Assembly: GCF_018446385.1 (NCBI RefSeq)
Contig: NC_055986.1
Location: 28,765,593-28,829,592, forward strand
DNA from: Zingiber officinale
Lineage: Eukaryota; Streptophyta; Magnoliopsida; Zingiberales; Zingiberaceae
Reading direction: 5' to 3'
Length of the DNA stretch: 64,000 bases
Positions within the stretch are counted from its first letter, which is position 1, and each line of letters begins with the position of its first letter. Position numbers and translations under genes: made by a program. The notes beneath the pieces are model-generated. The model did no database searches, was not told the origin of the DNA, and saw nothing but the letters and a program-made list of their open reading frames with translations. Of the stretch, positions 1-64,000 are shown one piece after another.

Positions 1-866
1 TTCTCTCCAGTTATGAAGTTTGTGTCAATACGTGTCATCCTAGCTATAGTAGCATAATTTGACATGGAATTACATTAGATGGATATAAAAATAGCTTTCC
101 TTAATGGTAATCTTGATGAAGAAATCTATATGGCACAACGAGAAGGTTACGTTACTGAAGGCCAAGAAAATAGTATGTAGACTTAAGAAGTCTATATATA
201 GACTAAAGCAAGCATCAAGACAATGGAATATAAGATTTAATGAAGTTATTTTGTCTTATGGTTTCGAAATGATCAATGAGGATCATTGTGTTTACCTAAG
301 AAAGGACAAAAGAAAAGTTTGTCATTTTATCCTTATATGTTGATGATATGCTAATAGCTGAAAGTGACATAAAGTGTGTGATAGAAGTCAAATCCTGATT
401 TTCATCATAATTTGACATAATAGATATGGGAGAAGTAGAACACATCTTAGGAGTGAAGATTATTATAGATCAATCAAAAAGGTTTTTGGGTTTATCTCAA
501 GAAGCTTATATCACTAAGATGCTATAATACTTCAATATGTCATATTGCAACATTGAATAAATATCTATAACGAGAGGTACTGTTTTGAGCAAAAGTATGT
601 ATCCCAAGACTCCTAAGAAATAGTTGAAATGAAGAAAAATCATATGCTAGTGCTATTAGTAATTTAATGTAAGCTATATTGTGTACTCGTTCTGATATAA
701 GCTATGTTGTTGGCTTAGTTAGTCATTTCCAGTCAAACCCAGGATGAAGACACTGGAAAGCGGTGAAGAGGATATTCAGATTTCTCAAAGGGATAGTAGA
801 TTATTGCCTCTATTTCTAAGGATCATTATGAGCCTGAGTGACTATACAGATGCAGATTGGGCAGGG

Positions 867-3517
867 TGTTGGTTGCTACTCGGAAAACCTATAGGTTCCA
901 CTGTACAAAATTTTTGTACAAAGGTCTGAACCTTTTCCTAGCTACCATGTGTTCTTTTAAATTAAATTTTGGATCGCCTGCGGAACTTTACACGTTTGAT
1001 CCAAAACTTAATCTATTTGTTCTTTTAGGTTTTGACTTGGATCTCCTGCGGAACTTAACACGTTTGACCCAAGTCTCCTTAAGTTATTAATTCCATTAAA
1101 TATTAATTTCCATAAAAGGTTCCCAGTACTGACGTGGCGAGGCACACGGCCTTCTTGGATATGGGAGCAACCACCACCGACTAGACAAAACCTTTAATAG
1201 AAAGCTAATATTTAATTTCCTAAAATAACTTTAGGTTAACCAAAGAGAACAATCAAATCACAAGGAAAAGAAAGAAACAAAAGAACACAACTTCGAAAAA
1301 CCATATTCGAAACACTAGAACGTAAGCCTCTTGTATTTGGTATTATTTCCATAAATAACTAGCATGATGCGGAAATAGAAATTACTAGTTATACCTTGTA
1401 GAAAAACCTCTTGATCTTCTACCGTATTCCTCTTCTTATCCCGGACGTCGTGTGGGCGACGATCTTCCGAGACGAGAACCACCACGCACCTTCTTCTTCT
1501 CCAAGCAAGGTTCGGCCACAAGAAGAACCACCTCCAAGGAAGAAGAACTTGATCACCACCAATACTCCAAGGGATCTTCAAGATGAGGCTTCCTCCTTTT
1601 CTTCTTCTCCTTCCTAGGTCCGGCCACCAACAAGAGCTCCAAGAGATGTATGGTTCGGCCACCAAAAGAGAAGAAGGGAGAAAGTCTAGGGCCGGCCACA
1701 AGAAGAAGAAAAGAGAGAGAAAAATAGAATAGATTTGTTAGCTTTGAAGCCTCCTCTACCCCTCTTTTATAATCCTTGGTCTTGGCAAATAAGGAAAATT
1801 TAATAAAACTTCCTTAATTCTTTTGCCATGAAAAGGAAAAATTATTTAATAAAAATAATTTTCCTTCTCCAATTTATTTGGCCGGCCACACCATAGAATT
1901 TCCAAGCAAATAAAATTTTAAACATAAATTAAAACTTCCTTATTTGCTTCCGGAAATTTATAAAAATTTCTCAATAATTTTTATCCCTTCATGATTGGTT
2001 TATAAAAAGGAAATTTAATAAATTAAAATCTTTCTTTTAAACATGTGGATAAAAGAAAGTTATCTCTAAAAATTAAAATCTCTTTTAATCTACAAATAAG
2101 GAAAGATATCAAATCTTTTCTTAATCTCTTGTAGAAACTTATAAAGAGAATATTTAATTTTAAACTTTCTTTTAAATCATGAACATGATTTAAAAGGAAA
2201 GTTTTCTTAAAATTTAAAATCCTCCTTTAATCAACAAATAAGGAAAGATTTCAAATTTTAAACTCTCTTTAAACATGTAGATGATTTACAAATAAGGAAA
2301 GTTTTACCAAAATTAAAACCATCCTTTTAAACTACAAATAAGGAAAGAGATTAATCTCTTCTCTTAATCTTTTAGAAAGCTATAAAAGGAAATTTTAATT
2401 TTAAACTCTCTTTAAAAAACATGATATCCACATAAGAAATCATTTTAATAAAATCCTTTTAATATTCTAGTGGGCCACCTAAGCTTGGGACCAAGCTTTG
2501 GCCACCAACTTAACTCATCCACTTGGTCTTGGCGGCCCTAGCTTGGGTTCCAAGCTAGCTTGGCCCCCATTTGATGGGTAAGAAGGTGGGTATGCGGTGG
2601 GTATAAATCTCTATATACTAGAGGCTACGATAGGGACCGAGAGGAGGAATTGGTTTTGGTCTCCGATAAAATTAAGCATCGCCCCTAACACACAACTTAA
2701 TTTTATCAATAATAATTCATTCCACTAGAGAACTATTATTGAACTACCGCACCAATCCCAAATTACATTTTGGGCTCCTTCTTATTATGAGTGTGTTAGT
2801 CTCCCTGTGTTTAAGATAACAAATGTCCACTAATTAAGTAAGTTACTGACAACTCACTTAATTAATATCTAGCTCCAAGAGTAGTACCACTCAACTTCAT
2901 CGTCATGTCGGACTAAGTCCACCTGCAGGGTTTAACATGACAATCCTTATGAGCTCCTCTTGGGGACATTCTCAACCTAGATTACTAGGACACAGTTTCC
3001 TTCTATAATTAACAACACACACTATAAGTGATATCATTTCCCAACTTATCGGGTTTATTGATTCATCGAACTAAATCTCACCCATTGATAAATTAAAGAA
3101 ATAAATATCAAATATATGTGCTTGTTATTATATTAGGATTAAGAGTACACACTTCCATAATAACCGAGGTCTTTGTTTCTTTATAAAATCAGTATAAAAG
3201 AAACGACCTCAAATGGTCCTACTCAATACACTCTAAGTGTACTAGTGTAATTATACAGTCAAGATAAACTGATACCTAATTACACTACGACCTTCTAATG
3301 GTTTGTTCCTTTCCATTTTGGTCGTGAGCTACTGTTTATAATTTATAAGGTACTGATAACATGATCTTCTGTGTGTGACACCACACACCATGTTATCTAC
3401 AATATAAATTAATTGAACAACTACTTTTATCATAAATGTAGTTATTTGACCAATATGATTCTTATTTCTAGATAAATGTTTATACCAAAAGCTAGACTTT
3501 TAGTATACACTCTAACA
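867..3517 (-). mobile_element. Long solo LTR (2.65 kb) inside copia 1
   Basis: Insertion beginning TGTTGG and ending CTAACA, flanked by a perfect 5-bp duplication CAGGG at 862-866 and 3518-3522. Removing it and one duplication restores the conserved copia RNase H stretch across the junction. No internal coding domain is visible, so it is a solo LTR left by recombination between the ends of a larger element. Minus orientation is inferred from a TATA-like stretch near 2610 read on that strand. It contains several GGCCGGCC-type motifs. The sequence resembles a long-LTR copia type (SIRE/Maximus-like) from memory, but the family is not proven. Open frames inside it are not genes. Confidence 0.9.
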
Positions 3518-4971
3518 CAGGGGACCTTGATGGCAGAAAATCTACATCTGGCTATACCTTCTTGCTGAATGGTGGCGTCATCTCATGGAATAGTAAGAAG
3601 CAGGCTTGTGTAGCCTAGTCGATAATGGAAGCTAAATATGTGGCTTGTGCAGCAATTGTGCAAGAGGTTGTCTGGCTAAGAAAATTCCTAAAGCATCTAA
3701 AGATTGCTAAGGGCAGTGGAAGACCTGTTACCGTATACTGTGATAGTCAAGTTGTTATAGATTTTTCAATGATTCTAAATATCACAGCAAAGGTAAGCAT
3801 ATAGAAATTAAGTATAATTTTGTAAGGGATATTATTGACAAGAAAAAAATAGTTCTTGAGTACATCCCTATACGTTATATTCTTGCTAATTATTTTACTA
3901 AATCATTGACTAAAGAGTCATTTCAAGGACATGTGAACTCTTTGGGACTTCAAAGAATGTAACTTATTATAAAGATATTTTGATAAATAAAAAATATCAT
4001 GATCTATTTAGTCTGTATGTCTTTGTTATATTTAAAAAGAAAATAAGTCTTGATAAGCATGTTGGCAAATTGAGATTGGTCCACTTACATGGACAATCAT
4101 CTTTATTTGTTAATTATAAATAGAGGTAAGACCGTTACTTATGGGATAGCTTATGTAGCTGTGAAAAGAGACATACCTATAAGTTAAAGTCGCTTGGATA
4201 ATTATGTCAAGATGAGATCATTTATGTAATAATTGGAGTAAATGTACCCGCCATTTACTGAATCTGCTTAAAGCTATATTGTAATTCATATATTGGATTC
4301 AGGATTAGACATTAGGTATGTCTAGATTGAAATTTGTATGATATTAAATTTTGGGAGAAACGTGTGCTCTTTTTAGTAAAGAAAATAACATCGTAGCATG
4401 TGATTCATACCACATGTGTTATGACGACAAGAAGGGTAGTAGGAGAATGGATCCCTGCATCTCTACTATGTGAGCCCCTTGAAATTATAAGTTAATCTCA
4501 ATCATACCCTAAGTAACTATTTAGCTATCTACTTGAAGTTCTGATCAGTGTCTGCTACTTTAGAATGTTTCCTATTATCTATGAATGATTCGGTCTATGG
4601 AGCATAACTAAGAAAGTAACTGATTAGAATGAATGGATTCTAACTAAAAAGGAAGATTAAGATTAATTTATATATGTGACATTTATTCACTAGTACTAGT
4701 TATATTTTTAGCTCGGTACATAAAATATAATTATGAATAATTATGTTGATTGGAGATGGTAAACATGTTCTTGACATAATAGTTATTATGAGGGATTAGA
4801 GATGTTCATATTGATGTAAATATTTTAATCTAAGGTAAAGGTAAGTTTTAATGTCTCTGATTCGTTCTATAAAGCAGCTATGTAAGGTGTAACAATCTTC
4901 TTAGCGATAAATGTTCATATGTTTGCTGTGACATGAACCATTTTCCCTAAAGTATAGATAGAATGTTTTTA

Positions 4972-5131
4972 TTTGGTCTTTGTGACTCATTATTTTATTC
5001 TGGTCTTCGTGACTTGATCGTCATATAGCATGTGTGACTTATTTGGTCTTTGTGACTAATCAATGTTTTGCTTTAGCCTTTGTGATATGATCATCCTGTA
5101 GTCTATGTGACTGATATGGTCTATGTGACCA
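4972..5131 (+). repeat. Short degenerate direct repeats in copia 1 3' region
   Basis: A motif like GGTCTTTGTGACT recurs about seven times with small changes in 160 bp, in the non-coding part between the pol end and the 3' LTR of copia element 1. Confidence 0.7.
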
Positions 5132-5168
5132 GATAACCTTTATAGATTGACTTGGATGAGTGGGGAGA

Positions 5169-5989
5169 TGTTAGAAATCACTACATTGCAAAAGATTTGC
5201 AACATTTACATTGAGGAGTTGATTGGTTCATCTCCGTCTACGTATATTGTGATTAAGAGCCATCAAAGCATCGGTTACAAACCGATGCTTTCTTATAAAT
5301 TATGTGTCCAAGAGATCGCAGAGGCAGGGAATCATGGAGATGATTGCAGGCAAAGTGAACATTTGGGCAGCAGAGGGATTTGGTTTGTGAAGGTCGAAGA
5401 GCTTTTCAATTCAGTTTCGTGGTCGCTCTTCCGACATCAAGTGGTGACTAAGTTCATCTCGGGAGATCACTGTGAGTTGTTTACCGTTTTATTTTATATT
5501 TGTTTCATGCTATTAGATATGACTCAACGTGGGCCTGATCTCCTAAAAGAAAAAAAAATAGAGGTTTTGGTCATTCTTGTATGATTAGTTCAATATGGAT
5601 GTTGGCATGATTGTAGTTCTAAAAAAGAAGAAATTTGGTAATGGGGGAATAATTCTTCTTCTTTTTTATCCCTTTTCGCGCTGCCGCCGAAGTGTCATTT
5701 CTCTCAAGAGAACTTGGATTACCGTTATTTTAGATGTGAAAAATCAAGACTAGGTTTTGGTCTTCGCATTCGTAAGATTAGAGATAACAATATTGAGTTA
5801 TCCTTAATGTAACATCGCAAGGAAGATTTTGATAGACCAAGTACATTAGGGATTCTTTTATTTATCACTGAAGGTTTTTTTCTACAATCTCAACCCCTGT
5901 AGAGATTCTATATTAACTTAGGTATGCAATATCGTTTGTCCTGTAGATGGCTCTATCCTGGAGTTTGTTCACTTTTTCTCTGTTTGACA
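5169..5989 (+). repeat. Probable 3' LTR of copia 1
   Basis: The start TGTTAGAAATC directly follows a purine-rich tract. The right end is set tentatively at a TTTGACA near 5989; the partner LTR is outside the window, so neither the length nor the target duplication can be confirmed. Confidence 0.5.
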
Positions 5990-6516
5990 TCCCGGAGAAG
6001 TGATCATCCCTTTGTTTCTTTTCTTTTTTTGTTTTATGAAGTCAGTTTCTTATTCCTCATCTTTCTCAGTCGATCATAAATTAAGTAATTTACAAGTTAC
6101 AACCATATATAAACTATAAACCTGATTTAGTAGCTTTGAAAATGGATAATTTTCTCAATTTATGCCTAGAATTAAATAAATCTTTGGATCTTTAAGAGAT
6201 GGGGTTTTCCTGATGTGATGCATGATAGAAAGGATCGAGTGGGACTAGAGGCAAGAAGGAAAAAGGATGTCAATTTCTTAACTTTGATTCTTCTATCTAT
6301 CAGATGTTTTTATGACCACTTGCTGGATCAATTGTTGCATCACAGATCATATTACTATCTTCTAAATCTCCGAGTGGTTGATAACTTGAATCATAGTTTC
6401 AATGAGTTTTAGATACTTTATGCTGCTAAAATGTTTCCTAGAATATATTAATCATGCCTAAAAATACGTATATCAATTTTATCCACTAACCCATGGGTGT
6501 CTTCCCTCTATTTCAG
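5990..6516. other. Intergenic, no gene seen
   Basis: AT-rich sequence between the copia LTR and the first stray exon. A 65-codon open frame at 6215 shows no recognisable domain. Confidence 0.5.
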
Positions 6517-6616
6517 ACTCTGGAAATGCTTCAAGGGAGGGAACTTGTTCTGCAATAGAGCATATCGCTTGAGCTTGACAGAACAAAACAGTTTATCAGG
6601 GAAAACAACAGACAAG
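6517..6616 (+). pseudogene. Stray exon resembling SNF7/VPS32 (ESCRT-III)
   Basis: An exon-like block bounded by TTTCAG and AG|GTTGG. Its 33 codons read TLEMLQGRELVLQ, then a stop, then SISLELDRTKQFIRENNRQ. Without gaps this follows the N-terminal helix region of plant SNF7/VPS32 (TLEMLEKKEKVLLKKAG...AKEFTRAKNKR, from memory) at about 13 positions. SNF7 polymerises on endosomal membranes in ESCRT-III. The in-frame stop after codon 13 and the absence of other SNF7 exons nearby make this a relic or a captured fragment. The similarity is modest, so a chance match or another coiled-coil gene remains possible. Confidence 0.4.
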
Positions 6617-6872
6617 GTTGGTTATCAATTTTCTTGATTGTGTTAGAGAATAAAGTATTTATTTTATAATTTCATTCGGATACAAAAGCAATATTGTAAT
6701 CTTAGCACATCATCATGTCGAAGTGACTTTGCAAAACTCTTGGGATCCCAATGCCTAACTCTATGTTCCAAATACTACACGATGAAGTAAAAATTCTCTG
6801 CTTTTTTTTCTTTTAGGAGTTCAGGCCCAATGTGGAGATTTTTTATGATTCTTTCTTGTTATATGTTATCAT

Positions 6873-8285
6873 CTCTGAAAAGTTGAAATAAATAATGAAT
6901 AGCATATTTAAACTTTTTGCAATCCCATAAATTCATAAGAACTGAAATGGATACAATTGGAACTTTCTAGGTTCATCAGTGGATTTTGACCGAGAGCTCC
7001 GATTGCATCCATTTCAGTTCCTATGAATTTTTGATGTTACAAGGAGTTTAAATATGTTCCCCATTGTTTATTTCAACTTTTCAGAGGTTTTAAAATGTAA
7101 TAAACAAGAATCGATAAAAACATCCATGTTGGCCTAATATCATTCCATATTAGGCTCACGTTGGATAATATAGTTTTCTATTGCAATGCATGAAAAAAAA
7201 CAAAGATAAATAGAACAGACCTACTTGTTAGCAATTGCTCCAAGTTGACTTCCAGTTAACAATTGCTCCAAGTTGACTTCCTTTAGAACGATTATGGAAA
7301 TATTGCTCAGACTCCTCTCTGGAGACCTTTTCAACAGTTCGTTCAACTCTAACCTGCAAATATGATAAACAACTTGTGAAATGAATCCAACCAGATGAAG
7401 TGTCTCCTTTTTAATAAAAATATTTTTTTCCTGCAAAACATCATATTTTCAAACTGCATATAGATAATACTTGAATTTATAGTTGACTAAGGAAGTATGC
7501 TTATGTTCTAATTTTGTAGTAACTAAATGTCAAGTTCAAAAAGCAAGAATCACATCAGCAAAAGTAATGACTAAAAAAATCCCTTCTCTAATATATAGGA
7601 GTCTACCTTATGTAATTACAATTCAGAGTCACGTGATCCTAATATGATTTCATATTAGGTTCACGTTAAGCTTGATATGATTTCATATCAGGTCCACATT
7701 GGGCTTGATATTAAATCATATCATGCCCAACGTGTGCTTGATATAAATTAGTTTATGTTTTAATTAGTTTTTTTGATAACATTTCAACACATTTGGTCAA
7801 AACCTACTGATGGACCTAAAAATCTCATATTGGGTCCATTTCAAGTCTTATAGATTTTTGATGTTGTAAGGAGTCCAACGGTGCTGTCCATTGTATATTT
7901 TGACGTCTAGAGAGATATTGAAATGTTATTGGAAAAATCAGCAAAAACATAAACGTGAGCATAATATGATTCCATATTAGGCTCACGAAGTTATGATTAA
8001 ACTGATTTTTTCGACCAACATTTCAACATCTCTACAGAAGTCAAAATATGCAATCGATGATACTGTTGAGCTCCTTGGAGCATCAAAGATTCACAAGACC
8101 TGAAATGAATCTAATCTGAGGTTTTTAGGTTCATCAATGGACTTTGACCAAAATCTACTGATAAAATTAGAAACCTTATATTGTATCTATTTTCGGGTCC
8201 TGTGAATTTCTGAAGTTATAAGAAATTCAACGGTACCATTTATTATATATTTCGATTTTTTTAAAGGTATTAAAATATTATCAAA
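6873..8285. repeat. Cluster of diverged fold-back (inverted) repeats
   Basis: 6873-6954 pairs with the reverse complement of about 7004-7086 (CTCTGAAAAGTTGAAATAAA on the left; its complement ends at 7086). Related arms recur at about 7780-7960 and 7990-8280, sharing a core around 'gaactgaaatgga', 'ggttcatcagtgga' and 'tttttgatgtt'. The units are joined by a short palindrome of the form CTAATATGATTCCATATTAG followed by GCTCACG (about 7135, 7640, 7970). This looks like a fold-back or MITE family inserted repeatedly. It has no coding capacity. It includes the stray PDX3-like exon. Confidence 0.7.
7225..7353 (-). pseudogene. PDX3: Stray exon of PDX3 (pyridoxamine 5'-phosphate oxidase)
   Basis: Read on the minus strand from an acceptor TTTGCAG at 7354, the block encodes VRVERTVEKVSREESEQYFH and then NRSKGSQLGAIV. 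This matches the plant PDX3/PNPO family signature (R-x-E-G-x-V-E-K-x-x-x-E-E-S-E-x-Y-F and R-P-x-G-S-Q-x-G-A). The working enzyme oxidises pyridoxine or pyridoxamine phosphate to pyridoxal phosphate in plastids. Here a 28-bp tandem duplication (7227-7254 and 7255-7282) falls inside the exon and shifts the frame to an early stop. A donor-like GTAGGT follows. No flanking PDX3 exon is seen within several kb, so this is a captured or relic exon and not a gene. Confidence 0.7.
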
Positions 8286-9545
8286 ATAAATACACTAAAT
8301 TCTAATTCAATTATACTTGCATGTGCGTATCGTAAAGAGAGATGAAAGAGAAGAGATGAGAGGAAGGAAAAGAGCGGTGGTGTGGATTCAAGAGTGGAAA
8401 GGAAGAAAAAATTTACATGCATGAAAGAGAGGGGAAAAAAATAACGAAATGATAGAATGAAAAGAGTAAAAAATTAAATACATCTTTTGGGTCAATTAAT
8501 AAATATGAGTACGTCTTTTATAAATTATCATAATTCTTTTATATGTTTTTCTATATATTTTATCATTGCATTGTACGATAGAATCCTATTTATATCTTAC
8601 TCAAATATTAGATTATATATTCTATCGTACTCGCCTCTATATTTGAATCGGAAAATCTCAATACTTAATTATCAGATTATTTAATCGGTCTAACTTTTTT
8701 TCCCATATTCTCTTCGTTGGAATTGGATTGAATACTTTAGATGAGAGAGAAGATTCCTGAATTATTAAAAACTATATAATTATTAAAGAAGTCCGGAAAC
8801 GTGGATCATAAAAAAATAAAAAAAAAGGACAGAGCATTATGAGTAGATAATCATAAACGTGGAAAATTCAAGAAGAGAGGTTGATTCAACTAAAATTATT
8901 ATATCCTACTTTATTTAATCAATTACCTACCATGTGACGTCGATCCCATTTATATATCATATTACATGTTCCATGCATTTTGTTAATTTTTAAAAAAATT
9001 TAAATTGATTAATTCTGACTTATTAATTCGGCCCATAAAATTTTTTAATGATGACCCTATAATACACTGTAATTGGAATTGAAACTTTATTTTTTTTTAA
9101 TTATCTATCACCATTGCCATGTACGGAATCATATGCTTTTGAAAGACTTCATAAAGGTCCTCTTCTCCCATCCATGAATCTCTATCTTCACCTACTAAAT
9201 AATTAATTTAGGACCCCATTAATTAATTAATGGTCGACTAGAATAAATGATGCCTAATATTTTATTATGATCCAATATAAAAAAATAATTAAATATTTAA
9301 TTTAATGTATATATATAAATTATTATAAAACATATTTATTTTAAATATTAATTATAGTCAAATGACTAGAGGAGCGAGGAGGAGGATAAAAAAACTTTCG
9401 AAGGTATACATTCTTAGAGGAATTAATTTTTTTATTTTATTATAATAAAATAAGTTAAACGGAGGAGGTAAATAATAGATGGTCACGATATAAAAGAAGG
9501 CATGCTCAAATGTACTAAATTTTGATCTTAATATTTTATCATATC
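8286..9545. other. AT-rich intergenic, no gene seen
   Basis: Purine-rich stretch near 8335-8470, otherwise AT-rich. Short open frames at 8487 (+) and 9358 (-) have low-complexity translations and no domain. Confidence 0.5.
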
Positions 9546-9550
9546 CCATG

Positions 9551-10515
9551 TGATTCTGTCTGAAAATATGAGGGTGGAAAATTAGGGATGTAGTTGCTAT
9601 GCTCACTGGCTGTAGAATGCACTCCGCTCTACAAAATAAGCAACGTCAGTGCCGAGCCAGGTATTGGGTTCTCGACGTTCGCCTTCTGACACTTGAATCA
9701 CTCCGACGCTCGAATCAGTCGCCGAAAGTGTAGAAGGAAACAGAGCAACAGTAATGCAAGCGCAAACAGTAATCACGCACACCTCCGCCGAAGATGAACG
9801 CTCTTTTATATAGAACTCTGGTGGGCGATGTGCACGCTCCTTGAGGCATGGGCACGTTCTCCAATATGTCCTATGAAGAGATCTGTCAATAAAGTACTTC
9901 TGATACTATATCTTAACAGGGTATGTATATCCCTGACAAGACAATAGAAGCTTCCATCGTACGATCCACCTGTCGCTCATGTCTCATGTCAGCGGCACTA
10001 TCTCCGATAAGGATATCAAGAGATACGACAATGGTCCTACTGCTTGGTCGAGTAGAGTAGTCGCTCGGTTGGGGCTCTTCCGTTTCGTTAATGGTCAGGT
10101 CTCGCTGCTTGGCCGAGCGGTATAGCCGCTCGGTCGGAACTCTTCCGCTCTGTCAGCTTTAGAGAAATGACAAGAGTCCCGCTGCTTGGCCAAGCTGAGT
10201 AGCCGCTTGATAGGGATCCCTCCGCTCTATCGATCTCAGTTGCTCTTTCCTGCGATGACTGCGCAGTAGCATGTCCTCCCCGTTCGGACAAGCTCTCCGA
10301 TGTTTTTAGTGTCCTGCTGCTCCACACTGAGCATCAACTGTCTTACCGTATTATCCGAGCTAGACGGTTGATCCACCCAACCACTTATTGCCCGACCAGC
10401 CTTTGTAGCCGGCCTCCACTCAACCACCGTAGGCGAACCTTTTGGCACGTTAGCGTTGATCATCTTAACTTTGATCTCCATCTGTGCCGAGTGGACTCCC
10501 TCTATCGCTGCATCA
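9551..10515 (-). mobile_element. Solo LTR 'A' (965 bp)
   Basis: Begins TGATTCTGTC and ends GCTGCATCA, flanked by a perfect 5-bp duplication CCATG (9546-9550 and 10516-10520). A TATA-like box read on the minus strand lies near 9810 ('tatataaaag'), which gives the orientation. It is the same family as solo LTR 'B' at 28819-34250; the two align over their whole length with many differences. At 10043-10235 it holds three tandem, diverged copies of a roughly 70-bp unit, each with an inverted motif like GGCCGAGCGG...CCGCTCGGTC. No coding domain is seen. Superfamily unknown. Confidence 0.85.
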
Positions 10516-10635
10516 CCATGTCTTAACCACAACCGCTTGAGGAGAACGTCAATGAATTGACTCGTGCCCTAATTCAACTTGAATTCATGGAGTGGTTTCT
10601 ATCTTTTGCCGATCCATTGCTATCTCAAATATATA

Positions 10636-10674
<39 letters not shown>

Positions 10675-10822
10675 TAAATAAATAGAAAAGCATTAGGCAT
10701 TTGCTATCCCTTGCACACTTCTTCCATTGAACCCTCTTTCTTCTTGCCTTTTCCTGCCTTCCTATCCCTTGCCTAAGTTCTTCCAGTTGAATACTCACCC
10801 CATTGCCTTTTTCTGAGACAGG
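10516..10822. other. Intergenic with a TAA/TAAA microsatellite
   Basis: A (TAA)n tract at about 10639-10684. A CT-rich stretch near 10730-10770 resembles the one at 11210-11245 on the other side of the fold-back element. Confidence 0.6.
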
Positions 10823-11204
10823 ATCTCCTTGATCACTTTTTGTGGTCCAGGGGATATGCCACTCGCATTTACGGTCGGATCATAGTCATGATTCGATCGC
10901 AAATGATTGTGATCTCTTCTTGGGTTCACCGTTCCCACTAGGTTATAATTTTTGTTCGGAGCAGGCCGTCGGAGGTCACCCGGAAAACACTCTCGCTCGG
11001 CACCCAGTAATCTGGCTATTTATCCACCACCAAATGCTTTCGGGCGACCTCTGACCGTCTGTTCCGAACAAAAATTATAACCTGATGGGGGCGATAAACA
11101 TAAGAAGGAATCACAACTATTTATGATGAGATCACAACCAAAATTTGACCGTAAATATGAATGATACATCCTTTAGATCATAAAAAAAAAAAGATCCAGG
11201 AGAT
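10823..11204. mobile_element. Fold-back MITE upstream of the deaminase gene
   Basis: Nearly the whole 382 bp is an imperfect palindrome. The left end ATCTCCTTGATC pairs with GATCCAGGAGAT at the right end; 'atttacggtc' (10867) pairs with 'gaccgtaaat' (11147); a perfect 20-bp arm, GGTTATAATTTTTGTTCGGA, at about 10940 pairs with its complement near 11065; and 'ggaggtcacccgg' pairs with 'cgggcgacctct'. It carries no coding frame. It ends about 50 bp before the TATA-like box of the next gene. The family is not identified and a target duplication could not be settled. Confidence 0.75.
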
Positions 11205-11251
11205 GTGCTCCCTTCTTTTTTTGCCTTCCTATCCTTGCCAACCTGTTCCTC

Positions 11252-11259
11252 TATATATA
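11252..11259 (+). promoter_or_regulatory. TATA-box candidate of the deaminase gene
   Basis: TATATATA 77-84 bp upstream of the chosen ATG at 11336, a fitting distance for a short 5' UTR. Confidence 0.45.
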
Positions 11260-11335
11260 CTGCCATAGGGCATTCGCTATTAGCCCAACTTGGTTTAAGG
11301 ATTTGAAGAAGAGCTCGTTTGCCTACTCTAATTTC

Positions 11336-17454
<6,119 letters not shown>

Positions 17455-18060
17455 ATATATATGCTACATTGTTTTCTGAATCGCCCTGCTGTATGCAAAA
17501 TAATCAACAAACTTTGTGAATACTGATTGTCTTCTGTTAATCAATTGATATTCAAGTGGATGAGCTTTCATTTATTTCTTTAATGTTTTGGTGATGTTGC
17601 ACTATTGTAAGCCTCTACTAGCTAAAGATCCACAGCTCTTTTATTGCAAACTAAGATAAGAGTAAATGCTGAAACACTTATTCCAAATTTCAGCAGTAGA
17701 ATTTTTGATCTTTCTTGCAGAGTGATCCAGTCAGTTAAAATGTTGTTATTAGAGAACATTTGAAGCTTCGCCTTTCCAAATTTTGGCCAAACAAACTAAG
17801 AAACATGGGGAAAAATTTGCCATTTTTTTACATCACTCCTTCACTCGTATATAATCATAAAATTGAAACAGGCATCGACTTTCACACGGGCAAGAAGACC
17901 TCCCTGCACTTTCAACTTTTTTCGATCTTAAATACATTACCAATCTCAGCTGAAGGCTACACACAAATGTCGGTCCATGAACAAAACAATCTCTTTGTAT
18001 CATACTCTGTAAAGAACTGAACATCCTGTTGCAGATTAAGGTTTCGATTGTTTACCGAAT
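17455..18060. other. Convergent intergenic spacer
   Basis: Holds the 3' ends of the deaminase (+) and polygalacturonase (-) genes. AATAA-like signals occur near 17500. No further gene is seen. Confidence 0.5.
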
Positions 18061-20558
18061 TCAAAGAATTTGCACCAGATTGCAATGCTCTAAATGCTCA
18101 GTTGTGTAACAAAGTGATGCTTGATAGGGATTTTTGAGTGCTTCGCATGATTCTGGAGAAACCGAGTTAGAAAAGCCTTCAATGTAAGAACAGTTCCATG
18201 GAGATTTTGAGTTGACAGAGAGGTCCACATTCGATAAGCAAATGTTGCTAAAGTTAGCCCCTTGAATACCCTGCAAGAAGCCAGCAACATTAATATCTGT
18301 TCCTACAATGTCTTCTATGGTGATCATGTCGATAGTTGGAAGAGTGTTTGGATCATAATTGTCATCCGGGTGCTCTCCATATTGTCCCGTTATACCGATG
18401 GCCGTCTTAACGCTGCTCATGACGACGTTGGAGATGTGAATGTACTTGACATATCCTCCGCGCCCAGGGGATGTTTTTATTCTGATTCCATACAGGGAGT
18501 CAAAGAGAGAGATGCCATCTACCTGCACATTTGAAATGCCACCTGACATCTCACTGCCAATAGCAATCCCAGCACCAGAATGAGCTGCACCAACAATGTG
18601 TCGAATGCTGATGTTGGAACTTGGGTGAGCAAAGGCAATGCCATACTCATCCCATCCACTTTTGATGACGATGAGATCATCGCCGGTGTTGATGTAGCAG
18701 TCCTCAATGCAGACATTATTAGATGAATCTGAATTATTAAATATAGTAAGTAGCTGAAATTGATTATAATCAGCATTATACTTCAAACTGATACCCAAAT
18801 CAAACTTTCAAGCCATAGGCTTTTCAGTTTACCTGGATCTATCCCATCAGTGTTTGGTGAATCTGATGGCGCAAGGATTGTGACATTTTGGATGAGAACT
18901 TGGCTGTTAATCCAGTAAAAAGTCTCAAGTCTTCCCAACGATGTAAACCTCCACTCGTGCATCATCGACCGAAAGATGCTAACAAGAGAAACAATTCAAA
19001 TCATAGGAGAGACATACCTGCAATACACAGGGTGGATGGCCCAAAATGGCGAATCAGTGAAAGTAAGATTTGAGATGACCACTCCAGTTGAATACATCAG
19101 TTCTATCAGATGCGGCCGCGTGTAATCGAGAGTGTCATTCCTGAACCAGTCCCACCAAACACTGCCTTGGCCATTAACAGTCCCATTGCCACCTGCAGCA
19201 AGTTCATGCTTAAATCAGCTCAATTTTTTCGAACAATGGTGACATTTCGGTAAACTATACAATGTAGTAGTTTGTAACAGTATAGTAAACAACAAGAATA
19301 GATGGAAGCTCAGCTATACATAAAACTCTCATTGATACTAAGTCGAGGGACAAACTTCATTTGTAAAGTATGCTCACCTGTTATAATCACATCAGTCAAG
19401 TTAGATCCATGAATGAGGCTCTGATGCCTTGCGCCTGGTAACTCCCTACCGCGGCCATACGATGGCAATGGATCAATGATCGGCCAATCAACAGGGTCCT
19501 GTCGAAAGGCAATTTGGGTTAATTAATTCCAAAACAGAATGCACAATGTCACACCAAGGCAATAGACGACTTTGCATCAGAATTTGGCTGATTACACTAC
19601 TGATTTCTGTAAACGCATCTTTGTAGAAGGTTTAGCTCACCTTGGACCCGATTATTACAGCATCCTCATCCAGTGAGAGAGTCAGATGGCTGATGAGACT
19701 AAAACTCCCCGTCAGCCACTTCCCAGCAGGCACAAATAGCTGCGCCCCGCCCTTATCAGCAAATGAATGGAGGTAGAAGATAGCATTCTGAAATGCTTTG
19801 GTGTTTAGTGTGACACCATCGCCTACGGCACCGAACTCCGTCACGGTGACACTGTGAGGCCTATAAGTGCTCGATCCCATCTCCTTGCAGTATGAACTGG
19901 CCATTGCAGTCCATAAGAACTGGCCAACAGTTGCAAGAACCAGAAGAATTCTTAATACCTGAATGAAAATTTCATAGGTCACTTGGATGCAATTAGTAAT
20001 ACAATAAGGCCTAATGCATGCCATTTTTCTATGCTCCAATTAGCTACTAGGAGAATTCAAGAGCTGATTGGGCAAAATCAACTATACAAACCCTAGTCAT
20101 ATTGTAATATACAAGCAAGGCAGGTTTAATTCGACTTGGATTTTTCATCCTTGAGTTTCCAAAAACAAGAAAATAGATAGTTTGTGATAAAGAAGATAAA
20201 TTCTTAAATCATATCAAGGAACAGCAATGGGGATCGGGCAATCCTAAAATAATAAAAAAGTCATCTGGTAACTTGGATTTGCAATGAGTTGAACTATAAA
20301 GCTTCAGTTAACATTTTTGTATCGAGAAATCCAGATAAGGGATGGATCTGATCTACATAAAAGAAGAATTATTCCTCGAGAAGATAATATAATTATTTGA
20401 AGGTAAGAAGGAGGGGGAAAAAATCTCATCTTTCAGAACGCAGATCAGGAAGATCTGGCCACTAAGTTGCAGCAAAGGAAATAAAACTCAACAATTGACG
20501 AAAAGAGTTCTAAGAGCAAAGCAAGGGCAAGAGAAGGACTCACAGCACTCGTCTTCAT
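18061..20558 (-). CDS. GH28 polygalacturonase-like protein
   Basis: Six exons read downward: 20558-20544, 19958-19641, 19498-19378, 19192-19018, 18903-18833, 18728-18061; 1368 nt, 455 residues, with consistent phases. The true start is the small exon encoding MKTSA, which gives a signal peptide (residues 1 to about 24, hydrophobic VLRILLVLATVGQFLW) before SSYCKE; an ATG at 20039 would lie in intron 1. The beta-helix starts at VTEFGAVGDGVTLNT. GH28 motifs: N227-T-D229-G-I-D, G249-D-D251, R316-I-K318. The usual third motif GHG is replaced by G285-A-G, so the catalytic-site histidine is missing, as in part of the plant 'probable polygalacturonase' clade. The expected role is hydrolysis or modification of homogalacturonan in the cell wall; activity is uncertain. 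Confidence 0.92.
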
Positions 20559-21619
20559 AAGGCCAAGGCTCTGATCTCCACAAACACCAAGAGGAAATCA
20601 AATAGAAAGCACCTTCCACACTAAAGGCACAGAAACTGGAAGAAAGAACGAAGGAACAACAAAAAATAATTAATGACACACTAAGTCCTCCAAAGAGAAC
20701 CAGGCAAGTCCTTGTCTTCCACCTTTTGTCTTCCTCAGCTCTCTTTCCACTGTGAGTTCGCGCAGACCAGGTTGGTAACAGAGCTAGTCACGGAGGGCGG
20801 AAAGCCCCAGGGAATCAACTCAAATCAATCAATCCACTGACTGCTGGGAAGTTGGTTGGGCATTCTCATACTGTGCGACGCGTGCAATGCAGCAACAGGA
20901 GGTGGTGGCATCCGAGTGGAACCGCAAAAACTGGGGGAGAGGGCAGCGTGCAGGCAAACAGAAGAGAGGACAGAGAGAGAAAGAGAGAGGGGTCGAAGGG
21001 TCAGCAGCTTGTACAGGAGTAGTCTAGCTTTGGCTCTTGGGATTCCATTTCCATGGCGGAATACGGAACGCCCGTGAAGAAGAGGGTGGTTGAGAAGACG
21101 TCAATGCCCATGTCTCTGTCAATCCATCAATGTCATGGAAGGGTATCTTTTGTCATCTTGTCAAGAATTTAGCAGCTCGCAAAGGAAGGATTTTTAGAGC
21201 TTTTGACGACCCCCTTTAGTTTGTAATTTCTTCTTTAATTTTATATGTACTTAAATATTTATTTTATTTTATTTTATTATGAGGCATTAATTTATAATTA
21301 TTTTATATAGCAAAGATTGAATTAGAGTCTTTCTTAAAAAAACCTGATGTTGCAAGAGACGATTGAAGTGTTAATTACTTTTAGATTCAAATAACTAAAC
21401 TTATTTCATATTAAATCAAATTGTATGTCTTGTTTACAAACATTATTATTCTCTATTATTTTAAGAATTTTTAATACAGTCGAGGTATAAAATAACGTTT
21501 CACTAGCTCATGTGACTAAGATTCAATATTATTTACTCATTTATTCCCATCTAATGTTAAGTTGGTTACTATGAGATAGAATTTGTTATAATAGATAGAG
21601 GTCGATTTCTAATAAAGTC
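20559..21619. other. Upstream region of the polygalacturonase gene
   Basis: Contains the 5' UTR and promoter of the minus-strand gene. An AG-rich tract lies at about 20965-20995. No TATA box was placed. From 21200 on it is AT-rich without visible genes. Confidence 0.45.
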
Positions 21620-22810
21620 GAATGAATATTCTCCTTCCTAGTGGCCAACTATATATTCTTGATTTATCTCATCACATATGATTGTGGGGTGATCATATGG
21701 GGTTGTTGGAAAGATAAATTTCATCTTACTACAATATTATTTACTCTATTGCTTAGAGTTTGTCGAGCTTATTATACTAGAAGATGATCATTTCTTGAGA
21801 GATATATGTCCTTGGAAAAAAATAAAAAAATTCCTCCCACCCCCTAGTTAACTTGGTGGTCAACTATAAGTTGATCCCGTGATTTATCTCTTTCACAAAA
21901 TTTGGGGATGGACTGTGAGAGGCACTTACCCTCTATTTGGGAGAAGGTGAGTAAAGGGGAGGGAAAGGAAAACATGGGTAAACAAAATTTTTACACTTGT
22001 TTGGGAGAGAGTGAGCCATGAAGGGGAAGGGGAGAGAAGGGTAAAGCTTCCCCTTGCATGCTCGGGAATCGGCGAAATTCCTTACACCCCAATTAGAGAG
22101 AAGGGTAAAGCTTCCCCTTGCATGCTCGGGAATCAGCGAAATTCCTTACACCCCAAATTGGGGTGTAAGGAAGGGTAAGAAAAAATTATCCCAATTTTAT
22201 CCTTATTTATATTTTCACATGCAGATTTATTAAAAAAATAAGAGGATATTTTTGTAAATTTGTATATTTAACCTTCATTTCCATCCCTTTGAACTTTCCC
22301 TCCCTTCCAAACAAGGGCAAGATAAATATATTACTTTCCCTCCCTTCCCCTCCCTTCCCCTTCCATCCCCTTCCATTAATGAACCTTACCTCACCCCATC
22401 CAAACAGAGGGTTAGGGTGAGCGTAATTACTTTTTTACTATAGTATTATTCTATTCTCAATGCATGCATGCCCTCAAGAAAAAAACCCTTCACCCCTAAC
22501 CAACTTGACAGTTAGCTATAAGCTGATCCCATGATTTACTTCTTTTCCTATAACCCGGGGGTAGGTTGTGAAAGGCTCTTGGAGCAAGCATAATTACCTT
22601 TTCCTACAATATTAGATATCCAGTTGGTTAGATGATGATAAACTTACTATAATGGCTATAATGGGATAGAGATTAATTTTCGATGGTCATGAAAATCCCT
22701 CCCACCTCTAGCCAACTTGATGGTTAGCTATAAATTGATCCTATCATTTATCACCCTTCACATAAAATAATGACAGACTATGAGAGACATCTCGGTGAGC
22801 ATAAATATCT
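21620..22810. repeat. Four diverged repeat units, one split by a MITE
   Basis: Units near 21620-21720, 21830-21928 (continuing at 22415), 22490-22600 and 22690-22810 share a pattern of 'aacttg-tggttaactataa-ttgatcc-atgattta' and then 'gagaggc' and 'gagcataatta'. The second unit is interrupted by the MITE at 21929-22411; the other units serve as empty sites. Confidence 0.65.
21929..22411. mobile_element. MITE with TTA target duplication (PIF/Harbinger-like)
   Basis: Starts CCCTCTATTTGG, and its end reads CCCTCTGTTTGG on the other strand. Flanked by TTA at 21926-21928 and 22412-22414. The 3-bp TTA duplication is that of Tourist/PIF-Harbinger elements. Inside, a 62-bp block is duplicated in tandem (22033-22094 and 22095-22156) with about one difference. 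No coding frame. Length 483 bp. Confidence 0.75.
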
Positions 22811-24827
22811 TTTATTACAATACTACAATATTATTTAAGTAGACCCATAATTTATTTTTCTTTCTGGGGATATGTTTAGAAAGACGTTTAGAATGGTTAT
22901 AATTACTTTTTATTATAATATTATTTATTTTATGTATTCAAATTTTAAAAATTCAAAAACATTAGCGCTTTCTTTTTTTTCCACGTTAGAAATTTTACTT
23001 TGTCCTATTAAAAATTTATTGATTTTAATTTACGTCTTCAAATTTAGATAGGAGATAGGATTTAGATAGGCGAGCATTGAAATTTATAAACGTATATTAA
23101 GTTTAATTGAATTTTAAGTGATTTAGAGTTATATAGGTTCATAGCTGAAATTAACTGACGGATTAAAAAAAAAACTCTGAATCATTTTAAATCAAAACAA
23201 ATATACTTTTATTATTCTTTTCCAACAGTCACATATGAATTTGAAAGTGTTAATTTAGAGTACTGAATTTTTTTTACTTCGAACAGTTTGAAAAATTTAT
23301 CACAAACTATTTATAAGGATACTCACCGACAGATATCATTAATGAGTTACTAAAACTTTTCTAATTAATTAAAAACATATTAAATTTTTGAATTTTCTAA
23401 AATACGAGACTAGCTTTTATAGTAACATACTATACCTTAATTGTCTTTTATAGTAAAATACCAGACCTTCACTTTAGCCCACAACTGTTTATGTGAGATT
23501 AAATTAGACCAGTTTATATCTAACTTTCTAGCAGCTTATAGGACAACAAAAACAAAACAAAGAATTCAACTTCCAATTCCATTAATTAAATCCCTCCCAG
23601 CATGAGTTTACTTACATCAAATGAGGCTCCAAAGTTCAAAGAAAGCTTGGGCGTTGGAAAAAGTGAAATTTGAATGTGTTAAAAAAGAATGGAAGGAAGG
23701 AAGGTCCACAAAGAAGGGGACAAGAACAATTGGGGGAAGAAAATAAAGGACAACTTCTCTGCTCTGTTGCAGCAAAGTCCCTCCAGCTTTGGGATCCAAT
23801 GTCTTATTAACAATTGCCACTTGACTTATTCTCTGCAGTTTACTAGATCGAGCCCCTTCTTTCTACTGGATTAGCCAGTTCGATCGTTAATCCGGTCGAA
23901 TCGATTTCAGCTCGAGGCACATTGGAAAAGCGAGCAGTGAGATCAATGATTTGGTTTCACTTTCATTGTGGGGACGAAAGCTCGGGCATGCTACCGCCAG
24001 ACGATTCTGAGCTGTTTTTGTGCGGCCTCATAAATGGCTGCCATGTGAAATAGGTGCCACCGCAAAGGCAGAAAACAGAGAGCTTTAAATGAGGAGGACT
24101 TGGCCATGGCCATGGCCGCTACCTGCCAAGGACCTCCATTTCCAGGATCATGCAGCAGACAGACAGACAGATACCACCCTTCCTGATTCATGCAAAAGAA
24201 AGAAACAAGATCTTGCAACAGGACAGTACCGGCAGCCTGCAGATTCCATTAAGGATTCTTGGTCAATGTTCTTGTCGGCATTGATGGGTCATGAAGAGCA
24301 TCATGATGGACCATCTCGAAGCATTTGTTGGATAGATTTATCTTGAGCCGTCCTCGATCATATAATCGAGTGGTACCAACGAGCATGGCGAACACTCATC
24401 TCGACGAGATATAAAAACGGTGGCAGGGATTGGAGTAGTTTTTCATCTTTTAGGAATGTCCAGTAAAAGCTTTGGAGTAGCTTCCACAAAGAGGGACAGG
24501 AGGAGTCATGCGCCTTTAGCCTTCTCTCTCAGCAGTAAGCAATGCATGGCATGCTAATGGAACATGGATGTTTATTAATGATGAATGTTGGTGTAATCAT
24601 CAAACTTATTGTGTTTATGTCTGTGTCTTGTGGCAAGAACAAATCAAGTAACTTCCTTTGGTTTTAGCCATTCCATCTTGGTATAAACAAGGCAAATAGC
24701 CAATGTGTTTATCATTTCAGACATGAATGTGTCATTCAGGACAAACAATCCAACAAAACCACCATGTTAACTTTGGTTGATCTCCTTTCAGAATCTGATT
24801 AAATAAACTGCATCAAACTGAAAAGTT
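22811..24827. other. Intergenic, no gene seen
   Basis: AT-rich to about 23500, then more balanced sequence. Open frames at 23617-24346 overlap each other on both strands and show no domain. Includes the 3' flank of the CHUP1-like gene. Confidence 0.45.
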
Positions 24828-26951
24828 TTAGCCTACTTCCAGTATTGTACCAGCTTTCCATTGTTTCTGTTGTGATCCTCTACTCTGTGATTCAACCTTC
24901 TTCTTCAACTCCTCGATTGTGATCATCACCTCTGACTCGAGCCCTCCGGCAAACTGCAGTGAAATGGAGAACTAAATAATTGGTAAGATTTGATGTCAGT
25001 TGATCCATGGTCATTAGTAGGTTGGATCTATCTACAGTCTACTTGCCTGGTGAGCCCTATAGGCAAATTTCACCCCCTGAAACAGAAGTGCCTCTTGTGT
25101 CGATTGCCTTTCGGAGGGCTGAAACAGTTCGAGCTCCATTGACACTCTACTCAGGTAGAGTCTTGCAAGCTTCACAGAGATTTGTTTCATCTGCAATTGT
25201 AAATGAATAATTTTTTTAGGAAATTGATGATTGAAAGTGAAGAGGAAAGAATCTACAATGTAGGCAACTCTCTATCCTTTCTTCGAAAGAAAAAAGATCA
25301 GGCCTGTACCTTGTTAACCATGCCACAATCTAGCAACCAATCAGTCGGAATTTTGCACTCCTTGTATAACATCATATTTGCATTCCTCAACTCGAGCAAT
25401 CGATTGACGCCGCGCTCCAACCTTGCATCATCATGGACCACAGCATGAGTACTAGTTGTTAGAAAATAGAAAGAAAATGTTGGAAATGAAAGCAGAATGA
25501 GAAATTGATCATGAGTTTCTGCTTAATTACTTGTCTAGTAAGTTTGAAATCTTCTTTAGTGTTGCCTCACATGGTGAGGAGGAATCATCCTTCAAAGAAC
25601 AAACTTGAGCTTCAAGTTGTTTTAGATCACGGTACTGAACGGCGGCTTCACGCAATGCATCTGCTCTCTTCTCGGGCCAATCGAAATGCTTCAACACAGC
25701 TCTCTCATCAACCTGCTCAGTAGGTCATAGAGAAACCACAAGAGTAAATACAAGAAAGATGTTATGCATGGTCCAAATTCTATGATTCAGGAACATCAAC
25801 AAATTTGTATCCTGGAGGAAATTAATTGAGTACAGAATCATACCAAGGTGGAGAGTTCTCCGTCAAGCCAATCAACAAAGGTTAGGACATCTTCCATGCT
25901 AGTGAAAGATGACAATTGCACCTTCTCTATAAGCTGCTTGATGAGCTGCCCTTTTGTTTCCACGTCTGCTTTAATCTGCCCATGAACATCAACATTACAT
26001 GAAGAATAAAACTTTGGTGATTTTTGACAGAAGCAACAGGATCTACCGCTACTAGATGAGCTGATCTATGTTGAAGTTCTCCAACAATGCCACTATGTAC
26101 GATACTAGAGATAGTGTTGGGAGAACCCCCATTGCTTGTTGAACCTTGCTTTCCCTCTTGCTTTGTCAGTGAATGGTATAGTTGGACTAGAACAGAGGAA
26201 GCCTTGTTCACTGTTGCTCTTCCTGAAGCATTGTGAGGTGGAGGAGGAGGTGGTGGTGGTGGTGGTGGTGGTGGTGGACCATGGGAAGCACGTTTGGAAG
26301 GCGTCAAAGTTGGAACAGGCATCTTAATCATTGCATTTGGTTGAAATTCTACTGCTTGGGTAGCAGGTCCCATTGCCAAAGGCTGGTTCTTGCAGATACT
26401 GTTTCCTAATTTAACCTCCATTTCTGTAGGATTGTTCTGCTTTTCCTGAACAAGTTCCAGCAAACCTCTAAACTTAGATTTGACATCTAATCAAGTCATT
26501 TAGTTTAATCATTCTTTAAATCAAAAGTTCATTCTAATTTGTTCATTAAGTTCCATACCTGATCAATCTTCTCCATGCTCTTGATCTTTGCTTCAGCTGC
26601 ATCGAGATCTTGCTCCAGCTTCCTGTTCTGTGACTCCAACTCAACATTCCTCACCTGCAACTTCACAATCTCAGTCTTCAATCCTGTCACTTCCTTCTGC
26701 AACTCCCTCACCAATCTCTCACTCTCACCATCGACTCTTGGGGCACCCAAACCGTGAGTGCCCGGCCTACGCTTGTTGAACTGAGGAGATCTCTCAGCCA
26801 ATTTTGTGCTGCTTGAATCAAAAGAAGTAGATTTCGGTCTCGCCTTCAACCCTGTAGAGGTCCCATTAGCTGTATCTGTTCTCGGAGAGTCCTTCACTCT
26901 CGAGACTACCCTGGTTCTGGCTGCACGTGGAACTGCGAGCTCTTGCTTCAT
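24828..26951 (-). CDS. CHUP1-like protein (coiled coil, polyproline, CHUP1 domain)
   Basis: Seven exons read downward: 26951-26559, 26445-26047, 25975-25844, 25712-25531, 25421-25310, 25190-25047, 24953-24828; 1488 nt, 495 residues, all phases agree. A basic, serine-rich N-terminus is followed by a coiled coil (about 74-131), a run of 14 prolines (188-201), and the C-terminal CHUP1 domain: VLVQLYHSL, WLDGELSTLVDERAVLKHFDWPEKRADALREAA, KIPTDWLLDCG, STQEALLFQGVKFAYRAHQFAGGLE. CHUP1 anchors chloroplasts to the plasma membrane and drives actin formation; relatives such as IPGA1 act on microtubules. This protein is half the length of CHUP1 and lacks its long N-terminal part, so it belongs with the short family members and its exact role is open. 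The last intron has a GC donor (CAG|GCAAGT). Confidence 0.92.
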
Positions 26952-27002
26952 AGCTTTGCTTGGACAAAGCAGTACTGCTGCCTCAAAGCTGTAGCTGTGG
27001 AG

Positions 27003-27010
27003 TATATATA
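27003..27010 (-). promoter_or_regulatory. TATA-box candidate of the CHUP1-like gene
   Basis: TATATATA on the minus strand, 52-59 bp upstream of the ATG at 26951; this would give a 5' UTR of only 20-30 nt. Confidence 0.4.
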
Positions 27011-27041
27011 TTCGAGATTATATCTTTATCATCGTGGTAGC

Positions 27042-27077
27042 TGAGGAAGGAGGAAGGAGGAAGGAGGAAGGAGGAAG
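27042..27077. repeat. Seven-bp microsatellite (GAGGAAG)n
   Basis: About five uninterrupted copies of GAGGAAG, just upstream of the TATA-like box of the CHUP1-like gene. Confidence 0.9.
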
Positions 27078-27604
27078 AGATCACCAGTTGACTAAATTAT
27101 GAAGCTAACGCGTTCAGGTTCAGTGGCAGCCATAAATATTACTTATTCATGCATGCCAGTAATTGTCCGTGTGGCTCCATGCTAAGTGAGAAAAAAAACT
27201 TAGGACCAGAGGATCTTAATGGTGTGATTTACTAATTGCATGCCTTTTCATTTCTGATCTCTTGCCTAAGATATATAGAGGGAAATGAGACAAATTATCA
27301 GATCAGTTCGCATTGCTGTATGCCTGTCTTAAAAGCCAAGTGCATCCATCTCTGATGCTTTTTTATGTGGGTGTCAAAGGTGGTTAGGTTAATTAACTAG
27401 TGCAACTTAGAAAACATTCGAATCACATAAAATTCTTCTTTCATTTTTCTAGATTTTCTTGCATTAACGCATGTGACAAACAAGACATTTTGAAATCACA
27501 CATCCAATAAATTGGCGAAGAATGAATGCATATAAACCAAACAAGTTCGGTGCTCACTTAATCCAGCAACCATACCTAATACCTTAATTCCAAGTAAATT
27601 AAGC
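27078..27604. other. Upstream intergenic, no gene seen
   Basis: Distal promoter side of the CHUP1-like gene; no coding signal or repeat recognised. Confidence 0.45.
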
Positions 27605-27990
27605 AATCACCCGAGCCATGATTTACCTCTTCCGTGTTAGTCCTGGGACGGATTGATGAGGACCCTGGGGGCGAGTGTATTCGTCTTTTTACCACCATGA
27701 ATATACTCGTGCATTAAGCCCCCTCGCACTTTGGCTCGCCTCATGGCCGGCTATTGTCGTGATGGGCTCTATTTTCGGAAGATATGTAGATTTTATCATC
27801 ATGAAGTCTGAGGTTCAAATCTTGACAAAATCGAGGTAAATGTTTCCCTCATGTGCTAGTCATTATTCCAAAGACTAGTAACCGTCCGTGATTTACCTCC
27901 TCCGTGTTGGCCCTGAGACGGGTTGGCGGGGGTGCTGGGGGCGAGCGTATTCGTCTTTACCACCATGAGTATATTCGTTCATTCCCCATG
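27605..27990 (+). mobile_element. SINE-like repeat, one full and one partial copy
   Basis: The block 'tgatttacctc-tccgtgtt' to 'gtattcgtcttt...accaccatgaatatactcgt' (27610-27715) recurs at 27890-27980. The second copy is preceded by a segment with a tRNA B-box-like GGTTCAAATC near 27812 and an upstream 'tggccggctattg' that could be an A box. Together this suggests a tRNA-derived SINE next to a 3' fragment of a sister copy. No clear target duplication was found. Confidence 0.45.
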
Positions 27991-28728
27991 ACAGACAAGT
28001 AGCTGAGAGCTTGTATTTGATTATTTGAAATTTTTATATTTTAAATTTATTTAGTTGATTATTAAATTTGATAATATAAATTTATTTGTTCATTTTAAAA
28101 TTTTATTTATTTATTTATTTAGCACATTGGTAAAAATTTTATCGATGAATAAATTTATTTTTTTAATTTAACGAGATGAGATTTTGCTTGTGAAGGATGA
28201 TTTTTCCGATTGCAACTTCTTAATATCCTCATGATTCTTCTCCCCTTTCTTTGTCACCAATCGACTGCATCCAACCCAACTCCACCTTCAAATTGGACAT
28301 GACTACGAATGTGACCCATCTTCGACTCCAAGAAATGGCTTGGGTGATGTTGATCTTTTGACCGGACGTTCATGTGACTGACGTCGTTTGAGTGACGCAA
28401 ATTAAGCTTGAGCTATATGGTGGGTCACAAAGCCATTTAAATTATGAATATATCCGAAGTTTTTAGGCTTTTGAGAAGAAAGGTTATGCATGGGTTCCAG
28501 CTAGTTAATGCATAGGCCTTGGATTTTGTTGACTTGAATTAGAAGATGAACAAAGAAGTAGCTTCTACTCTTGGATATGATTTGTTTTTTGATTGTTGGT
28601 TTGAATGTGGTTGTCCAGTGCACTTCAAATGATACTGAGCAGTGCGTTCAGAGGTCACATTATTTGAAGTGACATCGCTGGATCATAATATATAGATAAA
28701 GAAGTGTTCTAATTAATTATTGATACTA
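27991..28728. other. Intergenic, no gene seen
   Basis: AT-rich; left flank of copia element 2. Confidence 0.45.
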
Positions 28729-29087
28729 TTATTTATTAGATTATATATATTTATTTATAGTTTTAGGGTAATATTGTCATTTTCTCTTTTATATTTAGAG
28801 TTTTTTAATTAAACTATATCATCCTGTCCAAAAGTGAACGAGTGAAAAGCTGGGGAGGTGACGGTTTCGCTGACCGGATGTTGATTCCGCTTCGCTCTGT
28901 AAAACAAACAACGTTAGTGCTGAATCGAGGAAGGGGTCTTTAGCGTTAACCTTCCGATGCTCAAGTCAGTCACCGGAATGTGGAGAAGAAGTGAAGCAAT
29001 AATAGAATTATGTGCCCAAAAAATAGACCATGTGTACCTTCGTCGGTGATGGACCCCCCTTTATATAGAGCCCCAGTGGGCGACGTA

Positions 29088-29533
29088 TAAGAGTGTCAAT
29101 TCGGGTGGGTCGGGTCAGTTGATTTTTTTTAAACCCAATCCGAACCCGAATTCAACCCGAAACCTCTAAACCCGAACCCGACCAACTCGAACCAGACCCG
29201 GATAACCCGAAAACCCAATTCAAAACGATTTTTTTTTTTACTATTTTTCCTATAATTCTTCACTTTTATCCCAATACTCCATCATTATCATACTAATATT
29301 GATACTAATATACATAAAAATATCTTAATTTTTAAAATAAAATTTGATTTAATCCCAAAAAATCGAATAAACCCTATATTTGGATCAACCCGGGTCAACT
29401 CGAACCCGACCCGACCCAACCAAAAATTTTCAACCCTCCAATCGGAACCCGAAAATGTCCAACCTGAACATGATTTTTTTTCAGGTTGACTCGGGTTGGA
29501 TCGTCGAGTCAGGTTTATTTTTGACACCCCCTA
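29088..29533. mobile_element. hAT-type MITE rich in CCCGAACCCGACC motifs
   Basis: The ends TAAGAGTGTCAA and (other strand) TAGGGGGTGTCAA form short inverted repeats. Flanks GGCGACGTA / GGTGACGTA are an 8- to 9-bp duplication with one change. Solo LTR 'A' has the uninterrupted site. Internal sequence is a degenerate run of 'aacccgaacccgacc' units on one side and 'gggttgg' on the other. Confidence 0.8.
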
Positions 29534-29926
29534 GGTGACGTACACGCTCCTCGTGGGCACGTTCTCCGATATATTTGTGGTCACGTCCTCCAACATGTTC
29601 ATGGCCACGTTCTCCAACATGTACGGGGCCACATCCTCCACTATGTCCTATGAAAGGATGTCGTGAGGACCACTGTCAGGCCTGGTCCTAGACTTTGAAG
29701 GATCCAGTGCAAAAAAAAAAAAAAAATGGGCCCTTTAAATTCAGATAAAAATAATAAAATCGATACTATATAATAATTCATCAACAGAACACATAAACTA
29801 AAATCCATAATAATGAAAACATTATATTCAATGTTGCTAATACTTAGTATTAGAAAATGAAAAAGAATTATTACAATTAACTATGAAAAATTGATCTTCT
29901 TGCAGTTTTATTTGCAAAGTCATCGA

Positions 29927-32447
29927 TCAATTTTTCATAATTGAGTTTTTTAAAAACTCACTCTCAATCGAAATCATAGCTAATGCATTCAATCTTGTTT
30001 GGGTCATGGTTGATCTCAAACAAGATTTCAACAACTTCAATTTAGAAAAACTTCTTTCTACAGATGCGACAGTCACCGGAATAGTTAATAATATTTTGTA
30101 TGCAATGAATGAATTCGGGAAACTATTCATTCTTTGCAAAAAAAATTAGTATTTCACTTGCTGTTTTTGTTTCCTTTGGCAGAATATGTTGTATGATTTT
30201 CAGTTCTTGATATAAGTTATCTCCATCCAAATCTGAAACATCTTATCTTGTACCATTTTTTCTTTGTAATTTCCTTTCAAGATTCTTACAACGAGCTTTC
30301 AAGTCCTCATCAATCAATGAACTCAACTTTTCAACTGTGAAAAGAAATCCAAAAAGATCTTCATATTTCTCATATTGCTCAAACCTTTTCTTCAATGACC
30401 CAATTGTTTGATCTACTATGAACAAGAAATAATGAACTCTAAAAGCTTTCTCGGCAGATTCTTGAGGTAGTTTTGAAGACTCATATGTAACCTCATCAAA
30501 ATGCCTTTTTCTATATATATGTCTTTTTTCAAGAAAAACATGATCAATCTCCATTGTTGAAGTAGGTTCTTTTGTTGTATTGATAGCTTGTCCAAATCCA
30601 AATTCTCTATACTCTTCAAAAGAAGCAATTAACCCCTTAATCTTGGTCATAGCAATGTCAATAAGCATGTTTTCAGATTGTAAGCTTTTGCTAACAATAT
30701 TAACTTTACCCAATATCTCATACCAAATAATCATACCCACTAAAAACTCAAAATTTCCAAGTTCAAATGTTGCTAAAGACTTAGCTTCACTTCTTATTTT
30801 AGAGTGAGTGTCTTTTTCTTCTGCAACTTGAAGTAAAGCTTCTCTGATTTGTTGAGCTTAAAGTACCACTGCTTTTACACTTTCAGTATTACTTTCCCAT
30901 CGAGTGATTGACAATGGCTTGAGAGTTAAGCCTTTTACCGTTACATGATCTATCAAAATCTTCCACCTCTTTGTAGAATGAGAAAATATTATATAAATCC
31001 ATTGTACTACTCCAAAAAAGTCTTTCGCTTTTCCACAGGAATTTGCAATATCACAAAGTATTAAATTCAAACAATGAAAACCACATGGAGTATACAATGC
31101 TCTAGGATTTATATCCAACAAATTTTTTTGTACGCCTTGGTGCCTCCCTTTCATATTTGCCCCATTATCATATCCCTACCCTCTCACATTATCAATATTA
31201 AGATCAAAACTCTTCAACACATTTTGCAGTTCTTCAAACAAGTCTTGTCATGCTGTATCATCCACTTTTAAAAATCTCAAAAAGTATTCTTCTACTTTCA
31301 TTGGGCTTGTAGAAACATCGACACATCTTATAATTAAAGTCATTTGCTCTTGGTTACTAACATCAAGAGTGCAATCAAGTATTACAGAAAAGAACTTAGT
31401 ATTTTTAATGATTTCAAGAATAGAACTCTTTATTTGAGAAGCTAACAAGCATATCAATTCATTCTGAATTTTGTGGCTAAGATAATGATGATGTGTATTT
31501 CTTTCAATATGTTCCCTCATCACTGAGTCCCACTAAGCAATCATCTCAACAGCAGCCATAAAATTTCCATTGTTATTATCATAAAGTTTCTCATTACTAC
31601 CACGAAATGCTATATTTTGTTTAGCAAAAAATTTCACAAGTGAAATTAATCGGTGTAATACCTTCCTCCAATGCTCTTTTGCCTTCTTGATTTGATCTTG
31701 AATAGCATGATCAATTGTTGTACCCTTCATTAACCTGATATGCAACTCAGACCAACTAACATAATAATTGATATGCTCAATACTTGTCTCATGTTCTTTA
31801 AGTCTGCTACTAAGATGCCCTCAATCACAGTATCCCTCATTTGCTAGTTGACTTGGTTGAGGCCCCCTTTTGAACAACTTGCAACAAAAACAAAATGCTT
31901 TATCAAGTGCTTGTGATTAGACCAACCAATCTTTATGGTGCTTTTGACCATTTGGCAAAATCCGAGTATAGAAATCTAAAGAGAATCGTCTATTTGATTT
32001 ATCTTTGGGGCATTTCCCTGTTAATACATCTCTTATAGGGTCCTTTTCCACTAATTGATCTCTTCCACTTGGGATCTAAATTCTCCCAATTTTTAGGATA
32101 AAAAATGTCAAGTGGAATTGATGAACTTGGTTCTTCATTCACTTCATTAATAACATCATCATCACTTTCAGAATAATTATTTTTAAAATCTAAGTCATCA
32201 CCACTTTTATTGTCTTCAATCTCATTCACATCTCCCTCTATATCATTTTCAATGGCTAAGCCTTCATGTAATTCATTGTCATTGTTTTCTTATTTTTCTT
32301 CATTAACCAGATCTTCAAGTGATGAATTTTTCGATTCTTTGACAATAAATCTGTCAATTGCCTGCCCCTCTTTGAGACTCAATAAATTCTTCAACTCTTT
32401 TTTTCCCGCTTATCATGTCCTGATAGATACTTTCTAGTATCAGACAT
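29927..32447 (-). pseudogene. hAT transposase (TTF zinc finger/DUF4371 type)
   Basis: The start ATG at 32447 reads MSDTRKYLSGHDKREKK, a typical N-terminus. In order: TTF-type finger region (DIFYPKNWENLDPKWKRSI, 32130-32060), DUF4371 region ([18 protein letters not shown] and [19 protein letters not shown], about 31520-31300), RNase H-like core (MKGRHQGVQKNLLDINPRA and CGFHCLNLILCDIANSCGKA, 31154 on), and the C-terminal hAT dimerisation domain (LLTIPVTVASVERSFSKLKL, about 30115-29960). The reading frame is cut into at least six pieces by stops and frameshifts, so it cannot make active transposase. Normal function: cut-and-paste transposition of its own element. Confidence 0.85.
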
Positions 32448-32984
32448 TCTAATTTTCTACAAAGAAAAAAATCAAACTCTCAAACAGCCATTTATTATAG
32501 ATATTAGACAAGCATTTATTATAAAATGTTCATTTTACAACTCAATTTCCTATTAAAATGAATCCTTGCTCCATGAAGCTATTGAGAAACACAAGCAGAG
32601 AGAAAAATATGATAACATATTAACATTTATCATGGAAGAAAACAACATGCTAATTGCTAAGTAAAACATATGAGAAGGAAAAATATGATTCATATGAAGA
32701 TACAATAGTCCAAATAGAGGGGAACTGGAAGAATTGAAAACCAAAAAATTTACCTTGATTCTCTTGTGGAAATTCTTAAAGTTTAGCCGTTTAGGGAAGG
32801 TGTTGCTGGCGTCCTAGGTATCTCCAAATCTTGGAAGAATGCAAGGAAATAGGGAGACAGAGAAAGAGGAACAAGAGATGTTTCTAAAAAAGTGTAAAAC
32901 TGCATCATCAATAAGAAGAAAGGAATTGCATAAGTGCGCTGTAACAGAAGAAAATCAAATATTTGCATGATTATGCATGCTAAT

Positions 32985-33477
32985 TAGAGCTATCAGATGG
33001 ACCAATCCGTGGCGGGACGGGTCGGCCCGTGGCGGGCTAACCATTTGGCGGGGAAGGGCGGGCCAACCCGCCAACTTGGCGGGTTGGGAAATTTCCAACC
33101 CAACCCATTCTAAGGCGGGTTGTGGGTTTGGCGGGCCAACCCGCGGGCCCATCAAAAATTTAAAAAAAAAATAAAAAATATTTCATATCTTCAACATTTT
33201 ACTTCGAAAAAGTTTTCTACAATTAAATGTATACATAAACATGTATTTTAAATATAAATGAACACAAACGAGTACTTATGTTGGATGAAAAGTACTATTT
33301 TTATTTCAAAATTATAACAAAGAGAGATAATAAATTTACCTAAAACTTAGCGCGGGTCGCTGGCATAGGCGGGTCGGCCCACGGCGGACTTGGGTTGATA
33401 AAATTTCAACCCAACCCGCTTAAATTGTTTGGCGAGGCGAGCCAACCCGACGGGCCCAACCCAAATTGACGGCTCTA
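32985..33477. mobile_element. hAT-type MITE inside the hAT element
   Basis: Starts TAGAGCTATCA, and reads TAGAGCCGTCA on the other strand at its end. Perfect 8-bp duplication ATGCTAAT (32977-32984; 33478-33485). The two end regions are rich in 'ggcgggccaacccgc' motifs around an AT-rich middle. Non-coding, 493 bp. Similar in build but not in termini to the MITE at 29088. Confidence 0.9.
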
Positions 33478-34338
33478 ATGCTAATTGCATGTCATACTAC
33501 AATCGAACATGTAAATAATTAGCTTTATTTAACAGGTAATACTACCATGTCTCTGTCGAGCCTTCGGTAAACAGTAAAAGTAGAAAAGGCGGCACCTTTA
33601 GGTTTAGCGAAGATGGAGGAAGAAATATCTGCATGGTTATTTTTTTTTTGGCACTTTTACAAAAAAATCCCATAATAGTTTCTAATTTATAAGTAGGTAC
33701 TTTTAATTAAATTTTTTACATGGGTTAACTTTGATATAAAATATATAAAAAAAAGTGGGTCCTCCAAGAAATGGGGCCCTGTGCGTCAGCCCCATGTTGA
33801 CCGCATCAGGGCCGGTTTTGACCACCGTCCTGTTGCTTGGCTAAGCGGGTCAGCCGCTTGGCCAGGACTACACTCTACCCACGGTCAGGTCCCACTGTTT
33901 TAGCCGAGCGGATAGCCGATCGGCCGAGAGTCCTCCGTTCTGTCAAATTCAGTTGTCATTCCGTGTGGTGTCTGTGTAATAACCTGCCTTCCTTCGTTTG
34001 AACAACATGATCCGGTCTCCCTCAGCATCTCGATAATATGACTTGAGCGCTTGGTTATGGTATTCTCCCGAGCTAGAAGGATTATTCGCTCAAGCATGTC
34101 CCCCGTCGGTCGAACCCTACCTGTCTCAACGGACCGTTGTATTTATCCTCCGTTCAGCTCTTTGACACTTAGGCATTGACCATCTTGACTTTGACCTCTA
34201 TCCTGGTGGTTGACCTCGTGCCAGGCGAGCCTCCTCTTATCGCTGCATCGCTATATAAAGGCCTTATGTTCTGTATTTTCAATTATCAATTTTAGATTCA
34301 ATAATATGACTAGTTTTTTCTTTTTCTTAATTTCTACA

Positions 34339-34350
34339 TGGTATCAGAGC
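34339..34350 (+). other. Primer binding site of copia 2
   Basis: TGGTATCAGAGC directly after the 5' LTR; complementary to the 3' end of initiator methionine tRNA, the usual primer of plant copia elements. Confidence 0.9.
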
Positions 34351-36860
34351 AATGTTCTCTTTCTCTGACCTAATTTTTTCTGCCGCCCCCTGTTATTGCT
34401 TCCTTTTACAGCTGTCATCTCCTACTGCTATTGCCGATTTTGACGTCGACGACTTGTCCTACCAATTTTGACGCCAACACTCTTTTCTGACGATTTCGAC
34501 GTCGACGTCCTATGTTGTTGATTTCAGAGCCGATGCTTTTTTCTATCGATTTTGGTGCCGACTGCCTGTGTTATTGATTTTGGTATTGACGTCCTTTTAT
34601 ACTAATTTCGACACCAACACTCTGTGCTGCCAATTTCTACATTTGACATCCTTTTCTGCCTTGAATTCTCTGTGTGATCACGGGTCGTCCTGACACCATT
34701 TTTTTACGGATCATACAGATGTGTATCCTTACAGTTTGGTTATTCTGAGCATTATTCGTTCTGTCATCATGCCTGGTCGTACAGATGCTTCATGGAAATC
34801 TAATTCATATATATTGGAGTAATTCCAACAGTTCCTTGCTTTATAGCCCTCTGTCATGTCAGCTTCCTCTCATATATGTTTGTCATCGTTTGGTATTTCA
34901 GGTATATCTTCATTCTTATGGGATTTGGACTCTGGTGCCTCCCATCATATGTTATTTAATTATCATCTTTTGTTTCTTTTTCTCCCCGTTCATCTATATC
35001 TATTGTGACTGCTGATGGTACTGCTATGTTATTAGTAGGTGTCGGTTCAATTGTTATATCTTGTTTATCTCTTATTGATGTTTATTATATTCCGAGTCTT
35101 ACTTTAAATCTTATTTCTGTTAGTCAATTATGTGAGTCTAGATATCTAGTCTTTTTTTCCTTCATCCAATTGTTATGTTCAGGACCCGCAATCTCAGAGG
35201 CTAATTAGGACAAGTCGTAGGCAAGGAAGACTCTATGTTTTAGATCAACTCAAAGTACCAGAAATTGTAACTTCAAATGTGAATTTATAATCTTTTCATC
35301 TAAATCACTCATCTTTTGATTTTTATTTGTGACACTCTTGTTTAGGTCATATTTCAGCATCTCGTTTGTAGTTTTTAACTTTTACAGGAGTATTAGGACC
35401 TTTAAAAAGTTCTGATATTTTTTATTATACTGGTTATAAATTGGCTAAATTTTCTATCTTACTATTTTCTAAAAATCTTTCTTTTTCTTCTGTTTCATTT
35501 GATTTTATCCATTTTGATGTGTGGGGAGCATTTCCTATTCCTATAAAAGGGAGGGGGGGTCAAGGTATTATGTTTCGTTTATTGATGATTGCACTCGTTA
35601 TACTTGGGTCTATCTTATGAAACGCATGTCTAATTATCTTACCATTTTCAACAACTTTAGAGCTCTTGTGAAAACTCAATATTTTAGTGTTATAAAGTGT
35701 TTTCGTTGTGATTTAGGGGGTGAATGCACTTCGAATCATTTTTCACAATTACTTGTTGCTGATGGTACTATTCATCAAACCTTTTGTACAGATACTCCTG
35801 AACAGAATGGTGTGGTTGAACGAAAACATAGACATCTTGTTGAAACAACCCATTCATTTTTATTATCTGCCAGTGTTCCTAGTACCTTTGGGGGGGGGGG
35901 GACAATCCTTACCGCTTCTTACGTGATTAATAGAATTCCAACCTCACACAATTTAGGCTTGTCACTTTTTGAAAAATTATATGGGCATGCTCCTCTCCAT
36001 TCTTCTTTGCGTGTTTTTGGTTGTACTTGCTTTGTCCTTCATCCACATGTCGAGCGTAATAAATTAGTCTTTCGGTATGTTTTTGTGTCTTTTTGGGTTA
36101 TGATGTTACTCAAAAAGGATATCGTTGTTTTGATCCCATTAGTCAAAAATTGTATGTCTCTTGTCATGTTGTATTTCTTGAGCATATTCCATTCTTTTCT
36201 ATTCCAACTAATTTATATAATATGACAAAGTCATATCTACTTTGTATTGATCCTTTCAATACTGACACTAAGGAAGTTTACCCTCAGCTCCTACTGGTAG
36301 CTCAACTGAATCTGGTACTTTGGTTCCTAAGATATCCGCTCCACATGCTCCTCCTTCTGCCACTATCCAATCATCTCCTGAGGTTGCGGATGATCCTTCT
36401 CTCTACCGTCGTCAATCCACTCGCATTCGTAAGTCTACTAAACTGTCAGATTTTACTTACTCTTGTTATTCTCATTCTTTTGCTTCATTTGTTGTATTTA
36501 TTCATTGTCTTTCTGAGTCTGTATTCTATATATAAGCTGTTTGTAACCCACTTTGACAGAGTGCTATGACTGAGGAACTAACTGCTTTGCATTAGACTCA
36601 TACATGAGATTTGGTTTCGTTGCCACTAGGAAAACACACTATTGGTTCTCGTTGAGTATATAAGATAAAAACTAAATCTGATGGATCTATCAAGCGATAC
36701 AAAGCTCGTCTTATTTCTAAAAGTTATTCTCAGGAGTATGACATGGATTAAGAGAAAACATTTGCTCCTATTGTAAAAATGATGACTGCTTTACTCTAAT
36801 TACTGTTGCTTCTGTTCGTCAATGGAGAATATCTCAGATGGATGTCAAGAATGCATTTCT

Positions 36861-38191
36861 TGATAGATCGGATGCAAGCAATAGAGGGGGGTGAATATCG
36901 CTTCTTTTAAAACTTTTCTTTTACTTTTAAATCAGAATCGTGCAGCGAAAATAAGAAAAGAGACAAAATCGTTTACTTCGTTCGGAGCCTAGCTCGACTC
37001 CTACTCGAAGGCCCACGACCCTTGACCACACCGATGGGCAAAGCACTAAAACTCTTCTTTCTGAAATCTTCGGAAAGAAGCAGATCGTACAAGTACAATG
37101 AAATAAGATAGTAGCACTCCTACTATCTTATTTTAATTTAAGTGCAATATGAAAATAAATATACTGACAATATGTGAAAGTTGAAGCTCGGTCAGCACTT
37201 GCTTGCGTGTAGAAGATTTGTAGAGCAGTAACACGAACAGCAACAGCTAGCACAGAGATTAACTTCAAACCCAAATAGTGTTCTTCAGCCCTGGACCTCG
37301 AGCTCTCTTTTATAAGAACCGTCGACGTTCGGTCGACCGATCCCTGGGTTCGGTCGATCAAACCCGCTCCATTCCTTCTGTGCTGAGATTCGCTGAGATA
37401 TGATCTTCGAGCATTAACTGATCTTTAATGGTTCAGTCGACCGATAACCTTGTTCAGTCGACCGAACGATGGACTTTCCTTCTCGCCGAGATTCGCACTT
37501 AATGCTCCATTAATGCTTTTACTGTTTAGTCGACTGAACCTCATTTTCGGTTGACCGATCATGCCGTGATACCATATTTGCGAGCCTGATCTGTTTTGTC
37601 ATTTTTGCCTGTTCGGTCGATCGAACCTTTGTTCGATCGACTGATAAAATATCTTTTTCGATCGACTGATCCTCCTGTTCAATCGACCGAACCCTTGGTC
37701 AAATGAAGCTTTCTGAGTGCTGGTCGCGTGGCCGCTGACAAAGCCTGATTATGAGTTCTGAGTCAAAAGTTATGACCATTTGAAGTTCAAGGGGTCATAT
37801 GATTCTGCAACACAAAGTTAGTTCGATATAACAATAATATTTCTGCAAAACAAAGTTAGCACAGTTATAATACATGAGTAGTAATATGCATGAGTATAAC
37901 AGTTAGGATTGTCTTGATCTCAACTTGGAAACCTTCCCAGTTTCTTCAGTTGGATCAGCGACCTTACGTTGTTGCCTTCAGGAACCCGACCTCACTGTCG
38001 CTCCTCTAATTATTTACCTCAACCTACCTGCCAAACGTTGGGTCCTCCAGACCTGTTTGGATGACTAGGACTTTCTCGATTGAGTAAATAGCCTGCACAC
38101 TTAGCCAAATCATCAAATCATAACAAGATTTAACTTGAACCTTTGACAACATCAAAACTCAGGTTTGATTCTGGTGCACCTTGCACTAATA
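36861..38191 (-). mobile_element. Solo LTR 'C' (1.33 kb) in the copia 2 RT region
   Basis: Begins TGATAGATCGG and ends GCACTAATA; read on the other strand this is a TGTTAG-like start with one change. Perfect 5-bp duplication TTTCT (36856-36860; 38192-38196). Taking it out restores the conserved copia stretch NAFLNGDLHEEVY at the site. No coding domain is seen. Between about 37318 and 37700 it carries about ten copies of a degenerate palindrome, TCGGTCGACCGA. Family unidentified. Confidence 0.88.
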
Positions 38192-39394
38192 TTTCTAAAT
38201 GGTGACCTTCATGAAGAAGTTTATATGACACCTCCTCCTGGTATTTCACACTAACTTGGTGAAGTTTGCAGGCTTCGTATAGAGCTTTATGGTCTTAAAC
38301 AAGCACCTCGTGCTTGTTTAAGAAGTTCTCTACAGTGATTACTTTGCTTGATTTTCATCCTAGTAATCATGATTCAGCATTGTTTGTTAGATGTACGAGT
38401 GCAGGTCATATTCTTTTATCATTATATGTTGATGACATGATTATTACTGGTGATGATTTTGATGAAATTACTTCCTTGAAGTCTGAGTTGGCTCATTGTT
38501 TTGCTATGAAAGACTTGGGTATGCTACGCTACTTTCTGGGTATTGAGGTTGCTTATTCCCCGAAAGGTTATCTTTTATCCCGGCCAAAGTATATATTTGA
38601 TCTGTTTGAGTGTACTCGTCTTACTGATAATAGAGTCGTTGATACTCCTATTGAGACTAATGCTCGATATTCTCCATCTGATAGCTCACCTTTGTCGGAT
38701 CTTAGTTTGTACAAAACTATTGTTGGAAGCTTGGTTTATCTCACTATGACTCGTCCAGATATTGCATATGTTATTCATGTGGTTAGTCAATTTGTCCCTG
38801 CATCAACTACAGTTAATTGGGCTACTGTTCTTCGTATTCTCAGGTATTTTCGGGGCACTCAATTTCAAAGCCTTTTATTTTCTTCTACTTCATCTCTTGA
38901 ACTATGTGTATACTCTAATGTGGATTGAGCTGGTGATCCTATGAATTGTAAATCTACCACTGACTTCTACATTTTTCTTGGTGATTCCCTCATTTCTTGG
39001 AAGAGTAAGAAGCAAGATATTATTTCTAGATCTTTCATAGAAGCTAAGTATCATTGCATAATGTTAACTACTTGTGAGATAGTTTGGTTGCATTAGTTGC
39101 TTACAAATATGAGTATTTCTCTTCATCAACCTACTCCGTTATATTGTGATAATCAGAGTATTATTCAAATTACACGCAATTCAGTTTTCATGAGCGAACT
39201 AAACATATTGAAATTGATTGTCATGTTACTCATCACCATTTTCAGATTGACACCATCACATTACCTTTTGTTCCTTCAAAGTTACAGATTATTGATATGT
39301 TTATCAAGTCACATTCTGTTTCACGCTTTCGTTTCTTATCTGATAAACTCTCAATGCTTCTAGCTGTAGCATCGTGAGTTTGAGGGGGGGGGGA

Positions 39395-39574
39395 TATTAG
39401 ATTATATATATTTATTTGTTTATTGCTTTTAGGACAATTTGATCTTTTCCCTCTTTATATTTAGAGTTTAGGGTTTCTTAACTAAACTATATAAAGACCT
39501 TATACTCTGTATTTCTAATTATTAATTTTGGATTAAATAATATGACTAATTTTTTCTTTTTATTAATTTCTACA
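39395..39574 (+). repeat. 3' LTR of copia 2
   Basis: 180 bp beginning TATTAGATTATATA after the tract TTTGAGGGGGGGGGGA and ending TTTCTACA; pairs with the split 5' LTR. Confidence 0.9.
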
Positions 39575-39601
39575 TTATTATTATTATTATTATTATTATT
39601 T
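39575..39601. repeat. (TTA)n microsatellite at the copia 2 target site
   Basis: Nine TTA-type units directly after the 3' LTR. Confidence 0.9.
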
Positions 39602-40194
39602 AATTGACACCAACTTACACCCCACATAAATTTTCATAAATTGGAAAATTTTCACAGCGAACGACCCATAAGTCCAGTGTTCTTAAGTCAACTATCCATT
39701 AAGAGAAATTTATCTGTTAATTCATCGAAGTTAAGATTTGATCCTTAAATATCTAAGAAACTAAGAAAGCACTTGCCGCTCCACCATTGCTCGGAGGCAT
39801 GAAGTGTTCTAATTATTTGAGTTGGCATGAAGTGTTCTAATTTGTCCCGTACAATGGTTAGATCTCCAAGTGCGGATTTCAAGAATTTTAAGATCAAGAC
39901 TCAACTGTGGTGAATTGTAGGAGATTTTTCCTCCAATGGATAGTGGACTTGAGAAAGTAGACTGTCTGGATATACCACTATGAGTGTCTCTTAATTTACC
40001 TTGATGTCTAGTAGAAAATTTTCATAGAGCTAAATTAGTAATTTTCAAAATTAATTGGTTTGAATTCAGTTCTTAATTAAAAATAATTCGGACTGATGTC
40101 TCTATTGAGGCCTTAGTTTTAATACCAAGTTGCACTTAAGCAAAGTGTGCTTATGGTTTTGTAAAAATTAGGCAAAAGATGATTACGCTCGCCT
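39602..40194. other. Unclassified repeat-like sequence
   Basis: No coding signal. 'gcatgaagtgttctaatt' appears twice (about 39797 and 39827), and a related 'gaagtgttctaatta' occurs at 28701 on the left side of copia 2. It probably continues at 41063 beyond solo LTR 'D'. Confidence 0.45.
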
Positions 40195-40199
40195 ATAAC

Positions 40200-41062
40200 T
40201 GTTGGAGTAATCTAGGTGCCTTAGGTTTTGATGTTTGGATAAAAGTTTAAGTTTGGTTTATTGTTGTATATAATATGCATTGTGAGTGTGCAGGATGCAT
40301 GTACAACAATGTAAATCTAAGTATAACTTGGTAATGGATGAAGTCCCGGAGGCGCAATCTCTTGGCAAAGGAAGACCCGACAACAATGACAAGACCGATG
40401 GAAGCTTCAGAAGACAAAGCGTGAAGGATGAGGAGACATCCGAGAGACGTGAGGCCGATGGAGGAGGCTAGAATGCTAAGTCTAGGTTGTGCGGACAAGG
40501 ACGAGTGCATGAGAGACTGTACTCAGGGTAAAATTCTAGTGTATACTGTAGCGTTACTGTAATAGTTGACTGGTGTTTTCATCAGTCGACTGGTAGTTGA
40601 CCGTTGGCTTGTAACAGTCGAATTTTACTTAGCACCAGTCGACTGATGGCAGGAACACAGTTAGATGTTTCCTCTCGAGCTCTATTAAATAGAGATCGGA
40701 GGTGCTTGGTCATGATTGACGAAAATAGAGGTAGTTAACTCCTATTAGAGTTTCCAAAGTGCTCTTGTGTACCTAGCGTGCTTGTGTGAGTTTGTGGCGA
40801 GCTTTCTCCATCCACAAGGAGCTACGTGAGCTAGTCGGAGGTTTTTCGGGGAGTCATCCATAGACGGTTCATGATTGTCCACCTTACGAACAACCTGGAA
40901 TAGGAGTTTTATCTCCGAACCATGTTAAATCAGCATGTTAGGTTCACTTTCTCTTATTAATATTTATTTTTATATTTTACTGTGCATACTAACTATTGTA
41001 GGAAATAAACGTTAAGTGAATCACTATTCACTTCCCTACTAACAAGCATCAAAGTCTCAACA
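40200..41062 (+). mobile_element. Probable solo LTR 'D' (about 0.86 kb)
   Basis: Starts TGTTGGAG and ends TCTCAACA; flanks ATAAC / ATAAT form an imperfect 5-bp duplication. Contains several GTCGACTG palindromic motifs (40560-40645) like those of solo LTR 'C', and a 61-codon open frame with no domain. The right boundary is less certain than the left. Confidence 0.55.
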
Positions 41063-41820
41063 ATAATGTCTCTGTTAGTTCGTCCCAACGAAAAAGGTAT
41101 TAAGAGATAAAACATATCTTCCAAAAAGCTCATTGATGAGCAAAGATTCAATCGAAATTTAAAGATTAGTCCAGTCGATACTTTAAGTTCAGTCCTTTTT
41201 TTTTAATATTGATTATTTCATTATGTTGATTCAGTTTCTATTATAAATTTTATCAATTAAGCTGATTGAGTTTTTTTATTAAATAAAACAATTAAGAAAT
41301 ATTAATATTTAATTTTTCGATCAGGTTGAAAAAAAAAATATGTTAGTTCGATTTAATTTTAATGGAACGATCACCCCTATAATACCAGCTGGGCCTAGAT
41401 ATGGTTATGGTAAAGACACATATCTCAAAATCTCATATAATAATATAATAATATCTGATGTCTTAATTATGACATCAGAGAGGACCTTAATAATTCGATC
41501 CCTAATCATTAATTATATTGCTTGATTGAGCCCTATCTTGTTCCATCTATACATCCAATTTATTACCCTTGGGATAATAGTGTCCCTAAAATGGTTTCTC
41601 AGATTTTCAATCCTCTAAAAATTGAGTCCTAAAGAATAAATTTTCTTTAATAAATAATTAATCTAAAAATATTGGATTATTGAGCTGTCTATTATGAATA
41701 TTTCATAATTTATGTTAATAATCGATAGAAAACTTTTATAGTATTACATCGATTAGACTATATAAGTTGAATATACAAAGTTAACTAATTTTTTTTAAAA
41801 AATAAATAAATAAAAAATAC
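41063..41820. other. Intergenic, no gene seen
   Basis: AT-rich sequence between the LTR and a SINE; no domain in its single short frame. Confidence 0.45.
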
Positions 41821-41835
41821 ATCTAATTTGTTAGT

Positions 41836-42017
41836 TAGAAGGGGAGACTTGACGAACGATAAAATTATTATCATGTCACCAAAAGATTACGAGTTCGAAT
41901 TTTGAAAATAACCTCTTATAAAAATTAGGATAAAATCATCGTACAATGAATCTTTTCTCGAGACCCCGTATAATGAGAACTTCATGCACTGGATTATTTT
42001 ATTTTATTTTTTTAAAA
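41836..42017 (+). mobile_element. Au-type SINE, diverged
   Basis: The 'gaaggggagacttg' start, B-box-like 'gagttcgaattttg', and 'cttcatgcactggat' end followed by a T-rich tail match the Au-SINE layout. Perfect 15-bp target duplication ATCTAATTTGTTAGT (41821-41835; 42018-42032). Confidence 0.85.
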
Positions 42018-42032
42018 ATCTAATTTGTTAGT

Positions 42033-44289
42033 CACGCTTGGTGTCCACCCAATTCATTTATTCATCATATTCAGTCTGTTAAGTTACACTATCAAATGAG
42101 TGATTTATTGAAATAATTTTTTTAATCTCAAATTATCCATTCAAATATTAGAATAAAAGTAATGTAGAGACTGAACCATCTCCACTATATCTACTTCTAA
42201 ATATAGAAAAGGTTTTTTGATACGAGTGAGCGAAATAAAATTAAAAGTAAGAATACAAATCAAATCAAATCACTCTCATTGCATTGATCGAATTGAATGA
42301 CATGACAAGTGGAATATCACTTTGATTCATGCCTCGACCAAATATGAAGATTAGTTTGTTTCCATACAATTTTACAATTTACGTGAATTTCAAAACAGAA
42401 TTTGAACAAAAAAAAAACATTTCTCAAAAAATATAGGAGAGGTTTATTTTTCTTAAATAACAAAACAAAAAAAAAATATAAAGTGTTTTTTTTTGCCCCA
42501 CGGACGCAATGGTTATGAGGTAGAGAAGCTAAAGGGAGTGCCTGAGTTTGTTCCTCTGTTGAGACAAAACTTGAGATGAAAGGTCATGGACAGACATATC
42601 AATGAGTGAAGAAAAACAACCCATGAATTAATTCACGAGCAAAGTACCGATGCACTGTTGAACCACTTACACGGATGGCGAAGACCACGAGGGCCATAAT
42701 CGACGATTTACTATAGCGCTTCTGTGATTAATGTGACACTTATTGAAAACTGAGGCAAATATAATCCAACGACAACGCAATCAAGAAAGCGTAGACCAGA
42801 AATAGTACAACAAAAAACTTGCAGTACAGTTGATCTCGTTGTACTGATTTGGAATGGAACGCTCATCAAAAATCAATTTGTACTTCCAAATTCCAATTGC
42901 AGTACCAGAGCTTACCAAATCCGCAAGACAATGCAGTACCATAAGTTCTCATAAATACATCCAATTCCTAATCTCTTTCGGAGAGGCCAACAACAATATC
43001 GCAGTCGAGTACGACTGAGGAAGAAGAAGAGGAGGTAAGTTCATGCGAGTGGAGAGAGGGGAGGAGGGCAAGACGGGGACGAGGCAGAGCATGGGACGGG
43101 GTCATCAACAAATGCTAGGTTGCTGCTCTTTCCATGCACTGCCTCTTCCCTGGCTCTCCCCTATCTAGCTGGTCTCTTCCTCTCTTCAGTCAACTAAGTA
43201 CAACAGTGTTTGTAATCAGAGTTTCTTTCGTGTCTATTTCACTATTATTTAACTCCTTTGCGTGATAACTACTACTGAACACAGATTGATTGCTAAGCCT
43301 GATAGTATTTGAAGTTTATTGTTACAGATAAAAGAGAGGAAGAAGGAAAAGAAGCTCACCGGGGACACTGGCGGCACATGAGACGGCCTAGATTTTCAAC
43401 AATGATAAAGACTGCATGAAGATGTGTTTTAGATTGCTCCAAATAGGAAAAGATAGAATCTAGATATGTTCAATGATATATTGAATGCATTGTGCAAAAA
43501 TATGTCCCAACTATCTCATACACTGATGATGGTTACTTGATTAGTGTATATTAACATTTTCAAACAACGAATAGTGCAATCATCCTATTATATACCAGAC
43601 ATTATGTCTGTTTTTAACGAGATCTTCAAGGTGCCGTATTTATAGACATGCAAAATTCTGTTAAGCAGGATAAAACTATACAGATGCTCTTATGTTGAAA
43701 AGACTCACCCGTCATTTGATCACGCATCCAAAACTTCTAAACAACAGCCTCATCCTGCAGAGCTTACAAGAGAATTATGATTATGAAGACCATTAAACGA
43801 GTAGGGAAAATCTGCTTAGAATAGAAAATTTGAACCCAAGTCAATCCGGCCATCTTTTACTGAATCTGCAAGAAAAAAAAGAAAAAAGAAAAGAGAAGAT
43901 GATAAATTTGACTCTGAAATCATACAACCCTTCACATAATTTCCTCAATGTACAAGCGGTTCTTCAGCCACATTACTGAAGGAACATTTTGCAAACAGTC
44001 ACCAGACTGGATTTAGAAACAAATTAGTTCCAAATGTGATAGACGGGTTTCCTTGAAATGAGATAGACACATTAAAGCACAAACCATTTTGCGTGACCTT
44101 GCTCCTAGTATTTCCTTTTTCTGTAAGACAGCTGCTAAGTGCTAACTAAGTATATGCATAAGTCATGTGATACAATTCACATACAAAAAAAAATATGCTT
44201 CTTACGTAAAATCAGAAAGGAACTGAACCATGATAATTGAATTTGATTTAATGTGAATAATGGTCAAACATACCATATTTCAAAATTAA
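42033..44289. other. Intergenic, no confident gene
   Basis: A GA-rich block near 43015-43090 contains a good donor (GAGGAG|GTAAGT at 43036), and an acceptor-like TTACAG lies at 43327, so a non-coding or fragmentary transcript is possible. I see no protein domain on either strand. Confidence 0.4.
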
Positions 44290-45845
44290 TAACAACAATA
44301 ACAACCAAGCTTTATCCTGCTAGGTGGGGTTGGCTATATGGATTCTTTTACGCCATTGAGCTCTATCTCGTACTATATCATCATCTATACTTAAATATAT
44401 TTTATCTTGTTTTATCGTTGCTAACCTATTCTTTTTTGGTTTTCGTCATTTGATATGCATATTTGTTATAGTTTCACATCGCCTGAATATTTATTAACAG
44501 TCTAAGCGCATGTTCATACCATCTTAAACGTGTGTCTCGGAGTTTTCCCTGAATAAATGCAACTTCGACTCTCTTTCTAATGCTTTCATTTCTTATTTTA
44601 TCCATCCTTGTATATCCACACATCCACTTTGCCATCTTCATCTCTACAGCTCTCATCTTCTGCTTATGTGCTCGAGGTATAGCCCAATATTCCATGTCAT
44701 ATAACATAGCAGGTCTAAGTTTTAGAGTACTTTACTATCACATAAAACACTTGACGTTGCCCTCTATTTCAACCATCCTACTTGTATTCTATGTAAGATA
44801 TCTCTCAATCCCTCCATTATTTTACAAAAATGATCATAAATACTAAAAGCTCTCCGTTTATCGTCATCTCCTATCTTAACAATTGTCTCATTATGTCTAA
44901 TATTGCTAAACTTAAATTTCATATATTCCGTCTTTACTCTACTAAGCCTAAAACCTTTCACTTCTACTATTTTCCGCCAAGATTCTAGTTTAGCAATTAC
45001 TCTTTCACATGTCTCATCTACCAAAATAATATCATCTACAAATAACATACACCACAATACTGTGTCTTGAATGTGTCCAGAATACGTCCATGATTAATAT
45101 AAAAAGATAGAGAGAGATGATCATTGATATAACCCTATCTTTATTGGAAATACTTTAGTTAATTCATCTGAAATCTTCACTCTGATTCTTAATTAGTTCA
45201 ATATATATTATGCTAACTCCTCTCTTTTCTAAAATTTTCTATATAATTTCTCTTAAAACTTTATCATAAACTTTTTTTTAAGTTACCATGGGTAGATTTT
45301 GCTTTTGCTCCGGATATTTTTCAAGATGTATACCTTCTATTGTCAACCTTCAAACATGAACCCAAACTGTATTTTTTCTAAATCTTTTTTCTATTACTCT
45401 TTCCCAAAATTTTATGGTATGACTATTAGTTTAATACCCCTATAGTTTGTATAATTTTGTACGTCTCTCTTGTTCTTGTATAAGAAAATTAGAATACTTA
45501 CCCTCCATTGACCAAACATTTTTTCATTTTTAATATCATGTTAAATAATTTTGTAAGTCATTTAATATCTTATTTTCTTAGATACTTCTATACCTCTATA
45601 GGAATATCCAACGATTTTTTTTATTTTAGCTTGTTCTATTTCTAAAGTTTGAATTTTGCGATAAAGAAATTAAAATTTTATATTCATTTAACCTATTTAA
45701 TTACCTAAGTTAAGTTAAACATCTAAACTTTTATTAAAAAGTTGATGAAAATAATTATTTCACCGCTCTTTTATTTCTCCATCATTTATCCTATTGCATT
45801 CATCTTATTTAGATAAGATCTCTTATCTGATTTCAAAATTAATAC
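44290..45845 (-). mobile_element. RTE-type LINE, 3' part
   Basis: The minus strand ends in a TTG-repeat tail (seen as 'aacaacaataacaacc' at 44291). It encodes the RTE C-terminal signature (KMRAVEMKMAKWMCGYTRMD, 44700-44580) and RT residues MLFVDDIILVDET (45050-45010). Reading is broken by stops and frameshifts. The 5' part is missing; the fragment runs into the tandem duplication that begins at 45733. Confidence 0.85.
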
Positions 45846-47164
45846 AATAAGAAAAAAATCTTATTAGGTGGAAACACATAGTTGATAACAATCGATATGA
45901 ACACGATACTAAGAAAAATAATCCTTGCCATATTAATACATAGAATACCAGTCAAAATTGATGGTGACTTAAAAGTTTTTCTTTAATACCAGATATCCAA
46001 ATCTTACAACCTGACTAATCCTGGGGTGCACGATCGACCCCACATTCCGAACACCAAGTAAATTCAGGAAGTGTGGTGACTCCTGCTATAACACCCTAAT
46101 TTCACTAGTAGTTCAATTGCCGTAGGTGAGTCTTGAGTGGGAATTGAATTATGGTTGTTTGAGAATATACCCTACCTCTTACCATCACACCAAGCCCTCG
46201 GGAGCGATAGTGACTTTAGAATTGTGTCATGTCTAAATTGTCTTGATGACAATGATTTTTCTATGCCAAAAATATTTGATGAGAAGGTTTCTATTTCTCA
46301 TTTCATTTTAATTATTAATGAAATGAAATATATAAGAATTTGTACATTATCATCAATGGAATATATAACCTTATATGATTTGTTATATTTTTCCAACATC
46401 AAACTATTTCATCTATTATTATGTTATTAAACATAATATTATATTATCATTAAAAAGTTGATGAAAATAATTATTTCACCGCTCTTTTATTTCTCCATCA
46501 TTTATCCTATTGCATTCATCTTATTTAGATAAGATCTCTTATCTGATTTCAAAATTAATACAATAGGAAAAAAATCTTATTAGGTGGAAACACATAGTTG
46601 ATAACAATCGATATGAACACGAAACTAATGATTGAGAAAAATAATCCTTGCCATATTAATACATAGAATACCAGTCAAAATTGATGGTGACTTTAAAGTT
46701 TTTCTTTAATACCAGATATCCAAATCTTACAACCTGACTAATCCTGGGGTGCACGGTCCGACACCACATTCTGTCCACCAAGTAAATCCAGAAAGTGTGG
46801 TGACTCCTGCCGTGACACCCTAGTTTCACTAGTAGTTCAATTGCCGTAGGTGAGTCTTGAGTGGAAATTGAACTATGATTGTTTGAGAATATACCCTACC
46901 TCTTACCATCACACTAAGCCCTGGGGAGCGATAGTGACTTTAGAATTGTGTCATGTCTAAATTGTCTTGATGACAATGATTTTTCTATGTCAAAAAATTT
47001 GACGAGAAGGTTTCTATTTCTCATTTCATTTTAATTATTAATGAAATGAAATATATAAGAATTTGAACATTATCATCAATGGAATATATAACCTTATATG
47101 ATTTGTTATATTTTTCCAACATCAAACTATTTCATCTATTATTATGTTATTAAACATAATATTA
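45733..47164. repeat. Tandem duplication, 716-bp unit, recent
   Basis: 45733-46448 and 46449-47164 are near-identical, with a few point changes and small indels. Each copy begins in the edge of the LINE at 44290-45845 ('attaaaaagttgatgaaaat') and ends in 'aacataatattatattat'. High identity means the duplication postdates the LINE insertion. No gene inside. Confidence 0.92.
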
Positions 47165-47899
47165 TATTATTTTATATATTATAGATACCAAAACTATTCT
47201 AAACCAAGTAACATTATTTAAAAAAAAAAATCTGAATCTTACAATTTAAGATTCAATATGATTTACAGTTCATGATATAAAACTTGGACTCGACATCCTT
47301 GGCTTGATGTATTCAATTCTATTGTAAGCATTGGGTCCATGAAACTAAGCTCAAATTTTCAAATTCAGCTCACATGAACAGAAGATTTATACCGGCGCCT
47401 ACTTTAAAATTCGCATAAACAATCACATACACCTATACCAAATGTCATCCAAACCGTTCATCTTCCAGAATGAACCGCTGGAGCTACTAGTATTATGTAT
47501 CTAGACCAAATGTCACCAACATATCATCTAAGCACGAACCATTAACACTTGAGCCATGCATCTCAGCAAAAAAAAAAAACTGTTAAGATATTACTAGAAT
47601 TTAAATACGGTAACAAGGACCAACCAATTAAATAATATTCAAACATTGTGAAGATGAAGTACAAAAAAACAATTGCTGGCACAAGACAATCATGGGATTC
47701 TTGTAAGCACTGCTATAGCGAGCAGTCACCACAGAATTTCCGTAGAGACTCCTATGTTGCTTAAGTCCCAAAAAAAAAATAGATTAATTAAATAGACCCT
47801 TAAAAAAAATGAAAGATGTAGACGAAACAAATATCACATGTTACTCATATAGGCCTATGATTGTACTGTCTAGTGTGAACTACTGCATTTTATATAATT
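47165..47899. other. Intergenic, no gene seen
   Basis: AT-rich, no domain and no clear repeat. Confidence 0.45.
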
Positions 47900-47916
47900 G
47901 TGTGTTTATCCTACCT

Positions 47917-48083
47917 GAAGGGGAGCCTTGGCATAACAGTAAAATTGTTGCTTTGTGACCTAAAGGCCATGAGTTCAAATTCTGGAAATAACCTCTTGCA
48001 AAAAGTAGGGTAAATCTGCGTACAATGGATTCTTCCCCAAGACCTTGCATGGCGGGAGCTTCGTGCACCGGATTGCCCATTTT
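47917..48083 (+). mobile_element. Au-type SINE
   Basis: 'gaaggggagccttggcataac' start (tRNA A-box region), 'gagttcaaattctgg' B box, and a 'gcgggagcttcgtgcaccgg' end followed by a short T tail. 16-bp target duplication TGTGTTTATCCTACCT (47901-47916; 48085-48100). Confidence 0.92.
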
Positions 48084-48432
48084 GTGTGTTTATCCTACCT
48101 ATCCTACCTAATTCAAGTTATTCTCTTCCTATCTTGTCAGTTTTTCCTGACACTTTGAAATGAATATAGAATTTTTATTTACCTCGTTTCTCTAAAAAAG
48201 TAATGACCCAGAGAACTAAGGTAAAATTTAAACATGTTACTTTAAGGTATAGCATAGATATGCTAAAATAGAACCTCAGGATTCAGAGATTAGGACGGTT
48301 AATGTTAAAGAAATACATAACTAAATTATCATAACAAAAAGTTCACAACAAAAAATATAAGGCTCTCTCTGTTTCATGTAAAAACTATGGTTATCTAAAA
48401 TAGTTTTAGACAAACTTTTATAGAAAAATTAA

Positions 48433-48552
48433 TTATCTTCTCTTGATTGGCATAGACACAAGGAACAAAGTTTCATTGCTCTCCTTCTCTTTCTTCCTGA
48501 GCTTAACCAAGATCTGAGCAGCTATCAATGGCAATTTGTCACCATTGATTTG
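48433..48552 (-). other. Short exon-like reading frame, unknown
   Basis: After an AG at 48553 the minus strand reads QINGDKLPLIAAQILVKLRK, then KEKESNETLFLVSMPIKRR and a stop. The composition looks protein-like and could be the last exon of a minus-strand gene starting near 50468, but I recognise no family and found no middle exons. It may equally be a relic. Confidence 0.3.
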
Positions 48553-48576
48553 CTATTTGATGTTCCACCGTCAAGC

Positions 48577-50086
48577 ATCCCTATCTTCTATAGATCCCAC
48601 ACGAATAATACTTCCTTCTACATAACAATAGGTGACAGAGAATAGTCTCGGTCGGTGATTGTTGCTTGGTCTCAATTGTCAATGACAAGACTAAGAGGGT
48701 GTTGTTTGTGTGGAAGAGGAGAGAATGGTGACAAGTGGAGGTGTTATTCACATAGGGGAGTTGTGGATGGAATGGAGAAACAACTTAGGCTAGAAACAAG
48801 CTGAAGCTATTTTTCCAAAATGTCCATTTTTTGATTGACCAAGGAAAAACTTTTCATACCATGATTTTCCACAAAACCAAAATGCCCAATTTCTGGGAAA
48901 ACATTTTTTGCTAAACAACGGACTGTAAGTTTCATTTCAAATGGAGGCACTGTAGAACTACTAAAGATTTCATCACATGAATTGGAGTACATACAAAATG
49001 CTCTACGCAATGTCAGTTGACCGAAAACATCCATTGCAGGTGCAGTCTTAACTCTTAAGCACAAAATGTGCAAACCAATTCTGAGCACAATTGACATTCA
49101 AAGACTAGCTTTGGTAGATGCATGTTCATCCCTGCAAACAGATGCATCAATGCTCAGGAAAGTCAAAACTGGAACTTCGGGTGCTAAACTAACTAATTAA
49201 TTTGGATGCATAATGTAGGCCGTTGTGGGATAGCATTGCTAGATCTCGGAGATCCATCTACTGTGTGTGTTAGCACAATCAACACAACATTAGAAGAATG
49301 GTTTAGCTAGTTTGTCTAGTGCAATCCTTATCTCAGAGATCCATATCTTTCACAAATCCAGTATGAACAATAATTCCTTGTAGGCGATAATAGGCGATGG
49401 GAGTGGTCATGACAGGCAGCAGTTTCGATTGGAGACGGCAGCTCAGTTTCAATTGGTGACGACAAGACTAAAAGGGTATTGTTTGTGTGGAAGGGGAGCG
49501 AATGAATGACAAGTGGAGGTGTTATTCACATGATAGAGTTGTAGATGGAGTAGAGAAACAACTTCGGCTAGAAACAAGCTGAAGTTATTTTCCCAAAATG
49601 ACCATTTTTTCATAGCATGATTTTCCACAAAGCCAAACTAGAAAATTCAGAAAATATTTTCTGGAAAACATTTTTTTGCTAAACAATGAACCGTAAGTTT
49701 CATTTCAAATGGAGGCACAGCAGAACTACTAAAGATTTCATCATAAGAATTGGAGTACACACAAAATATTCTCCGCAATGTCAGTTGACTGACAACATAC
49801 ATTACAGGTGTAGACGCACAAAAATACAAACCGACCCTTAATACAATTGAAACTCATGGACTAACTTTGGTAGATGCATGTTCACCCCTGCCAACAAATC
49901 CATTGATGCTCAGGGAAGTCAAAACTAGAACTTCGGGCTAAACTAATTAATTTATCTGGATGCATAATTTAGGTCACGTGTGATATCATTGTTACATCTT
50001 GGAGATCTATCTACTTTGTGTCAACACAATCAACACAAGATTGAAGGATGGTTTTAACTAATTTGTCTACTGCAATCTGCTCACTG
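48577..50086. repeat. Tandem duplication, about 750-bp unit, older
   Basis: 48577-49324 and 49325-50086 share long stretches ('acaagtggaggtgttattcaca', 'aaacaagctgaag', 'gtttcatttcaaatggaggc', 'tgcatgttca', 'caatcaacacaa') with many changes and indels. A minus-strand frame encoding QLTLRR.FC.YSNS.DEIFSSS then VPPFEMKLTV is present in both copies; the protein is not recognised. Confidence 0.85.
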
Positions 50087-50315
50087 ATGCAGCTTCAGCA
50101 TGTTGTAAAGATAACAATGTCAAACTTCCTTGGATAAAAACAATAATCTATCACATATCAACTGTTGCGAAGTCAAAAATGATAAATCCAGGATACCAAA
50201 GAAACATGGATTGATGCACCGATGCAGTAAAAATTGATTAATGTAGTAAAAAATGAGCAATGCAGGATGTCAAAGGAATCACCTTGGGCTCGTTCAGGGG
50301 TTTCTGGAAAAGCAA

Positions 50316-50468
50316 TCAGCAAGCACCCCCAACAACTTTCTCCCCAACAAACACACATCGAGAATCCTTGACGACTTCTTTCTCACCCTGCTCACTGGCG
50401 ATTTTATCACGCAACGAATTAGAGAGACTATCTGCAGCTCGACATTCTGAAAATGGTTTTGCATCCAT
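50316..50468 (-). CDS. Hypothetical 50-residue frame or first exon
   Basis: The ATG at 50468 opens MDAKPFSECRAADSLSNSLR, then DKIASEQGEKEVVKDSRCVFVGEKVVGGAC. It lies 1.3 kb from the SPL start, in divergent orientation, in a GC-richer zone typical of a promoter and 5' UTR. It could be the first exon of a gene with a donor inside the frame (several GT sites after codon 37), perhaps linked to the piece at 48433-48552. No family is recognised; a chance frame is possible. Confidence 0.25.
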   Translation of the reverse strand: MDAKPFSECRAADSLSNSLRDKIASEQGEKEVVKDSRCVFVGEKVVGGAC

Positions 50469-50474
50469 ATGGCG

Positions 50475-51792
50475 AGGTTCCTTCAATAGATACAGGAAGA
50501 CCTAGCCGAATCAAGAAAGAAGATGGAATTGGTGGGGAACGGAAGCAGCTGATATCAAGCGAGCCGAAGAGATCGAAGCAGGAGGTCACGCGACTTGCTT
50601 CCCCGCCCAGCCCTGCCCCGCCTTACCCACACAGCTGGACGTTCCCTATTCGCCTTAACCAATGCCGCCGCCATCTGAAATCACTGGCAAAAACTCCCCT
50701 AAAACGAGGAATAATAAGCGCGATTTCCACTGAAAAGTCGGAAGTTTTTAGGGGTTTCTTCCTCCTCTATCGAGTCGGTTGAAACGAAGCATCTCTACGA
50801 CGCCATGGGGCCGAACACGACGTACTATTGTCCGCGAAATATTAACGCTCAGGATCTTCCCAGTACGCAATCCAACGACTGAGGATACTGGCCAATCCGC
50901 GCCGGAGTTCGTGAGATTGGAGGAACCCACCATCCTAATCTTAAGCGTTACTTGAATTTTCACCCCAAGTAATGATTTTGTTGACTTGGGTCATGTTTTG
51001 CGGAGATGCTCAAGGGCCCTACGTGCCAATAATTCGGGGTGAAAACATGGGTCATTGGGTCGGCTAATGCGTTATCCCTCACCTAATTGACTACTTCTTC
51101 CACTCTCAGTCGCTTCTCCCTTCGTCGGCCACCATTTGGGATTTCACAGTTTCCGCCGCCGATGTAGGCGAATCTCGATCCTGATGAAGGGGTTTCCTAG
51201 GATCGACCTCTAAATGCGCCGAAAAGAGGTTCTTTCTCTCAAAATTGCCCCTAATCTTCCCCGCGTTCTGGTTTCTGCCCTTTTCTCTTTTTTTGTCTAG
51301 AAATCAGCGGTGATTGGTGTGGAGCTGGTTGGATGGTTTAGATTTGTATAGATTTTGAGGGGGGGTCGACGGGTTTTCTCTTTTCATGCAGCTGTGTAGT
51401 TCAGAGGCTTGTCTGATCGTAGCGTTTTCGTTTCATCTGACTGTGAGACAGCCGCTATAGCAGGGTTGGCTTCAGTATTGGGTGTCTTTTTGATGATCTA
51501 TGCTGAAATTGGGTCTTTGGCAGTGAACTAGGGTTTGTGTGGTGAAAATTATAGTACTCTGCCTTCGTAACTTGATTGTGTTCTCATTTTATTGTGATCT
51601 TCATCATTGGTATGTGGGTTTCACTTGTTTGAATTTGCGGCTGAATGGGCGGTATATTTTTAGATTTTTTGAGGAGCATTGAAGCGTGGAATTCTCCGTC
51701 TCTGGCTTCGAAGTGGCTTGTTGGAAACTTAGTATTTGAAGTAGTTGTCACTAAAACTTGACCATTCAAATTGTATTGCGGCTTTTGATTTG
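50475..51792. other. SPL promoter and 5' UTR region
   Basis: GC-richer than its surroundings at 50530-50900. From about 51100, CT-rich then GT-rich sequence leads to the ATG at 51793; the SPL 5' UTR and possibly a 5' UTR intron should lie here. Overlapping open frames at 50253-50963 on both strands show no domain. Confidence 0.45.
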
Positions 51793-54700
51793 ATGGAAGC
51801 CAGTCTGGGAAGTGAAGGAAACCATTTTCTTGCTGCGGGCACTTCTAATCTGAGTAGAATTGGGAAGAAAAGCTTGGAATGGAACTTAAATGACTGGAGA
51901 TGGGATGGTGAGCTCTTTGTTGCGAATCCCACAAATGCAGCTCCGAGTGATTGCGAGAACAATCATCAGTGCCATGATCAAGCTAACGGATCAAATAGCT
52001 CATCTTCTTCAGAATTTACTGATTTTGGATTACTTGTGAATGAGAAGAGTGAAGCTGAGAAGCGCAAGAGGATTCAAGTGGTGGAAGACGGCGAACCTTG
52101 CTTTGGAGCTGAAGCACTTAGCTTAAAACTGGGGGCCTACACTTACCCGATGTTGGAAGGCATGGAATCCAACCTAAAAAATACAGAAGGGGAAAAGGGA
52201 AAGAAGAGCAAGACACAAGGGGAAAATTCTAATTACCCAACATGCCAAGTTGAAGCCTGTGATACTGACCTCAGCAAGACAAAGGACTACCATAGACGGC
52301 ACAAAGTCTGTGAGATGCATGCAAAGGCTAGCTCAGCAATTGTCCGAAATGCTATCCAACGCTTCTGCCAGCAATGTAGTAGGTTGGTTTTGCTTATTCA
52401 CTTCAATCCATACATAATTTACTTTAGATGCAAAGTACATGTTTTTTTCAGTGAAATTCTCTTTATGCTTCCAAAATCTCATGTGCCCATTCTATAAATA
52501 TCTGCATTTAGCATATTGGCCAAGTTTTCATGGAGTTCTGCAGTCAAATTATTTTTAAACTTGTTATAGATAGAATGGAAGAAGAGAAGTTCCATTTCCC
52601 GAGACTTCTCAGTCTAATAAAAAATTGGGAATTTTAAATTTATAATACATAGTGATACAGTACCAGGTGGTATAACTTGCTTTAGTAGTTCAAAGGAAGC
52701 CACTGGAATAAACTTCAACTGCACGCCAGATACTTAGCTGATGAATTCTATCCATGTAGAAACTTACATATTAATGTTGTGAAGGTAAATTGAATACATT
52801 ATTAGCATGACATTGGGGAGAAGCTAGTATACTGGCAAGGTTGTTGTCAGCATGTTGGATACTGCAACAAGAAGCTATGACAATAAATTATTTTAGCTCG
52901 TAGGTTACTTTGGGTTTAAAGTATCATATATGTAGAAACATTCAGCATGTGTGAGTAGGATCTTGAGTGTTCGTAGGATTCGCTATTCATGCATTGAGTT
53001 GGCTCTAGCTCTAAATGCATTATAATGCTGATTCTAAATTCACATTGAGTATTAAGATTTTAACATTTACACTATAAATTTAAATAATTTTTAAACATCT
53101 AACAATGTGGTCGTGATATCATTTTTCAGAATTCATTATGCTGTTGAATTTCTTTGGTTTAATGATTCACCTATTCATGTTTGTTACTAACAACATTTTC
53201 ATGTTCTCGTGTTCCTAATTTTATCTTTGCTTTTGACAAAATCCACCAATATCAATCCTAAGCCGGATGAAAAAAGTTAAAGGTTGAATTAAGGGTATAT
53301 AGCCAACATCAAAATTTATCTAAACCTGTCAGCATAAATCTTAAATTTAATTGAGCCTAAGTTCTGCTAGGAACCTTCACAAGTGAGGTACCTCCAATAT
53401 GCAAAAGGTAGCTAGGGGGTCAATTAAAACAACAACAACCAAGCCTTGCCCCACCAGGTTGGGTTGGTAATATGGATCCTTTTACGTTGTTGGGCTCTAT
53501 CCCCTACTATATCATCATCTATACTTAAATAAATTTTATCTTGTTTCATTATTGCTAACCAAGTCTTTTTTGGTCTCTCTTCCTCATTTGATGTGCGCGT
53601 TTGTTATAGTTTCACATCGCCTAACTAGAGCATGTATTGGTCTTCTAAGTGTATGTTCGTACAATCCTAAACGTCTCTCGGAGTTTTCCTTCAATAGATG
53701 CAACTCTGACTTTCTCTCTAATACTCTTATTTCTTATTCTGTCTATTCTCGTATGTCCGCACATCCACCTTAACATCCTCATCTCTGCAACTCTCATCTT
53801 CTGCCCAACATTCAGCTCTATATAACATACCAGGTCTAACTGTGATTTTATAAAACTTTCCTTTAACACATAAAACACTTGATGCTCTCCTCTATTTTAA
53901 CAATCCTTCTTGTATTTAAGATATCTCTCTCAATTCCTCCATCGTCTTGCAAAAATGATTTTAGATATTTAAAACTCTCGATTCGAGGTAACTCTTCATC
54001 TCCTATCTTAACAATTGTCTCATTATGTCTAATATTGCTAAACTTAAATTTCATATATTTTGTCTTTATTTTACTAAGCCTAAAATCTCTCTTCTAGTGT
54101 TTCCCATCAAGATTCCAATTTAGTATTTATTCCTTCATGTGTTTCATCTAGCAAACGATATCATCTGCAAACAATATGCACCACGGTACTTAATACAGTG
54201 AGTTTGCACATAATTAGTGTAAAAAGATAGTGACTTAGAGCTAATTTTTTATGTAACCCTGTCTTTATTAGCAATACTTCAATTAATCCATTAGAAGTTT
54301 TAACTCTGGTCATTACATCTTTATACATATCCTTAATTAGTTTAATATATGTTACGCTAACATTTCTCTTTTCTAGAATTTTTCATATAATTTCTTTTAG
54401 AACTCTATCATAAGCTTTTTCTCAATAAATACCATGTGTAAATCTTATTTTTGCACCCTATATTTTTTTTCTAAGATGTATAATTTCTATTGTCGACTTT
54501 CCAAGCGTGAACCCAAATTGATTTTCGATCACCTTATCTTCCTTAATCTTTTTTCTATTACTCTTTCCCAAAGTTTCATAGTATAACTTATTAATTTAAT
54601 ACCCCTATAGTTTGTACAATTGTGTAATCCCTTGTTCTTATATAAGGGAACTAGAGTACTTACCCTTTAATATCATATTAAGTCATTCAATACCTTGTTT

Positions 54701-57700
54701 CCTTAGACACTTTCATACCTCTATTGGAATATCATCTGGTCCAACAACTTTTCCATTTTACATTCCATTTGAAACTTGTTCTACTTCCGAAATTTGAATT
54801 TTACAATAAAAATTTAAATTTCTATAGTCATTTGACTTATGTAAATTACCTAAGTTAAGTTGGTCGCCTAAATATTCATTAAAAAGTTGATAAAAGAATC
54901 TCTTCCATCGTTCTTTTATTTCTCTATCATTTACTAGTACCTTATTGCATTTATCTTTAATACATTTTATTTAAATAAGATTTCTTGTGTTTCTTTCTCT
55001 CATTTTAGCTATTCTATAAATGTCTCTTTCCCCTTTTTTTATCCAATTTTTGATATAATCGTTCAAAAGTTTTATTAATATATAATTGCTTGTAAGCTAT
55101 TTATTTTTCCTTCACTTTCTCTTATACTTTCTCATTTCACCACCAAGATTCCTTAGTGGTGCATATCCCTTTGACTCACCGAGTAAACTCTTAGCTACTA
55201 TTTTCAACTTTGATACCATCTTATTCATGTCGTATTAGTCACCGAATATTTCACCTAATATTTGTACTCCTGTTTTCTCCTTAAATATATTTTGTTTCTC
55301 ATTCTTTAACTTTCACTACTTAATTTTAAGAGTCGTATATATTTTTTTTCTATTGATACTATGTTTGAGACGTATATCTAACACTACTAACCGGGTTGTT
55401 AAGCTTTCTCCTAGATGACATTACAATCTTTACCAATCTTTCTATCCCTTTTCCTAATCATAAGAAAGTCAATTTCGATTTATTATTTCCACTTTTGAAA
55501 ATGATCAAGTGTTCTTCTTTTCTTAAAAAAATGTGTTAGCTAATATAAGGTTATATGCTATTGCAAAATCCAATATAGTCTTGCCTTCTTCATTTCTTGT
55601 TCTAAACTCATAACCCTTATGTACCCTCTCAAAATCTTGATCTTTCACTCCGACATGTCCATTTAGATCACCTCATATTAAAATCATTTTATTTGGTAGA
55701 ATGTTCCAACATTTTGATTTGATAGCTTTATCTAATCCTACTTGCGGTGCATATATGCTAATTACATTAATAGTTTCTTTCACTACTATTATTTTAAGAG
55801 CTATAATTATATCCCTTTTTCTAAATATTCTTACAACTTCATCTTTTAACAAACTATATACAACAATATCCATTTCATTTCTTGTTTTACTCTTTCCTAT
55901 GTACCATAACTTAAAACCCGAGTTCTTTATCTTCTTTGCCGTCTCGCCTATCCATTTTGTCTCTTGTACACATAAAATACTCATTTTTCTTTTAGTCATT
56001 GCATCTACTACCTTATTGATTTACAAGTGAGGGTTCCTATGCTATATGTTCCAAATCTTAAACTATTAGTTTTCCTATAATATTTGTTTTTATCCAACCT
56101 ATGGTGTGAGAATTCTTGTCTATTTAATACTACACCCAAGTTCTCATGGAGATATAGCGGTCCTTGCCGATACGTTACATGAATTCTTGTATATTTAGCA
56201 CTGCACCCGAGTTCTGGAGATGTAGTGGTCCTTGCCGAGACATTACAGTCGGACCTTTGTAACACGTTCCTTCCATTGGTACAATTGTTTAATTAATCCA
56301 TTTATTGAACATTTGTCATACTTTGATATTGGCTGGCAACCCTCATCTTTTATCCAAACTTGGTACCGGCCATGTCTGGTTCATCCTACTGTGAGTAAGA
56401 AAGTTATCCCATGTTATAAGATTAGGTTAGCAACTTGGAATATAGTAACTTCACCATGGAAAAGACTAGAATGAGTTGATGTCATGATCAGAAAAACAAT
56501 TAACATAATTTGCTTATAAGAAACCAAACAAGTTGGAGAAAAGGGCTAGAGAAGTAGATATGTAGGTATGGAAAGGGGTTGATAAAGGTTGCAAGAATAA
56601 GGTTGTCTAAATTAAGAAATCTCGAGATAGAATCATCATGCTAAAATTGATTTAAGGAAATGAGATACTAGAATTCTAGGCACTTATGCCCCTCAAGGAA
56701 GACTTAATAATCAGATCAAAAGATAAATATGGGAGATTCTAGAGGAAGTTATTCACTATATAATAAAATTATACTTGGATGGAATTTAAATGGACATGTG
56801 GGGAATCTTGTGAGAATATAAAAGTGCACATGCAGGTTTTAGAATTTGTGAAAGAAATGAGGGTAGTACAATTTTGGATCTCACTGCATTTTATGATCTT
56901 ATGATTATTGCTACGTTTTTTTAAAAAGAGAATTGAGCATTTGATTTGGTTACTTTTTGAAGTGGCAATAATTACAGTCTTTTTTTTCCTTACTAGAAGT
57001 TAGAATTGGGGGTAAATCTGACTAACCAATGCCATCTATGAAGATCTAGGTTTTAAAAAATATAAGAAGAAAAGAAATTATTCCTAATTTTAGTAGACCT
57101 TGAGGAATTTTAAGGATAATATCATAAGACTTCTCAAAGATAGAATCATAAAAATACTAATATAAAATAAAGAGTTTGATAATACTGATGTTATATGGAC
57201 TGTGATGGCAAATAAGAACACGAATACAGCTAGATCCATTATTTGAGAGCCTAAAGGTAGAGATAAAATGTATAAGGTGAGTTCGTGGTACCAAAGGCTA
57301 TTAGTTTAAAGAAGTTATGTTGTAATGATTAACAAAGTTTAAAAAATAATTTAAATAGGTCTAAAGTAGCTAAAATTGATTGAAAAAGCTATAAACATGA
57401 AAAATTTAAAAGCATATTACAGATTCTATAATAATTTAGGAATTAAGAATGAGGAGAAATATACTTATTTGATTGCAAAAGCTTGAAAAAGGAAATGTGG
57501 TGACTTAGGTAATGCTAGATGCTAAACACAAAAACCTTTTAGTTTTCATTGTTATTTCCTGAATTGAGGTTAAAGAAACTGAATGTGGCCAAAAGTGTGG
57601 GCCCGGAGGATACACCTGTAGTCTGGAAGAGTTTAGTAAAGGTATAATTAATTTAACTATTTTTTTCAATGAAATTTTATTAACAAGATGCCCAAGGAAT

Positions 57701-60700
57701 AGTTTTTAGTGCCTATTTATATAAATAAATTATATAATTGAAAGTTGTTATAGATTTAAATGGATTGAGTTGATTAGTTATACTATAAAAATTTGGGGAA
57801 GAGTTGAGAGGAAAATAAGAGATGAGACAATCATTTTTGAAAATCAACCAAAAATGCTAGGTATTTGATAATACAACTGGAAAAATACAGAGAAAAGAAG
57901 GATTGCATAGGATTTTTATTGATTTGTGAAAAGCTTATGTTAGAGTCCTTAACATACTATTGTAGTGGATCTTGGAGAAGATAAACTTATCTAGTAATTA
58001 TACTCATGTAAATATGTATCATAATGCTGTTATTACTTATTAGTGGTAGAACTTCTAGATACATTACTAATGATTTTCCTGTAGCTATAGGTTACGTCGA
58101 GGATCAAAGTGTAAGCACATTTTTTTATATTAGTTTTCGTGGATAACCTGTCATACTCTATGGATGTTAGTGTTGGGCCATAAAAAAACATATACAAAAA
58201 TAATAATATAGTAGAAATGAGAATGCTAACATGGATATGTTGAATCACTAGGAAGGATAAAATAAAATATATTAATATTAGAGAGCAACTAGATCCTACT
58301 TCCGGTAGTTGAAAAATAAGAGAAAATATGTTGAGTTTGATATATATATATATATTATATATATATATAGATATATATGCTCAAACACTAATAGTTTCTA
58401 TAGTTAGAAGTATGGAATCTACTAGAGTGGAAAGTGTAAGGCATAAAAGGAGAGATAAAAAATGATATACTTAATTTGAATGATACTGACGTTATTGCTT
58501 TGATTAGAAGTCAATGGTGGAATAGGGTTCACGTAACCGTGCTTTGACAATTGGGATAAACACAATGTGGATTTTGTCATTACTTTTTGTCACCCCTTCT
58601 TCTGTTGTTGGAATTGCTGCCGATTCAATCTATTACATATTTACATCTGCATAAAGCAAATAACTAGATGTAATTGGTTAACATGTTTGAATCGGAGCAT
58701 AAATTTAACCAATTTGTTGTTTACTCTATTGTTTTTCAGAATGTGCACCTCAAAATGTGTAGGATTACTCTTATTTAGTTAGTTTTTTTTTCATTTCGTA
58801 TGATGGACCAATTGTTTAACAATCACTTGTGCTGATAGTGAGAACCCTTGTGATAATCCACATGAAATATAATGGAGAATTGTTTGGGTTATCATGCCTT
58901 TGAGATGCTATTGACTTTGCTTCCAGCGTGGATAGGTTTCAGTCTCAGTTTTGACATGTAAAACTGTGGGTTGATTTCAGTGTGTTTCGTCTTTCTAACA
59001 TATCCTGTCAGGTTTTAATTTTTTGAATATTTTTTCTTTTGTATGCTATCTTTGTGTCTTATTCTTGTGATAATTTCATGTCCAGATTTCACCTTCTTGA
59101 GGAATTTGATGAAGGAAAACGAAGTTGTCGACGACGCTTAGCTGGCCACAACAAGCGTAGGAGGAAAAGACAGCCTGATGCCATTGCAACTGGGAATCCA
59201 TCTACTGATGAACAGACTTCTGGCTATTTATTGATAAGTCTACTCAGGATCCTGTCAAATTTGCAGTGTAATTTTCTCCAAGCACATCTTATTTTACTTG
59301 ATTTTTAATGTTATGTTTAGTTGCTTCAATTTTCTTGTTGGAACCTTTTTCAGACTCCTATATAAGTTACATGGTCTATCTTTTTGTCCTTTCTTTACTT
59401 GTTCTGTTAAAGAGCTCTTGAGCAAATACATCAGCATCTCTATTAACGACACCTCTCTTGAAGGAATCATCACATTTATGGTTCTAGGTTGATATCTGAG
59501 ATGCTTGGCTAATTTATTGTTTGCAGTGTTTGCTATCATTTGTTTTATTCACCCCATCTTTGGATTTATCTTGCAAAATCCTTCTACCTTTAGATATAGG
59601 TGCTTGATCAGTACCTGCAACCTAGCGTGTTGGTCATATTGTATATGTTAGATTCAAAACTCGATTTTTAGTAGTACATAACTAATTTAGCAGAATAGTA
59701 TTACTATGCCAACCTGAGTAGTTTATGTTTATGCTGAATAGAGGATATTTTTCCTGCCTCCTTTAGAAAGAATTAGGGGGGAAAGGCTTAGTTGTTTAGG
59801 GATGATGATATAATAGGGGATAGAGCACAATGGCGTAGAAGGATCCATATAGTTGATCTCACTAGTAGGATAAGGCTTGGTTGTTGTTGTATTGGCCATG
59901 CAGCAGATAATGTACTGTATTTTCTAAGGCTGATTTTACCTTTACATGTGTTTAACCCAGTTGAATATGTTAAATTGTTAAGCATAATAGTAAGATGTGT
60001 AACACAGGTCAGAGATTAATTTGTTAAAGGCAGTTTTCAGTTTGTCATGTGTTCACTAACAAGGGTGACGCTATGTTGAAGTTATCATTTTAACTCTTGA
60101 CAACATATGTTTCATGATGCATTTCAGATTTCATCCAAACACAGCGTATCAGTTTTGCCATCCAAACAATTATAATCATAATGAATTTCGTAGCAGGTAC
60201 ATAATAATGTGGTCATTTTTTTATTAGCCGGATACTTGATTCACATGTCTTGCCTCCGTGGTAGGTCAGACTATAATTTATACATCCATCATATTCAGTC
60301 AACTCATGGGGTTTTGCATTATTAATGATTTGTTTTCCTCATTGAAAGCATCATTTGGATATAGTCCTTACGTGCACTGTGCTCCATGTACAAACGTTAT
60401 ATGATTATCTGCATATATTCTGCTGATACTGATTATATGCTCGACAGCTGACAACCAAAATGTGGAGCTCTTGGCTCATTTGCTAGGGAGCCTTGCCAAG
60501 CTTGCCAAGTCCTTCGATCCTAGTAGCCTCTCACAACTTCTGCAGTCATCTCAGGTTCCACAAAAGTTTGAAATGGGTGCAGGAACATCCTCAAAAGTAG
60601 TTAATACTTCAGCACTAAATATTGTTTCTGTGCAAGAATATGTGAGTCACTTAAATTCAGTAGCGAACGTAACTTGCACTGCCATTGCTGAGAATCATCT

Positions 60701-63700
60701 CAAAGAGACTGATCATATACCATCTGTTGTAACCGCAAACTCCACTCATTCAAACGGCAGGGTAGCTTTTGTAGGTAAGGATTTGACTGCAGATTCTTCT
60801 CATATTTCACATTCAGTACCCATTTACCTTGTCATCTTTCCAGGAAAGAGCTTGATATTAGTTAAATTTATAATATCACAGAGCCTGTATTGGATAAGGT
60901 CAGAATCGTGGATTTTGATTTGAATGACACTTATGTTGACACACAAAAATGTGAAGAAGGAAGACAAAAACTGGCTACTGTCCCGCACACCATGATGGTT
61001 TCATCTGATTGCCCATCGTGGTTGGTGCAGGATCATCAGTCAAGTCCACTTCAAAATAGTCGTAATTCAGATTCAACATCCAACCAATCTCAATCTAGTT
61101 TCAATGGAGATGCTCAGGTATATAATTTGTTGCTTCACATTTAAAAGGCACAACCTTATCTGTCAGTATATGTGTATTCTTTTCATTCTGTGAAAGTCGG
61201 TTGATAAAAAAAAAAAAGGCAGTCCGGTGCACGAAGCTCCTGCTATGCGGGGTCCGGGAGAAGGATACATTGTATGCAGCCTTATCCTGCTTTTTGCAAG
61301 AGGCTGTTTCCAGGATTCGAACCCGTGACCTTTTGGTCATAAAGTAACAACTTCACCGTTGTGCCAAGACTCCCCTTCTGAAAGTCAGTTGATGCCATTC
61401 AGAAATATTATACTAAAATGAATGCAATTGGCTTTGATGAAACACCTCATGGCATTAATTATGTCGATAACATTCTTTCTGAAACTTAGCATGAAGTACC
61501 CAAGGAAAGGCCATGCAAGAAAAAAAGTCAGCATCCATGCTGGTGTTGGTTAGGCCCCTACTGCTTTTTATTGTTAGTCCTATGATTAAAAATCTATGGA
61601 TAGTGTAGTTTGGAAGACCAAGAATTGAACATGATTTAGGAGAGGGAGGGTTTTGTTCATTAGGGTTTTAGCTTGAACTCAGTGGTGGTGTCTTTGACAA
61701 TGACTTGTTTTTTAAACACTGTGCATTTTATCCTTAATTGATGCTAGGAAAGTGCATACAGATATGATTCAGCTGTTTGGACCTGGTGACATGAATTGTA
61801 CCATAGTTATAAATCATAATATCTTCTAAGGACCAGTTCGTAAAAGGTTGGATGTATAGCAAATCTAATCTGATCAGGGTTATAAATTGAATAGCCTTTT
61901 TCATCATCCTCACACGAGAGCTCATATGTTCTAATTTCAACTTTGGTGTTTGTAAAAAGTTAACTCCCGTTCATTTTCCCATTTTTTCAATATACTGTAA
62001 GTAGATATCTAAAATGTTATGTCTGATCTTTGAATTCTGAAAAGTTTAACTTGAACTGACTTTTATTATGATTTATTTTTTGCTATGTTATCTTATGGCA
62101 GTTTCGGACTGATAGGATCATTTTTAAACTCTTTGGCAAAGACCCTAATGATCTGCCTCTTGTTTTGCGAGCCCAGGTAGGTTCCTATATATGTTTGAAA
62201 TACATATAACATATACAAAATTCTTGCCTTCAACTAATTGTGTTTAACTGCTGGATTTTAGATTCTTGACTGGTTATCCAATAGTCCAACAGACATGGAG
62301 AGCTACATTAGACCAGGTTGTCTGATTCTAACAATATATTTACGCCAATCTGAGTCTGCATGGGTGCGGGTAAGTTACCAGACAACAATATTCCAAACTT
62401 GATTGTTGCTGTGTATTCATCTTATCCTGCCTATGCACAGCTCTGCAATGATTTAAGCACCAACCTAAATAAGCTTTTGCATAACTCCTCCGACAAAATA
62501 TGGAGAATGGGTTGGATTTTTTCAATGATACAAAACTATGCAGTTTTCATATATAATGGTATGTTAGAATTCTTGTGATTTGCACATTTCATTATTTCTG
62601 GCTTTGAATAACTTGATTTTATAAACAAACTCAAAAATGTTTTCATGCTTTTACAATTCTTCTTCAGGTCAGGTTGTACTAGACTTACCTCTGCATATCA
62701 GACAACTCAACAACCATTGCAAGATTTTGTCTGTCACACCTATTGCAGTTCCTCAATCTACGAGGGTCGAGTTTACTGTGAAGTGCTTTAATGTTGATCA
62801 ACCAACATCTAGGTATCTGTTTCATTTATATCTGATACCCTTGAATGTAATTGGAGAGGAATTCTGCCAATTTCATGTATTTGCATATGTTGCTTTAGCT
62901 TCTTTTCCACTTGTTGCCTTATCATATTTTTACAAGTTATTCAATTGGCTAGTGTAGTATGGTAATTAGTGAGCATATGGTCCCACCATTTAACTATTGC
63001 ATAATCGTGATTATTCTCAGGTTGCTATGTTCTTTTGATGGGAAATACTTGCTACAAGAAAGAATACAAGCTCTTGCTAAGGAGACTGATAGAGTTGCAG
63101 AGAATGATCTGTCTCAGTGCCTTAGCTTTTCTTGTTTGCTACCTGATGTGACAGGGAGAGGATTTATTGAGGTTTGATCTTGTTCAATTTCATATATCGA
63201 GATATTTCCACTGCCAGTTTAACTTTTATGGTGCTTATGGAGTGCTTTCTCTTGACTTCTAGCTCGAAGACTGTGGTGTAAGTGATGAGTTCCTTCCCTT
63301 CATAGTCGCAGAAGATGATGTATGCTCTGAGATTTGTATGCTGGAGAATGAAATTAACATAGTTTACTCAGATGGCCAACTTCCTGAGCAATTAGATGAA
63401 GAGAAGGCTAGAAATCAAGCTCTGGAATTTATTAACGAACTTGGATGGCTTCTGCGGAGGAACCATTACCTGTCTATTTGTTGCGAGTCAAAAATTCCTG
63501 CAAATTTATTTACATTAGCACGCTTCCAGTGGCTTATGTCATTCGCTATGGATAGAGAGTGGCCTGCAGTTGTGAAGAAACTTCTCAATATCTTTTTTAA
63601 TGGTTCAGTAAATGCAAATGGGAAATCACCTATTGAGCTTATCTTGGATGAATATCTTCTTCACAGTGCAGTACAAAGAAAGTCCAAGACTTTGGTAGAA

Positions 63701-63868
63701 GCTCTATTGAGATATGCGTCAAATAACACTTCTGAGGGAACATATCCAGACCAATTATTGTTCAGACCCGACATGCTTGGTCCCTCCGGTATAACTCCGC
63801 TACATATTGTTGCCTCCAGTGATGATGCTGAAAGTATATTGGATGCACTTACAAATGATCCTGGACAG
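51793..63868 (+). CDS. SPL: SBP-box transcription factor, SPL1/SPL12 type, 5' part
   Basis: Ten coding exons in the window: 51793-52382, 59086-59267, 60448-60774, 60882-61117, 62102-62176, 62262-62369, 62441-62558, 62668-62812, 63021-63171, 63263-63868 (2538 nt, 846 codons, phases agree); the 3' end is outside. The start [12 protein letters not shown] fits the long-SPL family; the in-frame stretch before it has no ATG. SBP domain at about 151-226: first zinc site C151, C156, C173, H176; second C192, C195, H199, C211; nuclear signal [17 protein letters not shown]. The first intron splits the domain after CQQCSR, the conserved place. Further on come [35 protein letters not shown] and [19 protein letters not shown], typical of large SPLs, and [15 protein letters not shown] starts the ankyrin region. 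It binds GTAC-core promoter sites in the nucleus. Confidence 0.95.
52383..53427. other. First part of SPL intron 1
   Basis: Intron sequence without recognised elements up to the LINE at 53428. Confidence 0.6.
53428..56270 (-). mobile_element. RTE-type LINE, nearly full length, in SPL intron 1
   Basis: The minus strand runs from an endonuclease start ([17 protein letters not shown], then [20 protein letters not shown] and [13 protein letters not shown], 56060-55720), through degraded RT, to the C-terminal signature ([20 protein letters not shown], about 53780-53720) and a TTG-type tail ('aacaacaacaacc' at 53428). Stops and frameshifts break the frame in many places. The order endonuclease, RT, short tail is that of RTE elements. 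Confidence 0.85.
56395..58545 (+). mobile_element. RTE-type LINE, opposite strand, in SPL intron 1
   Basis: Starts with an endonuclease-like [17 protein letters not shown] (56424 on), then [26 protein letters not shown] and [16 protein letters not shown]. Ends with traces of RT and of the C-terminal zone ([17 protein letters not shown] near 58230; SQWWNRVHV near 58515). Heavily broken by stops. It differs from the neighbour at 53428-56270 and lies head to head with it, the 5' ends 125 bp apart. Confidence 0.75.
58339..58379. repeat. (TA)n microsatellite
   Basis: TA-repeat tract with small breaks inside the LINE. Confidence 0.9.
59811..59890 (+). mobile_element. RTE LINE 3' tail in SPL intron 2
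   Basis: 'caatggcgtagaaggatccatatag' to 'aggataaggcttggttgttgttgt' is the plus-strand form of the RTE 3' end seen reversed at 44290 and 53428; a short 5'-truncated insertion. Confidence 0.75.
61206..61378 (-). mobile_element. Au-type SINE in SPL intron 4
   Basis: Minus-strand 'aaggggagtcttggcacaac' start, B box GGTTCGAATCC region (61315), and an end 'cgtgcaccggactgcc' followed by a T tail (A run at 61206). Target duplication TGAAAGTCGGTTGAT / TGAAAGTCAGTTGAT (61191-61205; 61379-61393), one change. Confidence 0.92.
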
Positions 63869-64000
63869 GTAGTCTCTTATCCTATTCCTGCTACGGAATC
63901 ATTCTTTATACTGGTCATTGCAGCACACGGACCAGTGAGCTTTTATTTTTGGATTTGCAAGTTGTAGCCAGTGCTGCATAGAATTTCTGGTATAAAATCA

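Follow-up and report, generated by a model that had tools for sequence, protein, structure and literature searches.

The 64,000-nucleotide stretch of ginger DNA analysed here (the window, C1:28765593-28829592) contains a degraded Ty1-copia element, copia 2, in which five further insertions are nested: two solo LTRs (B and C), an hAT element and two MITEs (MITE1 and MITE2). This stack and its order of insertion had been proposed in an earlier note made from the letters of the window; the stack is confirmed, with all six target duplications present, and the order is right, resting as it does on the nesting together with empty sites in the other haplotype (C2, 194,392,478 bases, within the same assembly of 3,090,333,446 bases and 211 contigs) and in paralogues. 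Two of the proposed boundaries, those of the hAT element and of MITE1, shift by one base. The empty sites with a single target copy that had been predicted were found for B (in the partner LTR of copia 2), for C and the hAT element (in C2) and for MITE2 (in relatives of the hAT element), and for MITE1 the relatives of B leave no room, so that every one of the five inner insertions is covered, which is more than chance. The stack is almost certainly an ordinary one, built up by independent transposition events one after another.

Copia 2 (28734..39574, plus strand), which is also present on C2, contains all of the nested insertions, and is called as an element from its LTR pair and from its predicted integrase and reverse transcriptase sequences. 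Separate open frames match the Pfam domains Pol_BBD (E 2.1e-7), rve (integrase; E 1.9e-5, which is under the Pfam cut-off) and RVT_2 (E 6.3e-23), and these lie between two LTRs in the Ty1-copia order, with integrase upstream of reverse transcriptase. Because B splits the 5' LTR, the LTR pair was aligned as two pieces: the first (28734..28818) ends in the CTATA of B and aligns with 39395-39491, and the second (34251..34338) begins with the second CTATA of B and is 88.6% identical to 39487-39574, both within the 3' LTR (39395..39574). After the second piece stands TGGTATCAGAGC, which we take to be the primer site. The sequence TTATT occurs on both sides of copia 2 (28729-28733 and 39575-39579); as it lies within a TTA microsatellite, this duplication is weak taken alone. 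A search with sequence from both ends of the element (queries 28000-28600 and 39400-40400) brought up no empty site of copia 2 among the genome matches listed: for either query these include one other long match, on C2, where copia 2 is likewise present.

Solo LTR B (28819..34250, minus strand, a span that includes MITE1 and the hAT element) sits inside the 5' LTR of copia 2, between CTATA at 28814-28818 and at 34251-34255, and has LTR ends, a 5-bp duplication and no internal region. Its ends in the window read TC..CG, which are worn LTR ends: the C2 allele has the canonical TG..CA (TGATCC..GCATCA, with CTATA on either side), and these ends recur at many of 18 other loci of the family. The empty site of B is the 3' LTR of copia 2 itself, which is uninterrupted and carries a single CTATA on both haplotypes. 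B probably derives from an LTR element of Ty3 type, and its assignment to the minus strand follows the side on which a primer-site-like sequence adjoins some of its relatives. An element found only on C2, E (see below), contains an integrase match (E-value 2.2e-17) and has an LTR start that resembles that of B, from which we infer that E and B may belong to one superfamily.

The earlier note had paired B with another LTR, termed A. The use of this pair for dating is rejected: A and B do not form the LTR pair of one element because their identity is 61-66% over the three main alignments (shorter aligned pieces score higher), and B has a duplication of its own. The sequence termed A (9553-10482) is a distant relative of B in a stretch common to C2.

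MITE1 (29088..29533, hAT-type) is located inside B, between GGCGACGTA (29079-29087) and GGTGACGTA (29534-29542), and is present in the C2 allele. Its duplication matches over 9 bp with one mismatch, and its exact boundary is therefore uncertain by one base. The B family was compared at 19 loci, one of which is the C2 allele with MITE1, the others being the best 18 of at least 38 other places listed; in all 18 of these the gap between the pieces of B on either side of the MITE1 site is no longer than 22 bases, too short to hold MITE1, and the same 18 leave no room for the hAT element at its own site. Seven other copies of MITE1 (L059-L065) all start with TAAG or TAGG, and their 8-bp flanks, read off by eye and then scored, agree with each other at 6, 7 or all 8 bases; two of the copies (L059 and L061) have identical flanks and appear to be a single insertion present on both of two haplotypes.

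The hAT element (29677..33820, minus strand), also inside B, has broken transposase frames and is flanked by an 8-bp duplication, ACCACTGT (29669-29676) and ACCACCGT (33821-33828). Its frames match Dimer_Tnp_hAT (E 4.1e-14) and DUF4371 (E 1.1e-5, below its Pfam cut-off); matches at E 0.027 in two frames are weak and were disregarded. A duplication had been reported here as CCACTGTC/CCACCGTC; it does exist, but the true one lies one base to the left, because three other copies of the element read ...CCGGTTCTG and then diverge from one another. On C2 the site reads GAGG-ACCACCGT-CCTG, a single target copy, and the joined flanks match at 89 of 100 bases.

Within the hAT element lies MITE2 (32985..33477), flanked by ATGCTAAT at 32977-32984 and 33478-33485. 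Three other hAT copies are matched on both sides of this site, and all three are without MITE2 and have one target copy each, which is ATGCTAAT in the first case and ATGTTAAT in the other two. With their short length (446 bp for MITE1, 493 bp for MITE2), inverted ends, 8-bp duplications (for MITE1, in its seven other copies) and high copy number (at least 40 and at least 41 genome matches listed, respectively), both sequences would be classed as hAT-type MITEs. A further match, at C3:145509732, extends 59 bases beyond the right end of MITE2.

Solo LTR C (36861..38191, minus strand) interrupts the reverse transcriptase region of copia 2 between two copies of TTTCT (36856-36860 and 38192-38196), again with LTR ends and no internal region. 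Most of its 19 relatives start with TGATAG and end with CAACA, the right end of C itself being TAATA, and some have beside one end a sequence that we take to be primer-site-like or purine-rich; from these family ends and flanks C is read as a minus-strand LTR of copia type. Its empty site on C2, GCATTTCTAAATGG, has one TTTCT, and the joined flanks match at 95 of 100 bases.

The allelic region was covered by seven adjacent stretches of C2. By plus-strand matches of at least 80% identity and at least 120 bases, C2 is colinear with window positions 8584-47838, with interruptions, and the sequences bordering the stack are matched there as well (28000-28600 in a long match at 90%, and 39400-40192 likewise). 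The locus measures about 11 kb in the window versus about 43 kb on C2, which has copia 2, B and MITE1, is without the hAT element and C, and carries two LTR elements of its own that are absent from C1, D (about 12.3 kb) and E (about 25 kb). D, for which an LTR pair was found, lies inside copia 2 with the duplication ATTCT; its empty site in the window (34742..34746) has a single ATTCT, and its joined flanks match C1 at 97 of 104 bases. E is bounded by ATATT on either side and corresponds to ATACT in the window (28723..28727), just left of the copia 2 duplication, with joined flanks that match at 91 of 99 bases. The LTRs of E are 93-95% identical to each other; two direct repeats inside it (C2 33398809-33400471 and 33403723-33405311, L011 and L012) share 81% identity, too little for the LTR pair of a later insertion into E.

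From the nesting by itself, B and C cannot be ordered relative to each other, nor can the hAT element and MITE1; the other haplotype orders both pairs. Because C2 has copia 2, B and MITE1 in common with C1 and is without the hAT element and C, the first three precede the split between the haplotypes, and the hAT element, MITE2 and C follow it on C1, as D and E do on C2. For the haplotype-specific insertions, nesting shows only that the hAT element came before MITE2. The 'timetable of transposon families' that the earlier note drew from the stack is overstated, one locus ordering single insertions and not families. It is very improbable that the hAT element and C instead predate the split and later disappeared from C2 through excision and deletion, respectively; hAT elements can excise, but C2 has one clean target copy and no footprint at each site, and the loss of C would need the exact removal of an LTR to one copy of its duplication, for which no mechanism is known. 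Still less credible is a stack that arose in part from mis-joined repeats during assembly, since repetitive as its parts are (10,039 first-look candidates for C, 2,278 for MITE1 and 2,448 for MITE2), the window and the five C2 stretches counted contain no N, the junctions carry target duplications, and copia 2, B and MITE1 occur at matching junctions on both haplotypes.

By this almost certain reading, the stack arose through ordinary transposition and recombination between LTRs. Copia 2 inserted first and then decayed; an LTR element, probably of Ty3 type, entered its 5' LTR and would have recombined to leave B, which MITE1 then entered before the two chromosome lineages separated. In the C1 lineage the hAT element entered B and MITE2 the hAT element, and a copia-type element entered the reverse transcriptase region and would have recombined to leave C; in the C2 lineage D and E inserted.

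The distances lean the same way as the presence and absence of the insertions and support the order weakly. The two LTRs of copia 2, whose alignment had been suggested as a check, do align, with K2P distances of 0.121 ± 0.029 on C1 and 0.108 ± 0.026 on C2, which fall inside the range that three segments of the copia 2 body show between haplotypes (0.156, 0.097 and 0.094). Between haplotypes the 5' and 3' LTRs of copia 2 differ by 0.067 and 0.080, B by 0.165 and 0.172, MITE1 by 0.099, the flank 22412-27715 by 0.022 and three other flanks by 0.044, 0.063 and 0.082; the LTR pair of E differs by 0.048, more than the flank 22412-27715, and that of D by 0.023, equal to that flank. K2P is not a common clock for these sequences, because B has 102 transitions to 16 transversions and the flank 22412-27715 has 67 to 48, a contrast such as methylated DNA would give. 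In transversions, the copia 2 LTR pairs (C1 and C2 pooled, 12/352) exceed the copia 2 body between haplotypes (60/3682, p 0.03), with no difference from the body for the C1 pair alone (5/172, p 0.21) and none between the pooled pairs and the same LTRs between haplotypes (12/352 versus 9/358, p 0.51). The pairs of E (8/1503) and D (14/2662) fall below the body (p 0.001 and 4e-5) and below the four pooled flanks (118/10171; p 0.03 and 0.003), and show no significant difference from the nearest long flank, 22412-27715 (48/5267; p 0.20 and 0.08). At the substitution rate adopted in the available text of PMC8342452 (1.3e-8 per site per year), K2P would give about 4.7 My for the copia 2 pair of C1, 1.8 My for E and 0.9 My for D; the rate of 6.5e-9 that appears in the text available of PMC8342499 doubles these ages, and absolute dates are not claimed.

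Further differences were observed elsewhere in the window. A C1-only segment of about 480 bp (21928-22412), absent from C2, is bordered by TTA at either end, has the inverted termini CCCTCTATTTGGG / CCAAACAGAGGG, and looks like a MITE of PIF/Harbinger type. At 867-3516 stands an LTR related to that of D (TGTTGGTTGC..TCTAACA, of the same family), flanked on each side by CAGGG and apparently a solo LTR of about 2.6 kb. Another C1-only segment, of about 870 bp (40193-41064), has no obvious target duplication and is in part repeated elsewhere in the genome. Within 42746-47838, C2 33431614-33432338 matches both sides of window position 46447, perhaps because about 0.7 kb is duplicated in tandem on C1.

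Cultivated ginger is described, in the available text of PMC8342452, as having 11 chromosome pairs, 3.1 Gb and 46,902 structural variations between haplotypes, and in that of PMC8342499 as having a heterozygosity of 3.78% between haplotypes. The ginger may possibly, though we hold this with some doubt, be a hybrid whose two alleles here stem from separate parental lineages, each of which stacked its own insertions after the separation; if the pattern were true of the whole genome, such stacks might serve to date the split and to tell which parent each chromosome came from. Among the matches listed in a literature search, none deals with this locus; no such locus was found in the available text of PMC8342452, and its main text does not contain the word 'nested'. 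Large plant genomes commonly hold stacks of this kind, and the present one is solid but ordinary, with clean agreement between the nesting, the target duplications and the empty sites of the other haplotype. As in the 1491 nested LTR retrotransposon pairs from 12 plant genomes reported in the accessible part of PMC6911290, later elements lie within older ones and the order is read from the nesting. The present stack differs from those pairs, as they are described in that part, in that it also holds an hAT element and MITEs, in that B occupies an LTR and C interrupts coding sequence, termed there not commonly targeted, and in that the alternate haplotype provides the empty sites.
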